Positions 1 through 64,000 of a stretch of DNA of 64,000 bases are shown piece after piece. The number at the start of each line of letters is the position of its first letter. The stretch's first letter is position 1. The notes beneath the pieces were generated by a model that did no database searches, was not told the DNA's origin, and saw only the letters and a program-made list of their open reading frames with translations. This DNA comes from Phalacrocorax aristotelis (Eukaryota; Chordata; Aves; Suliformes; Phalacrocoracidae): NCBI RefSeq assembly GCF_949628215.1, contig NC_134310.1:14579418-14643417 (forward strand). Reading direction: 5' to 3'. Made by a program: the position numbers and the translations under genes.

Positions 1-257
1 ACATGTTTCACATTCATGGATAGCCTGTGCAATAACATCCATGGTCAAGTCCACCCCTCGATCACGAGCCCACCTGTATGTTGCATCTCTCCCTTGATGG
101 CCTGAGGTGTCATGGGCCCACCAAGCTATAAACAGTTCACCCTTATGTTGCCAGTCCAGATCCACCTCAGCCACTTCAATCTTGGCAGCCTGATCCACCT
201 GCTGGTTGTTTCAGTGTTCTTCAGTGGCCCAACTTTTGGGGATATGAGCATCCACAT
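1..257 (-). pseudogene. ERV pol remnant: RNase H end and integrase zinc-binding domain
   Basis: Directly after the calsyntenin tail the same minus-strand frame reads VDAHIPKSWATEEH and stops (TGA near 211). The sequence beyond continues in that frame as an integrase N-terminal domain with the HHCC zinc ligands: HDTSGH (H-X4-H) near 90-75 and CETC at the window edge. Integrase normally follows RNase H in pol, so the order is viral. The catalytic core lies outside the window. Confidence 0.8.
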
Positions 258-3171
258 CATTGCTGTCCAGGGAGTCAGGTGTCTCCGAGTCAGTGCTTTC
301 ATCTTCATTCTCCAGGCCCTCACTAGTTCTACCCTCGCTGCTTTCTGCTGCCCTCTCCTGGCAGTTCTGGTAGGATTCCATTAGGTTGACTATGATGGTG
401 AGGGCTGAGTCATCCCAGAACGTGTCATTCTCTTTGCCTCCAGTGCTTGCTTCTGTGCTCTCTTTCAGCAGCCCCAGGGACCTCTTGCCCCACTCCCCAC
501 CGGTGCAGGGAGTGGATGCGCAGGATGCCAAGGATCACCATGAGTTCCCGGGAGCCCACACACACCACAATGATGACAGTGGCAGCACTGGGGTCCATTG
601 GGTTTTTATTGGTGCTTGCCAAGCTGTGCCCAGATAGCTCTGCGGGTAAATGATGGCCTCGGTGCATGAACTGCTGGGAACTCAGAATATGGTTAGGATG
701 AGCAGCTCAGTTCATGTTGTGGAGGACATTCATCTCAACAGTAAACTCATTGCTAGAGTAGCATCCATTCATCTCAGTGCAGGACAGGTGAAACTTCCTT
801 TCATAAAAGGTAGCGCCATGGTTGATGTGGTGTGAGACCTGGCATAGTATTTCCTTATAAACTGCATCACACCTGTGATGGTCAGGTAGGCAGAGGTTTT
901 AACAAGCTTCAGGCCCCACTGCTGCAGCAGTGCCCCATCCAGGAGCAGATACTCCCTCTCTGGGTCCAAGTCATCTCCTACCAGTGAGATCTCGCAGCCA
1001 TCCAGGTTGTGCACAATCTCATCTGACATTCGTGTGTCTGTCACAGTACCATGCCAATTCTCATCCTTCTTGGCCTCCACCTGGTGAGAAATAGAGCAGG
1101 TGATCTGGAGGTTGGGGAACAGGGGCACCCCATCAGGACCCTCAAAGTCTGATGCAGGATGAGCAAAGTGGGCACCGCCACTCAACAGGATTTGGGGGGC
1201 ATCAGGCTGTAGCACCACAATGTAACCTTCCACATCAGAAATGGAAACACATGACTCTTTACTGAGACACTTGACAGTAGCAGTGAGCCTGAGCAGCCAG
1301 ACTCCAGGGGTAGCAAAGCGCAGGGAATTCATGTAAGCCACATGCTGGATTGCATGGTTGAAGGTTTCCACATCATCACCCTCCAAGGTGAGCAGGGACT
1401 GAGAGGGGTTCACATCCCTTTGCCCAGACTGTTGAAGTCACTGTAATCAAGCCACTCACGGCAGGCATACAGGCATTCAATAACCTCCCAGCTCTCCAAG
1501 CTACCAGGGCACACAGCGAAGCCAGCCAAGTAACCATGGAAGTAGTGGTGTATAGACAGAGGATCTCCTTGTACAGTATCAGTGGAGTTCTCATTTCCTT
1601 TGATTTTCTCTTGTTTTTCTCCTCGGTCCAGCAGGCTCCAATCACGAGCAAGGGTTCCTGCCATGGAGGGTGAATGAGGCCATTGTCATTAATGAGGGCA
1701 GGGTCATAAAAGACACCATCCACGTAGAGCATGACAGTGGGGAACTCCAGGTTGAGGGCATAATGGTGCCATTCATCATCACAGACCTGCTCAAGCTTCC
1801 AGAGGAATTTCACGGGCCTTGCACTTTCCAGCAATGGCCAGTAGAGGAAAGCAAGCTGGCAGCCGTGCACAGCCAGAGAGTAATGCGAGTAGCCATCCTC
1901 GCTCTGCACTGTGCTGCATATCACCATCTCCTCTTCCCACCTGCCTTTGCCAGGCACCATGGCATACTTCATCCATACAGACAGGGTGAAGTGGTCACTC
2001 AGCCCCTCATGGGCATTCAGACCATTCACCACAGGCACCTGGGCAGCCTGGCTGCCATTGAACCAGTAGATAAGGCTGCTGTCCTGGCTGTAGTGCAGAG
2101 CCACACGGTCCAGTTCGCTGTGGGTCTAGGCACTGGCAGCAGGTCAATCTCTCCTGAGGCAGCACCACAGAGTTTGCTTAGTGACTTCTCAGAGTAGTTA
2201 TCCCAGTCACAGCCCTTGGCCACATGGTTTGTCTGCAACTCCACCAATGCCTGGATGTTCCACAGGGGCTCATCACAGGTGTCCAGGTGAATGCTGGGGA
2301 AGAGCATGAGGCTGCCTGCACCCAGGGTACGCTCAATCCTCTTGCTCTGGCCCTACCAGCTGGGCTTGCAGGTGGGTTTCACCTGGATTTCCACTTCAGC
2401 ATCACCAGAAGCCTGCTTCATCCACAGTCATAGGCTGTCACTGTGAATTTGTAGAGATGATCTCCCACTGTACTGCAGCTTCTCTATGTTCTCAGTGGTC
2501 CCGTCCTTGTCAATCAGAAAGGGAATATTGGGGGTCAGGATGTTGTAGTAGCAGATCTGGCTGTACTGTAGCAAGCAGTCTCCATCAATGATCTCCACAC
2601 ACAAGTTGCAGTCATACAGCTTTCCCTCAGTCACTGCCACACGATACAACTTTTCCATAAAAACAGGAGCAAACTCACTCACATCATTTACTTAAACACG
2701 CACTATGGCCTTGTGTGATTTCTTGGTATTTGCTCCATCAGGTCCCTCTCCACAGTCATAAGCCTGGACGGTGAATGTGTGTTCCTTATGTGCTTCACAG
2801 TCCACTGGTTCCTTGGCCCAGATCAGACCCTCACCTATAACTTTATCCAGGACCACAGCTTCAAAAGGTACCCCTGCCCCATGGATCCTGAAGCCACAGA
2901 TTTCACCTGCATAGCACAGTGGAGCATCTTTGTCCAGTACAAACAGTGGTGGGTTGAGCAGGACCATGTTGTAATTCTCCATGATGATGCCCTGATACTC
3001 AGCTTCAATACCAGGTTTGTGCTTGTTTGCTTTGTTGGAGGTGTTGCCAGGCAGCACGGTGCAGAGGAGAAAGGGAACAGTGGCAGCTCAAGGCCAAGGG
3101 TCACCCATAGGAGCAGCAGCAGGTCCCAGCCCACCCAGGGCTGCTGGACAGTGGCAGGCACAACCTTGCTG
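258..3171 (-). pseudogene. CLSTN3: Intronless calsyntenin-3-like retrocopy inside an ERV
   Basis: Calsyntenins are type I synaptic membrane proteins with two cadherin repeats, an LNS/LamG-like domain, one membrane span and an acidic cytoplasmic tail. All parts are present in order on the minus strand with no introns: a leucine-rich signal-like stretch (3130-3060, frame-shifted), first cadherin repeat (3057-2692, NKANKHKPGIEAEYQG, ending at an in-frame TAA at 2692-2694), second cadherin repeat (2691-2430), LNS domain (2307-1412, including CDEPLWNIQA and WHHYALNLEFP), the following ectodomain (1413-769), membrane span (around 560-500) and cytoplasmic tail (WDDSALTIIVN near 425-390). Several frame changes and stops make it non-functional. 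Motifs such as SIHHYFHGYLAGF fit CLSTN3 better than CLSTN1 or CLSTN2. It stops shortly before the normal C-terminus, has no 3'UTR or poly(A), and joins viral pol directly at about 258. Confidence 0.88.
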
Positions 3172-4031
3172 CTTCATCATCCTGTTCTAAACAAGTTGAC
3201 TTCTGCTTCCAAGATTTCTTCTTGTGTATGGGGGCAACTGATACTGACATGGGTTGATACTCTGGTTTGACCACAGTGCCCATCATCAGGGCTGGAGCAA
3301 CCACAGTGCCTGTCACTTTGTCTTTCAATCCAGAGACCTTCTCTTCCCCTGGGGAGCACTGAATACTGTTGAGCAGGGCTCGGTATGCATGGGCCAGGCC
3401 CCAGCATGTTGCAGTTATCTGTGTCTCTCTGGAGTTCCCAGGGTAACAACATACTTTCTCCAAATATTCTACTAGTTTTTCAGGATTCTGCACTTGTTCA
3501 GGGGTGAAACTCCAAAACACTGGGGGTGCCCACTGCCCTAGGTATTTGCCTATGCTATCCCACATACCCTGCCACTCGTAACTATCAAGCCTTGGGGCAG
3601 ATTTCTGGGTGATATTCTTAAGTTGCTTTCTAACCTTAGCCAAAACCAAAACAATATGGCCAAAAACCAACAATAAATATATCTTACCTACCCAAGGATA
3701 CTCAAGATACAAAAAGTTGTGATAAAGGTAGAGACATTCTATAAGAAGGTAGCTAAGGTGCCATTCTGCATTTCCTCCATATAAAATCTGCCAGAGGAGG
3801 TATAATTGCTAATTGACTCCATGAGGTGGTACCCAAAGTACAGTAACAGCTCCAATACAAACCCCAAATACCAGATAAAGCTGAAAACCAGTGTTTGCAT
3901 AACAAACCTCTTAGGCAAAACATCACTAAGCACAGCAGACTAAGCAAACCAACACCAATCTTTAACAGGTACTGCAAAAAGAAGAGCACGGTGCTATGAC
4001 CAGCAGCTGTTATTATCTCAAACCCTCTATA
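3172..4031 (-). pseudogene. ERV leader and 5' gag remnant
   Basis: A minus-strand frame 3712-3101 begins MYLEYPWVGK and contains a gag-like N-terminal segment (WDSIGKYLGQWAPPVFW, then QNPEKLVEYLEKV and a basic KKKSWKQKS stretch near 3200). Its reading then passes without a stop into non-viral sequence at about 3172, the junction with the calsyntenin insert. Upstream, 4076-3739 holds overlapping short frames with hydrophobic stretches (around 3860-3990), so the leader may once have encoded a small membrane-like peptide. No capsid, major homology region or zinc knuckle follows: the rest of gag is absent. The gag identity is recognised from similarity to avian ERV copies and was not tested by search. 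Confidence 0.65.
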
Positions 4032-4048
4032 CCCCACGTTGGGCACCA
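4032..4048 (-). other. tRNA primer-binding site
   Basis: The minus strand reads TGGTGCCCAACGTGGGG eight bases after the LTR end. It differs by one base from the lysine(1,2)-tRNA type site (TGGCGCCCAACGTGGGG) known from betaretroviruses. ERVL elements usually use leucine tRNA, so either the class label or the primer use is unusual here. Confidence 0.7.
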
Positions 4049-4056
4049 AAAGAGAC

Positions 4057-4504
4057 TGTTGGGGTTTAGCCGGCAACTCAGCCCCACACAGCTGCTCACT
4101 CCCTCCCCCACCAGCTGGATGGGGAGAGAATCAGAAAGGTAAAGCTCGTGAGTTGAGATAAGAACAGCTTAATAGTTAAAACAACACCACCACAAAAAGG
4201 AAACCAATGAGAAAGATACTAAACGGGGGGGGGGGGGGGAGGGGGGCAGGCCAGCCAGCCCGCCCACCCCAAACCACAACCACCTGCCCTGTGTGCCAAC
4301 TGCCCCCGTTAATATACTGGTCATGGTGTCACATGGTATGGAATGAACATTCCATTGGCCAGTTGGGGCCAGCTGCCTTGGCTGTGGCCCCACCTCTCCT
4401 GGCCTCTTGCCCACGTGGCAGAGCATGGGAAGCTGGAAAGGTCCTTGACTACTACAGGCACTACAGTGAAGAGAATTAACCATTTCTCAGCCAAAATCAG
4501 CACA
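4057..4504 (-). repeat. 5' LTR of the calsyntenin-carrying ERV
   Basis: On the plus strand it begins TGTTGGGGTTTAGCC and ends CAGCCAAAATCAGCACA, i.e. TG...CA. It belongs to the same family as the solo LTRs at 7696, 12710, 32029, 42264, 45949, 50789 and 52412, but at about 448 bp it is shorter. It contains a pure G run (about 4226-4240) in the strand shown. The adjoining primer-binding site shows that it is a 5' LTR of a minus-strand element. Confidence 0.85.
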
Positions 4505-5496
4505 CAGTGACAAGAAAACTCTTGCATGGATTACGCTGAAGTTTGCAAAAATTGTTTGTGCTAAGTTAACACCTTTTCTTGCAGGAAAACAGATATAGCT
4601 GTGATGAAGCCAAGAGGGTGGGCTACTCCCATGTGTTTCCCATTTCCTAGTCAGCATAAGCTGCAGCAGATACACAGAAAGCAGACAGAAATTACACAGA
4701 GTTTGTTTTAACTTTGATGGTTGTACAGCCAGTTATTGGGACTGCAGCTGTTGAAAAGCTGAAGGCACTTCTCTTCCCATTGCCTGTCAGACAGGTGCTG
4801 ACATCCCAGGGAATCTCACCTGAGAGATTACACACTCATAACACCAGCATTAGCATTTTCTTTCTAAGGTATCATCACCTTAGCAAGAATTCATTAAACC
4901 TGGCAATTCTTAAATATTTCCTGCTGTGCAGAGTACCCACGTCCTTGCATTTCCCCTCATGCCAGGGAACAAGCCATCAGGTCAAGATCCATCTTTCTCC
5001 TTAGGCTACATCTTCTGTGAGAAGCTGCCTGCAAACTTTCTGCTAAGGAAAGCTCGCAGAATTGAGGCCAGAAGCAGCACAGTGAAGTCCCCTCTGGGGG
5101 ACTCTCATGCTCTGGGAAATTGTGGAGGAAGGAATATCTGTGTATTGCATATGCACACAGCAAGGGCTAGACAAGAGGAGTACTTGTCCCAGGGTGCTGC
5201 TCAGGGAAAGTGGAGGGGAAAAATTGGGCCAGAATTACCTCAGAAATTATGTGGGGTGGGCTGTGAGCAACTCATCCCAGCAGCAGTGGCTGCAGGGAGG
5301 GAGCCGGGGAGAGAAGGGCTTTCAGGACCACAGGGCACTGTGTGTCAAGTGTGTGTGTTTCCATAGAAATGCATTCATTTATATCAGCTGGCCCTAGACA
5401 CAGAGTAAGTGCTCTGTGTGAAACACTCCCAACAACACACATCCAAGCATCAAAAGACAGGTCCTCTCTCTCCTCCGCTCACATCCTATAAGCTTA
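4505..5496. other. Intergenic, no gene seen
   Basis: No coding similarity, RNA gene or clear repeat was recognised. Short open frames here have no recognisable domains. Confidence 0.5.
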
Positions 5497-6354
5497 TGTG
5501 GTGGTGCAGCCCCCCAGGCCGCTCTGGGATCCCAGCATGAGCCCTATTGTGTTATCTTGGTCATAATGACTTGGGCATCAGGCAATCTCTGTCCACACCT
5601 GGGCCATCTGCTCCCTGACTTGTGTACCAGAATTGTGGCCAGAATGTAAAATACTGACCAAAGCCAATCATCTTGATCCTATAAATAGCAATCCAAGAGG
5701 GAGACCCTTCGAGCCCTCTGGGACTGCAGCAGGCTGTGTGACCCTATATCTCCCCCTGGGCTAGGATGTCTCTCAGGGTAGATTTCACAAGGATTGAAGG
5801 ATTATCTGCTAATGATTTTCCAAGGTTTTCCAGCTGTGCACTGATGAATGCCAGCACATAAAAGTGATTAATTTATGAAATCTCACAAAAAGGGAAATTT
5901 TATTCACAGCTTAACCTTGGTGCACATGTGTGCAATTTGATTATACATATATTATCCTTAAACTGTTGACCAAGTCTGAGACTAAGATTGGGCCTAGCCG
6001 CACCTAGACTTCTCTCTGCAAGAAGTTTAGAAAGCAAGGGGGTCTATTCTGAACCTCATGACTCAATGGGAGGGTCCTCCTTATCCCCTGCATCCACAGT
6101 CCCTCTGAATCATTCTGACTTGAGTATACCTCAGTTTTCCTTTGTGCACTTCTTCTATGTAAGTAATAGTGTGAACCTTGCCATTCTCGAATCTTTAACT
6201 AAGTTGCTATTTTGATGTAACAAAGTCCATCACATTGCTGTTTTAAATTGTCTAATGCTGTTAAGAATTATACAACTTAATACTGTGATCCATCTCAAAA
6301 ATATTAATAAATCTTAAATTGCTAAAGCTGTGTAACAAATCATATTCCTGACCA
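5497..6354 (+). repeat. ERV LTR, copy A (sense plus)
   Basis: The LTR begins TGTGGTGGTGCAGCC, has a TATA-like CCTATAAATAGC at about 5679-5690, and ends ...CCTGACCA. Two bases later comes TGGTGTAGTTGGCAGGAT (6357-6374), which has the TGG start and position expected of a primer-binding site, and a near copy of this end segment recurs about 50 bp on. A second copy of the family lies inverted at 10025-10798. The 3' limit is less certain than the 5' limit. Confidence 0.65.
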
Positions 6355-7695
6355 TTTGGTGTAGTTGGCAGGATACACAAGATTGTATTTATGACAATTT
6401 GGTGTAGTTGGCCATACCCACAAACCTGCATTTGTAACAGCCTGTCCTCATCTGAGCTCATTTTGCAGAGATGCCTCTTTTATGAGACTAATCACCTCTG
6501 ACTTCCTCTAACCAGAAGAAAGAGCTGAGCAGCAGCTCTGTCTCCCCTAGGTGGGCTGAATTGCCCTCTGCAGAGGCTGTACCCTCTGTGAACTACTGAA
6601 AAAGCCTGTGACAAATCAGCTTTTCACTTAGACACCTAAGCTGCCTTGCTGAAAGTTAGGTGGAGGGGGGGCTTAACCCACAGCACCTCTCTCTCAACCT
6701 ACTTCAGTTGGCTTTTCCCAAAATAAGGCAAGATCAAAGGGGCAGAAGATGGTCCATCAGTGTCAAGGGTCTGTATTTCTCTACTTCCATTCCCCTGCTT
6801 CCCCCCCCCCAAAGAAAACCTCATTAAAAACTGTAGCCAGCCACCTTGATACATAGTAGAGAATGTGATAAGGACTGTTGGAATTCCCATAACAAGAACA
6901 GAGATAAAATGACATGTTCAGAGGATTCAGTACCAAACCATTTTGTTAGTTTGGGGCTTAGTTTTTTTTGTTTCAGTGTTGTTGGTTTTTTTTTACTATA
7001 TGATTGCTTCCTCTTATATTGCTGGCTAGAGCCATGAGCAGAGAACCAGTACCTACCACCTGTGCTCCCATGGACCAAGTTGCAGGTACCCCTGGCTACA
7101 CACACACTGGCTGCCATGTGCTTGGGTGCTGCCTGCCCCCCAGTTAACCCCTTTGTGGCCCTGATGAGACCTTTAAAGATGCATCATGAAAGATTAAAGA
7201 CTGGGTGACAGAAGATGAAATAGCAGGTTTTAGACACAGAGGAGAATTTATAAAGGGCAGGGTGAAAACCAATGCAAGGGTCACCAAGAGCAGGTGGAAG
7301 GTGCTGCTTGTAGCACCTGGAGAGAGCAAAGTGGGGAGGATTGCAGTATGGAAAGGGGAGAGCTGCTGTGACTATCCTGGGGCTACATGAGCAGACAGAC
7401 AAGTATGAAGAAATATCAAGGGAGCCAAACATTGATGAAATTTTGACTGAGACCTGGGCCAGAACTGGGCTCATGTCCTGAGTTGTCAGAAAGCAAGAAC
7501 ATCTTGATTTCAGGAATAGGTATTTTGATATCTTGGGAATGTAGCTGAATTAGGGAATCTGATGTTTTGGGGTAACTGATTTCACATTAAACTACCTTGA
7601 CTAAAGCCTCTCTGGATATTTCCCCATGAGTTGTACTGTTCTGACATCTGAACCCTGTTCCTATAGCACAGGACAGTGGGATTTTTCTGAACAGA
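6355..7695. other. ERV-flanking and intergenic DNA
   Basis: The first about 80 bp contain the repeated TTTGGTGTAGTTGGC motif after LTR copy A and may be retroviral leader. The rest holds no recognised gene; there is a C run near 6801 and a T-rich stretch near 6961-7000. Confidence 0.45.
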
Positions 7696-8274
7696 TGATG
7701 TGGTTTAATCCTAGCTGGCAACTAAGCACCACACAGATGCTCTCTCACTCCCCCTGCAGTGGGTTAGGGGATAGAATCAGAAAAGTGAGAAAACTCCTGG
7801 GTTGAGATAAAGACAGTTTAGTAGGTAAAGCAAAAGTTGTGCACGCAAACAAAGCAAAACAAGGAATTCATTCACTACTTCCCATGGGCAGGCAGGTGTT
7901 CAGCCATCTCCAGGAAAGCAGGACTTTGTAATGCATAATGGTTACTTGGGAAGACAAACGCCATCACTCCAAACATCCCTGCTTTCCTTCTTCCCCCAGC
8001 TTTTTATTGCTGAGCATGACATCATATGGTATGGAATATTCCTTTGGTCAGTTGGGGTCAGCTGTGTCCCCTCCCAGCTTCTTGTGCACCCCCAGCCTAC
8101 TCACTGTTGGGGTGGTGTGAGAAGCAGAAAAGGCCTTGACTCTGTGTAAGCACTGCTCAGCAGTAACAAAAACATCCCTGAATTATCAACACTGTTTCCA
8201 GCACAAATCCAAAACATAGCCCCATACTACCTACTACGAAGAAAATTAACTCTATCCCAGCCAAAACCAGCACA
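7696..8274 (-). repeat. Solo LTR with 5-bp TSD (ACAGA)
   Basis: A 579-bp TG...CA element starting TGATGTGGTTTAATCC and ending CCAAAACCAGCACA, flanked by ACAGA at 7691-7695 and 8275-8279. No internal viral sequence is attached, so it is a solo LTR left by LTR-LTR recombination. Same family as the LTR at 4057. Confidence 0.9.
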
Positions 8275-10024
8275 ACAGACAAAGGAAGGGTCTTGCAGTA
8301 TAGGTTCATCCCCACTCTAAAAATGCAAGTTTAGCTTCAAACATGCCAAGGAAGAAAGAATTGATTCCTTGAACCAATGGCCTTTAAACAGCTCCCACCA
8401 TGATACCGCATACTCTTCCTAAGGATACCTGCCAGTTCTTCCCTAGCTCCTTTCTAGGTATCCCAGAAGAAAAACACAAAGGGAAACATAATTAAGAAAG
8501 GCTGTGGGGAAACTCCCCTTTTCCCTCATTTCCAGAAAAGTTAATTCCTTGGGATCTTAGCTAATAATGATATAATCTTAACTCCTGCACGAGTGTGAAT
8601 TTCTTTCAAAAAATAAAGAACAGTCTTGTTTCTATTTCTCATTTCCATCCCCCCCCCCCCCCAAACCACGAGTTCTCAAAAAGCTGATACAGTAGTTCAG
8701 AGAGTACAGGTGAGATATCTTATAGAAAGAGCAATGTTGGGAAAGGATTTGAGAAGAGAGGAAGCAGGAATTAAGGAGGTGATTTGACCCAAGGTAACAA
8801 TAATTCTCCACAGGAAATAACTTTTGCACAAGCCTGCTGAAACTATCCCTCATCTGACAGCACCACACTGACTCTGGAAGCAACCTGTCTCTCAGGAAAT
8901 CACAGTGAAGCCAATGAAAATATCAGTAAAAACAGAGAGGGTTCCCAATGTTGATTTTGTATTGGCTTTCATGCACCTAAACCAGCAGATACCCATAAAC
9001 CTTTGTAGCACTTTTACCAAGTTATGTGTGAAACTTCATAACATCATACCATCCCAAGATATACAATACAAATTTTTTTTAAAGACGCTGCATTGCAAAT
9101 TACATTTTTGGTGTTGTTTTTTTCCAGCCTAAAAAATGACTGCTCATATCTTTCCTGTGAATTTGGGATTCTTTTACATCTTCCCTTGTTTATTCACCTC
9201 TACATTCCTAAATGCCTGCACTCTATTTCAGTTTGCTGATTAAGACTGACCGTTTTTTCACTTTGCCTGCAGAAAAGCAGTGTAAAGATAACTCCATGCT
9301 GAAACATTTAGAGTTCCAGGAACCAATTCAGAATGAAGCTTGCATGTGTCTAAGTATGCTAATCACCCCGGGTTCAAAGTCAATGTTTCACTGCTTTGCT
9401 GAATTGAGATGCTAAACATAACCTTTAGAGGAACTTCCTTTAAGATCACATACATTATTGCACTTTAGGATCTTACTAACTATAGAGAGCTCAGAGAAGT
9501 AGGTAAGAGCATAGTACAGTACCCCATACTTTACCTTGCTAAAGGAGATAGACCTCTATGCGTGATCCATGCAAAGACATCACAAAAATTAAAGCAAGAG
9601 TAACTGGCTCCTACTGAGTGATTTTTAAAGGAGCCCGATATAAATAAGTCAGTTTGCATTTTTGTCCCAGATAACAGCCCTAAATTTTCAGAACTTTTTT
9701 CCTCACTGCTGAAGATGATTTTTCAGATGGGTAAGTTCACAGCTCTATTAGTTATTGTTATATCTATTTTTCATGTGAGCTATTTTCTCTAAGTCTGTAA
9801 CAAGTCATAGATCTTCTTCCTTCAACCCTAACAAATATATTGCCCTCATGCTTTTATGATCTCCTAATCTCTTAGAAGTTGATATATTCTGAGATTAAAT
9901 ACACCAGGATCCCAGTGGCATAATAATACAGATACAGCTGTGATGAATGCCAATTAGAACAGTAGCAGCATATGACAGCTGTTTACAATTACTTTTAGTT
10001 AGCAACTTTTAAACACATCATTAT
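8275..10024. other. Intergenic, no gene seen
   Basis: AT-rich DNA with a C homopolymer at about 8649-8663. No gene, RNA gene or known repeat was recognised. Confidence 0.5.
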
Positions 10025-10798
10025 TATCATAGAATAAGATTTTTTACATGGTTTTGGTCTAGCAGAAATTTAGGATTTGTTAATAGTTTTGAGACAGATC
10101 ACAAAATTAGGTTCTATAATTCTTAAGCATCAGCCAATTTAATAGAGCAGTTCAATTAAGTTTGTTACAATCAAAATAACAACTTAGTTAAAGATTCAAG
10201 AATGGCAAGGGTCACCCAACACTTAGAACAGGATTATACACACAGATGGGGTTTAAATCAAGTCATACACACAGACCAACAGACAGCTCTAAATCAAATT
10301 GCACACATACAGAGGTTAACCTGTGATTAAAATTTCCCTTTTTGTGTGTTTTATTAATTACTCACTATTATGTGCCAGCATTCATCAACAGACAGTCAGT
10401 AAACCTCACAAAGTCAGGCCTTGGAGTCCTCACAAAATCATCAATGGACAATGCTTCAGGCCTCACAAAATCTACCCCAAGAATCATCCCAGCTCAATAC
10501 TGGATCACACAACCCACTACAATCCCAGACAACCCTAAAGGTTTCCCTTTTGAATTGCTATTTATAGGATCTCAAGATGATTGGCTTTGGTCAGTATTTC
10601 CCATTCTGGCCACAACTGGTGCTGAGTCATTCTGGTATACAATTCAGGCAGCAGATGGCCCAGGTGTGGCTAGGGGGTGCTAGACCACCCCAGCCTACTG
10701 CACTTGCAACCAACATAACAGCACAACAGGAGTTTTTGCCAAAATATGCATGGCTTATCCTGAGATCTCAGAGTGCCCCGGGGGGCTGCACCACCACA
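10025..10798 (-). repeat. ERV LTR, copy B (inverted relative to copy A)
   Basis: It ends on the plus strand in CCACCACA (10798), the complement of the copy A start. It shares the TATA-like region (GCTATTTATAGG near 10558-10569) and a long A-related stretch around 10167-10215 that is the reverse complement of 6178-6226. Divergence between the copies is clearly visible, so both are old. The end near 10025 is approximate. Confidence 0.65.
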
Positions 10799-11827
10799 GT
10801 TATCAGGTTTCTCTTTGAAGTATGCAGTTAGAATAGGCTTTGAGTTTATGACTCCTTAGTCCTTTGAGTAGCCTTCTGCTAGAGAATTACTGCATGAAAG
10901 GCTTTAGCAGAAAAGCTTTGCATGATCTGCTAGTATTTCCCTGAAAAATATCTCCTAAAGGATAAAGGAACTTCAGCTATGGAGGGAATGTGGGCACAGG
11001 ACACTGCCCAGATGAACTATTCAACACAGTTTCCCTACATTGTTCCCCATCCCCAAAAATAAATGTTAAATTTTACCTATAAATATACAAGTTAAACTCT
11101 ACAAGAAGTTCTGCAAATATCTACCCAAAGCAAAGAAAAGTTAAGGCTGCTTTTAAGCCCCATTTGCCACATCTCAGACTGATTTTAGGAACAGGATGTC
11201 TTCTCTCCTTCTTGCACCTCAGCAAGAGAAGAGTCCCTGCTTAGGACTTGTTTCCATTGCACTGGGAGGTCTGTCTGAAGGATGTGGAGACACACTGGCT
11301 GCACTTATCCCAGGAAAATAAACACTGCCAAGAATGCTGTCAGGCCCAACCATTGATATTATCAGACTGGGAGAACAGTCACTGGCGTGCTGGGGCCCAT
11401 GCTGTCCCAGGTAATCCCATCCTCACACAGGTGCAGGAGCCCACAGGGACCAGGAGCCACCCCCAAGACTACATGTGTGCGACTACTCTCTCTGGGAGGG
11501 AGCCGGAAGGAAGTGGTCAAATGACTGCAGTTGGCCCCCAGGCTAAAGAACAGACCTTGGCACTGGCTCACAAAAATTCTAATAGCACAGCAATTAGGGC
11601 CAGCTTTAACTAGATTGCTTGAGCAATGCAGGTAGTCTGGGCTCCAGCACCCTAGCAAATCCTCATGGGCCCCAACATACTTGCATTGCCCAGGGGGATA
11701 TCTATGCTGCCACATTTTCACTCTGGTTCTTACCTAAATTAAGGTCTCACCCCTTGTCCACCAGTTGAGTCACCATAATACACATACCACAGGATGCAGG
11801 AACAGCAGGTCCAGCGTTGGATGCCAG
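10799..11827. other. Intergenic or unidentified repeat
   Basis: An open stretch on both strands lies around 11248-11721, but neither translation shows a domain I recognise. It could be decayed ERV internal sequence. Confidence 0.35.
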
Positions 11828-12362
11828 TGTGATGCCGTGAAAAGCCGAAATCAGGACTCGACAGTCTGAACGACTATTAAGCAGGTATTCTTTTTTGCAG
11901 TGCTGGATGCACAGGGGATCACTCCTCCTAATGTGAGTGCCTGCACAGGGTTAGTTGCATAACTTATACAAGCTTTACATACCTATTCATTATTTTTCTG
12001 AGACAAGATATACATATTCATTATTTTTCTGATAACTCATTATCACATGCAAATGTGCTTTGCACATGCCTGCTGGTGTCTCCGGGTGGTCATCAGGGGT
12101 CTCTGGATGAAGGATATACTCTTCCTCACTGTGTCCGCTAGTTAACTTTTGTTTTCGCACAAACTCAGTTCTGAGATCACATATATACTGTCCTTGAGGG
12201 ACAGTCTGTTCTGGTTTAGTGTTTGCTCTATAGTTACTTATCTTTATGGTTCTGTACATCTGCTTTTCTAGGGTCAAATGTTGTCATAGTAAATTTTGTT
12301 TAGGCGCTTCTTGTCTTGAAGCCTTTCTGACTCCCCCAAAGCAACAAGTTTTAGTTACAACA
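11828..12362 (-). repeat. Probable LTR-like repeat
   Basis: Segments resemble the repeat at 24464-24966: the CGCACAAACTCAGTT region and the preceding GTGGTCAT...GGGGTC block occur in the same order. An internal direct repeat of ATTCATTATTTTTCTGA lies at 11984-12030. TG...CA ends can be drawn but no TSD was found, so the limits are approximate. Confidence 0.45.
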
Positions 12363-12704
12363 GCTCTAACTCTATCAAGTGCCGAACAGAATGGCCATCC
12401 ATGTGCCCGAAACACATGAATCCACACAAACCTTAATCATCTTAAATCAAAGAAAGGGAATGAATGCTCAAAACCAAGTTTCATGCAATGGCCCAATTCT
12501 GCAGGGACCCCCTGCAGGTCCAGGGATGACCAAGGACATTCAACATCACACAGGATTGAGCAGCTGTAGCCCAAAACACAACTGCTTCCCCAGGTGTGCA
12601 GCCACTCAGTGCATTTCCCCGGTACTCAGATGACTTGCAAGGGAACTCACTTCAACAACAGTACAATCTCCTCTGCAGGAGGAGACATCTTAAGAGATCT
12701 ATAC
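12363..12704. other. Unidentified sequence between two LTRs
   Basis: No gene seen. It may be internal sequence of the ERV whose LTR-like repeat precedes it. Confidence 0.3.
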
Positions 12705-12709
12705 ATCAT

Positions 12710-13297
12710 TGTACTGAGTTTGGCTGGGATAGAATTAATTTTCTTCATAGTAGCTAGTATGGGGCTATGTTTTGGATTTGTGCTGGAAACAGTGTTGATA
12801 ATTCTGGGATGTTTTTGTTATTGCTGAGCAGTGCTTACACAGAGTCAAGGCCTTTTCTGCTTCTCACACCACCCCACCAGTAAGTAGGCTGGGGGTGCAC
12901 AAGAAATTGGGAGGGGACACAGCTGGGACAGCTGACCTCAACTGACCAAAGGGATATCCCATACCATATGACATCATGCTCAGCATATAAAGCTGGGGGA
13001 AGAAGGAGGAAGGGGGGACACACACATTTTTGTCTTCCCAAGTAACTGTTATGCTTCATGGAGCCCTGCTTTTCTGGAGATGGCTGAACACCTGCCTGCC
13101 CATGGGAAGTAGTGAATGAATTCCTTGTTTTGCTTTGATTGCACGTATGGCTTTTGCTTTGCCTATTAAACTGTCTTTATCTCAACCCACAAGTTTTCTC
13201 CCTTTTACCCTTTTGATTCTCTCCCCCATCCCATTGTTGGGGGAGTGAGCGAGTGGCTGTGTGGTGCTTAGTTGCCAGCTGGGGTTAAACCACAACA
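12710..13297 (+). repeat. Solo LTR with 5-bp TSD (ATCAT), sense plus
   Basis: A 588-bp element of the same family as 7696-8274 in opposite orientation. It begins TGTACTGAGTTTGGCTGGG and ends GGGTTAAACCACAACA, flanked by ATCAT at 12705-12709 and 13298-13302. In sense it shows a TATA-like CATATAAAG (about 12984) and, further on, the ATTAAA polyadenylation-like signal (about 13165). Confidence 0.9.
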
Positions 13298-13301
13298 ATC
13301 A

Positions 13302-13958
13302 TGTTGTTATCCGAAAAGCGGATTTGTCGCCTGGTGTGCAATGAGTCAATAATCACACACTCAGGAGAGACACTGCAAATTTATTTCAGGGCTGTGCAAG
13401 CCTGGGTGTTTGGTGGTTTTCCACAAATCAAGCACACCAAAGCTGGCTACCTTATCATATTTATACAATATGTCCATACATAGCCTACCTATCTCCTACA
13501 TATTCATTCTAATCTACATAAGTTATATAATTGGCACTGAGTCATTCTTCTTGGCTCCACTTCAGTTTCTTCCATGCATGCTTTCCTTTCTTCAGGGGTC
13601 TTTGGTGATCTTGATGGATGGGGCATCCTAACTCCTGTTACATAGAAACAACTTAGAACTATTTTCTCTTAGCAACTCTCACACATTTTTCTTCTAAAAA
13701 GAAATGCTTGTCATTAATTAAATGAGTGAGCTGATAGCCAAAACATCTCGGCCCTAATCTTAGATTAACTATTAACAATGCTTAATCAAAAAAGAGTCTA
13801 TATTGTCAGTAACTTAATCATATACAATATCTCTTAGATTCATGCTAACTAAACCTATACAACACTCCTTAGATTCACACTAAGCAACACTCCTTAGATT
13901 CACACTACCACTCCTTGTATCCAAGGGGTGGGCTTTTCCTACTATCAATGTTGACACA
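13302..13958 (-). repeat. Probable ERV LTR of another family
   Basis: The plus strand starts TGTTGTTATCCGAAAAGC and ends ATCAATGTTGACACA, so TG...CA ends are present. It abuts the TSD of the previous LTR, suggesting that one inserted at the edge of the other. It contains short tandem ACTCCTTAGATTCACAC units (about 13865-13910). No TSD could be identified. Confidence 0.55.
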
Positions 13959-14759
13959 TATAAAAAAAATTGAGACCATACTGCATAATGTCAAGCAGCT
14001 TTTTAGCTTGTTTTAAATGAGGCAACCCTTACAATGTAAAGACACACTTTATTTAGGTCTTTATTTAGGCCATTTTTCTCTTTATGTTTTTTTTTCCTAA
14101 CAGCAGAAGTTCTTTTTTTCTTCACCAAAAGAATTTATCTCAAGCAGCTCTAAACGCTTTTGCTTAAAACTTTATGACCTCTATAGAACAATACAATCAA
14201 TTCTTACGTTTTTGTAGCTTTTGTTAGCTTTTAATAGAACTATGGAAATTTTACAGTGGTTGCTTTTGTTTCCACAAAGTCAGAGTGCACAGGGCTCTCA
14301 GCAACCCTCCTTACCAAGAGACTCACAATGGCAGTGCAGGGAGAGGCAGGTACATTACTTTTATGATTAAGAACTAGCAGGTTTACTCTCCATTTATTTC
14401 TACCATCCTATCTGTGCAGCTAAGACATATGCATATAATTTCCTTTCACTATGGTTCACATGAGCTAAATAATGTTAAAAACCAGGTTTTCGGTGGCTTT
14501 CAATAGCAAGGGAAAATAAACTTCTGCAGTATTACAGATACACAATCTCGGTCTTGGCTTCATCACCTGATGTTATGTTAAGAAAATTAGTGGCTTTGCA
14601 CTGATAAAACCTGTGCAAAGGAATAACGCATTGAGCTCATTTTATCCAATATGTGCAGTAAAAAGGTTTAGTTAATGGTCTTTTAGTTAAAATACTAGGA
14701 CTCCATCTCACTGCATGTTAATGAGGTAACCAAGACATTAATTTCCACGTGTCTCAGTC
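13959..14759. other. Intergenic AT-rich DNA
   Basis: No gene or recognised repeat. Confidence 0.45.
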
Positions 14760-15826
14760 CCTGACCCCTAATAGAGGCACCACGTTGCATCCATTTCTCT
14801 AACCTTTCTGCCTGGTCTGTTCAGTCTGGGAGCTGGGAATGGCTTTTTGTGCATGTGGCACTTGGTGCATACAGCACTTCATGCATACGTCACTATACTG
14901 GGTTTGCATGGCAAGGTTGTGGTAGTGGGGGGGTACAGAGGTGGCTTCTGTGAGAAGATGCCAGAAGCTTCCCCTATGTCCGATACAGCCAGTGCTAGCT
15001 GACTCCAAGATGGACCCACTGCTGGCCAAAGCTGAACCAATCAGCAGCGGTGGAGGTGCCTCTGTAACAACATATTTAAGAAGGGGGAAAAAAAACCTGC
15101 TATGGAACAGCAGCTGGGAGAGAGGAGTGAGAATATGTGAGAGAAACAACTCTGCAGACACCAAGGTCAGTGAAGAAGGAGGGGGAGGAGGTGCTCCAGG
15201 TGCTGGAGCAGAGATTCCCCTGCAGCCTGTGGTGAAGACCATGGTGAGGCAGGTTGTCCCCCTGCAGCCCATGGAGGTTAATGGTGCAGCAGATATCCAC
15301 CTGCAGCCCATGGAGGACCCCACACCAGAGCGTTGGTCAGCAGGTGGTGAGCGGTTGTATTGTTTGTGTTTCTGCCTTTTTTCCCTTTTCCTTTTAATTA
15401 TATTATCATTATTGTTATTATTAGCATAATTAATACTATCATTATTATTTTATTCTAATTATTAAACTGTTCTTATCTCAACCCACAAGTTTTCTTTTAT
15501 TTTTTTGCTTTTGCTCTTCCAATTCTCTCCCCCATCCCACAGGGGTGGGGGGAGTGAGTGAGCGGCTGCGTGGCAGTTAGTTGCTGAGTGGGGCTGAACC
15601 ATGACGTTGGTAATAAATTAAATTAATTTCCCCATGTTGAGTCTGTTTTGCCCATGATAGTAATTCGTGAGTGATCTCCCTGTCCTTATCTTGGCCCACG
15701 AGCCTTTTGTTATATTTTCTCTTCCCTGTCCAGTTGAGGAGGGAGGGAGTGATAGGGTGACTTGGTAGGCACTTGGCATCCAGCCAAGGTCAACCCACCC
15801 CAGTCTGTTTTGGTGCCCAACGCACA
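14760..15826 (+). repeat. Composite LTR: two ERV LTR types joined, with primer-site remnant
   Basis: About 14940-15335 is a U3-like segment with a TATA-like CATATTTAAGAAGG (about 15069) and repeated CCTGCAGCCCATGGAGG units (15261-15315). At about 15336-15605 follows the 3' part of the other LTR family (ATTAAACTGTTCTTATCTCAACCC... ending GGCTGAACCATGACG). About 15606-15790 then resumes a different U5-like sequence (GTCTGTTTTGCCCATGATAG), and TTTTGGTGCCCAACG at 15809-15823 resembles a primer-binding site. I read this as one LTR carrying a 5'-truncated copy of another. The outer limits are approximate. Confidence 0.55.
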
Positions 15827-17114
15827 GAAAGCCCCGGGCAGGCAGCGGGAACTGGTCCCACCTGCCTCCAGCGTGCTCTCTCTGGGGGGCCTGGGCTGGC
15901 TGGGGCATACACATAGGAACGAGGCAGTGGGGAGGGGAAGGAGTATGCAGCAGACGAGGTGGCCCAGGAGAGACAGAGTCGGGGAAAGGTAGACTCCGGT
16001 GCCGCTGGCAGTGCCCCGGCGAGACGAGCCGGCAGAGACGACTCCAGCGCGGCTCCCACTCCCTGAGCTGCCGAACTCAGCAGCAGCCGTAGCCGCCCTT
16101 GCTGCAGCAGGCAGTCGCCCCTGTGGGGTGGCCGGGGCCGGGCAGCGGTCACCGGCGGGGCTACCCGGGGACTGCTCGCCTTTCTCGGGAGAGAGGGACG
16201 AGCCGGTGTGTACATGTGTTAATGCACAACGATAACCACACACATACACGCACCCGGGGGGAGTACTGCAAGAAATCCGCAGCCATGTTACAACTTTAAG
16301 GGCGGCTCTGCCGCCGGCCTGGAGCAGCCATTCCCAGAGCGGGTCCTCCCCACCCCCCGCGGCGGTGGGGTCTGGTGCTCGGCGCTGTACGGGCGCGGCG
16401 CGTTCCGGGAGCAAGCTGGTCTCCTGAGGGTTTCGTTACTCCATCCCAGACCACAGCGGGGCCCCCCATCCAAAAGCAATAAATAAATAAATAAATACAA
16501 AGCAGCAGACCAGAGCGGACGGAGCGCTTTATTGGCCGCCGGACAAGCCCTGCGCACTCCCCAGCCGCCCGCCCGGGCTGCGACGCGTTAATTTCATAGC
16601 ACCGGCGACATGAAGACCTCATACCTCCGAACAACTGGGTGAGTCATAAATACACGGCGCAGGGCTGAAAGCTGAGACTGTTTGCAGCGGCCTCCAGCGA
16701 GCCAAACTGCCGTCCCCCGCGCAGGGCGTGCAGGGGCCGGGCTGTACAGCGCGGGTGCCGGAGGGGGATACCCGCTGCCGCGCTGGCGGTACCTGCGGCC
16801 GGCGAGGAGAGAAGAGGGGGAGGCTTTCCCGCTGCTGTGCGTCCGTCAGTCCGTGGCGGCGGGCGGCCCGCTGCGGCCGGGGCCGGTGGTGGCCGCGGCG
16901 GGAGCGCGGAGGAGCGGTTCTGGGGAGGGATGCGCCGCCGCGGGGCCAGCGGGTGCCGCAGGTCTGCGCCGGCGTCCGCGCAGCGCACGGGATGTCGGGC
17001 GGGTGACTTCAGCCGGGACATATTTGGAGGCTCCGCGGGGTCCGGTGCAGGGGGCCAGCGTGTGTTTGGGTCTGAAAGCGAATCAGCGGAGGGCGCGTCA
17101 CTGCCAAAGGGCCC

Positions 17115-17120
17115 TATAAA
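17115..17120 (+). promoter_or_regulatory. GDNF: TATA box, candidate main GDNF promoter
   Basis: TATAAA within GGGCCCTATAAATCTATC, inside the CpG island. Transcription would start about 25-30 bp downstream (near 17145). The promoter assignment is inferred from position only. Confidence 0.45.
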
Positions 17121-17144
17121 TCTATCTGCGGCGCCAAGTCGCCC

Positions 17145-17916
17145 TGGCAAAGTCCCCGTGTCCGGCTCCGCGCTCCCTCTCCCACCACACTACCCTCTTG
17201 GATCTAAGCTTTCGCCGCAACGGGACCCCCGATCTGGAGGAGGAAGCATCGCTGCTGCTGCTACCGGCTCTACAAATACCAGCGCCGGCCTCTGACTCTC
17301 CCAGCAGGCTGAGGGGGGGTGGTTTGATTATTTAATTTTTTCCCTCCTCGGCTGGGGTGGTGTTTTTTCGTTTTGGGGTTTGGTTTTTTTTTCGGTTGGT
17401 TGGGTTTTTTTTTGTTTTGTTTGTTTGTTTTCCTTCCCGCCGTTGCGTGCATGTCCGAGCGGTGCGCAGCTCCCCGCGGTGCTGGACCAGCTGGCGTTAC
17501 AGGAGCCCTGATGTCTTCATCTGACTCCCCGCAGTTGTTGATGGAGTGTCTGTCTCAGATTTCCAGACAGGGTCCCAAAAGCAGTACCCAGAGCCAGCTC
17601 CCGCTGCCAGGCGGCGCTCCCCGCGCCTCGGGCCGCTCCCACCGCTGCTGAGCGCGGCTCCGGATCCGCGGCGCCACTCCTGCCGCGGCCACAGCACCTG
17701 CGGCGAAGGCGGAGGCCGCCGGGGCTTGTGCTAGCGGCTCCCCTCTGCCTCCATCCAGACTTGCGACCTTGCAACCCCGCCCATCTCCACGCCTCCCCCC
17801 CGCGCAAAGAGAGTCCCGGCGGTCGGACCCCGACCTGGCCCACATGCATCGCCTGTCCGGCCGCTCGGCTCCCCGGCGTTAATGTCCATCTCGGGTCCGA
17901 CGAGACCAGCTCAGAG
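17145..17916 (+). other. GDNF: Candidate non-coding first exon of GDNF
   Basis: Starts about 25 bp after the TATA box and ends at a good donor, CTCAGAG|GTGAGG, at 17916/17917. The coding exon downstream opens with a clear acceptor, so at least one untranslated exon must lie upstream. The exact ends are inference; other donors in this GC-rich stretch are possible. Confidence 0.35.
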
Positions 17917-18145
17917 GTGAGGGCGAGGAGAGGGCCGCGGCGGAGTGGGCGAGCCGGGGCGGGCACCCTCCCCGGGGGCACAGGGCAGCCCCGCAGCTCC
18001 CCGGCCCCGGCGAGGTGCGAGGGCAGCGGCCGGTGGGGAAAGCGTGCACCAGGAAGCCGCATCGAACCGGGCTGGGGGCAGCTGTCATCCCCGGGCAACG
18101 ACCATCGGGGTGCGTGCAGTGGCTGACTGCAGGCAGGGCGACTGG

Positions 18146-18602
18146 AAAGCAAGAAAAGAGGGAATACGAGAAGAGAAGAGAAGAGAGAAGGAAAGGGAAA
18201 GGAGAAGGGGTAAAAAGAGGAAAAGGAAGAAAAAGAAAAGGAGAGAAGAGGAAAAATGTGAAGGAGAGAGAAACAAGAAAGAGGGAAACGAGAAAGAAAG
18301 GGAAAAGGAGAGGAAAATGCTTCCATTTCCCTTTCCTTTCAAAGAGGAAATGGGAAAGGAAAGGGGAAAGGGAAACAGGAAAAAGGAAATATGGAAATAG
18401 AAGGGGAAAGGGAAATGGGAAGAAAAAGGGAAAAGGAAAGAGGAAAGGAAGAGGAAGAGGAAAGGAAAAAGGGAGACAATAGGGAAAGGAAAAGGAAAGA
18501 GGAAAGAAAAGGAGAGAAAAATGAGAGGAAAGGAAAGAGAAAAAGGAAGGAGGAAAGGGAAAAGGAAAGGAAAAGCAGAGGAGAGGGAAAGGGAAAGGAG
18601 AC
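18146..18602 (+). repeat. Long polypurine (GA) tract in GDNF 5' intron
   Basis: About 450 bp consist almost wholly of A and G on the plus strand, in variable GGAAAG/GAGGAAA units. A short pyrimidine run at 18321-18342 can pair with the purines that follow, allowing a hairpin. Such tracts can form triplex DNA. Large open frames over it are low-complexity artefacts. Confidence 0.85.
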
Positions 18603-18952
18603 AAAGCTGTGCAGCCCTGTACCCTTGCCCACATCCCCCAAAGCAGCTCGCTTGGGCATAGAGGGGCTGGAGACCATCCTGCACCACCCTCTCCCACACA
18701 GCTCATTGGGGAAAGCCCACCTTCCTCACTCTGGGAGGCAATGGGGATGGGAAGGTGAGCTGGGCACAGGTTGTTTCCCCCTGCTCTCTCCTTGGGCCTG
18801 GCCAGGGGGGACCTGCCTGATCTGGGGTGTGAGGCTTCACAGCTTTGTCTCAGAGCTGGCAGGGAAGGAGGCAGAACTGGGGAAGCACGGCAGCTGGGAG
18901 TTAACCCTGCCTCTCCTCTCTGCCAGGGGCCTGTGTTGGAAGGAGATCTAAG

Positions 18953-19124
18953 ATGAAGTTATGGGATTTTGTGGCTGTCTGCATGGTGCTGCTCAACATG
19001 GTCTCTACCTCGCCCCTGCCCATCAGTAAGACGCCTCCCAAGGGGCCCCCTTCAGTGGTAGAGGGGCCTGAAGATGATCTCTCCCCCATCAGCCTGCTGC
19101 GTCCCTATGCTGTGCACAGTGACT
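18953..19124 (+). CDS. GDNF: GDNF, first coding exon (signal peptide and start of proregion)
   Basis: GDNF is a secreted TGF-beta-superfamily ligand that binds GFRA1 and signals through RET to support neurons, kidney and gut innervation. The exon starts at acceptor CTCTGCCAG|GG (18926/18927), with 26 bp of 5'UTR, then ATG at 18953. The first residues MKLWDFVAVCMVLLNM form a hydrophobic signal peptide and match the conserved GDNF N-terminus. The proregion follows (SPLPISKTPPKGPP). The exon ends GTGAC|T at 19124 with donor GTAAGA, intron phase 1. Joining to 35505 regenerates an intact frame across the expected ...SDSN.PEDYPDQFD boundary. The full CDS is 657 nt, 218 residues. Reading past the donor gives a spurious stop at about 19145. 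Confidence 0.93.
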
Positions 19125-22100
19125 GTAAGAAACATTTCCCTTCGTAGCCACCGCTGTCTGTCTTGCTAAGCCTGCTCCCCTTTGCCCAGGCATCAGGGTG
19201 AGGAAAGGACCCCCCCATTCCCACCTCCCCTCCCCCCCAGTTTCTGCCCCCACTTCTCCCCCAGGCAGGGTCAGTGGTTCTGGTCTGGCTCCAGTGGCTC
19301 CAAAACAAGTCATCCTCCAAAGCTTGGGGTTGGCAATTGCAGTGGAAATGTCCCCCTTCCCCCCCATCTCTAGCCCTATCTCCCTGGCAGTCATAAGATC
19401 CCTTTGGTTGAAAAACACAGAGAGATGGGAAAGTTAGTTGTATGCAACGGAGCTGGGAGGAGGGTCAGGTACATACACCTACCTCCCAGTGCAGGCACTG
19501 AAACTCCTTCCACACCGCTTTAAGCTCCTCTCTGTGCTCAGACCTGCCAATGCAATTATTCACTGTCTGTAGTGGGTGCAAGTCCTGATGGAAATTGGGC
19601 TCCATGGTGGGAGGCACTGTACATATCCTGGAGTACTGCTGAGTTTCATTAAATTGTCCTTGGATTCTGATCCCGAAATTAGTGTATCCACATGGAAATT
19701 TACAGAAGAGTAGCAGTGGCAAGGTTAGGAGCTTGATGCAGAGCAATCCACATGAACCGGCTCACAGTAAGACAGCTTACAATCCAAATGACAGATAATA
19801 ATAATGCCTCGCTAATAATAGGTCTCCTACAATAGCAGATACAGGACTTTCACAGCAGTATGTGAGTATTATGCTAACACTGGTGGCTTTTTAAAGTGAG
19901 AGTTAATATGACTCAGTAAGAAGTGGCAAAATACTCCCATGTATTGTGGAGATATTAACTTAGCAAAGGCACAGAAGCAGCTCGGAGGTTGCTCCCTTTG
20001 CCCTTGTTCAGCTCATTGCAGGATGCAGACAGTATCCAGTAACTGGGATTCCATTTTATCTCCTTATCTGGAGGCACGTCCTTTCCCTGCGCCTGCTGCA
20101 GCTCCAGCCACAGGCAGCCCCACTCTGGTTTCTCTGGGAGTAGCTGTGCTAATGCAGTGTGGAGGCGCCGAGCAGGAAATTGTGTGCTGTGACTCCGCTT
20201 TGCATCCCCTCTCCAACATCCATCTCCTCTTCCGTTTGTCCCCACACACATGTATCTATGTCCTTCCCCATTTAGTCTTTACCTCCTTTTCTTGCTTGTG
20301 CTTTCCCCATGCTGGAATCTTTCCCAGGCTGCTGCCTCCTCCCATCCCAGCCTGGTCTCCTGCTGCTTGCAGACCAGCAGCCCCTGACATCCTTTCAGCC
20401 CCTCCATGCAGGGAGGTCAGCCAAAAGCACTTCCTCCCAAGGCTCCAGCCTGCCAGTGCTGTGGGGCTGTCACACATGGTGATCTTCTCCATGGCGAGCT
20501 GTGTGGCAGAAAAGGTACCAGGGCCATCCTACAAGAGGCAGCGATCAGCTTTTCAGGCTGCTTGTGCCAGTCCCCTCTGCATGGGCTTGCTGCAGTGCTG
20601 GTAGCAAGAAGAGCGTTATGGGGAAGCAGTGTGGGTGGGAGAGCATTAATGCTCTGTCTTTCCAGGGTGGGAGTATTTGTACAATACTGCTTTTATCTTT
20701 AAAATTACTTCTGGGAATGTGGTTCCTGGTGAGCTGATTTCTCTGCAGCAGCTCAAGGGCACAGGTAGCAGTAGCAGTCTTGTCTGTTTCTAGTGTCCAG
20801 AACTTCTTGTTTCCTTCTTTTTTTTTTCTGTGGATTGGGTAAACAAGAAGTGGGAAGAAAGACAACACTCTGTTTTACCTGAGTTATGGTAGTATCAATT
20901 GACAGCCTCTTCCAGAAATCTCTGTTTCCAGGGTACAGATGTAGGCTTTGCCAAGCAGAGCTGGGTCGCAGGTTATCGCCCAGGATAGTAATTTCAGAAA
21001 GGGCTGATAGTTTGGTCTCAAGCTCTTAACCATGCAGATCACAAATAGATGGGCCTGGCTGCAAGGGGAAAGTAAACAGTGCTGTTCTTCACAACAGAAA
21101 TCGGGGAAAATCCAGGGAGTTCCTGTGATCTGTACACAGCAGTGGTTTACACAGCACCTGTGCCCAAAAGTCAGAAGCTCTTCTCTCCGCTACATTGCCA
21201 AGTCAAATGAGTCAGGGGACACCTGCAGAAAGGCAGCTGTAAGAAAGGAGTGAAATACTTTGATCAACTCTTATGCCATCTTTAGTTGATTTAAAAGTGT
21301 GTGGTGTCTGGAGAGCAGTCTACAAACACAGAGCCCACGATGCTGATCCTATCTGAGCACATTGCTGCCTTCCTGCCACAGCAGCACTTTGTTCGAGTCA
21401 CCACTGTCAGTGTCTTTGACATATTTGTTTCTCTCTGCTTACCATTTGGTGGCACATACCCTTCAGCACATGAAAGATGTAGAATGACATACACAAGAGG
21501 AGTCACATCTACACCATGTAGACTTCCCTCTCCTCTTCGAGGTTTCTCTTACAAGCAGAGGGCAGTGTGCCATGAGCATGCAGGCATGTTTGCAGCTCCC
21601 TGGCTCATCTGCTGGTGGACCTGCTGTGTATTAATATCTCTGTGGATACTGTTGGTCAGCTGCTTTGCTGAGTGCCTTTGCAGGAGGCAGCTCACAAAGT
21701 GGTGGGAGCACCATCATCACCCACATTGGCTCATCTGCATAGGGCAGTGTGTGGGTGCTGAGCAAGACCGGGTGCTGTGTGTGTTCAAAGAGGGGTGCAC
21801 TGCTCTCCCCTAAAGTGAACCCCACACAGGCTGGGTGGGGAGTAGCAGTTGCTCTCCAAGGTGTGCATTGCTCTTACTCCAGGGAGGTCAGGTCTCCCAT
21901 ATACCACTGGCAGCAGGGGTTAGTAGGGTTGTGAGATCATGTCCCACTCCTAGGGACAGGCCAAACACCTTGCTGGAGCACAGATCTGTTTTCCCAGGCC
22001 CTCAACACCTTTTTGTGTTCTCATTTGATGGGACTGCTTTCTCTGCAAAGTGCTCTGAGGTCACCTGATGCTACCCCATCTCTCTCAGATTGGCTCGAAA

Positions 22101-24463
22101 CCCTCCTTTGTTCCAGCCTACAGGCAAGGTCCTAACCTCCCAGGTTTATCAGGTGTAATGTGCTGAACTTTGCTGTTCAGGGCAGTAATTAGAGATGGCA
22201 GAGGGTGTTGGCAATTGCAGTCTTCTGCATTTTTTACTTGACTGGATGCTGGAGTGAGAGTAGCCTCCATAAATGTAGTGCATTTGAGATTAATCTAATG
22301 TTCATAGGCATTTTAGGCATCAGTGTTCATGGGATAACTTATTTCACATGAAGAAGAGTAGCTGTAGCATTCATAAAGTTAGAAAACCCTTTCTGTCATG
22401 CTACAGTCTACTGGGGGAAGGACACAATTAGCTTAAATAGCAACTGTGAACAGAACAAATATAAACCAAATTACTATAAGCTAAAAACTAAGTCAACAGC
22501 TTCATAAGCATGACAGTGCAGAGGGAGCCAAACACTTGGTTTGACTTATATGCAGTTGCCAGTGAATACATTTTGTAACTGCTTGCCATTGTATGGCCAT
22601 AATCAACATGTATGTGAGGACTGGAGTATCCTAAGATCCAGGATATGATATATAGTCTCTTGATCAAGTGGGCATCTTTAGTAAGAACTAGCGGTACGCT
22701 TGTAGAATTAAATGAAAAATCTCACCATAGGCTTTTCCCTCTTAATAGAAGGAAAAGATGTTTCTTTGCATTATAACAACTGAGTTACTCCATGGCCACT
22801 GGATGGTCATTTGTTGTTGGAGCTCCTTTGGTATGTTATACCATAACACACTGGTTTATGTGTGCATTATACCTCTGTTAAACATTCATCATGTCCCTGC
22901 TAAGGGGTATTTAATGTTAAGTTACTTCATTTAGCTGCAACATTATCAACTATTATGGAAGGTATCTAGAATAAACATTGATATTGTAGGGCTCTTTAAG
23001 GCAAAAATGGTATTACATTATACTTCCAAATGAATGCATTTCCTTCCCTACGGTATTTATTAGGCACATTCAGTGTTATGAACCAGAACTCTCATGTTTC
23101 TGTCCAGACTTTCCTGCTCAACACACTTATGATGTGGCATATGCGCTTCAGTCTAAGACGTCCAGAAGCTACAGAGGTAACCTGCCCATGCACAGTAAAT
23201 CCAATGCATTGGAGAGGTACCTGCCACATCGAGCAGGCGCCACACTGCATCATTTGATCTGTGTGTATCCAGTACAGCTGGTGCATCTAGCCAGTGTCAG
23301 ACTGAGTGTGCATATGTCCCTGGACCAGCATATATATAAAAGTTTGTTTGCATGGGCACACCCAGGTTATCTAGGCTTTTAGAAAACTTAAGCATTCAAA
23401 TTCGCCTTTTTTTCATGGACAAAATTCTAAAAAAAGAAAGAACAGGACACATCTGGGTAAATCCAGATGCATTTAGCCCTAGAAGCCGATTTCTCTGCAG
23501 TCTCAGGTATGACTACTGTATATACTCCTGTGAAGGGTGTTCTGAGACTTAAGGAGGAAAGGACTGAAATGCAAGAGAATATGGTTTTATTTTCATTTTA
23601 ACACTTATCATTTGTTTAAAGTTTTATGTCTTTGCTCCTTTTCAATTTAGGGACCTCGAAAATTTCCCGGTGTAAGTGTGTATCCTTTCAGATAGATGTT
23701 TTGCAGGTGTGGGTTGCTAGATAACATACCTGAACATACTTTTCTTGGACACCTTTCATAGGCCTCTTCAATATATTTTAGAAATCCCCATGTTCAGGGT
23801 CTGCAGATGACAAGCTGCGAAACCTTTCTTGGAAGGCTGAAGAATTCAGCTGTGTAGTGACTATTGATGGGGGAGGCTTTATTTGTCCACTAGAATAGGA
23901 TCCTCAGATTGATAGGTTGTAATGTCTTTGTAAATTATACTGTTCCTGATTAGGAAGTTTAAAATATTTAAAGTTACAGAGGTTGAGAGAAGCCATTGGG
24001 GTCATCGAGTCCTATCCCCCATAAATGCAGATGATCAGGGATGGATATCTAGTGCAAATATACAGTCCTCATCCCCCATGCACACTACCAAGCAACTGCA
24101 ACTTAAAACTTGTAGTACATAGGCAAAACCCCATGTAACTACACTTGTTGAGGAGTCTCATACTTCTGAGGTAATAAGTTAATGACAAATAATAAATGAG
24201 GAATACTAAATATTGCAGCATAACCATGTTCAGGATCATCAGACATCTAAATAGGCCACTGCCACATTAGTGCTGGTAGAATGGTTGACACTGCACAATT
24301 GCTATTTTTGATAAAACCAGCTGTAGTTTCTGATCAAGTAATATTTGGTAAGGGGAATTAAAGGATTCAATCAATTCAATGATTCTTGGAAATCCAGCCC
24401 TAAGAAGAAAGAAGAGAAGAAATAAAACAGAATAAAAAAAGATTTATTTGAGAAAGGTACTGA
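19125..24463 (+). other. GDNF: GDNF intron, 5' part
   Basis: Begins with donor GTAAGA. No coding exon or RNA gene was recognised. Moderately long open frames at 19939-20604 and 21301-21813 show no recognisable domain. A weak CR1-like remnant may lie near 23975-24030. Confidence 0.6.
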
Positions 24464-24966
24464 TGTGCGGAAAGTGGACTCCACAATCTGTAAGACTGTA
24501 AAGTAGGTATGTTTATTCAGCGCTGGGCAGCACGGGGGGTAGTCCCACCAAAGTTGTGCGTGCTCGTGTGATAGTTTGTCTTGGATTTATACAGTAAAGC
24601 ATTACATATACATAAGATTTTCCAATAAGCCTATACATATGCATGACCTTTCCCCGCTTTGTATTAAAATTAGCCAAAAAAAGTTATTTCCATAAATCTT
24701 TCCCAACTGAGCTTGCGCAGTGCCTCCTCGTGGTGGTCATTGGGGGTCGTAAAGATGAAGGCTGCTGGCTCCTCTTCGTCACCGCTAGTAACCTTTTGGT
24801 TTTGCGCAGACTCAGTTATCCCTTGACACTTGTCCAAACTGCAAAGTCAGTTTTAGCTGGTTCTTGAGACAATTTTCTATCCTTATCAGGAATTTGTCCT
24901 TCGCAGATGGATTCCAGGCCTCCTTGCTAATTATTTTACACAGTGGCTAGATAAGCGTTCCGCAAC
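24464..24966 (-). repeat. ERV LTR-like element in GDNF intron
   Basis: The plus strand begins TGTGCGGAAAGTGGACTCC and ends TTCCGCAACA. In minus sense an AATAAA lies at 24511-24516 (plus strand TTTATT). It resembles 11828-12362. No TSD was confirmed, so the limits may shift by some bases. Confidence 0.55.
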
Positions 24967-27900
24967 AATTAACTTTCAGCTGGATAAGCATTCAGCAATA
25001 GAACAGTTAACTTTTGGTTTTACATCTTAAAAGCCCCTTCCCCCTTTCAGTACAAGCAAAGCATTAAGACACAAAATATACATTAGAGTATGTCTGGTTT
25101 TAAGATCAAGGACAAAAAATGAATTATGTAAGACATTTCAAATATCAGCATTCTTTTTAAGGAATAAAGCCACATTGTATGACACTAGCAGATATTTAGG
25201 CTTTTGCCTTAGTCTGTATGTATTGGTACAGCACTTAAACTGAAACCTGCAGGTACATTTCTTTGAAGTCAGTGGGACTTGTACAAATGCTTTAATGATT
25301 ATTGAACAGGAATAGGCTTCAAAATAAGCAAATGCTGAAATCAAAATACTTTTCCTGCATCTGGGCCAGGCAGTGTTACAGCAGATATGCCAAAACTTCT
25401 CAGGTGGCCATGTTTTTAGAGACAAGCTGGTCATATCCACTTCAACAAGCTTCATACAAATATCTGGACTACCTCTGCTCCCATCCCAAGCGTGTAAGAT
25501 TTCTTTGGCAAAGCCAGCAATTACTCAGGAAATTTGTGTCAGGGAGGTGTGGATCCAATGTATTGGCCGGGAAGGGGGCAGAGCTCTTTGGAGCCTAGCT
25601 GCCTCTGAGCAGCTGCTGATGCCATCTGACAGGTCATGGTCCACACATCCCAGTGTGAGACCTCCTGCAGCAAAGCACGTAGCACCTGTCCTAGGGCGAG
25701 GGACTGATTATTATAATAAGAACATTTTCTCAACTGCAATATTAAAACTTTTCATATTGTTCCTATTGTAAACAGGTTGAAAAGCAGGTAGTGAAAGGCG
25801 GCAGTAGAAGAATGCATATTATTTATAGGTCAGATCAAAATCTGATAGCAGCAGAGATTGTCACAGTACGGGCATCAGCCATGGTTTTTCCTGGATGGCT
25901 CTGCTTTACTGCCCCAGGGAAGAGACTGGGATAGGGTCCCTTCCTGCTGCTTTGCTGCCTGTGTTTGTTTCTTGGGGACACTCCTAAAACCCAACAGGAG
26001 ATACAGTGTAAGAGCACAGGCAGCCTGGGAACAGTTGCTTGATTGGAGTAGGGTTGAGCTGTTGTTGCAGTGACACTTCTGCTGTTATTTCTGTTACTCT
26101 GTTCCCGTTCAGTGAACTGGCACTAAAGTGGGGCTGGGTGACCAATGTGGGGGTTTATTGATGTCGTGCGAGGGCTGGGCTGGATCACTTCTGCACCAGG
26201 AATGCTAAAGACAATTTCTTTTTATTACCAACAGTATTTCTTCCATTAAAAGTCTCGGTGTCGCAGCCTGTTAGCTGGCTGCATGCCTTCTTGCTAATAG
26301 AGGACACAGGTTCTGGGTCTCAGTCATACATACTCCTTTGAGGCTCTTGCAGGGATGGGACAGAACCAAATATTAGGAATAAACCCAGGTTTTACTGGGA
26401 AGCTGGAGATTTATCCAGCATGATATGGATTTGGAGGTGTACAAGGCCTTAGTGAGGACACATGGTGGGCAACAAGGCAGGTATGTGCTTCACCCAGGTT
26501 TGGCTCCTGCTCAGTCAGTAGCTTCAAGCAGGGAACTGCCACTTTTTCTTTTTCCCCCTTTTACAGTGTTTATGCTGTAACTTCTTCAGATGCAGAGACT
26601 GCCTCATGGGTGCTCGAGTACCCACACAGCTCTGTACAATAAGGCCCTAGTGCAGACAGGCTCCTGGCAGCTACTGCAGGAGCTGTCACAAAACCTCAAG
26701 AGCAACTGCTGAAAAGCTGTCTGGTCCTCAGTGCTACAGAGCTGGTTTTTCAAAGCTCTGAATCAGAAGCAAGACCACATCCTCTTGCTGCTTGACTGCC
26801 AGATGAGACACCCCTTTGCCCAGGGGCCAGAGGAGGGATCCAGCCCCAGGTGCCAGCCTGAAGTCAGACAGGATCTTGTGAACGAGTCCTGCCTGGACCA
26901 GACAAAAACCAAGAAACTCTTGTGGACAGGTCAGCTTGCAAGGCAGCTGGTGTGAGTGGCCCCGGCGTCATCCTCCAGGTTACTTAGCACTTTACCTTGA
27001 CGAGAGACAAGTGATACCAGTGAGAGGCTCCATTTCTAAGGGCTCTCTGAGTTGGAGGGGAGGATCCAGTATTTCCTGGGAGCTGGCAAGGCAGGGAGTG
27101 AGGTAGTAAACCAGAACTGTATTAAACATTTAAAGATGAGCTGACCCTGGTGTGTTTGATGCAGTATTTACTAATGGACACAACTGACTGGTTTCCATTT
27201 CACTCTTAGTCTCACAGATTTTCATGCAAGGCATGAAAGCAAAGTCATGCCTCAGAGAGGTGATATTTTAATTGTTTAAATCCCAAAAATTTTTCAGTAT
27301 AACTAGTTTTAACACCTGCCTTTGCTTTGATGCCTGCATGATAGTCTTTGTTTTTAATGAAAAGTATTTCTTTTTTAATAAAATAAATGTTTTATCCCCA
27401 CCACAGTTCACAACTTTTTACTTTACAAAGCAGACTGATCATCACGCTGGTAATTTTACCCTCACTAAGGTCACACGTCCACAAACAGATTACTCCAAGG
27501 GTCTCCTAAAGCACACCTTTGTGGTGTGAGATGGGGAGATTCTGTTTTTGCATAGGGATTGTCCACTATAATAAGTACCTGAAAACATTACTGCAAAGCA
27601 AACTAAATACAAAAATAATTAATGAATAAATTGTATACCACAGTCATCTGCATAAGCAGCAAAAAATTAGGATGATTCATTGCAATCACAGTTAGAGGCA
27701 CATTAATTGTATATTTCCCACTAGCAAATGATCTAAGAAGAAACATCTTTGTGTGTATAACTTTAGAGGAAGCTTATAAAACAACCAGGAAAGAAAGGAG
27801 ATTAAAATATTTTAGTTAAGAAGGTCCCAGATTAAAGTACCAGAACTGTTTTGAAAAAGGGCCCTTTGATCCTAACACAGATCTGGATCTGAATTTTCTA

Positions 27901-29993
27901 AAAAATGCTTATCATTATAATGAGCTGGATTAACCTCCTTGAACTTTGAAATCATACTTTAAGCAAGAATCTGAATGCTGCTGTTTGAACTTCTCCAACT
28001 GAAAGACAGCTGTGCTTAAGTGAAATATCCCGGTAATTTTATTAAATGTTTAGCCTGAACTTTTGATGTAATAGCTATGCAATCCCATAAATGCATGCAT
28101 AAAAGCTACAATGTAAAATAAAAATTTAATTTTGTAATTTTTAGTATACCTTATGTGATTTTTATTATATCACTTTAACTCAGGATATGCAAAGTGCCAA
28201 ATGATGCTGCAGTGATGTAATTACATTTTCCCAGGATCAGTACAGAAAACTATTCCTTAAAGTACAGTTTCCAGTAACTTAAAATGTCAAGTTTTATGAG
28301 ATTTAAAAAAAAAAGAAAACCCACTTATATAAATTATTATTTTGCAATCAATAGAATTTAAGCTTTTATTGTAAACCATAATAGAAAGCATGGTCAGAAG
28401 AGCCTTTTAAATCCATAACCAGGCACCAAAATGAGTAACTGGATTTTTTTCTCAAAAGCTGGAGATCCATCTTTTCCCACTGAAATCAATTTGTGGTCAG
28501 GTACAAACTGATGGTTTCTTGCTCTACCATGCTGAGTCACTGCCACTGCGGGGGAATATTTGGCTTTAAAATAAATCTGCTGCTAGTGAAATCAGAGGAA
28601 TAGTTTTACAAAATGTAATTGTGGTCACATTTGAACAGACAGAAATAAATTGCCCATTTTTCCTTAATGGAAACTGTTTTCTTGAGAATGTGATGAGTTT
28701 GGTTTGGATATTTGTTTAGACTTATTTTATGTAGAAGTCTGTCTGAACACTGTATATTTTATTTTTCTAAAAAGCACAGGCATCAGATCCCGGTCCTGCT
28801 GGCACGCAGTGTCTCTAATTGGAAATGCAAAGGCAGGCTCTGGGTGGTTTGCAGCGGGGAAGATGCCCAGAGGAAGGCACGTTTCCCTGTGTGCCCAAAG
28901 CAGAGCTCTGGGATGGCTTTCTGCAGAGGTTGGTGGGGAGCACCATGGGTGTTTGGCTGCAGGAGCCTGCGCCTGTACACGCTGCCAGCTCTTGCAGTGC
29001 CCAGGGGACAGGGACTGCTCAGGGATGGGCAGGTCAATGCCTCAGGTTCCAGAGAGCAGCAGTGAGGCGAGAATTTCAGTTTGTGTTCAAGAGGGGTGTT
29101 CCTAACCTGAAAGGTTGGGTCAAAACTATGATCTGAGTGTGCCCTAAAGGTTCAGAAAGCAAGCAAGCACCAAGCAGGCAATGCAAATGGTCTTGTTTTT
29201 TTAAAATGTATTTTAAATGAGTCTCATTTCTTTATTTTTGTTTGAATCCTGGAGTTTTGGATGTTTGGTGTTGACCAACTCTCTGCCCAGCCTGGTCACT
29301 CTTCTGGATTCCTATATTCACCAGTCCTGTGATGTTTTGTTCTTTCCTTCTTTACTTTTTTATTCATTTTCTGATCCTGTGAGAAACTCCTGGCAGATCA
29401 AGAGCCCTCGTTCAGCTGGACATGGAAGACTAATGGGGTCTGTGAGCCTTTTTGCCATGCTGTGAACAAGATACACAGAGGCCCTGTGTCCCCTGAGGGA
29501 GGATTTTACATTTCCAGGATGTATGGTCCTTTCCCTCAGGGAATGCCTGCTTTGAGGTGCATCACATTCACATATGTGTGAGCCAACCTTCACTAACCTA
29601 TATTGAGCATGTGCTGTTGTGGGCTATCCTGTTCTGTCCTATCCTATCCTAGGTGGCTTCAGATTTTAAAATTCTAATTCCTTCACATGCTGGAGCCAGG
29701 GACTACTGCTCAGAGAAGATCTTTACCGCCTTTATTGCCATAGTATCTGAACATTTTCTGCTGGCACTTTGTACGTGTGTATGTGTAAATACAACACACA
29801 TATGCACACAACCAAACTGTACATTTTATAAGAAGGGATAATAATATGTGCTTTTCCCAGGGATGTGAAATCCCCATGGAAAGCTCTGTCTGCTGTACAG
29901 TCAAGTCAGTGTAGTCCATGCAGTATTAGAGAAGCAAAGCTGCCAGGCTGTTGACCTTCATTCTGAGACTATAAACGGTTTTTAAACAGAGTT
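24967..29993 (+). other. GDNF: GDNF intron, middle part
   Basis: AT-rich non-coding DNA; no gene, RNA gene or repeat recognised apart from a short TCCTA-type simple repeat near 29630-29652. Confidence 0.55.
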
Positions 29994-30554
29994 TGAGACA
30001 GAGGGGTAACTAAGTAAAACAGATCATGGCTCAATCAAGTGGCTTTATTCAGGTTATAAACCAGCACTTGATGCCAAGGCAGCCCCTATGAGTGCGGTGG
30101 TGTTCCCTAGCCATGCAGCTTGGCTCAGCACTCTCTTCACCCTCAGCAGCACTTACTGTAGCACAGAGACAAAACAAGTGCTCTGCAGGCAGTGGCTGTG
30201 GTGTGGGAAGGTCTCTCGGCATCCCTGGAGCACATCTACCAAGTGCCTGTCAGGCTGGGGTGGTCCTGCTGTCAGCCTTCTCCACCTTCCCTGCTGTCCA
30301 TTAGCCTTTTATGGTCTTTAGTCCTTGGTCAGTGGTTATTGCTTATTTATGTATGATGTCTGGTGGTAGCTTCCTTAGCATTTACCTCTAGTGCCTTGTT
30401 TCAACCCATCACGCCTTGTGTTAATGCTGGCATTTCTATTTGGTTGCCCAGGGTTTTACTTCAAGAGTTTTTTACGGCATTTTGTTTCAGGCTCTCAGGC
30501 TTTGCGCTCATACTTATTGAACAGCTGAATATCCCTACTGAGTCATGACTGCCA
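29994..30554 (-). repeat. Probable 3' LTR of the intronic ERV
   Basis: In minus sense it begins TGGCAGTCATGACTCAG, carries a TATA-like CATAAAAGGC (near 30310) and an AATAAA (plus strand GCTTTATTCAGG near 30043), at sensible LTR spacing. The end near 29994 is approximate. Confidence 0.5.
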
Positions 30555-30574
30555 CCTTGGCATAGGCCACTAAG

Positions 30575-33118
30575 TCAACTCTTACTTCGCTCCTGGCTGT
30601 CAAGGTTTCCTTCGAACACCTGTGAGCCACTCAGTGAATGTTTGTAGTCACACCGATGACTACGCTTTGTTAAACAGCAGAAAATTAGCACCAAGCCACA
30701 TCCGATCAGTATGAGCCCCATTGCTTGGGTCCATGATTCAGTGGTTGCTGGGTCCAGCTGCGCTTGATGCAGTGCCAAGAGCACAGGCCCACACCACTGA
30801 GTGTGTGTTGAAACTCATCTTTTTGGGATTGTGTTTAAGCTGGTTGATTGCAGGGGATTGGAGGTGTTCCTTGAACGGTGCTAAATTTTGGAAGCAAACT
30901 TGGGGCTCATTGGCAGTCTAGTTGGAATGTGCCAAAAAAATGCATCATTGCATTGATCATGACTAGTTTGGGGCTCCACAGGTAGAGGGTGTTGTTGCTT
31001 ACAACTTGCAAGGACTCACTGGGTAGCCCAGTAATGCAGCTGCCATTGTGGTTAACACTGTGTACACATATAGTCCCATAACAGCATGTGTGGTTATAGG
31101 TGGGCAGACACTGACCAGGGTCGATAGGTCCAGCATATATCCTTGAGGGGGGGCTCTGTGCTCACCCACTGGTTCCCTAATATCAGCAATGTGCCTTGTG
31201 TCTCCTCAAGTGATGTAATCTCCAAATACTGGGGGTCACTGCAGGAATCCTCTGGACAGATTTGGATATGTGTTTGGGATATTTTCCAGTCCCCTGGGCT
31301 GAAGGGGAAGTCCACCCTGGAGACAGAAAATTGGCATTCATCTAACTCATAGTGCTGGCATCCCTCGCAGCGAATCTCCCAAGCGGCCTGATGTTGCAAT
31401 AGGGGATGAGCTGAGTAAGGATCCTTGGCTCTGTTAGACGTATCAGCCATGCATGCTTCATCCCAGGTTACAGCTTGGAGCACTTCTTGCATGTTTTGTG
31501 TTAGAGCCCCAGTGAGATTAGTGGGATCAGCCATGCTTCCAATTACCCCATCTTCTGGTTGCAGCAAGTCCATGTGTGTAGGTAGGGCTCTTCTAGTTGG
31601 ATACCCCATTGGCTTAATTATTTGATATACCTTTTCCCCTACTGCTTCCACCTTCTGCATGTTGACACCCCATGCCTGCATTAGCAGCGTTGCATAGGGC
31701 TCATCTATGGTGTGTTTCCTCCACCTTAATTATCATAGGCCACTTGCAGCACAGAAGGCTCTCAGCAACATTAGCCTCCTTGGTGCAGTTGGGGCAGTTA
31801 TCACGCATGGACCAGGACAGATGCCAGCATGGGCTCTGAGCAGGGACACAGTCCACAACATGGGCCTTTCCCCCCCTTTATCTGCCCTCCAGGCATACTT
31901 GGATTGGCTTGGGAAGGACAATGCTTGGATCCTATAACTGTCTGATTAATATTTAACCAAAGTAGACTCCTGCATATAGCACTGTTGCAGGAGTAGGTGA
32001 TGTTTTTGCACCTGAATTGCAAGCAGTTTGTTGTGGTTTAACCCCAGCTGGCAACTAAATACCACACAGCTGCTCGCTCACTCCCCCACCGGTGGGATGG
32101 GGGAGAGAATCAGAAGGGTAAAAGTGAGAAAACTTGTGAGTTGAGATTAGAACAGTTTAATAATTAAAATAAAACAATAGCAACAACAACAGCAACAATA
32201 ATGCAGTGAAAAGGAAAACAAAGAGAGAGGTGAAACCTGGGGGGGGAAATAAACAACCAAAACAAACAACAAGTGATGCAGCCACCCGCCAACCTGACGC
32301 CGCCAGTCCCTGAGCCACAACCACTCCACCCCACACCAACTCCCCCAATTAATATACTGATCATGACATCATATGGAATGGAATATCCCATTGGCCAGTT
32401 TGGGTCAGCTGTCTTGGCTGTGGCCCCGCCCCTCCTGGCTTCTTGTGCGTGTGGCAGAGCATGGGAAGCTGGAAAGGTCCCTGACTACTATAGGCACTAC
32501 TTAGCGACACTGAGCCGCTACTTAACAGCAACTAAAACATCAGTGTGCCATCGGCACTATACCAGATACAGTGAAGAAAATTAACTCTATTCCAGCCAAA
32601 ACCAGCACACAGTTTAAAAACAATGTGCCTAGTTGGTTTGTTGTCTCTTCAGGTAATCCACAGTTTTGCTTCTCCCTCACTGGACTTATTTCCCTCACTG
32701 CAAAGGTGGCATACCAGATCTGGGATAAATATGAGGCTGAAAGTTGCAGGCAGGAGTCTCCATGTATAGGTTGGCTTTCTCTGTAACAAGCTCTCAGTTC
32801 CTTCCTGATGGTTGACCCTTGCATGTGTTTCATTAAACCCTAGTATACTTCCCTGATGGTTGTATTTCACTCTCCACAGCCAACGTGTCATTGTGTCATA
32901 CTGTTGCTACAAGGGTTGGGCCAGAAATCTGTGACAGAGGTGTGGGCTGGGGTAGTCACAGTAGTATGAGGGGTTAATTTGATGGTGAGAGTGGGGAATG
33001 GCACAGCTAGAGCCATCTCCTCAGGGCCACATCCTTCCCCTATTGAGTTATAAGCTAAGAAACCTAGCTTATGTGTAAGAAACCTGGAAACCACCTGGTC
33101 CCACAGCAACAAGAACAA
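30575..33118 (-). pseudogene. Decayed ERV env, interrupted by a solo LTR
   Basis: Env-like fragments lie in order on the minus strand: 33118-32649 (surface-like, with a GFNETHARVN sequon), 32022-31801 (CKNITYSCN and LNINQT sequons), the longest piece 31681-31094 (195 residues, cysteine-rich with NLTGALTQNMQEV), and 30784-30575 with a clear membrane anchor (MGLILIGCGLVLIFCCL) and a basic tail. The order and the C-terminal anchor support an envelope glycoprotein. Between them lie frameshifts and stops, plus the 581-bp LTR at 32029-32609, so it cannot be expressed whole. The class of env was not determined. Confidence 0.6.
32029..32609 (-). repeat. Solo LTR with 5-bp TSD (CAGTT) nested in env
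   Basis: A 581-bp TGTTGTGGTTTAACCCC...CCAGCACA element, flanked by CAGTT at 32024-32028 and 32610-32614. Same family as 7696-8274. It interrupts the env remnant and is therefore younger than it. Confidence 0.92.
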
Positions 33119-33866
33119 GTGCCTCCTGCCAAACTCCTCTCCATCTGTATCTGTGCCAGGACCAAGGTTGTACTTCAGCGATGGGGGCTGTGCCAGCTCG
33201 ACGTGGATCGTCTTGCTTGATTGAGTCTAGCAAGGTATCTACCCCTTCTTGCTTTTAAGGAACATAGCCCACCCATTGCCTTGACCTGGACCTTGCTCAG
33301 TAGGGCAGTATTCTTATGGTGTAGGCAGACCAGCCCATCCTGCTACAGAGCCAGGTGGTGCATCCAATGAACACATCTATCCAAGCTAACCCCTTCCAGT
33401 AGGTATGGTTCATAGTGGGTATTTTGGTATGACAGAGGAGTGCAAGAAGGATGCACTTACCATTGGTTTCACAGGCTTATGGGGCTTGGCGCAAGGTCCT
33501 GCTTTGTTCGGGTCCTGTATAGCTGTATAGGTAGCAGCCATCCCTCCTTCATGTCTTTTCATAGTCACTGGTCTGGGAGATTGTTGCCATTACCATTGGA
33601 TACCTGTAAAACACAGTGGAATTCACTTTTCCCAGTCCCAAACTCTACAGTTTATAGGAACCTGCTTCCCATGTGTCACCCTCATTATGTGAAGGTACAA
33701 GGTTGCCTGCAGACCCTTTTACCAGTCTGCACTATTTAGCTGGAGCTGTCCATGAAAAACCATATATTTCTGATCCATCCCTATTTTATCATGGAAGGGG
33801 GCTTCTAGGATGTGGCTGCTTTGGAGTGGGGTCCATATTCCTCCTTAAGTGCAGATGCACTGTATT

Positions 33867-34300
33867 TCAGCAGGTTTTTGCACTAACAGAATTAACATGC
33901 TGCTGCCCCCATCTCCTGCATATTTGGTGCTTCTGTCGAGGATATAAAGGTGCACCTTTGCTAGGCAATGGGAGGCAGCCTTGTGTCGTCTTCTCTCCTG
34001 TTAAGAGAGTCCATGCCACCACATGTGGGCTGGGTACATTTGCTGCCTGGTCTCCCATCAGGGCTCCTGTCTGTTATAATGCTTATTAGGGAAATGTGGC
34101 GCTGAGCCTTTGCCTAAGGAGCTGTTCCTATCTTAGCACTTGACCAAGTGAGAGCCTTCGTGGCTCAGTGGAGGTACCCAGCCAGGTGCACTGTGTCAAG
34201 TATCACCTTTCCCAATGTTTGCAGTTCCTGGGACATTCTTAGGGGCCCTTCTGGAGTTGGAGCCCCCTTACATGCAGGGCCAGGTGCATGACACTGGTCT
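33867..34300 (-). pseudogene. ERV pol 3' end (integrase C-terminus remnant)
   Basis: The frame 34058-33867 reads LTGEKTTQGCLPLPSKG and YPRQKHQICRRWGQQ, which I recognise as the end of pol in avian ERV copies of this type. No catalytic residue is included. The upstream limit near 34300 is a guess, where recognisable similarity fades. Confidence 0.45.
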
Positions 34301-35504
34301 GTTATGTGGGTGGGCACTTAGGAGTTAAGTACAGAAAGAAGCATCCTCTTAGGTCTTCATGCAAAGGAAGTGAATCCTTAAAGACTCGATTTTTGGCACA
34401 ACGACTGAGAAAAATATCTCAATACTGCAATGTTGTTTAAGTGTTTAAGAGACAATCAATAATATAACATAAGGGCACCCACACATGGGCTCATAACAGC
34501 CTGAACCTCCATTAAATCACTGTATTCACTAAAGCAGATCACATATTGAGGGATTTAGTCCATGGGAAGTTTAAAGAGCTCAAAATGTGATTTTATTCCA
34601 AATCATGATGAAAAGCTGAAATCTCAGAATGTTTCAGAAGAACACGTTCAATTTCACTCTCCTTGAAGTGTTTCATTCTGCTAGTATCAAAACATTTAAT
34701 TGACTTCAACATTTAATTTACTTGATTAATTTATCTCTGGTAGAGTAGATATAAAATGAAAAATGAAATAGATATTTTAATTTCATAAAAAGAAAATGCA
34801 TTAATAACATTTCCCTGGAAAATTAACATAATACTTCTATTCTGACCTATTTATACTCAGTCTAATCAGTGTCTTGTGATATTAAATAATTCCATGAGAA
34901 ATTTTTCAAAAGCTCTGATAATAATTATCCCCTAAAAGCATTTTAAAAAGCAGGAATTCAGCCAGGAATAACAGCTCAGCCTGGCAGCCCAGGAAATTCC
35001 TCCTTCTGTCCTGCCCAAAAACCTTATCAATAGGTAGCTTTGGCAATACTAACCACTGCTGGTGTGAAGACAACAATTAACAATTATAATCACAAAATTG
35101 CTTTAAAGAAACCTCATCCTTTTGCCGCTTTGCTGGGAAGAGCCTGTATAACCTCTCTACAGTAGCTTCATACACCCATTAACTGATATTTATATCATGA
35201 CATGCTTTTCTTTCCCTTGATTTTGACAGGGCTTATTCAATATTGAAAGATGTGCCAGAGTGCTGCCAAGCATCAGCAGACACCTACAGAGATACATACA
35301 TATCTCATTTCTTTTTACCCAAATGAGTTTCCATGATGATCTAAATCATTCCAAATTCTCCCTGATTTCTGAGGGTCCTGGGTGCACTCTGAAGTAATGG
35401 CTGGGGCAGCTTGCATGTGTCTAACATTTTTGAGCCACGAATGGATAAACTTCCATTAACGACAACTGACGTGTGACAAAGTCTTTTCTCTATTTTCCAA
35501 ACAG
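34301..35504 (+). other. GDNF: GDNF intron, 3' end
   Basis: Non-coding, AT-rich; ends in a polypyrimidine tract and AG acceptor at 35503-35504. Confidence 0.7.
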
Positions 35505-35989
35505 CTAATACGCCAGAGGATTATCCAGATCAGTTTGATGAGGTAGTGGACTTTATTCAAGCCACCATTAAAAGACTGAGGAGGTCGCCGGATAAACAGA
35601 CTCCGATTTTTTCTAGGCGGGAGAGGAACCAGCAAAATGCGCCCACAAACATAGAGAATTCCAGCAAAAAGGGAAGGAAGAATCAAAAGGGCAAAAATCG
35701 AGGATGTGTCTTAACAGAAATACATTTAAATGTGACTGACTTGGATTTGGGATATGAAACCAAAGAAGAGCTAATTTTCCGGTATTGCAGTGGATCTTGT
35801 GATGCAGCCGAGACCACGTATGACAAAATTTTAAAAAATTTAACCAGAAAGAAAAAACTAGTCACTGACAAAGTAAGGCAAGCTTGTTGCAGACCCACAG
35901 CCTTTGATGATGACCTGTCCTTTTTGGATGATAACCTCATTTACCACATACTGAAAAAACATTCTGCAAAAAGATGTGGATGTGTCTGA
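35505..35989 (+). CDS. GDNF: GDNF, second coding exon (proregion end and mature factor)
   Basis: Starts after the acceptor TATTTTCCAAACAG (ends 35504) and runs to TGA at 35987-35989. The exon encodes the end of the proregion, a furin-type cleavage site RLRR followed by SPDKQ (about 35571-35597), a basic heparin-binding-like stretch (KKGRKNQKGKNRG) and the cystine-knot domain. All seven cysteines of the GDNF family are present: one in RGCVL, two in RYCSGSC, two in QACCRP, two in RCGCV. Two N-glycosylation sequons, NVT and NLT, are retained. No break is seen, so the gene is predicted functional. It is the only intact host coding gene in the window. Neighbouring DNA is retroviral or non-coding, and all ERV remnants in its intron lie antisense to it. 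Confidence 0.96.
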
Positions 35990-38110
35990 CTGCTGTGCAC
36001 TGGAGGCGGCTCCAGTTTTGCATTCCTGCTATGATGCAAAGAGAGGGACCAAGGTTCCTGGGGAAGCATCTGCTCAGAGTGGAGAAAAGAGGACCAAGAA
36101 CACAGAACAAGGGGTTGTGGGAACCTGGGGGGTGCATGAGGTGGCGTAGGAGGATGGAGGCTTTTGAAGTCCTATGGGAAAGTAAATAAAAGCTCAGGTG
36201 GAGATGCTGACAGCTGGGTGGTGCACACACTCCCTTTCCCATTTGACACAACCCACTGTCAGTGAGACTCGGATCCATGAGGAATGGGCTTAAAAGCACA
36301 ACCCTGCTGTACCACGCTGTGTTATAATTAACCCATCCATGCCAGGAAGCTTAGCTGAGAAGTAGCTTAGGAGTACCTTACTCATCCCCTGCGCCCTCAG
36401 CTTTACTGAAAGATACATTGCAGTATTGCTCATTGGTCTACACAAAACGTATTTCTTTTGGTTTACAAAGGACTAACGTCACTTGCATAACTACATTTCT
36501 ATTTGGTCATTGTGAGTGAGCAGAGACTATTTGATGCAATGCATCCATTCAGAGACATAAATATACAGAATATATTTATTGAGCTTAAGTTATTGTTATT
36601 TATTACAGTCCAGTAATGAGTCTCCTTATTTATTGTTTCTTTTCAAAGGTGCCAAACTAGAAGGTGCTTGGAAGATACAGAGAGACAATTAAGTTGGGAA
36701 CAACGGACCATGCTTTTGATTGAAAGTGTTAACTTGAATGCAAAAAATCACTTACTTTACCTTTTTTTCTTTTAAAATCCTGATTATGTTCACAAAATGT
36801 AGCGCTGAAGTTTGCAGCCCTTCCTCCTGTTCACTAATACTTTTGAAAATTTCTGCAGTCATACATGTGCAGGAGCAGCAATGGCTCTGCACAAGTGAGG
36901 GTTGCAGGACTTGTCTCAACATTAGCAGTTTGTTATAAAAACTAATTTTAGTCATATATTAAATATAGACACATTTTTTCTCACACTTTTTGCCAACTGA
37001 CCTCATTAACTATTGGCAAATGGAAAATAATTACATCTAACCTTATAATTTCTTATATTTATTTAAGCTTTTCTTTCTGTATTTCCGTATAGAAGAGGTT
37101 AAATTCCTCTTACTAGTTAGCCCTGGATTTAATATAGCCTGCAGGTAAACAATTGTGTTAAATAACCAAAATGTTTTGTATAATTTGCTGAAACATTACA
37201 GGATCATACCCACACAGCAGAACAGTCTGAGTTTCCTTAGGATGAGGGAGGTCGTACAGCAAAGGCATTCATACCTGACCACTAACGCAAGCTCTCATTC
37301 TGGAGACTTTTTTCCTGAAGGAGCAGCAGTGTAGGTCATTAAACATACCTGACAACCAGTGAAGCATCGACTCCCACAAAAACAACAGGAAGAAAAAAAA
37401 TCCCTGCTGAAAAACAAAAAATGATGGTCGGTCCAACCTTAGATAAAAGAGATGAGATAGCATGCATGCAATGGCCCTCCATACTCATTTTGCCCTGGGC
37501 CCCTCAGGGCATCACAGAAGGGTCTAGTAGTCAGAAAAAGTCCAGAACAGGCATAGGAAGACATACCAGGTGTATGAAATGTAATTCAGCCTCAACCTCC
37601 ACTGCTTTCTTGGGCTGACAGAGGGCAGCCTCAGAGCCCGCCCACAGGGTCCATGCTTGCACTGCCACTGGGACACCTTACCCTCCACATTGGGCAGGGG
37701 TGGTACAGCTGACACTACCACCAGCATTGGCATGATTTGGGCAGTAAAGGCCTGCTAAGCTGAGGGTCAACTGTGCTGCTGGGCAGTTAGCTGGATGCTG
37801 CACTCAGAGGTGTGCTTTTGCTGGCCCTGATATGGCCCCGGTTGCTGAAAACATGCCCCAAAGCATTTTCTGTGCAGCTTGAAGAGACTGCAACCAAAGC
37901 AAATGACTATGTTCAAAATACAAAAGGGTAAAGTTTGTGATTTTTTTTTTTTAGACCTTACTGAAAACAGGAGTGTGCTTCTCTGCGGTTTTTTACTTCA
38001 CCTGCAATTTATGTCTGTCATTTGTGTTAATCAAAGTTCTCTACAGACTTTATTTTTGTACAATATTAATTTTATAACGTTTTATAAAATAAAACTAATT
38101 TCTATTGTTA
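35990..38110 (+). other. GDNF: GDNF 3'UTR
   Basis: Follows the stop codon. An early AATAAA lies at 36185-36190. An AU-rich block with repeated ATTTA motifs (36570-36640, TATTTATT and TTATTTATTG) is typical of unstable, tightly regulated growth-factor mRNAs. A distal AATAAA at 38088-38093, followed by a GT-rich stretch, is the likely main end. The extent is inferred. Confidence 0.55.
38088..38093 (+). terminator. GDNF: Polyadenylation signal, probable distal GDNF end
   Basis: AATAAA in TATAAAATAAAACTAA with a GT/T-rich downstream element (TTGTTACCTGGTTGTTGC) at the expected distance. Confidence 0.5.
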
Positions 38111-41100
38111 CCTGGTTGTTGCTTGTGCTTCTTCCCCTTTGTACCGCTTCCAAATTACAGTATTGCCCAGTTCCAAATCCGCATGGGGCAATGTTCAAGA
38201 AACAGCAAGTCCTTTACACAGTGGAGCTTTCCTCTCATCTCACCCTAGTCTTTAATGTGGATCAGAGATGTCTGTAGCTTCTCAGCAGAACATAACATTA
38301 ATGGGTGATGTGACTACAATAAGTGACTCCAAAATACGTGGTAAGCAATGGCACAACAAGCAACCCAGTAGCAGGCTTGAAACCCAGTGTTACCCAAGCT
38401 GTCTCTTGCCCATGCAGGGCTGTGGTGGCCTTGGCTAGGCACAGCCGCAATTCCTGCACTCAGAGGAGACTGGCATTTTGCTTTTCTAACCCCGGTGTTA
38501 GACTAGTGTTTAGTCTAGTTGGCCTAAATTCCATCCACTTTGGCAGTCCTTTTCCCTTCATTTTTAAATAGGAAAATACAGCTTGAGGAATTTTCTTTTC
38601 CACCACCATCATGGAAAAGATGAGGGCAGGTTTTGTGGCTGTGGCCAGCAACATTTTCTCAACTGTTTTGTGTTAAAAGTGCTGCAGTTCCCATCACAGA
38701 GTTACAGGTTTTGACACCAGGCTCTGTACTCCTCAAAACTGCTATGGAGAGGAAGAGGGAGCATCTGAGCATTGAGTCAGTGAGCAGGAGATCACTCTCT
38801 TAACGTACATCATATGGATGCGTTGTGCCGAGCAAGGCCACGCATGCAGCTCTAGCCCAGCCACTGGAATGCAAAGCTCACAAGCACTGCTTTTGAAGCA
38901 TATGGTATTGAAAGCATTCTTTCTTACATGCCACCACCTCTGCTCCTTGCAGCAAAAGCCCATCCACCATGCACAAAGGCTGCTGATTGCAGTCTGGTTG
39001 AATATAGCACATATTAAGTGTTTGGTATGAAAATGACCCACAGCTTCATGTCCAGCAGAGATCATGCACTTTTCCAAGAGCTGGAGGGAGTGCCTACATC
39101 AAACACAACTGTGATGTGCTCTGAAGATGATTCTCTCATCTTATAGCCCAAACCTCCCATTTTCTCTTATCCAGATGGGGAAGCACGAGGCCAATGCTGA
39201 AGTCCTGCTTGGCCTTATCAAAAGCTTCAAGTGGGCTGTGTAATAGCTGGCAGGAGCAGGTTTTCTTGCATGGAGCTGTTTCACCCTCCCCCATAATATT
39301 GGAGAGAGCAGATAGGGTTTTGCCATTGCAACCCCAGGCTTGCCACTGCTGGGCTGGCATCTTCAGCCTCATTTTCTGGTTGAAGTAAGGACTGCAGTAT
39401 TTCCCTGGCATTCTGCACACATTAAAGCAGCTTGAACTCTTCAGCTGGCAGGTTGTGTAAAAGATTTCAAAAAGGGCTTAGGCTTTCATTTGTCACTAGG
39501 TAGTGCCAGCACTGGGAGAGATGTTATGTCACTGCTTGTGTAGCAGGGACAGTGCTACCCTGGGTCCCTTCTGGAAGGAGAAGACTGGTCCCAAGTTAAA
39601 TTATTTACAGGGGAGAAGATGGACCAAAACTCCATAACTGTTTACACTTATTTGATCCTAAAATCAGAAGGGTGTTAAGTTTTATTATTTGACATCTTGA
39701 TAAGGTTTGGTTTTTTTAAAATTTTGCTTTGGGTTTTGGTTTGTTCTTTTGCCTCAGCATTGTACTGTCAGACAAGAAGGGCTGATGAGAGACTTGGGAC
39801 ATATTATGAACACATCTAAGGAAAATGTGGGTATTTTGCAGGAGGGCATATTTAGTAATGCAATCTGGAAATTTGGCCAACCCTCAGAGAGTCCCTCCAG
39901 CAGAAGGGATTGTGGCCATGTACATCCCACAGGCAGGGCAGTGAGAGAAAAATTGTAATAATACCAGGTCCTTCTGCAAGCTCTCCATGCACTCCATCCC
40001 ACGGCTGTCTGTTGGTGCTGGTCTCAGTGCAGAGAGGATGAAGTAGGCAAAACTGTGTTTAATTTTGGGTTGTTTCACCTCTGCCCACAAAAGGGGAGAA
40101 AGGCCAAAGGCAGCCAGTGCCTCAGTCTGGAACAGTGCAGGAGGAAACCAGCAGCAGCCTCGCTCCTTGCAATCTGGATGGCCAACCAATAATACAGAGG
40201 AAAATATCAGGATGAAGAAAACAATTGGAGCTGACACATTGTATAAATAGGTCTTCAAATGCCATGCATGGCTGGAACAAAGATATTTTGTTCCAAAGAA
40301 AGAGACAGCTTGAAATGGCTCAGTGATACACATTGAGAAGTTTGCTTAGTTGGAACAGAGCTCATCTAATAAAAAAGTTAATTGTGTTGCAATGGAAAAG
40401 AAAAAAGGTTAAGTAGAGGCCAGACCTGCACTCCTCACCCTATCAAAATTTCCCACTGGCTTGAAGTGAAGATTTTCTATAGCAAACATCACAGGACTGA
40501 ACATTGCAACAAATTATACAGTAGGTATATTCACAGATCAATAAAAACAGCTAAAAAAACTATATATTCTAGCAGTATTAATCCCAGTGGCTTTCAGAAG
40601 AGCCGCAGCAGCAGCCAGCAAAAGAAACACAGTGCTCAGCTCAGCTTGATGCCGGGGAGTTTCCTTGTGCAGACACTGAGTGCCGGTATTCGAGGTCAGC
40701 ACTGAGACATCTTCACTCACTGTTGGCTTTTTCACTTAGAAACTATTTTGTTCACTTCTTCCCAAAAGGGTCACTCACAAGCGTGGAAACCTTTCCACTT
40801 TGCAGCTGAAGAACTGGCAACAAAAACAATGAACTTCAGAAGGCTGTGAAGAGGTGCTGTAATTACCCACAGGGCTGAACTTTTGTGGGCAACTTCTCTA
40901 GCTTTTTTGACAGCAATCCCAGCCCTGGGCTGCAGGTGCACATTTCCTCCTGCTGCTCCCAAGCCTTTGGTTTACTGTCTGCCAGCACATTGGATGAGGA
41001 CCGCTCCCTTCTCTGTCACCACAGGGAAAATACAAACGTCAGTCTCTGGCCCAAAGCTGCACCCCTTATCCCCGAGTGGTCCTAGGGGGTCTAAAGCCAC

Positions 41101-42263
41101 CAACGTCTGCACCAGAGCTGCTCCACTGACTGCTATGGAATTACTCCAGTTTCACAGGAATGTAAATAAGTGCATTGGAGCTGTTGATTTTGTTGTACGA
41201 TCCTCCTAGTCTTTTTGCTGCTGTTCCTCACAAGTTTCTCTTACTAATGTGTACTCAACTTGTTTCATGTGTCCTGGAATTTCCAGAGCTTCAAGAGCTT
41301 TCACTGTGTTCTTACCATGTTGCTAATTCCCCCTTCTTTTCTCCCTCTCTGTTGCTGCTTTTCCATGGTTTTCTCTTCCTTGTCTTCCTCATAACTCCCA
41401 CATTAATCTCTGGCATCACAGATGCTATAAACATGTCCAAATATTCCCTTATTTCAGGTTAAAATCATTCCCCTCTGAGATACAAACAGGGGTCAACAGG
41501 CACTCCTTGTTATCATTTGGTGTTATTTTTAGTAGCAGATTTAATCTGGAGATGAAACATTTCCTTAAAAAAAACCCCACATCTTAGAGATCAACTTTGG
41601 ATAACTCTGACTTTCAAAAGATACAGAGACTCCTTTCCTGCAGGAATAGACAGGTCCTTTGTGGGTGAGAATGGCTGCACAGCCAGGGCAAGGGTGAAAA
41701 TCTCCCAGTACCCCATCTCTGGCAGTGGCCCTCAAGTGGGAAAGGAAATAATAGAATAAGAAAGCAAATTCAGAGTGATATTCTCCCTGGAAACCCCACC
41801 TCCCTTCCAACAATTTGCAGTTCAGGAATTTTCTGAGACAGATGTTTTATCGGTATCTAATAGTCCTCAGCAGGTCTGTTTTTCCCTGGGAAGGGACCCA
41901 CCCTCCTCTTCTGTGAATTTATTCTTTCAGCCTCCCCTGTTCTCTGGGGCAATTTAATTCTGTGTAATGTGAGCAAGTGCTTCCCTGCTGGCATTAAACC
42001 TCTGTTTCATCCATTGACTGCTCACTCCTGTGTCCTGATGAGTCACCAATACTCCACTGTTGTAGTCCCCTTGGGTCTCTCCAATCTGAGGAGCCCTCAT
42101 ATCTCTCACGGTTTGTCTCCTCTCTCTCTCCCAATTGGACCACATTCCTCCTGAGGGGAATACACTCCCATCAGGATTCTGGATGGGAGCAAACCCCAGA
42201 TTTCCAACAGAGGCACATTGATATTTTCTGTTTTGTTTTCCATTCTTTTTCCAATAATTCCTT
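38111..42263. other. Intergenic DNA downstream of GDNF
   Basis: No gene, RNA gene or clear repeat was seen; open frames are short and lack domains. Confidence 0.5.
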
Positions 42264-42865
42264 TGTTGTGGTTTAACCCCAGCTGGCAACCAAGCACCAC
42301 ACAGCCACTTCCTCACTCCCCCCACCCCAGTGGGATGGGGGAGAGAATCAGAAGAGTAAAAGTGAGAAAACTTGTGCGTTGAGATAAAGATAGTTTAAGA
42401 GGCAAAGCAAAAGCTGTGTGCAGAAGCAAAGCAAAACAAGGAATTCATTCACTACTTCCCATTGGCAGGCAGGTGTTCAGCCATCTCCAGGAAAGCAGGG
42501 CTCCACCAAGTGTAATGGTTCCTTGGGAAGACAAGCACCATCACTCTGAATGTGTCTCCCCCCTTCCTCCTTCTTCCCCCAGCTTTATATGCAGAGCATG
42601 ACATCATATGGTATGGAACATTCCTTTGGTCAGTTTGGGTCAGCTGTCCCGGCTGTGTCCCCTCCCAGTCTCTTGTGCACCCCCAGCCTACTCACTGTTG
42701 GGGTGGTGTGAGAAGCAGAAAAGGCCTTGACTCTGTGTAAGCACTGCTCAGCAATAAAGAAAACATCTCTATATGATCAACACTGTTTTCAGCACAAATC
42801 CAAAACATAGCCCCATACTAGCTACTGTGAAGAAAATTAACTCTATCCTAGCCAAAACCAGCACA
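42264..42865 (-). repeat. Solo LTR with 5-bp TSD (TCCTT)
   Basis: A 602-bp TGTTGTGGTTTAACCCC...CCAAAACCAGCACA element flanked by TCCTT at 42259-42263 and 42866-42870. Confidence 0.92.
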
Positions 42866-45800
42866 TCCTTTCAGATGCTGGATGGGGAAGTCATCAGAGA
42901 CAGGACTTCAGAGGCAACATGTTACATCCTCTTAGGAATCCCCTTCATCTAACATCGAACTTTTTGCCAAATATCAGGTCTGAACCTGACTAACTCCATT
43001 TGAGTCGTTCTATGCAAGATATCATCTGGCAGCCAAAATAAGTTTTCATCTTACTGGTGGGAAACCGTTGTGCCCAGTAGCTGTGGAGCCAGAAGGCATT
43101 GCCCCAGGGCTGTGCCACTGGGCAGTAGAAACAGATACCCACCTCTCGGAGCTGTCAATGTATGAAGACCCCATGTCTCCAGGTCTCCATCTGACTTAGG
43201 AACAAGTCTTGTGTCTCATTGCTCACAAAGTTAAAGGGATCTTGTCTTCTCGGAGCTACCCAGAGGGCTGCCTTAAATCAAAAAGGATTGTAGACAATGA
43301 GTTGGTCCTTCTTTAAAGCAATAGCTACTGGAGGAAGGGATATGGCAGTAGCCCAAGGACAGGCAACTGTGATCAGGGTTCAGGGAGCCCAGAAATGTGT
43401 CACAGGTCATCCCCCCAAGCTGTGATGATCTGATGATCAGTGGAAAAGTATTTCTATTAGGCCAGAAAACAAGTGGGTAAATGCAAAAATGTATTCAAAA
43501 GAGAAAGTTTCTGTGGCTCCTGCATGGACCAGGTGCTTACCATGATGAAGAAATAAAGATGAACTAAGGGGCAGATGTTTGGGAAGAGATGAAGAATGTC
43601 CCACAGCAGTTTTTTTCCTGGTGTTTATATAAGAGCTCAAATTCTGTTACCAGTGAATTTTTCTTATCAAGGGTTTCTGGTTTCTTTTCAACTACAAGTG
43701 GGAATCTCATTTAAAAACCCACAGCAAGTCAGTGATAGTGATAACGAGGCATTTTTGCAAGGAGTATGAAAACCTCCCTTTCTGATTCTGACAATTGGTG
43801 GAACAAAATTTGGAATAGTTAAAAAAAGTTCTCAAAAAAACCTTGGAATTTGTTCCATTAATCTATTAAGAAAGGCCTGGGAACACATTAGGCTGATTTC
43901 TTAGTGTCAGTAATATGTGACTATTATAGGACAATTCGAGTAAGCCTCAATAATAAACTGCAATTTATATTTGACTGTGAGTGAGTTTGTATATTATGTG
44001 CTAGTATGAACCAATGAAGCACCTCTGTGTCATGGTATCTCTTTGGCTAGCTGCACTGGGGAGATGGTTTTATGCCAGCTGATCCCATTAAATCTTTATC
44101 TATTCTTTTAGAATAGATGTGATATTGGCCATATTTAATGTAAACAAATCCCTCATAGATTTTCCCTAAATTACATCAGTGGCCTGACATTTCCCTACAT
44201 GACATGCTTTTTTGCACAAGGTGAAATAATGTACAGCCTAAAATTGTTTCCACATCCCCATCATCTGAAGGATAAACAGGAAACAGCAGAAGTGCCCAGA
44301 ATCAGAGGCCACAGCAATGCTATTGCATTTAGGACAAGAAATGTCATTAAAAGTTTCATGTATTGGTTTAATTTACCCATCTCATGATAAACCATAAATC
44401 TCCTCTATCTTTGACACTAACTACACCATTTTTGAGCAAATATGGTAAAGCCTCTCAAAAACAAAGGGAATCCTTCTGAGCCCGCATGGTCTCAGTCATG
44501 TTAATCTCTTCCAGTGTTATAACTCAATAAATACTGCTATAGCTTAGCTAGGACAGCCACTAAATATATAGTTTTATGGCTGAGTCTGCTCTCTGGTGCT
44601 CATTTAATCATGTGTTTTATTGTCAGCTCTTCTCAAACTGTGAAACGTTGTTGCTTATGGAAGAGAGACCTGCTTTCTTTTATGCACATCCCCCCTAGTC
44701 CCACTCATCATTTAGTACTATTGCTTTTCTTTTCTCTAGGCTGTTGATGACATTTATGGCTGTTTTGTTTTTCCCCCAAGAAACAGCATATTTTTAACTT
44801 TTTAGTGCTTTGGCTTAATAATTTCTCACACATTAGAAATGGCCCAGCTGATGTGTTGATCTTTATATCTCCCCATCCAAGAGCCGTAAGGAGCCGTGAA
44901 AACTGAAAACTCAGTGTGTGCTGATTTTGCCTTTCTTCAAGAAGTCCCATGAAAAATCTCTTTTCTGCTCTGCTCAGTAACACAAATGCAGAAGCCACAC
45001 ATGCATTAAGGCCAATGCAATGGAAAAATACAAACATTTGCCCACATTCACATTCAACAGAGGTCTACTTCTCATGGGAACATGACAGAAACTACCAGTG
45101 GCATGATACTGCAAATGGTGGCGTCCACTGTGCATGTGCCTTACTGACACTGTAGGAGGAGAGATACCGCTTCAGTGGTTACCAGACTCATTTAGGCCTG
45201 AAGGGATTCACAGAGACAACTGTTTAGCAAGAAGAACCAGGCAAATAATCTGCTTCTTGGACTTCAATGCATTTCCACGTACAAATATTTTTAAAAGAAC
45301 AGTAAAGATCGACTCTTTTTACTACACTTTTTCAAACTCAGCAGTTTGTTTCTTCATCAGAAAAAGTCAACTCAGCAAAATAGAAACCTTTTGTGATAAC
45401 TCATTCATTCAACCAACACTTCCTATGGCAACTGATCAAGGGAGCTGCAGCTCACCTCTCCTGTGGATCTCATACAACACGTCAGCCTATATGGCAAAGC
45501 TGATACAAAGCACTTTGGCATTGCAGAGATTAAATATCCCACCAGGTTTTAAAAGAAATCCTTAGCTGCCCCTTCCTGTCACTTCACTTTTGTCCCACAC
45601 ACCCTCCTTGCCCTGTGTGCTGTCACAGAGAAGTCCAGAGCCCCAGGCACAAGCCCTGTGGGCCACGGTCACCACTGGATTGTCACTAGCCAGCATGGGA
45701 CCCTCTAGCAGTGTCAGAGGAACAGCTCACTGATGACACCAGATTAGTTTCCCAAGTCCAGACAGGTAGTCTGGCCTCACCTCTACTGTGTGGACACCTT

Positions 45801-45948
45801 CAGAGCAAAGCCCTGCTCTAACAGATTAATATTTCATCTGATTAGTAGCTCACACAGCCCACTGCAATGTCACAGGAGTAGAGGACAGCAAGATATCTGG
45901 CCTTGTAGGGGCCATGCTGCTTTATCTTCTGAATAAATGTTTTAATAC
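42866..45948. other. Intergenic, no gene seen
   Basis: AT-rich non-coding DNA with no supported feature. Confidence 0.5.
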
Positions 45949-46561
45949 TGTCGTGGTTCAGCCTCAGCTGGCAACTGAACACCACGCAGCCGCTCGCTCA
46001 CATCCCCCCCCACCCCTGTGGGATGGGGAAGAGAATCGGACGAGCAAAAGAACTTGTGGGTTGAGATAAGCACAGTTTAATGATTACAATAAAATGATGA
46101 TGATAAATGATTATGATAATAATGACAATAATGTTAATATAATAAAAGGGAAAAGGAAGGGAAAGGGAAAACAGGGAAAAAAATGCAGAAACACGAACGA
46201 TACAGCCGCTCACCACCCGCCGACCGACGCTGCCCGTCCCCGAGCCGCGATTGCTCCCTCCCTCCCCCGGCCAGCCCCTCCCAGGTAGCATACTGGGCAT
46301 GACGTTACATGATATGGAATATCCCTTTGGTCAGTTTGAATCTGCTCTCTTAGCTGTGCCCCCTCCCCTCCCAGCTTCTTGTGCACCCAGCAGAGCATGG
46401 GAGGCTGGACATGTCCTTGACTAGTATAAGCGCTACCCAGCAACAGCCTAAACATCTGTGTGTTATCTCAACAGGATTTTTTTTCCCTGCTAATTTCAAA
46501 GCACAGCACTATACCGGCTAGAGTGAAGAAAATTAACTCTATCCCAGCTGAAACCATGACA
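45949..46561 (-). repeat. Solo LTR variant with 5-bp TSD (AATAC)
   Basis: A 613-bp TGTCGTGGTTCAGCC...GAAACCATGACA element flanked by AATAC at 45944-45948 and 46562-46566. It carries an A/T- and purine-rich middle (46085-46190) and more CpG than most copies; its middle part matches 15336-15420 in the composite LTR. Confidence 0.9.
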
Positions 46562-47720
46562 AATACAAAAAGAATCACTTCTATTAGTAAAAAAATTACA
46601 TTTTTCCATCCAATATTGATTTGCAAGTAGGTTGTGTTCACCCTGACAAGTCCTGTGATTGGCCAACTAATGGAATGCTAATCAGGGCATATATATTCAC
46701 ACTTTCTGGGACAAGGTGAAACAAAAAACAAAGCAGAAAAAAAGCCACTCCTTTCTGATATCAAACCATTACAGAACAGTCCTGCTGAAGATAACGGAAG
46801 ATAACAACTTTCACATCATCAATTTAAGCAGAGCAAAATAACTAGAAAACAGAGTCCTAATACCATGTTAAGTAGTACAGTTTTAATCTCAGTACCCATG
46901 TGCTTTTTGAAGCATTACCAGGAACTGTGTAACTGTTCCCCAAAAGCCTAATGCTTGCTCTAGGCTGCCTGTGCTGCCAAGAATTGCTGAAACTGCTCAG
47001 CAACTGGGACCAATGAGAGTGCAGTGAGAAAGAAGAAAGGTGCTTGGAGTTGGGAGACCAGGCTGTAATATCACTATTTCAATCCAGCTGAAGAAAACCT
47101 TATTTTTGAAATCTTACAGAGCACAATAAATGTGTGTTTCCTAACCTCAGCAGGGGACTGTCTGCAAGGAGCCCATTTCAGTTGCTGAAGCTGTGCACAT
47201 CAGCTTTGCAGATTTGCCAGCTCCCTCTGCAAGATGGCTTGTAACATGTGTACACATGATATCTGGCAACAACAATTCTGAGAAAATGAAAAATGTTTCT
47301 CGTTCACTGCAAACAAATGGGTACAGTGCAATCCCAGGCAAACTTTCCCGAAGCAAGCAGCCTTCTGGATTAAAAAAAGAAGGGAGTGAAAAGTGAGTGT
47401 GGGGGCCCAGAGGACCCCTAACAGGAAACGCATGGGAATAGTTACTTTAAAGAAGGGAGCAGATATCTAGGAAAAGAGCAAGTTTTCAAATGCAGCCTTT
47501 GCTTTTTGCTCTGGAAGAGCAGACCTCTGACTGTGACCGGTGTGGATGCTTGCACATGCACTGCCAGGGCTACACTTTGCAAACCGCAGCCACTAGCAAC
47601 ACCCTGCTCCCAGCGTGGACCCTTGTTGCTCATTTCCAAGTTATCCCCAAAACAATTACTCCTGGAATTTTAAAGCTCTGTGTTATGGAAATTACGCATG
47701 CCAGCCACCATAACAGGGTT
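46562..47720. other. Intergenic, no gene seen
   Basis: No supported feature. Confidence 0.45.
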
Positions 47721-48163
47721 TGACTCTAGGTTTCCGCAAAAGCCAAAAGATAGATTCCTTTATGAAAGTACTTTTTATTAATAGTGGTACAGCTTGAGCT
47801 GTGTGCCTCTGAAAAGGGACCCCAAACAAAGAAATCCCTGGGCAATTATACACTTACAATCTAAGTTCCCCACCCCTCACGCAATAGTTCAGACCAATAG
47901 TAATATTAAGGTCTGGGGGCTTCTTGCTTTTTATTGGTTTGATTTGGTTGCTGTTTTGTTACTAAGCGGTTGCTAAGTGGTCATCTTCTTATACAATATC
48001 ACATACTCTTAGGTCGGTTCAGCCAATTCTGTAGTTAGCTATTTGGCATGTTGTAATATGGTTCTTACAGTTCATATACCACGATCTATAGGCTTTGGCT
48101 ACTCTAGCTATTATTAGTGTTTAAGCTGCTAGCTCCAAGTTTCAACTAACTTTTTCTACAACA
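47721..48163 (-). repeat. Probable ERV LTR (third type)
   Basis: The plus strand begins TGACTCTAGGTTTCCGC and ends CTTTTTCTACAACA, giving TG...CA ends. In minus sense an AATAAA lies near 47776 (plus strand TTTTTATTAATAG). No TSD was found. Confidence 0.5.
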
Positions 48164-50788
48164 TCTGTGACTCTGCAGGTCTGGGCACCTTCTGAGAAAT
48201 AAACAGGATTTCATTTTCTTCTACTCCAGGTTTCTTCCTTTTAGAGGCTTTGTCTGTCAGGGCCTATGATACCAGCACTTGAGGCCATTGGAAGAGCAAA
48301 CCCATGGCAAAAGTTTAGACCGAAGCAGTATCCCCTGTGGATGTGCTCACAGGGAAACCTCGAAGTTCATCTAAACACTGATGTTCCAGATCAAGGCACC
48401 AGAGACGTGACAGCAAACAACTGCTGACACAGCTCAGAGTTGCTTAGCCACACAAAATTTGAGGAGACCAATATGGTTGTCTCTGCATCCACACCTTTAC
48501 TTCACAGTCCTTCTCAGTCCTCTCTGATATAAAATTGGCAGCCGTTCAAGAAAAAGGCTCAGCAACCAGGCAGAGAAATGTATGGCATATATACCACTGC
48601 CAAGCATGAAAAAGATACAGCTTGCGACATAGGTGAGCAAATAAAACACTTTTATGAAAAATATGATAGGAACTTTGATTTAGATTTGGATTGTATCTGC
48701 TGTGAAAGCTAAGGCATATTATTATGTGTGGATAAAAATTCTCATTTTTCCTTTGGCATACATGCATTTATTTATACAATGTCAATAGTGTATACAGTAC
48801 AGAGTTCATAAATTGTCTTAGGGATAGGACCTCAATGCAAACATAATCAATTTCATAGTCAACAATCAAAATGCTAGAATCAGTAGCTAATCTTGATAAT
48901 GATAAAGATTAATTTAGCTCACTATACCCTAACAATACTATGGCATATAGCTCTGTCTCAGAACAAAAGCCCCAAAGTGAATGATAGTCTGCTTTGTTAA
49001 TGGCCCATGAAGGACTGCTTAGTGTTGCCAAATTTAAGTGAAACTAGGGGAAAGGTAATTCTGGCAGGGGGAGATCGCGACCACTTACTCAAAGACCACC
49101 CACTCAAGAAACCCACTGACCCAAAAGATTAAGGAAGTAAAGGTCTCAAAAATCATAGTGAGCATGCATAGTTATTTACATGGTAGGCAAAGAATTTGAA
49201 CCAAATTTAACAGAATAATAATGAATATGTATTAGATGACTAATATCTTTGTGTATAAATAACTGTTAGTTTCCACCAACGGTGTGCTGATTTGTACCTT
49301 GCACCAGTAGCTGCGCATTTATATAATAAAGGAAAATACCTCGACTCTGTGTGTGAATTGGGTGATGCACACCAGGTAACGGACCCAAGTTTTTGGGACA
49401 ACAATCTGATCTCTCCAAACCAATTGCAGACTCATAGATTCCATGTAGCATTTCTATTATCAATGGTTTAAAAGTTATAAACATGCTTTCCTGAAGCTTT
49501 ACACATAATACACGGCAGCAATGTGCTCTAGGTATAGTCATGATGGGAGACCTTTCGTTGGAAGTTGTTTTGCTTTCCCTTGTAAAAGCTCTGTTGTGTT
49601 TACTTCACTAAATTTTAACTTGACTATAATTTCATGACTACTGAATTCACACCGCCCCCCGACCAAGCCATAGAATAGCTAAAGACTCAGTAAAGATGAC
49701 TGACATCATTAACCCAATACAGTAGCTATTCAGATGTATGCTCTGGTGTCCTTACTTAATCACCTAATTTTAGTTACTGAGTGAGCCACATACAGTACCA
49801 CAGTGTATTATGAGCTCTGAATAACTGTCAAATATCCAGATGCTTTTTTTCAAGGTTATTTTCCTAGTTTAAAATTATTTCCTTATGCAAATCTCAAGAT
49901 GTTATTTTTCCCTTAAGCAAACCCTCTCCAAAACATGCTCGAGGCTTCTGCTGCTCCTAATCATCTTGACACATCATTAGCTGGTCATCACAATTGTTAT
50001 AGTGCTCATGGCACTAATACATGGCACAGGACCTTAGGGTTTTATAATGACTGTCGATGAGAACAGCCCTAAGAAAACAGTAAGGTGATACAAGTCTTAA
50101 TTCAAGCACCAGACACACACATGCTCAAGTAAAGGCACCTAGTTTTGCTAAAAGTAGCTGTTTCTTGTAGTTTTATAAAATATCTATGAATATACTTTTT
50201 AACCAGAAACATGTTGGGCAATGACTTTTTTTTTATGTGCTACAACAGAAGCATCTTCAAGCCCTATTTCCTGCAATTAACAGCAGATATGTACATTTGC
50301 TGCCATTTATAGGTACAAACTCCAGCTACAAATTAAATGTTGTAGTTTAAACATGCTAGCAGTAGTGTTGGAAATCCCTCAGGTTGGTGTTCCACTTTTG
50401 AAAAAGAAATAAGAAAGCAGGGCTTTCATTGTAGGAATCCCATGCGCGATTTGCACCCAGGTGCTGTATGTGCATTCCAGGTAAGTTGCATATTATGCAC
50501 ACTGCATGTACAGGCTCCACAGATTACATGATGTACAAAAACAATCTAATGATCCTATTTGTTCTAATTTACCTTTCTTCAGCTTTTTGTCTGACATTTT
50601 TGCATAACTATGCTCTAACAATGAGAATTGTAGCTTTAAAAACCTCCTATTTCTATAGTGGTTTTCATCCGAGTGACTTAAAGCACTAAATCTCCAGGTA
50701 TTGCTCAGAAGTTCCTGTGCCTGTAGAAACATATTAAAAAGAGGTTGATGGATTTCTTCACAATTACAGAAAATAAAAGATTCAATAC
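48164..50788. other. Intergenic AT-rich DNA
   Basis: No gene or recognised repeat. Confidence 0.5.
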
Positions 50789-51366
50789 TGGCCTGGTGTC
50801 AGCTGGGATAGAGTTAAATTTCTTCGTAGTAGCTAGTATGAGACTATGTTTTGGATTTTTGCTGGAAACAGTGGTGATAATGTGGAGATGTTTCAGTTGT
50901 TGCTAAGTAGCACTTATACTGGTCAAGGACTTTTTCAGCTCCCCATGCTCTGCCGGGTGCACAAAAAGCTGGGAGGGGACACAGCCAGGACAGCTGACCC
51001 AAACTGACCAGCGGGATATTCCATACCATATGACGTCATGCTCAGTATATAAAGCTGGGGGAAGAAGAAGGAAGGGGGGACATTGGGAGTGATGGCATTT
51101 GTCTTCCCAAGTAACTGTTACGTGTGATGGAGCCCTGCTTTCCTGGAGGTGGCTGAACACCTGCCTGCCCATGGGAAGTAGTGAATTAATTCCTTGTTTT
51201 GCTTTGCTTCCGCGCGCAGCTTTTGCTTTACCTATTAAACTGTCTTTATCTCAACCCATGAGTTGCCTCACTTTTACTCTTCCAATTCTCTCTCCCATCC
51301 CACTGCAGGGGGAGTGAGCGAGCGGCTGCGTGGTGCTTGGTTGCTGACTGGGGCTAAACCACGACA
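50789..51366 (+). repeat. LTR in left arm of inverted repeat
   Basis: A 578-bp element, TGGCCTGGTGTCAGCTGGG...CTAAACCACGACA. Flanks are AATAC on the left and AAGAC on the right, a 4/5 match to a TSD. In sense it has a perfect cAMP-response element TGACGTCA (51031-51038), a TATATAAA box (51046-51053) and a later ATTAAA. Confidence 0.88.
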
Positions 51367-52411
51367 AAGACTATCTACAGTGCTTGTACCAAGGCACTTT
51401 ATTAAAGAGCATGCAGAAAGAATAATTACATTTAAAAGCCAACTCATGTTATGATCCCCCAAACCACAGTTCTGCTAATCCCCCCCATCCCCATAGTGGA
51501 CATTTGAATCATGCTGCACTGTTTGGGAGCCAGGGTTTTTTTAATTAAAAGCAATTGGAATCTCAAACATAGATCCCTCTGCCTCAGTGGGACAGCTAGA
51601 CTGTCTTCCTTGTTCCTAAGGCACAATCAGCATTCCCGTTTGCTTTGCTCAGCGTTCCTGAGTGGTTGGGCTTTGGTTTCATTTTTAATCTGCCAATTAA
51701 ATGTGATATTTTAACAGGGAATTTTACAGTCAATTTTTACCATGTGGAGAATTTTTATTGTTAATTACCAGGGTGTCATTACACAGAGTAGATGCTTAGG
51801 GGAGGGAAGCTGTACATAGCTAGTTGTCCCCTGCAGCACAAACATTCAGCTCCCAACATTAACATGACTTATTTGACTCCTACTAACACCACAATCAAAA
51901 ATATTGTGCCAGTAGCACAGAGTGAAATGGAGTTCAGGAGCTGGCACCTCTGCTAATGGAAATGAATGCTAAGGAGTCACCATTACTTAAGCCAGCAGAG
52001 GACGTTGCCTTTGGTTTTAGAATGCTTGTTTTTCCAGAAATTGTCACAAAAAACACTAGTTTTGTTTTAATTAGATGGAAAGCCAGGCCAGAGTTCTGTC
52101 TACATAGCATAGGGATACAGAATGGAAGAAGTGAGTCTGTGCCAGCGCAACATGAGCATATCTCTGAGGTGAGCTAGTTGATTACACAAGGGACAGGGAC
52201 TGGTTGACAGCTCTCCCAGCTGGAGAACAGCTCTGGGCAGCAGCAAAAGAGAGTGTGCTGAAAGAGAAAGTCAAATGTCCACTATGGGGATGGGGGGGAT
52301 TAGCAGAACTGTGGTTTGGGGGATCATAACATGAGTTGGCTTTTAAATGTAATTATTCTTTCTGCATGCTCTTTAATAAAGTGCCTTGGTACAAGCACTG
52401 TAGATAGTCTT

Positions 52412-52988
52412 TGTCGTGGTTTAGCCCCAGTCAGCAACCAAGCACCACGCAGCCGCTCGCTCACTCCCCCCTGGTGGGACAGGGGAGAGAATTGGAAGAG
52501 TAAAAGTGAGGCAACTCATGGGTTGAGATAAGGACCGTTTAATAGGTAAAGCAAAAGCTGTGTGCGGAAGCAAAGCAAAACAAGGAATTAATTCACTACT
52601 TCCCATGGGCAGGCAGGTGTTCAGCCACCTCCAGGAAAGCAGGGCTCCATCACACGTAACAGTTACTTGGGAAGACAAATGCCATCACTCCCAATGTCCC
52701 CCCTTCCTTCTTCTTCCCCCAGCTTTATATACTGAGCATGACGTCATATGGTATGGAATATCCCGCTGGTCAGTTTGGGTCAGCTGTCCTGGCTGTGTCC
52801 CCTCCCAGCTTTTTGTGCACCCGGCAGAGCATGGGGAGCTGAAAAAGTCCTTGACCAGTATAAGTGCTACTTAGCAACAACTGAAACATCTCCACATTAT
52901 CACCACTGTTTCCAGCAAAAATCCAAAACATAGTCTCATACTAGCTACTACGAAGAAATTTAACTCTATCCCAGCTGAAACCAGGACA
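52412..52988 (-). repeat. LTR in right arm of inverted repeat
   Basis: A 577-bp copy in opposite orientation, also carrying TGACGTCA (52739-52746). Flanks (GTCTT and CCTAC) do not match, so no TSD is present, suggesting it arrived by duplication or rearrangement rather than by its own insertion. Confidence 0.88.
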
Positions 52989-53118
52989 CCTACAAAAAGG
53001 ACATTTTATAGAGCCTCAACCAAAAAGATTATTACCTTGTGAAGAGCAAAATCTTTCCTTGCATTTGGAAATGCAGTAGCTTTCATCTTCATTAAAACCT
53101 TCTGTGATCTTTCTTGCT

Positions 53119-53368
53119 TGTAGCTGTACGCTTCTACGGGAGGACTTATCTTGGGCCGCATATCTCCGGGACACAGGGCTCTACCCACCCTGGGGACAGT
53201 GATGCACAGACATCAATATGATGGATACAAAATGTCCGTTTATTTGGCTGCGTCACACGCTTATATAGCTCTTGCGCTTCCTGTTCCTGCCACTCCTATG
53301 GGGAGGAGTCTATCTTTCCGTCACATCCCGTGATCTTCCGGTCGCCGATCCCTGTCTATTCCCCTACA
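53119..53368 (-). repeat. Solo LTR, betaretrovirus-like family 2, 6-bp TSD (CTTGCT)
   Basis: A 250-bp TGTAGCTGTACGC...TTCCCCTACA element flanked by CTTGCT at 53113-53118 and 53369-53374. It differs at about four positions from the 3' LTR at 60545-60794. In minus sense it has a TATATAAG box and AATAAA. Confidence 0.93.
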
Positions 53369-53539
53369 CTTGCTTTACAGAATGATTTTACTATGTGTTT
53401 AGAAAACATTATGGAAACTTTGAAAGTTGGCTCATTAATTTTTTTATATCCATGGGCTGTAATGCATGGGTGTGCATCAACTTCAACCCCCACCTTCATT
53501 CTACAACAAGCCTGGGGTGCCCATCTGCCAGCCCCACCC
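53369..53539. other. Short host spacer between two ERV insertions
   Basis: About 170 bp of unique sequence; its last six bases (CCACCC, 53534-53539) are the TSD of the next provirus. Confidence 0.7.
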
Positions 53540-54073
53540 TGCTGACGCGGAAGTCACGGACACCACACACGACCAATATGATCAAGCAAATGCCAGTTTA
53601 TTACAGACATAGCGCAGTTAATATAGCTCTGCAACCACCTTATCACACACAAGCCCCTACTGTTTATTATATACAAGCCTATTATTAGTTGGTCAGCACG
53701 GCCTTGGGCTTTATCCCAAGGATAGCTACTAGCAGCATCGGCAACTCCCGCCTTGTTTTGCTACGCTGTAATGAGACACTCCTGCCAGTGGTATGGGATG
53801 TGGCCCCTGTTGACAGAGTAGCACCTGTGGCCAATCTTGGAATGCAACTTATCAGGAAGACGTAATGCCATCCCACACGTTCCCACAGTAAGCTCGTACC
53901 ATGCCGCTTTGTAAGCCTTGGGAAATACAAAATCACAGCTGTTATTAATAGCTACATACATTGGTTTTAACTCGCAACATCCTTGAGGCTTTCTTGTTCC
54001 CAGGCCGATTAAGTCCGCGCAGTCTGAGCCTGGATTGTTCACTACGTGTCCTTTGCTTTCCAGATATCCCACA
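53540..54073 (-). repeat. 3' LTR of the young provirus
   Basis: Plus strand TGCTGACGCGGAAGTC...GATATCCCACA, 534 bp. In minus sense it has a TATA-like GCTATATTAAC and an AATAAA (near 53595). Nearly identical to 59794-60327. Confidence 0.95.
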
Positions 54074-54380
54074 AATCCCCTTTTTGTTTTTGAGCAATCC
54101 AGGCTCCAGTCATCATGCGCTCTACTGCTTTCATGAAACACTTAAAAACACATCCTAATATTAGCACACTTAATAATAATCCTAATAATAAGACAAGCCC
54201 GTGGGTAATTAAATCTCTTACCCATCCTGAGACACCTAACCCAGTTAACCATGAATGAAGGCCTAGAGAGCTAGCTTTTAACTCATTGGTTAGTTTCTTA
54301 AGTCGATCTAGTTGCTGGTAAATTGAATTGGAGTTATCTGTAAGGTTCATACGAAATCCATGAGTGGCCGAGATCAACAA
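54042..54380 (-). pseudogene. env remnant: transmembrane subunit C-terminus
   Basis: A 112-residue frame starts right after the pol stop. It holds a heptad-like segment (IYQQLDRLKKLTNELKAS), a membrane span (VLLLGLLLSVLILGCVF) and a short tail running into the LTR. The surface subunit, fusion peptide and most of the transmembrane subunit are absent, so the deletion junction must lie at about 54380-54408. The frame has no stop, but the product could not act as an envelope protein. The methionine start is not supported; it is probably internal. Confidence 0.8.
54074..54090 (-). other. Polypurine tract
   Basis: Minus strand AAAACAAAAAGGGGATT ends directly at the 3' LTR start, the usual site of plus-strand priming. 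Confidence 0.75.
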
Positions 54381-54407
54381 TGGAGAGGAATGATAGAAGG
54401 AAATGCA

Positions 54408-57005
54408 TCAGGGCAACGACCGTTGCTGTCCCAGATCTTCTCTCCATGGTTTCACCCAGCGGCTAGGCACCCACCGTGGACCTTCATCTGTCAAAACACA
54501 AACATAACCTCGACCGGTCATTTTTACTTCTGTGGGACCCTTCCATTCCCCAGTTTTTAAATCTCGATACTGTACCTTTACCGAGTCAGCTTTTTGTAGT
54601 CCAGATTGCAATGACAGATGGTGAATTACAATTGGAGGAGAGTCACGGTCTCCTGTTAACCTCAAATAGTTTAGAACGTAAATCGCTTTTGCAAGACGTT
54701 CAGAAGGAGCCAGTTCTCCCCCTTTTTGCTTTTGCAACAGTGATTTCAAGGTAGCATGCGCACGTTCCACAATGGCCTGTCCTGTAGGGGAGTGGGGTAT
54801 GCCAGTTACTCTGCAAATGCCCCACAATTGGCAAAAGCGTTCGAATGTTTGTGAAATATATGCAGGGCCATTATCTGTTTTTATTTCCTGAGGAGCTCCT
54901 AAAGCAGCAATGGCCGCATGCATATGCTTCACAACATGTTTGGCTGATTCTCCTGTTTGAGCAATGGCCCACAATGCATGGGAATAAGTATCAATGCTGA
55001 CATGCACATATTTTTGACGCCCAAATTCTGTAACATGAGTGACGTCCATTTGCCATAACTGCAAGGCTCCTAAGCCCCGAGGATTTACCCCAAGACCCAG
55101 ACCAAATCCCGGTTTTTGGCAAGCCGGACATGATTGCACGATGCCTCGGGCATCTGACAGCTTTAAGTTAAACTGTTTTGCTAACACCTTTGCGGATTGA
55201 TGTAAAAATTCATGAGACAAAGTGGCTTGCTCAAACAGGTTGACATTGTGATTTTTCCAAGCAGTAGCAACTAGCTTGTCTGCTACGTCATTTCTGATAG
55301 ACAAGCCTTGATTAAACTGATGGCTGCGAATGTGTGTCACAAAATAGGGTTTTCTGCGTTGATTCAACAGAAACAAAAGCTGCATCAGTAACATATATAA
55401 GGTGTTATTTTTTAGAGTTTTGATCATGGTGCGTTCCAAGCGCTGTACCGTTCCCACCACATAGAGTGAGTCTGAGACTACATTTAAAGGGTCGTCAGGC
55501 CAGCGTTGAAAAACCCACAAGACTGCTCTCAGTTCGAGTGTCTGCAAAGAGTCTGTGGCGTTCCCTGTAAGAAGCTGATGATGCCACTGGTTGTTGCTGT
55601 GCCAAGCAATAGCAGCTCGTTTTGATTTCCTTCCAGCATCGGTGAATACTGTGAGTCCTTCCACTGGTACTTCTGACCTGTAAGGGATTTCCTCAAATTC
55701 CTGGTTTTGCAATAGTGATAAAATTTTTGCTGATGGATAATTGTTAGTAACTGTACCTGGATACTTGGCAAGAGCGATTTGGATTGTCTCTGAGGTCGCT
55801 AAGAGCCAGTCCAAATAGATCTGTGCTATAGGCATAAATATCGTTGCAGGCTCTTGTCCCGATAACTCCCAAATCCTTCTTCTGCCTTTAATAATTATGT
55901 TAGCTAACAGCTTGACCCGTGAACAAACTGTATTTTTGGGTTGATAAGATAAGAATACCCATTCCAGAATGTTGATGTGCTGTTCGTCTAATTGCATTAT
56001 GAGTCCTACTAAATGCTTTCGTTTGGGTGATGAATTAACAATCAAAAACTGCAAAGGCAAAGCAGAAATTTTTCTCTGTACAGTAGCTGTCAGAATTTTT
56101 TCCACAAGCTGATCTAACACCTGTTTCTGTTCTACTGATAGACTTCGTCGCTCGTTAGCTTTGGTCGTGGTTCCTAAGAGAGGCATTAAAGGAGCTAAAT
56201 CATCATTAGTGATTCCACTAACAGCTCTTACCCACTGAATGTCTCCCATCAGTTTTTGAACATCTGAGAGGGTCTTAATGTCTGTTTTAAGTTCGATTTT
56301 CTGTGGTCGGACTGCACTCCTGGTAATGGTCCAGCCCAAATACTGCCATGGACCTCGGCGCTGCACCTTTTCTGGGGCTATTTTAAGTCCTTTTGGCTCT
56401 AAGGTTTCTACTAACTTTTGTAATATTCCTTCCGAATCCATCTTTTCACCAGCAATCAATATGTCATCCATATAGTGAAAAATTAGGAAGGATAGATGTT
56501 GCCTTCGGAATGGCTGTAGAGCCCATGCTACAAAATTTTGACACAATGTAGGCGAGTTCTTCATGCCCTGAGGTAACACCACCCATTGATACCTTTTCGC
56601 TGGCTCTTGTTTGTTAATTGTCGGTACCGTAAATGCAAATTTCTCTGCATCGTCTGGATGCAAGGGAATAGTAAAGAAACAATCTTTTAAGTCAATGATA
56701 AGCAAATCCCAGTTCTCAGGGATCATTACAGGGGAAGGTAATCCTGGCTGTAGTGACCCCATGTCCTGCATAACAGCGTTTACTGCTCGTAAATCATGCA
56801 GTAGTCGCCATCTGCCTGATTTTTTCGGACTGGTAAAAACGGGAGTGTTCCAAGGGCTTGTAGAAGGCACGATATGACCTGCTTCTAATTGTTCGTTTAC
56901 TAAGTCCTGTAAAATTTGCAGCCTCTCCTGTTTTAGCGGCCACTGGTCTACCCACACTGGCGTCGTCGTGGTCCAGGTGAGTTTTAAAATGGGCTGCTTA
57001 ACCAT
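54408..57005 (-). CDS. pol: pol: reverse transcriptase, RNase H, integrase
   Basis: One open frame of 865 codons, probably entered by -1 frameshift from pro rather than from the methionine at 57005. The reverse transcriptase has its first catalytic Asp at 105 (IIDLKDCF), LPQG at 144-147 and YMDD at 178-181. RNase H residues are D456 (FTDAG), E491, D512 and D573. The integrase zinc domain has H598, H602, C626 and C629, and the catalytic triad is D654, D711 and E747, the last two separated by 35 residues as usual. All catalytic residues are present and no stop interrupts the frame. A betaretrovirus-like (class II) origin is inferred from these motifs and the gene order. The frame ends 28 bp before the env remnant. 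Confidence 0.95.
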   Translation of the reverse strand: MVKQPILKLTWTTTTPVWVDQWPLKQERLQILQDLVNEQLEAGHIVPSTSPWNTPVFTSPKKSGRWRLLHDLRAVNAVMQDMGSLQPGLPSPVMIPENWDLLIIDLKDCFFTIPLHPDDAEKFAFTVPTINKQEPAKRYQWVVLPQGMKNSPTLCQNFVAWALQPFRRQHLSFLIFHYMDDILIAGEKMDSEGILQKLVETLEPKGLKIAPEKVQRRGPWQYLGWTITRSAVRPQKIELKTDIKTLSDVQKLMGDIQWVRAVSGITNDDLAPLMPLLGTTTKANERRSLSVEQKQVLDQLVEKILTATVQRKISALPLQFLIVNSSPKRKHLVGLIMQLDEQHINILEWVFLSYQPKNTVCSRVKLLANIIIKGRRRIWELSGQEPATIFMPIAQIYLDWLLATSETIQIALAKYPGTVTNNYPSAKILSLLQNQEFEEIPYRSEVPVEGLTVFTDAGRKSKRAAIAWHSNNQWHHQLLTGNATDSLQTLELRAVLWVFQRWPDDPLNVVSDSLYVVGTVQRLERTMIKTLKNNTLYMLLMQLLFLLNQRRKPYFVTHIRSHQFNQGLSIRNDVADKLVATAWKNHNVNLFEQATLSHEFLHQSAKVLAKQFNLKLSDARGIVQSCPACQKPGFGLGLGVNPRGLGALQLWQMDVTHVTEFGRQKYVHVSIDTYSHALWAIAQTGESAKHVVKHMHAAIAALGAPQEIKTDNGPAYISQTFERFCQLWGICRVTGIPHSPTGQAIVERAHATLKSLLQKQKGGELAPSERLAKAIYVLNYLRLTGDRDSPPIVIHHLSLQSGLQKADSVKVQYRDLKTGEWKGPTEVKMTGRGYVCVLTDEGPRWVPSRWVKPWREDLGQQRSLP

Positions 57006-57013
57006 GGCCGCTC

Positions 57014-57802
57014 CTAAAAATGCTGGGTTACAAGCTGGGCTCCCATTTGGGACAATATGTCTCGACCTACAAGAGCTACAGGCAGGTGCATTACATACGG
57101 CCTTGTGGTAACTGTCGTACCATCCTCAAAGCTAAATGACACTGGAGTTTTACTGATCATTGTGCATTGTGCACCTCCAACCCCCGCTACATTGGTAGCT
57201 GCCGGTACCAGTGGCCAGTTGTAGGGCCACTTTGTTGCGGGGATGATGGTTACATCTGCCCCTGTGTCAATTAGCATCGACAGCACGCAGGATTGCCTGT
57301 TTTGGTGTGTAATTGTCACCTTTTCTTCTGGTTTTCCCCTGGCGATATCGATCGCTAATAACACATTTGGCACACCAGTGGACCCAAAACCTCCATGGCC
57401 ACGCACGACCGATTGTGCTTTAGGAACACAGGCATGAAATGGTATTAATTGAGCTATTTTTGATTGTGCTGGTATGGTGAGCGGCGGCGTTAGGGTGTAT
57501 ACCATAATTTTTATGGTTCCGCAGTAATCTGCATCAATGAGCCCTGGTACTATAAATATACCTTTTTGAGACATTGAGGAACGGCCTATAAGCAATGCAC
57601 TTAGCCCATGCCCTAGTGGTCCCTGTTGGTCGGAATCAATTAATTGAACCCCTGATGTTGTTAAAGTCACGTCTACTGCTGTTGCCAGGTCCACTCCGGT
57701 GCTGCCGATTGTGGCAGCGGCGCAGCGGTCCAAGCACCCTGCACTTGTGTCATCACGTGTGGGTGTGGCGCGCTCTGCGCCATGTTTCCCAATCTCTGAC
57801 AT
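57014..57802 (-). CDS. pro: pro: dUTPase and aspartic protease
   Basis: The frame overlaps the end of gag by about 130 bp and lies in the -1 frame. It is entered at the slippery site 57784-57790, so the methionine at 57802 is not the true start. The N-terminal two thirds hold a dUTPase with the typical GLIDADYCG motif (about residues 100-108); such a domain within pro is a betaretroviral trait. The protease follows with the catalytic LIDTGAD (near 57280) and a C-terminal GRDILSQMG. It ends QHF at 57014 in a T-rich CATTTTTAG, where the pol frame opens in -1, a plausible second shift site. No internal stop. Confidence 0.92.
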   Translation of the reverse strand: MSEIGKHGAERATPTRDDTSAGCLDRCAAATIGSTGVDLATAVDVTLTTSGVQLIDSDQQGPLGHGLSALLIGRSSMSQKGIFIVPGLIDADYCGTIKIMVYTLTPPLTIPAQSKIAQLIPFHACVPKAQSVVRGHGGFGSTGVPNVLLAIDIARGKPEEKVTITHQNRQSCVLSMLIDTGADVTIIPATKWPYNWPLVPAATNVAGVGGAQCTMISKTPVSFSFEDGTTVTTRPYVMHLPVALVGRDILSQMGAQLVTQHF

Positions 57803-59628
57803 TCCCGAGTGTCATGGGTACCTTTCTTGCAATTTGTACACCACTTGTTTCCTCGCCCCTCAGTGCTAACTAGACTCCTGCATTCTTTCCGAACATGACC
57901 TAGCTTTCCGCAATTAAAGCACTTTTTGTCCCTTTTTCCTCCCTGGTTTCTTGAGATCAATGGCTTAACTGCTGCACCCACAGCTGTGGCCATAACGGTA
58001 GCCTTTTCTTGTTCTAACATTCGCTCAGCGGCCTCTAACAACTGCCCTGCGTTAGATCCCCTCGGCAACACGCTGAGTGCTCTTTTAGTCTTTTCATTAG
58101 CATTATCAAAAGCAAACATATCTAGGAATTTTACTTTCATGCTCTCGTCCATATCTGGGTGAGCCATAATTGCAGCATGCAAGCAATCGATAAACTTCCC
58201 ATACGACTCTGTGGGTCCCTGCTTTACTGTGGTAAAGGCAGGTCTGGTATTCTCATCATGCACATTAGTAAGGGCTCTATAAGCTAACTCTTGGCTCAAT
58301 TGCAACACCTCGGTAGCACATTGTGCTTGCCACTCAGGTCGCATAAAAGGCCCTGCTCCTATTAGCATCTGAGCCTGTACACCAAACAGAGGATCACCCT
58401 GCTGTCGAGGTATTGAAGCTGCCCTATCGCAGGCAGTCTGCCAACGTTGGAGAAATTGTAGCTGCTGCGAGGCTGGCAACAGCATCCGGACAATCATCCT
58501 AGAGTCATAAGGAGTTAATAACTGTGAGGAAAAAATGTGTTGTAACACAGACTGAGTATATGGTGATTTTAACCCATACTGAGTAACAGCATTTTTGGCC
58601 TCCTTCAACACTTTCCAACCCAACGCTTCCCACACCCCTCTCCCATTATTATCTGCTATAACTGGAAATGCCAGTGGCAAAAACTGCCCTTCTATCATGG
58701 CATCTCGAATCACCCCTTTCCATCGCATGGATAGGTCTCTTGCCCCCCCTGCCAACGACCCTTGCCCAAATACCGCTGACGCTGGTGGCGCTGGCATCGG
58801 TGCAGGAGCACTGGTCCCACCCGGTGTTTCATTTGGGACGAATGGGTTAGACCCTGATGGTCCGGGGCATGGCACAGACAGAGGAGCTGGTAACTTTTCT
58901 GGCGGCGCCCCTAGGCGAGCCTCTAAAGTTTCCAGCCTTTTTACCAATTCCCGCAATTGCGCATCCCCCAAACCGTTTGCTCCCCCCTCCTCCTCTTCGC
59001 AACGTGACGGTGGAGAAGAAGGTCACACGGGAGGGTAAAGTGAAGTGGTCGGCGCCGGTGAAGAGGGTCGGGGTGGTGGATCGGCGTTGTCACAAATCTG
59101 AGGACTGTCTGACTGTGTTGCATCTGGTGGTGGTAGAAAATCTTCTGCAGCTTTTCCCTCTGGTGCTGGTACATGTGTGGCGGCGTGAGCTGTGGCTACA
59201 GTTTCTGCTGGGATTCGGACCCCCCCCGCAGCATGAGCCGGGGTTGCGGCAGGGATCGTTGGACCCTGGAACAGCATGCCAGTTGCAGAGGCAGACCCGT
59301 CGGCTGGAGTCAAAGCCGCAAATGCAGACACCACAGCTTGCCGTTCAGCCTTCATGCTTTTCAATGTTTCATTAATCAACCTCCACACAGTAGAGAATTT
59401 GCTCGCCTCCCTGGATCCTTTACTTATTTCATCCCACAGTTCTGCCCCTATTTTTTCCCATATTGATACATCAAAGACGGCTCCAGCTGTGGGGATCAAG
59501 TCTTTTCCCTTTGCCCAAAGCAGCAAAGCCTTCAGGGTAGACGAGTCATAACTCAGCCCTCTCATTGAGAGGATATGTTGGAGGAGCTTAACCACTGCTG
59601 ACTCTTCTTTTGTCATGTTGGACCCCAT
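57673..59628 (-). pseudogene. gag: gag, complete but with one in-frame stop
   Basis: ATG at 59626-59628 gives MGSN with Gly2, as for N-myristoylated matrix. An upstream in-frame ATG at 59667 is less likely. The matrix part and a proline-rich linker (PPPDATQSDSP, PPPRPSSPAP) run to a TGA at 59023-59025. The same frame continues beyond it through capsid, with a major homology region (QGPTESYGKFIDCLHAAI near 58215), and nucleocapsid with two CCHC zinc knuckles (CFNCGKLGHVRKEC and CTNCKKGTHDTREC). The frame closes at 57673. About 651 codons in all, normal for the class. The stop lies where a CGA codon could have decayed at CpG; no other break is seen. Confidence 0.9.
57784..57790 (-). promoter_or_regulatory. 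gag-pro ribosomal frameshift heptamer G GGA AAC
   Basis: Minus strand GGGAAAC sits in the overlap with the gag frame reading TTG GGA AAC; a -1 slip gives GGG AAA CAT, exactly the pro frame. The same heptamer is used by primate betaretroviruses. A downstream pseudoknot was not modelled. Confidence 0.85.
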
Positions 59629-59773
59629 CTCCTCCCCGGCCGCCCGCCTGATCAGGGTGAGTGCCAATCTTTTGCGCTAGCGTCTTCCCGAGTGCCAGGG
59701 AAGCACTCACCTACGGCCAGCTTCCGCACCCTCTATCTTCGGCTCCGTCGGAAAATCCAACTCCGATCCGGGG

Positions 59774-59791
59774 GTCCCTGTTCGGGCGCCA
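59774..59791 (-). other. Primer-binding site, tRNA-Lys3 type
   Basis: Plus strand GTCCCTGTTCGGGCGCCA, the complement of TGGCGCCCGAACAGGGAC, a perfect 18-base match to the lysine-3 tRNA site. Two bases separate it from the 5' LTR. Confidence 0.93.
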
Positions 59792-59793
59792 CT

Positions 59794-60327
59794 TGCTGAC
59801 GCGGAAGTCACGGACACCACACACGACCAATATGATCAAGCAAATGCCAGTTTATTACAGACACAGCGCAGTTAATATAGCTCTGCAACCACCTTATCAC
59901 ACACAAGCCCCTACTGTTTATTATATACAAGCCTATTATTAGTTGGTCAGCACGGCCTTGGGCTTTATCCCAAGGATAGCTACTAGCAGCATCGGCAACT
60001 CCTGCCTTGTTTTGCTATGCTGTAACGAGACACTCCTGCCAGTGGTATGGGATGTGGCCCCTGTTGACAGAGTAGCACCTGTGGCCAATCTTGGAATGCA
60101 ACTTATCAGGAAGACGTAATGCCATCCCACACGTTCCCACAGTAAGCTCGTACCATGCCGCTTTGTAAGCCTTGGGAAATACAAAATCACAGCTGTTATT
60201 AATAGCTACATACATTGGTTTTAACTCGCAACATCCTTGAGGCTTTCTTGTTCCCAGGCCGATTAAGTCCGCGCAGTCTGAGCCTGGATTGTTCACTACG
60301 TGTCCTTTGCTTTCCAGATATCCCACA
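59794..60327 (-). repeat. 5' LTR of the young provirus
   Basis: 534 bp, same ends as the 3' LTR. The differences noted are at 59868 (C versus T), 60003, 60018 and 60027. Confidence 0.95.
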
Positions 60328-60477
60328 CCACCCCTCCTGAAAAGGTTTCCCAAAAAAAGTGTTATTGCAATCACATGAGCCTGAATTTCAGAGCTGAGGC
60401 TAACTAAAAATGGGTGCCTCAGCACTGGAGAAAACCTCACCAAGACGACAATTTTTAGCACTGTGTCAGTCTAATTA
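60328..60477. other. Short host spacer
   Basis: Begins with the TSD copy CCACCC and leads into a pyrimidine microsatellite. No gene. Confidence 0.6.
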
Positions 60478-60544
60478 TCTCTTCCTTCCTTCCTTCTTTC
60501 TTTCTTTTTCTTTCCTTCCTTCTTTCTTTCCTTCTTTATTTCCT
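60478..60544 (+). repeat. CTTT/CTTC pyrimidine microsatellite
   Basis: About 65 bp of TTCC and TTTC units directly abutting the next LTR, so that provirus inserted at or beside this tract. Confidence 0.85.
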
Positions 60545-60794
60545 TGTAGCTGTACGCTTCTACGGGAGAACTTATCTTGGGCCGCATATCTCCGGGACAC
60601 AGGGCTCAACCCACCCTGGGGACAGTGATGCACAGACATCAATATGATGGATACAAAATGTCCGTTTATTTAGCTGCGTCACACGCTTATATAGCTCTTG
60701 CGCTTCCTGTTCCTGCCACTCCTATGGGGAGGAGTCTATCTTTCCGTCACATCCCGTGATCTTCCGGTCGCCAATCCCTGTCTATTCCCCTACA
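60545..60794 (-). repeat. 3' LTR of the second provirus
   Basis: 250 bp, TGTAGCTGTACGC...TTCCCCTACA. Minus-sense TATATAAG (near 60687-60694) and AATAAA (near 60668) are promoter and polyadenylation signals at LTR spacing. Confidence 0.92.
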
Positions 60795-60810
60795 TCTCCC
60801 CCTCCCCATG
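60795..60810 (-). other. Polypurine tract of the second provirus
   Basis: Minus strand CATGGGGAGGGGGAGA ends directly at the LTR. Confidence 0.8.
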
Positions 60811-60822
60811 CTACTAAAAATT

Positions 60823-61070
60823 CTACAAAGCTACTTGCGTAAGTGGATACATATTGCGGTCAGGTCTATATTCATGTAACTCTTGCAGGCGCTCTTTGAT
60901 TTGTCTTATAACACAGCATAACAATGGCAGCCCACAAGTAACCATGGTTACTACACACAACAAGATCCCCCCAATTATTACTATCCAATCCCAGTTCATA
61001 TCCCTCTTTTGCCGCCCTTTCCCAGTGTCGCTCTCGTTGCAATATTGCTTGCAATCTTGTCAAGGAGCTC
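60823..61070 (-). pseudogene. env tail of the second provirus
   Basis: A minus-strand frame open from about 61069 contains NWDWIVIIGGILLCVVTMV, a membrane span preceded by tryptophans, and a cytoplasmic tail ending at TAG (60823-60825) just before the polypurine tract. The rest of env is absent between here and the pol end at 61136. Confidence 0.75.
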
Positions 61071-61135
61071 ATTTCTTTTCCCAATGATATGGCTAGCATG
61101 AGGATCCATGTCAGCAGACCCTGCAAAGAGACAAC

Positions 61136-62422
61136 TCAGAGAGGGATTATTCTTTGTACATCCTTGCACAGTTCTGCTTTCACACACTTTGCAGGCACCC
61201 ACTCTATGCGCCCTTCATTCTCAACCGCAGCGTAGCCCCTCCCCAGGCATCTCAGTTTCCATCCTCTCTCCCATTGCTCACTGCCTGGGAACCTTACTCG
61301 TACCTGCGGATAGCGCTCGCCTGCTTGAGCTTTGCCAAAGTGCTTCTCCACTGCTGTAACTTGCTCCTGCCCGCGTATAAAATGATTAAGCGAATATAAT
61401 GCACACATTAAAATAGTTTGCTGAGCTGCTATGGGTATAGCTCCCTTATATCCCTCCCCCTCCCCAAGCTGTATTATTTTTGCTTTCAAGGTGCGATGAG
61501 CGCGTTCAACTATTGCCTGCCCTGTGCTATTGTAAGCAATGCCGTGTTTTAATACAATATTCCAAGCTTTACACCATTCTTCGGTACTTCGAGCCCGAAA
61601 GCATGGTCCATTGTCTGTTTTTATCTCGGTAGGCTTTCCAAGCCACGCCATTACCGTGGTCCAATGCGCAGTCAAATGCGTTGCGGTCTGCTTCCGATGT
61701 TGAGTAACCATGATGACTCCACTATATGTATCAATTGTAATTGCAAGTTGCCGTCCGGGGGCCAACTGTGGACATTCAGTAAAGTCAGTCTGCCAGATAG
61801 CATTTGCTTCCAGTCCTCGAGGGTTGACTCCTGCCTCCCACAATGGCGAGTGCTGACAGTAAGGACAGGTGGCTACCACTTCTCTTGCTGCTCTTATTGA
61901 GATGCCACACTCCTTTGCCAAGGCTTTAGCACCCAGGTGCAGTTTTTCATGCAGTTTCTTTGCCTCCGTCAATGTCCAGACTCCCGCGGCTGCCTCATCA
62001 GCCATGCGATTCCCCTCAATCAGTGGTCCAGGCCCCATCTGATGACTGCGAATGTGAATTACTGTCACAGTTGCTCCTCGCTGCGATAAAGCAACCTCTA
62101 GCATCAAGGCAATTTCCGTGTGTGGTACACCCTCTCGTTTCATGGACATGACTAGTTTATACACATATAAGGAGTCCGTGCACACATTTATATGCCGATC
62201 TATATCCTTTCACAGGGCCATCTCTAGTGGTTTCGCCTCCAGCCACTGCACACTTTTACCCTGCTCTTCATACGCCTGGCACATCCAACCATTCTCTTCT
62301 TTCCACACTACCGCCGCTCTGTTCGTCTTCGAGGAAGCGTCTGTGAAATATGTTGGTCCTGGGTGAGGGGCATCCAAAACTCTACTATCCACACTCAAAT
62401 CCACCACTTTGTCTCGGCCCAC
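61136..62422 (-). pseudogene. pol: pol of the second provirus: RNase H and integrase
   Basis: RNase H begins in 62422-62210 (YFTDASSKTNRAA) and, after a stop near 62207-62210, continues in the same frame at 62185. The longest piece, 62185-61136 (349 residues), carries the RNase H end (HIRSHQMGPG), the integrase zinc ligands (LHEKLHLG and CPYC) and the triad segments WQTDFTE, TDNGPCF and GQAIVERAH. The integrase part itself is open to a stop at 61136. Sequence is clearly related to, but distinct from, the pol at 54408-57005. Confidence 0.85.
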
Positions 62423-63856
62423 CTCTGTACCGTGCCTGTGACGATTTTCCCTGGGTATGAGTATACTGCCAATTGTATATCCTCTTCACTCTCTACCACC
62501 TTCCGCCATTTCTCCCCATTCCACGGCACTGTCAGCTTATCTGGCTCCTTCCCAAAGATTCCCTTGCTTTCCCGTCGCAGACGCCAAATCATTCCCCCGG
62601 CTACCTTGACTTTTGTGGAGAACGCATCCTTGGGAACCTTCTGATATACCCATCGCAGTGGTTTTTCTTCCCCTGTCCGTATTTGATATAGCAATCCTAA
62701 TCCTCCACCGGCGGTCAGAATCCAACCTGCAATTAATTCCTCCTGAGGGTCCCACCGCCATACTCCTTCCTTTTGCATTCAACGTTCTATCATCTGCAAC
62801 TGCTGGACTGCCTCAGGGTCTAAACTCCTGGGCTCCCATGGGTCGGTCCCTTTCAGCAATGCATAGAAAGGTTGCATCTCCTCACCGGTGACGCGCACGA
62901 ATGTCCGCAACCACTGCAGTGCTCCTACCAGCTTCTGTACATCGTGTAAATTTTTAACCTTAGGTGTAAGTTTAATGGGCTGAGCTTGTATGGAATCCCC
63001 TTGTATTCTAGCACCCAGAAATCCACACACTGGTCCTCGCTGTACCTTTGCCTCAGCTATCTTGAGGCCCTGTCCCACAAGGCCCCTTTGGGTGTCTGAA
63101 AAGACTTGTTCACACAACGCCTCGGTGGGCGCAGCTATGAGGACGTCATCCATGTAGTGGATCATGTAGATTCTCTCCTGATACTGTTGCCTTACTTGCT
63201 GCAATGCAGAAGCCACATCCCTCTGGCAGATCGCTGGAGAGTTTTTCATCCCCTGCGGAAGTACTGCCCACTGCCATCTACTACCTGGTTCTGCGCGGTT
63301 CACCGCGGGCAGAGTAAAGGCAAATCTCTTCCTATCATCTGGATGTAGCGGAATGCTGAAGAAGCAGTTTTTGATATCTAAAACAATGACCTTGCCATCC
63401 TTTCAGGACAGCACTCAGATCTGGTAGGCCAGGTTGGAGAGGCCCCATGTCCTCCATCTGCTGATTTACTGCTCTAAGGTCATGCAGCATCCTCCATTGG
63501 TTTTTATCTTTCTTTTTTATAGCAAATATAGGGGTGTTCCACGGGCTCGTCGAGGGCTCTAGGTGCCCTGCTTCGTGCTCTCGTTTTACTATAGCTCTTA
63601 CAGCCTCTGTTTTCTCTGTTGTCAGGGGCCACTGCTCCACCCAGACGGGCTCTTTGGTTTTCCACACTAACTTGTGGTGACGAAGCCCCTCTGAGGCAGT
63701 GGCCCTTATGCTAAATTTTTCAACCCGATCCCCATCTGGGCAAGGGCGTCTCGCCCTAACAAGGGGCTTGCTACCCCATCTGCTACTAGTATGGTCACTA
63801 CGGCTGTGAGGAGCTTCCCTGCCTCCTCGTCCATGACTTCGAGTTTCACAGGGCAA
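62395..63856 (-). pseudogene. pol: pol of the second provirus: broken reverse transcriptase
   Basis: The N-terminal part lies in 63856-63335 ([28 protein letters not shown]). A frameshift near 63400-63370, just before the first catalytic aspartate region, moves the frame to 63303-62779, which has LPQGMKNSP and YMDD (within IHYMDDVLIAAP). An in-frame stop lies at 62779-62781, and the connection domain follows at 62778-62395 before another frameshift. It cannot make a full enzyme. Confidence 0.85.
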
Positions 63857-63981
63857 GTACTAGTCCTCGTCTGTTGTTCTCCTCCCACCCCTATTATACG
63901 CTTTCCCATGGCAAGGGGCCAAGTTGGTGGCCACCGTTCGAGTGGCATCACTGTGACATCTGCCCCGGTATCCACTAACAT
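63706..63981 (-). pseudogene. pro: pro of the second provirus: protease segment
   Basis: The open frame, running from the window edge, has the catalytic LVDTGADVTVMP, a flap-like GVGGEQQT and a C-terminal GRDALAQMG. It overlaps the pol frame by about 150 bp, a normal pro-pol arrangement. The upstream part is outside the window; the segment itself shows no break, but the provirus as a whole is defective. Confidence 0.85.
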
Positions 63982-64000
63982 TCCCAGGCATATCCGTGCC

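Follow-up and report, generated by a model that had tools for sequence, protein, structure and literature searches.

The window analysed here is a 64-kb stretch of DNA (C35:14579418-14643417) from a genome of 1.28 Gb in 352 contigs. Its positions 1-4504 make up most of the span of one 6,126-bp provirus, which lies on the minus strand at C35:14577796-14583921 and is ordered 5' LTR, leader, gag, an intron-free copy of the calsyntenin-3 gene (CLSTN3), RNase H tail with integrase, and 3' LTR. The sequence-only reading had described positions 1-4504 as an endogenous retrovirus (ERV) with an intronless CLSTN3-like sequence between the 5' part of gag and the RNase H/integrase boundary. Both the provirus and this arrangement were confirmed, by the CLSTN domains, the gag homologues and the joins found at 255-257 and 3164. 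The extent given there was too short, since the flanking DNA past position 1 carries 1.6 kb more of the provirus (integrase sequence, a polypurine tract and the 3' LTR whose presence there had been anticipated). The features are listed below, in window positions unless a contig is named.

4505..4509, no strand: right copy of the target-site duplication, CAGTG (boundary letters; a single CAGTG stands at the same point in the counterpart on contig C36)
4057..4504, minus strand: 5' LTR of the chimera (aligns with the 3' LTR and with LTRs of family copies)
4032..4048, minus strand: primer-binding-site-like stretch (leader set beside three family copies; same stretch in copy L037)
3164..4030, minus strand: 5' part of gag, cut off by the insert, upstream limit approximate (148 homologous proteins; own-genome gag matches)
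3162..3169, minus strand: microhomology at the 5' join, GCAGGGCC (common to the parental 5'UTR and four of five family copies; decayed in the chimera)
250..3163, minus strand: intron-free CLSTN3 copy, a pseudogene (begins in the parental 5'UTR, about 40 nt upstream of the start codon, and ends 14 codons short of the stop)
249..255, minus strand: microhomology at the 3' join, GTGGATG (common to the parental CDS and three of the four family copies compared there)
1..255, minus strand: RNase H tail and start of integrase, zinc-binding (PF17921 below cut-off; four family copies match to 255-257; continues to the 3' LTR)
C35:14577796-14578255 (L029 6379-6838), minus strand, outside the window: 3' LTR (alignment to the 5' LTR)
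C35:14577791-14577795, outside the window: left copy of the target-site duplication, CAGCG (boundary letters)

The CLSTN_C domain was detected with Pfam in two minus-strand ORFs (E=7.5e-60 and 2.5e-16), and two further CLSTN matches fell below the curated cut-offs (CLSTN_C, 3.2e-5; Laminin_G_3, 1.1e-5). The integrase zinc-binding domain (PF17921, window 1-210) also stayed below its curated cut-off (E=5e-4). Homologues of the gag part were found in 148 proteins; the species named among the 120 matches listed are stork (most), ibis, hawks and crane. Searches of three single CLSTN ORFs against solved structures gave no matches at 1e-3, no matches were obtained in the tRNA and Rfam scans, and the viral-contig search returned seven pattern matches, none of which was confirmed as a relative.

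Class III (ERVL-like) elements are characterized by a 5-bp target-site duplication, the lack of env and a reverse transcriptase nearest to that of foamy virus, whereas a tRNA-Lys-like primer site is not typical of them. The pol of family copy L037 gave its best solved-structure match with Pr125Pol, which we take to be a foamy virus pol, and RT/RNase H p80 entries followed close behind. Judging from the ORF lists, the element apparently lacks env. The primer-binding-site-like stretch resembles a tRNA-Lys site.

The CLSTN3 copy and its parent gene

A DNA search of the same genome using window 240-3160 as query yielded 20 matches from eight candidates, all eight of which were scored: the chimera locus itself accounts for one, C1:132901801-132916488 for 18, and the last is a paralogue exon on C7 at 71%. 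The C1 locus is the intact, intron-bearing parent that the sequence-only reading had expected. It has 18 exons and 17 GT-AG introns, and its spliced open frame encodes 984 residues. This product is 88-95% identical to bird calsyntenin-3 (among the matches listed, the best 120 of 1,306), and the closest named relatives of the parent gene, among the matches listed, are birds. All 17 introns of the C1 parent are absent from the copy. At its 3' end the insert has no 3'UTR, no poly(A) and no duplication of its own; the copy stops within the CDS and abuts RNase H directly.

Comparison with the parental CDS revealed differences at 187 of 2,867 sites (6.5%), exon 1 being the most altered (22 of 100 sites), together with four in-frame stops and 10 indels. 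The differences are spread across codon positions 1, 2 and 3 (69/953, 50/958 and 68/956, or 7.2, 5.2 and 7.1%), as expected of a pseudogene. This indicates that the CLSTN3 copy is a pseudogene, and a functional retrogene was rejected because of the stops, the indels and the near-even codon positions. Position 2 is slightly less altered than positions 1 and 3 (Fisher P=0.045), as expected from constraint on the parent; weak selection on the copy is also possible.

Eleven sites of the parent carry residues that are unique to this host among 11 birds and one turtle. The copy is like the parent at four of them and like the other species at seven, and the four shared residues indicate that it probably split from the parent within the host's own lineage, although these may in part be parallel changes and the species compared are not close relatives of the host. 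Capture from a distant bird was rejected, since the copy holds these four residues that are otherwise host-only among the 12 species.

Sibling copies of the chimera had been predicted in case it was ever mobile. The searches gave no support for this prediction: the DNA search of the genome with window 240-3160 gave no sibling among its 20 matches, and neither did a protein search with one ORF (38 matches, the best of which, a rodent protein, is 84% identical across 61% of the query, the rest covering 13-39%). The leader, the primer-site-like stretch, the polypurine tract and both LTRs are all kept in the chimera, which may therefore have been mobilised by a helper after the founding integration.

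Joins, family copies and integration site

The family comparison was done with five copies (L034-L038) out of 39 other gag matches in the same genome (the best 40 of 2,082 candidates, including the chimera). Those 39 matches start at window 3160-3177, mostly at 3164. In four of the five copies (L034, L036, L037 and L038) the likeness to the chimera ends at window 255-257 and restarts at 3164. Between these two points they carry 3,162-3,205 bp of viral sequence, which in L037 includes matches to RVT_1 (reverse transcriptase) and RNase H; the chimera has 2.9 kb of CLSTN3 instead. The fifth copy, L035, matches only the gag/LTR side, from window 3167, without the RNase H/integrase side. The intervening gag-pol sequence is therefore gone from the chimera, as had been proposed: it is absent beside the insert and fills the same space in four of five relatives. 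The layout is that of an acutely transducing retrovirus, also as proposed, with a host gene in the place of the viral replication genes.

Short stretches common to virus and transcript are present at both joins. The 8-nt motif GCAGGGCC is found a single time in the parental transcript and a single time in each of the four family copies; the 7-nt motif GTGGATG is found twice in the transcript, once in three family copies and not at all in L034. When breakpoints were placed at random, copy against transcript, microhomology of at least 7 nt had a chance probability of about 6e-4, and that of at least 8 nt one of 1.5e-4 to 2.0e-4. At the 3' join the CLSTN3 frame continues into the RNase H tail, with a stop soon downstream.

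Elsewhere in the genome, the sequence to the left of the provirus matches one place, C36:67977264-67978327, with 78% identity. Alignment to the joined flanks showed that C36 continues directly into the right flank and has one CAGTG at this point, whereas C35 reads CAGCG, provirus, CAGTG. The 5-bp duplication, alike at four of its five bases, encloses the whole provirus and not the insert, in agreement with the sequence-only reading. The empty site on C36 and the duplicated CAGCG/CAGTG indicate that the chimera integrated as one unit, from one cDNA, by an integrase-type insertion.

GDNF, which in birds we take to be Z-linked, lies further along the window and has a second copy on C36 that is 94% identical. 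C35 measures 31 Mb vs 79 Mb for C36. On 2.45% of the genome, C35 holds 18 of the 39 other gag matches (best 40 of 2,082 candidates; P=4e-19 if matches were spread in proportion to bases), an excess that may be overstated, the list being ranked by likeness to the chimera copy. The second GDNF copy, the small size of C35 and its excess of gag matches suggest that C35 is probably the W chromosome, which is limited to females, and C36 the Z. A role of the W chromosome as an ERV refuge has already been published (PMC8310711).

Compared over their full length, the two LTRs of the provirus are 19.2% different, at least as far apart as unrelated family LTRs are, and the tree does not group them as a pair. 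Outside a low-complexity middle of about 150 bp, a cut that was chosen after the first result had been seen, they differ at 32 of 287 sites (11.1%). This agrees (P=0.59) with the 12.5% expected when the divergence of the copy at the first two codon positions is doubled. Only after this trimming are the LTRs nearest neighbours of each other, and the trimmed tree still does not group them. The odd middle of the 5' LTR is tentatively taken to be a later local change.

Origin of the chimera

The best explanation, to which we give a probability of about 0.88, is that the reverse transcriptase of an ERV switched template onto a co-packaged, spliced CLSTN3 mRNA and back again, and that the resulting chimera integrated and then decayed. 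An apparently env-less retrovirus expressed in the germ line would have packaged its own RNA together with the host mRNA. Minus-strand synthesis would first have taken in the 3' LTR, integrase and the last part of RNase H. At GTGGATG the reverse transcriptase would have moved over to the CLSTN3 mRNA, 14 codons ahead of its stop, and followed it across all 18 exons to the 5'UTR. A switch back at GCAGGGCC into gag would have allowed the 5' end to be completed. The two-LTR cDNA would then have been inserted by integrase at a CAGTG site, probably on the W chromosome, and the provirus would have undergone neutral decay. Two switches between viral RNA and spliced mRNA would leave an insert of the same sense without introns or tail, microhomology at the joins, and outer LTRs with a target duplication. 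The points against this explanation are the LTR pair left ungrouped in the trees, the duplication with four of five bases alike, the one-sided L035, and the lack of a sibling that repeats the joins.

One switch would be sufficient if a provirus located just upstream of CLSTN3 had lost its 3' part by a microhomology deletion, the spliced read-through transcript then gaining a viral 3' end; this is how textbooks account for oncogene capture. The 5' join lies within exon 1, close to the 5' end of the gene, end-joining deletions also leave microhomology, and read-through is the believed route for oncogenes according to PMC4997597. However, the 20 kb around the parent (about 3 kb of it upstream) holds a single 23-bp match to the ERV. 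The provirus in question could have disappeared since, have failed to reach fixation, or be situated further away, and we consider the read-through route unlikely.

The absence of introns would also fit a processed pseudogene made by a LINE inside an existing provirus whose flanking gag-pol was deleted later. This was rejected as extremely improbable: the insert has no poly(A), 3'UTR or own duplication, shares 8 and 7 nt of virus/mRNA microhomology at its joins, lies in sense orientation and is about the size of the viral span that it replaced. Retrocopies are also few in chicken (78 in one survey), a scarcity put down to CR1 (PMC3136929). The preference of the sequence-only reading for LTR-element-mediated retroposition over a LINE is hence supported by the microhomology, the missing tail and the single integration. 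Dense repeats on C35 might favour a false assembly of an ERV copy with the CLSTN3 gene, but the insert lacks the introns that the parent has. Judged from the assembled sequence, such an artefact, which had been considered from the outset, was rejected as hardly credible in view of the 6.5% divergence, the four stops and 10 indels of the copy, the target-site duplication and the empty C36 counterpart.

Similar systems are known. The copying of cellular mRNA into LTR-element cDNA by template switching at microsimilarity is described, chicken included, in PMC5408686 (citing Tan et al. 2016). The CLSTN3 chimera resembles the retrocopies described there in its loss of introns, its flanks from one element with LTRs on both sides, the microsimilarity at its joins (8 and 7 nt) and the outer duplication. 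It is unlike them, as they are presented in that source, in having a nearly whole 2.95-kb CDS of an 18-exon gene, and in that its joins were compared with provirus copies and a living parent, with an empty site on the related chromosome. Two crocodilian ERV groups also took host mRNAs, namely CrocERV29 (KIT-ligand) and CrocERV31, in which a viral gene gave way to nectin3, a protein of the immunoglobulin superfamily (PMC4299795). Those groups are presented in that paper as multi-copy lineages with ORFs under purifying selection that replace env or lie beside it, whereas the chimera was found as one decayed copy and replaces much of gag-pol. PMC4997597 reviews both the co-packaging of host RNA and recombination of the non-homologous kind. 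As in acutely transducing retroviruses, host coding sequence replaces viral replication genes and the cis elements are kept; unlike them, the chimera is a single old germ-line copy, CLSTN3 is not a known oncogene, and the case is known from sequence alone. Captures of this kind have been described before (KIT-ligand and nectin3 in crocodiles, retrocopies in chicken), and the CLSTN3 provirus adds another. The literature searched contained no calsyntenin capture.

Most of what is known of host-gene capture by retroviruses comes from selected tumour viruses. The CLSTN3 provirus looks like an unselected germ-line capture that is readable base by base; a single genome contains the parent gene, relatives of the virus, the two joins and the unoccupied integration site. 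The view that an old defective provirus records a retrovirus acquiring a host message mostly holds. What makes the capture interesting is the extent to which the event can be traced, and also its probable W/Z setting, such a pair being a built-in control for dating and counting. Since chicken has few retrocopies, ERV chimeras offer birds a way of gaining new genes. More tentatively, and with considerable doubt on our part, an ERV family dense on the putative W might have repeatedly copied germ-line mRNAs, the non-recombining W archiving the ERV-made retrogenes. One capture was observed in this analysis; if captures were repeated, bird W chromosomes would be an archive of ERV-made retrogenes otherwise lost elsewhere.

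The GDNF exon and the CpG-rich block

One exon with an open reading frame, which we take to be GDNF from the protein it encodes, was located in the window:

window 35477-35989: GDNF exon, open frame

A second copy of this exon, 94% identical, was found on the related contig C36. The copies on C36 and on C35, the contig that carries the window, are probably the Z and W gametologs, respectively. Positions 16001-18000 form a CpG-rich block (66.6% GC, 195 CpG per 2 kb), which is possibly a promoter island.

ERVs separate from the chimera

A second ERV, separate from the chimeric provirus that holds the CLSTN3 copy, spans positions 53114-60794 on the minus strand. Its outer repeats (53114-53368 and 60540-60794) show 98.0% identity, and the element looks young. 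It contains long ORFs of 449 aa (gag-like) and 905 aa (pol-like), both labelled by reading of the sequence, and a 542-bp piece of its 3' part is repeated upstream of gag, at 59794-60335, with 98.7% identity.

An LTR-like pair (50789-51507 and 52271-52988; 98.3% identity) lies in inverted relative orientation with a spacing of 763 bp. Pol-like ORFs of a further ERV were observed at 61136-63859, close to the window end.

The chimera LTR and family copies

The mid-portion of the chimera 5' LTR (window 4175-4330) is low-complexity and G/C-rich, and differs from the 3' LTR. Among the fetched own-genome copies of the same ERV family, L036 has additional same-family LTRs within or adjoining it, and in L037 a second integrase fragment directly adjoins its LTR.
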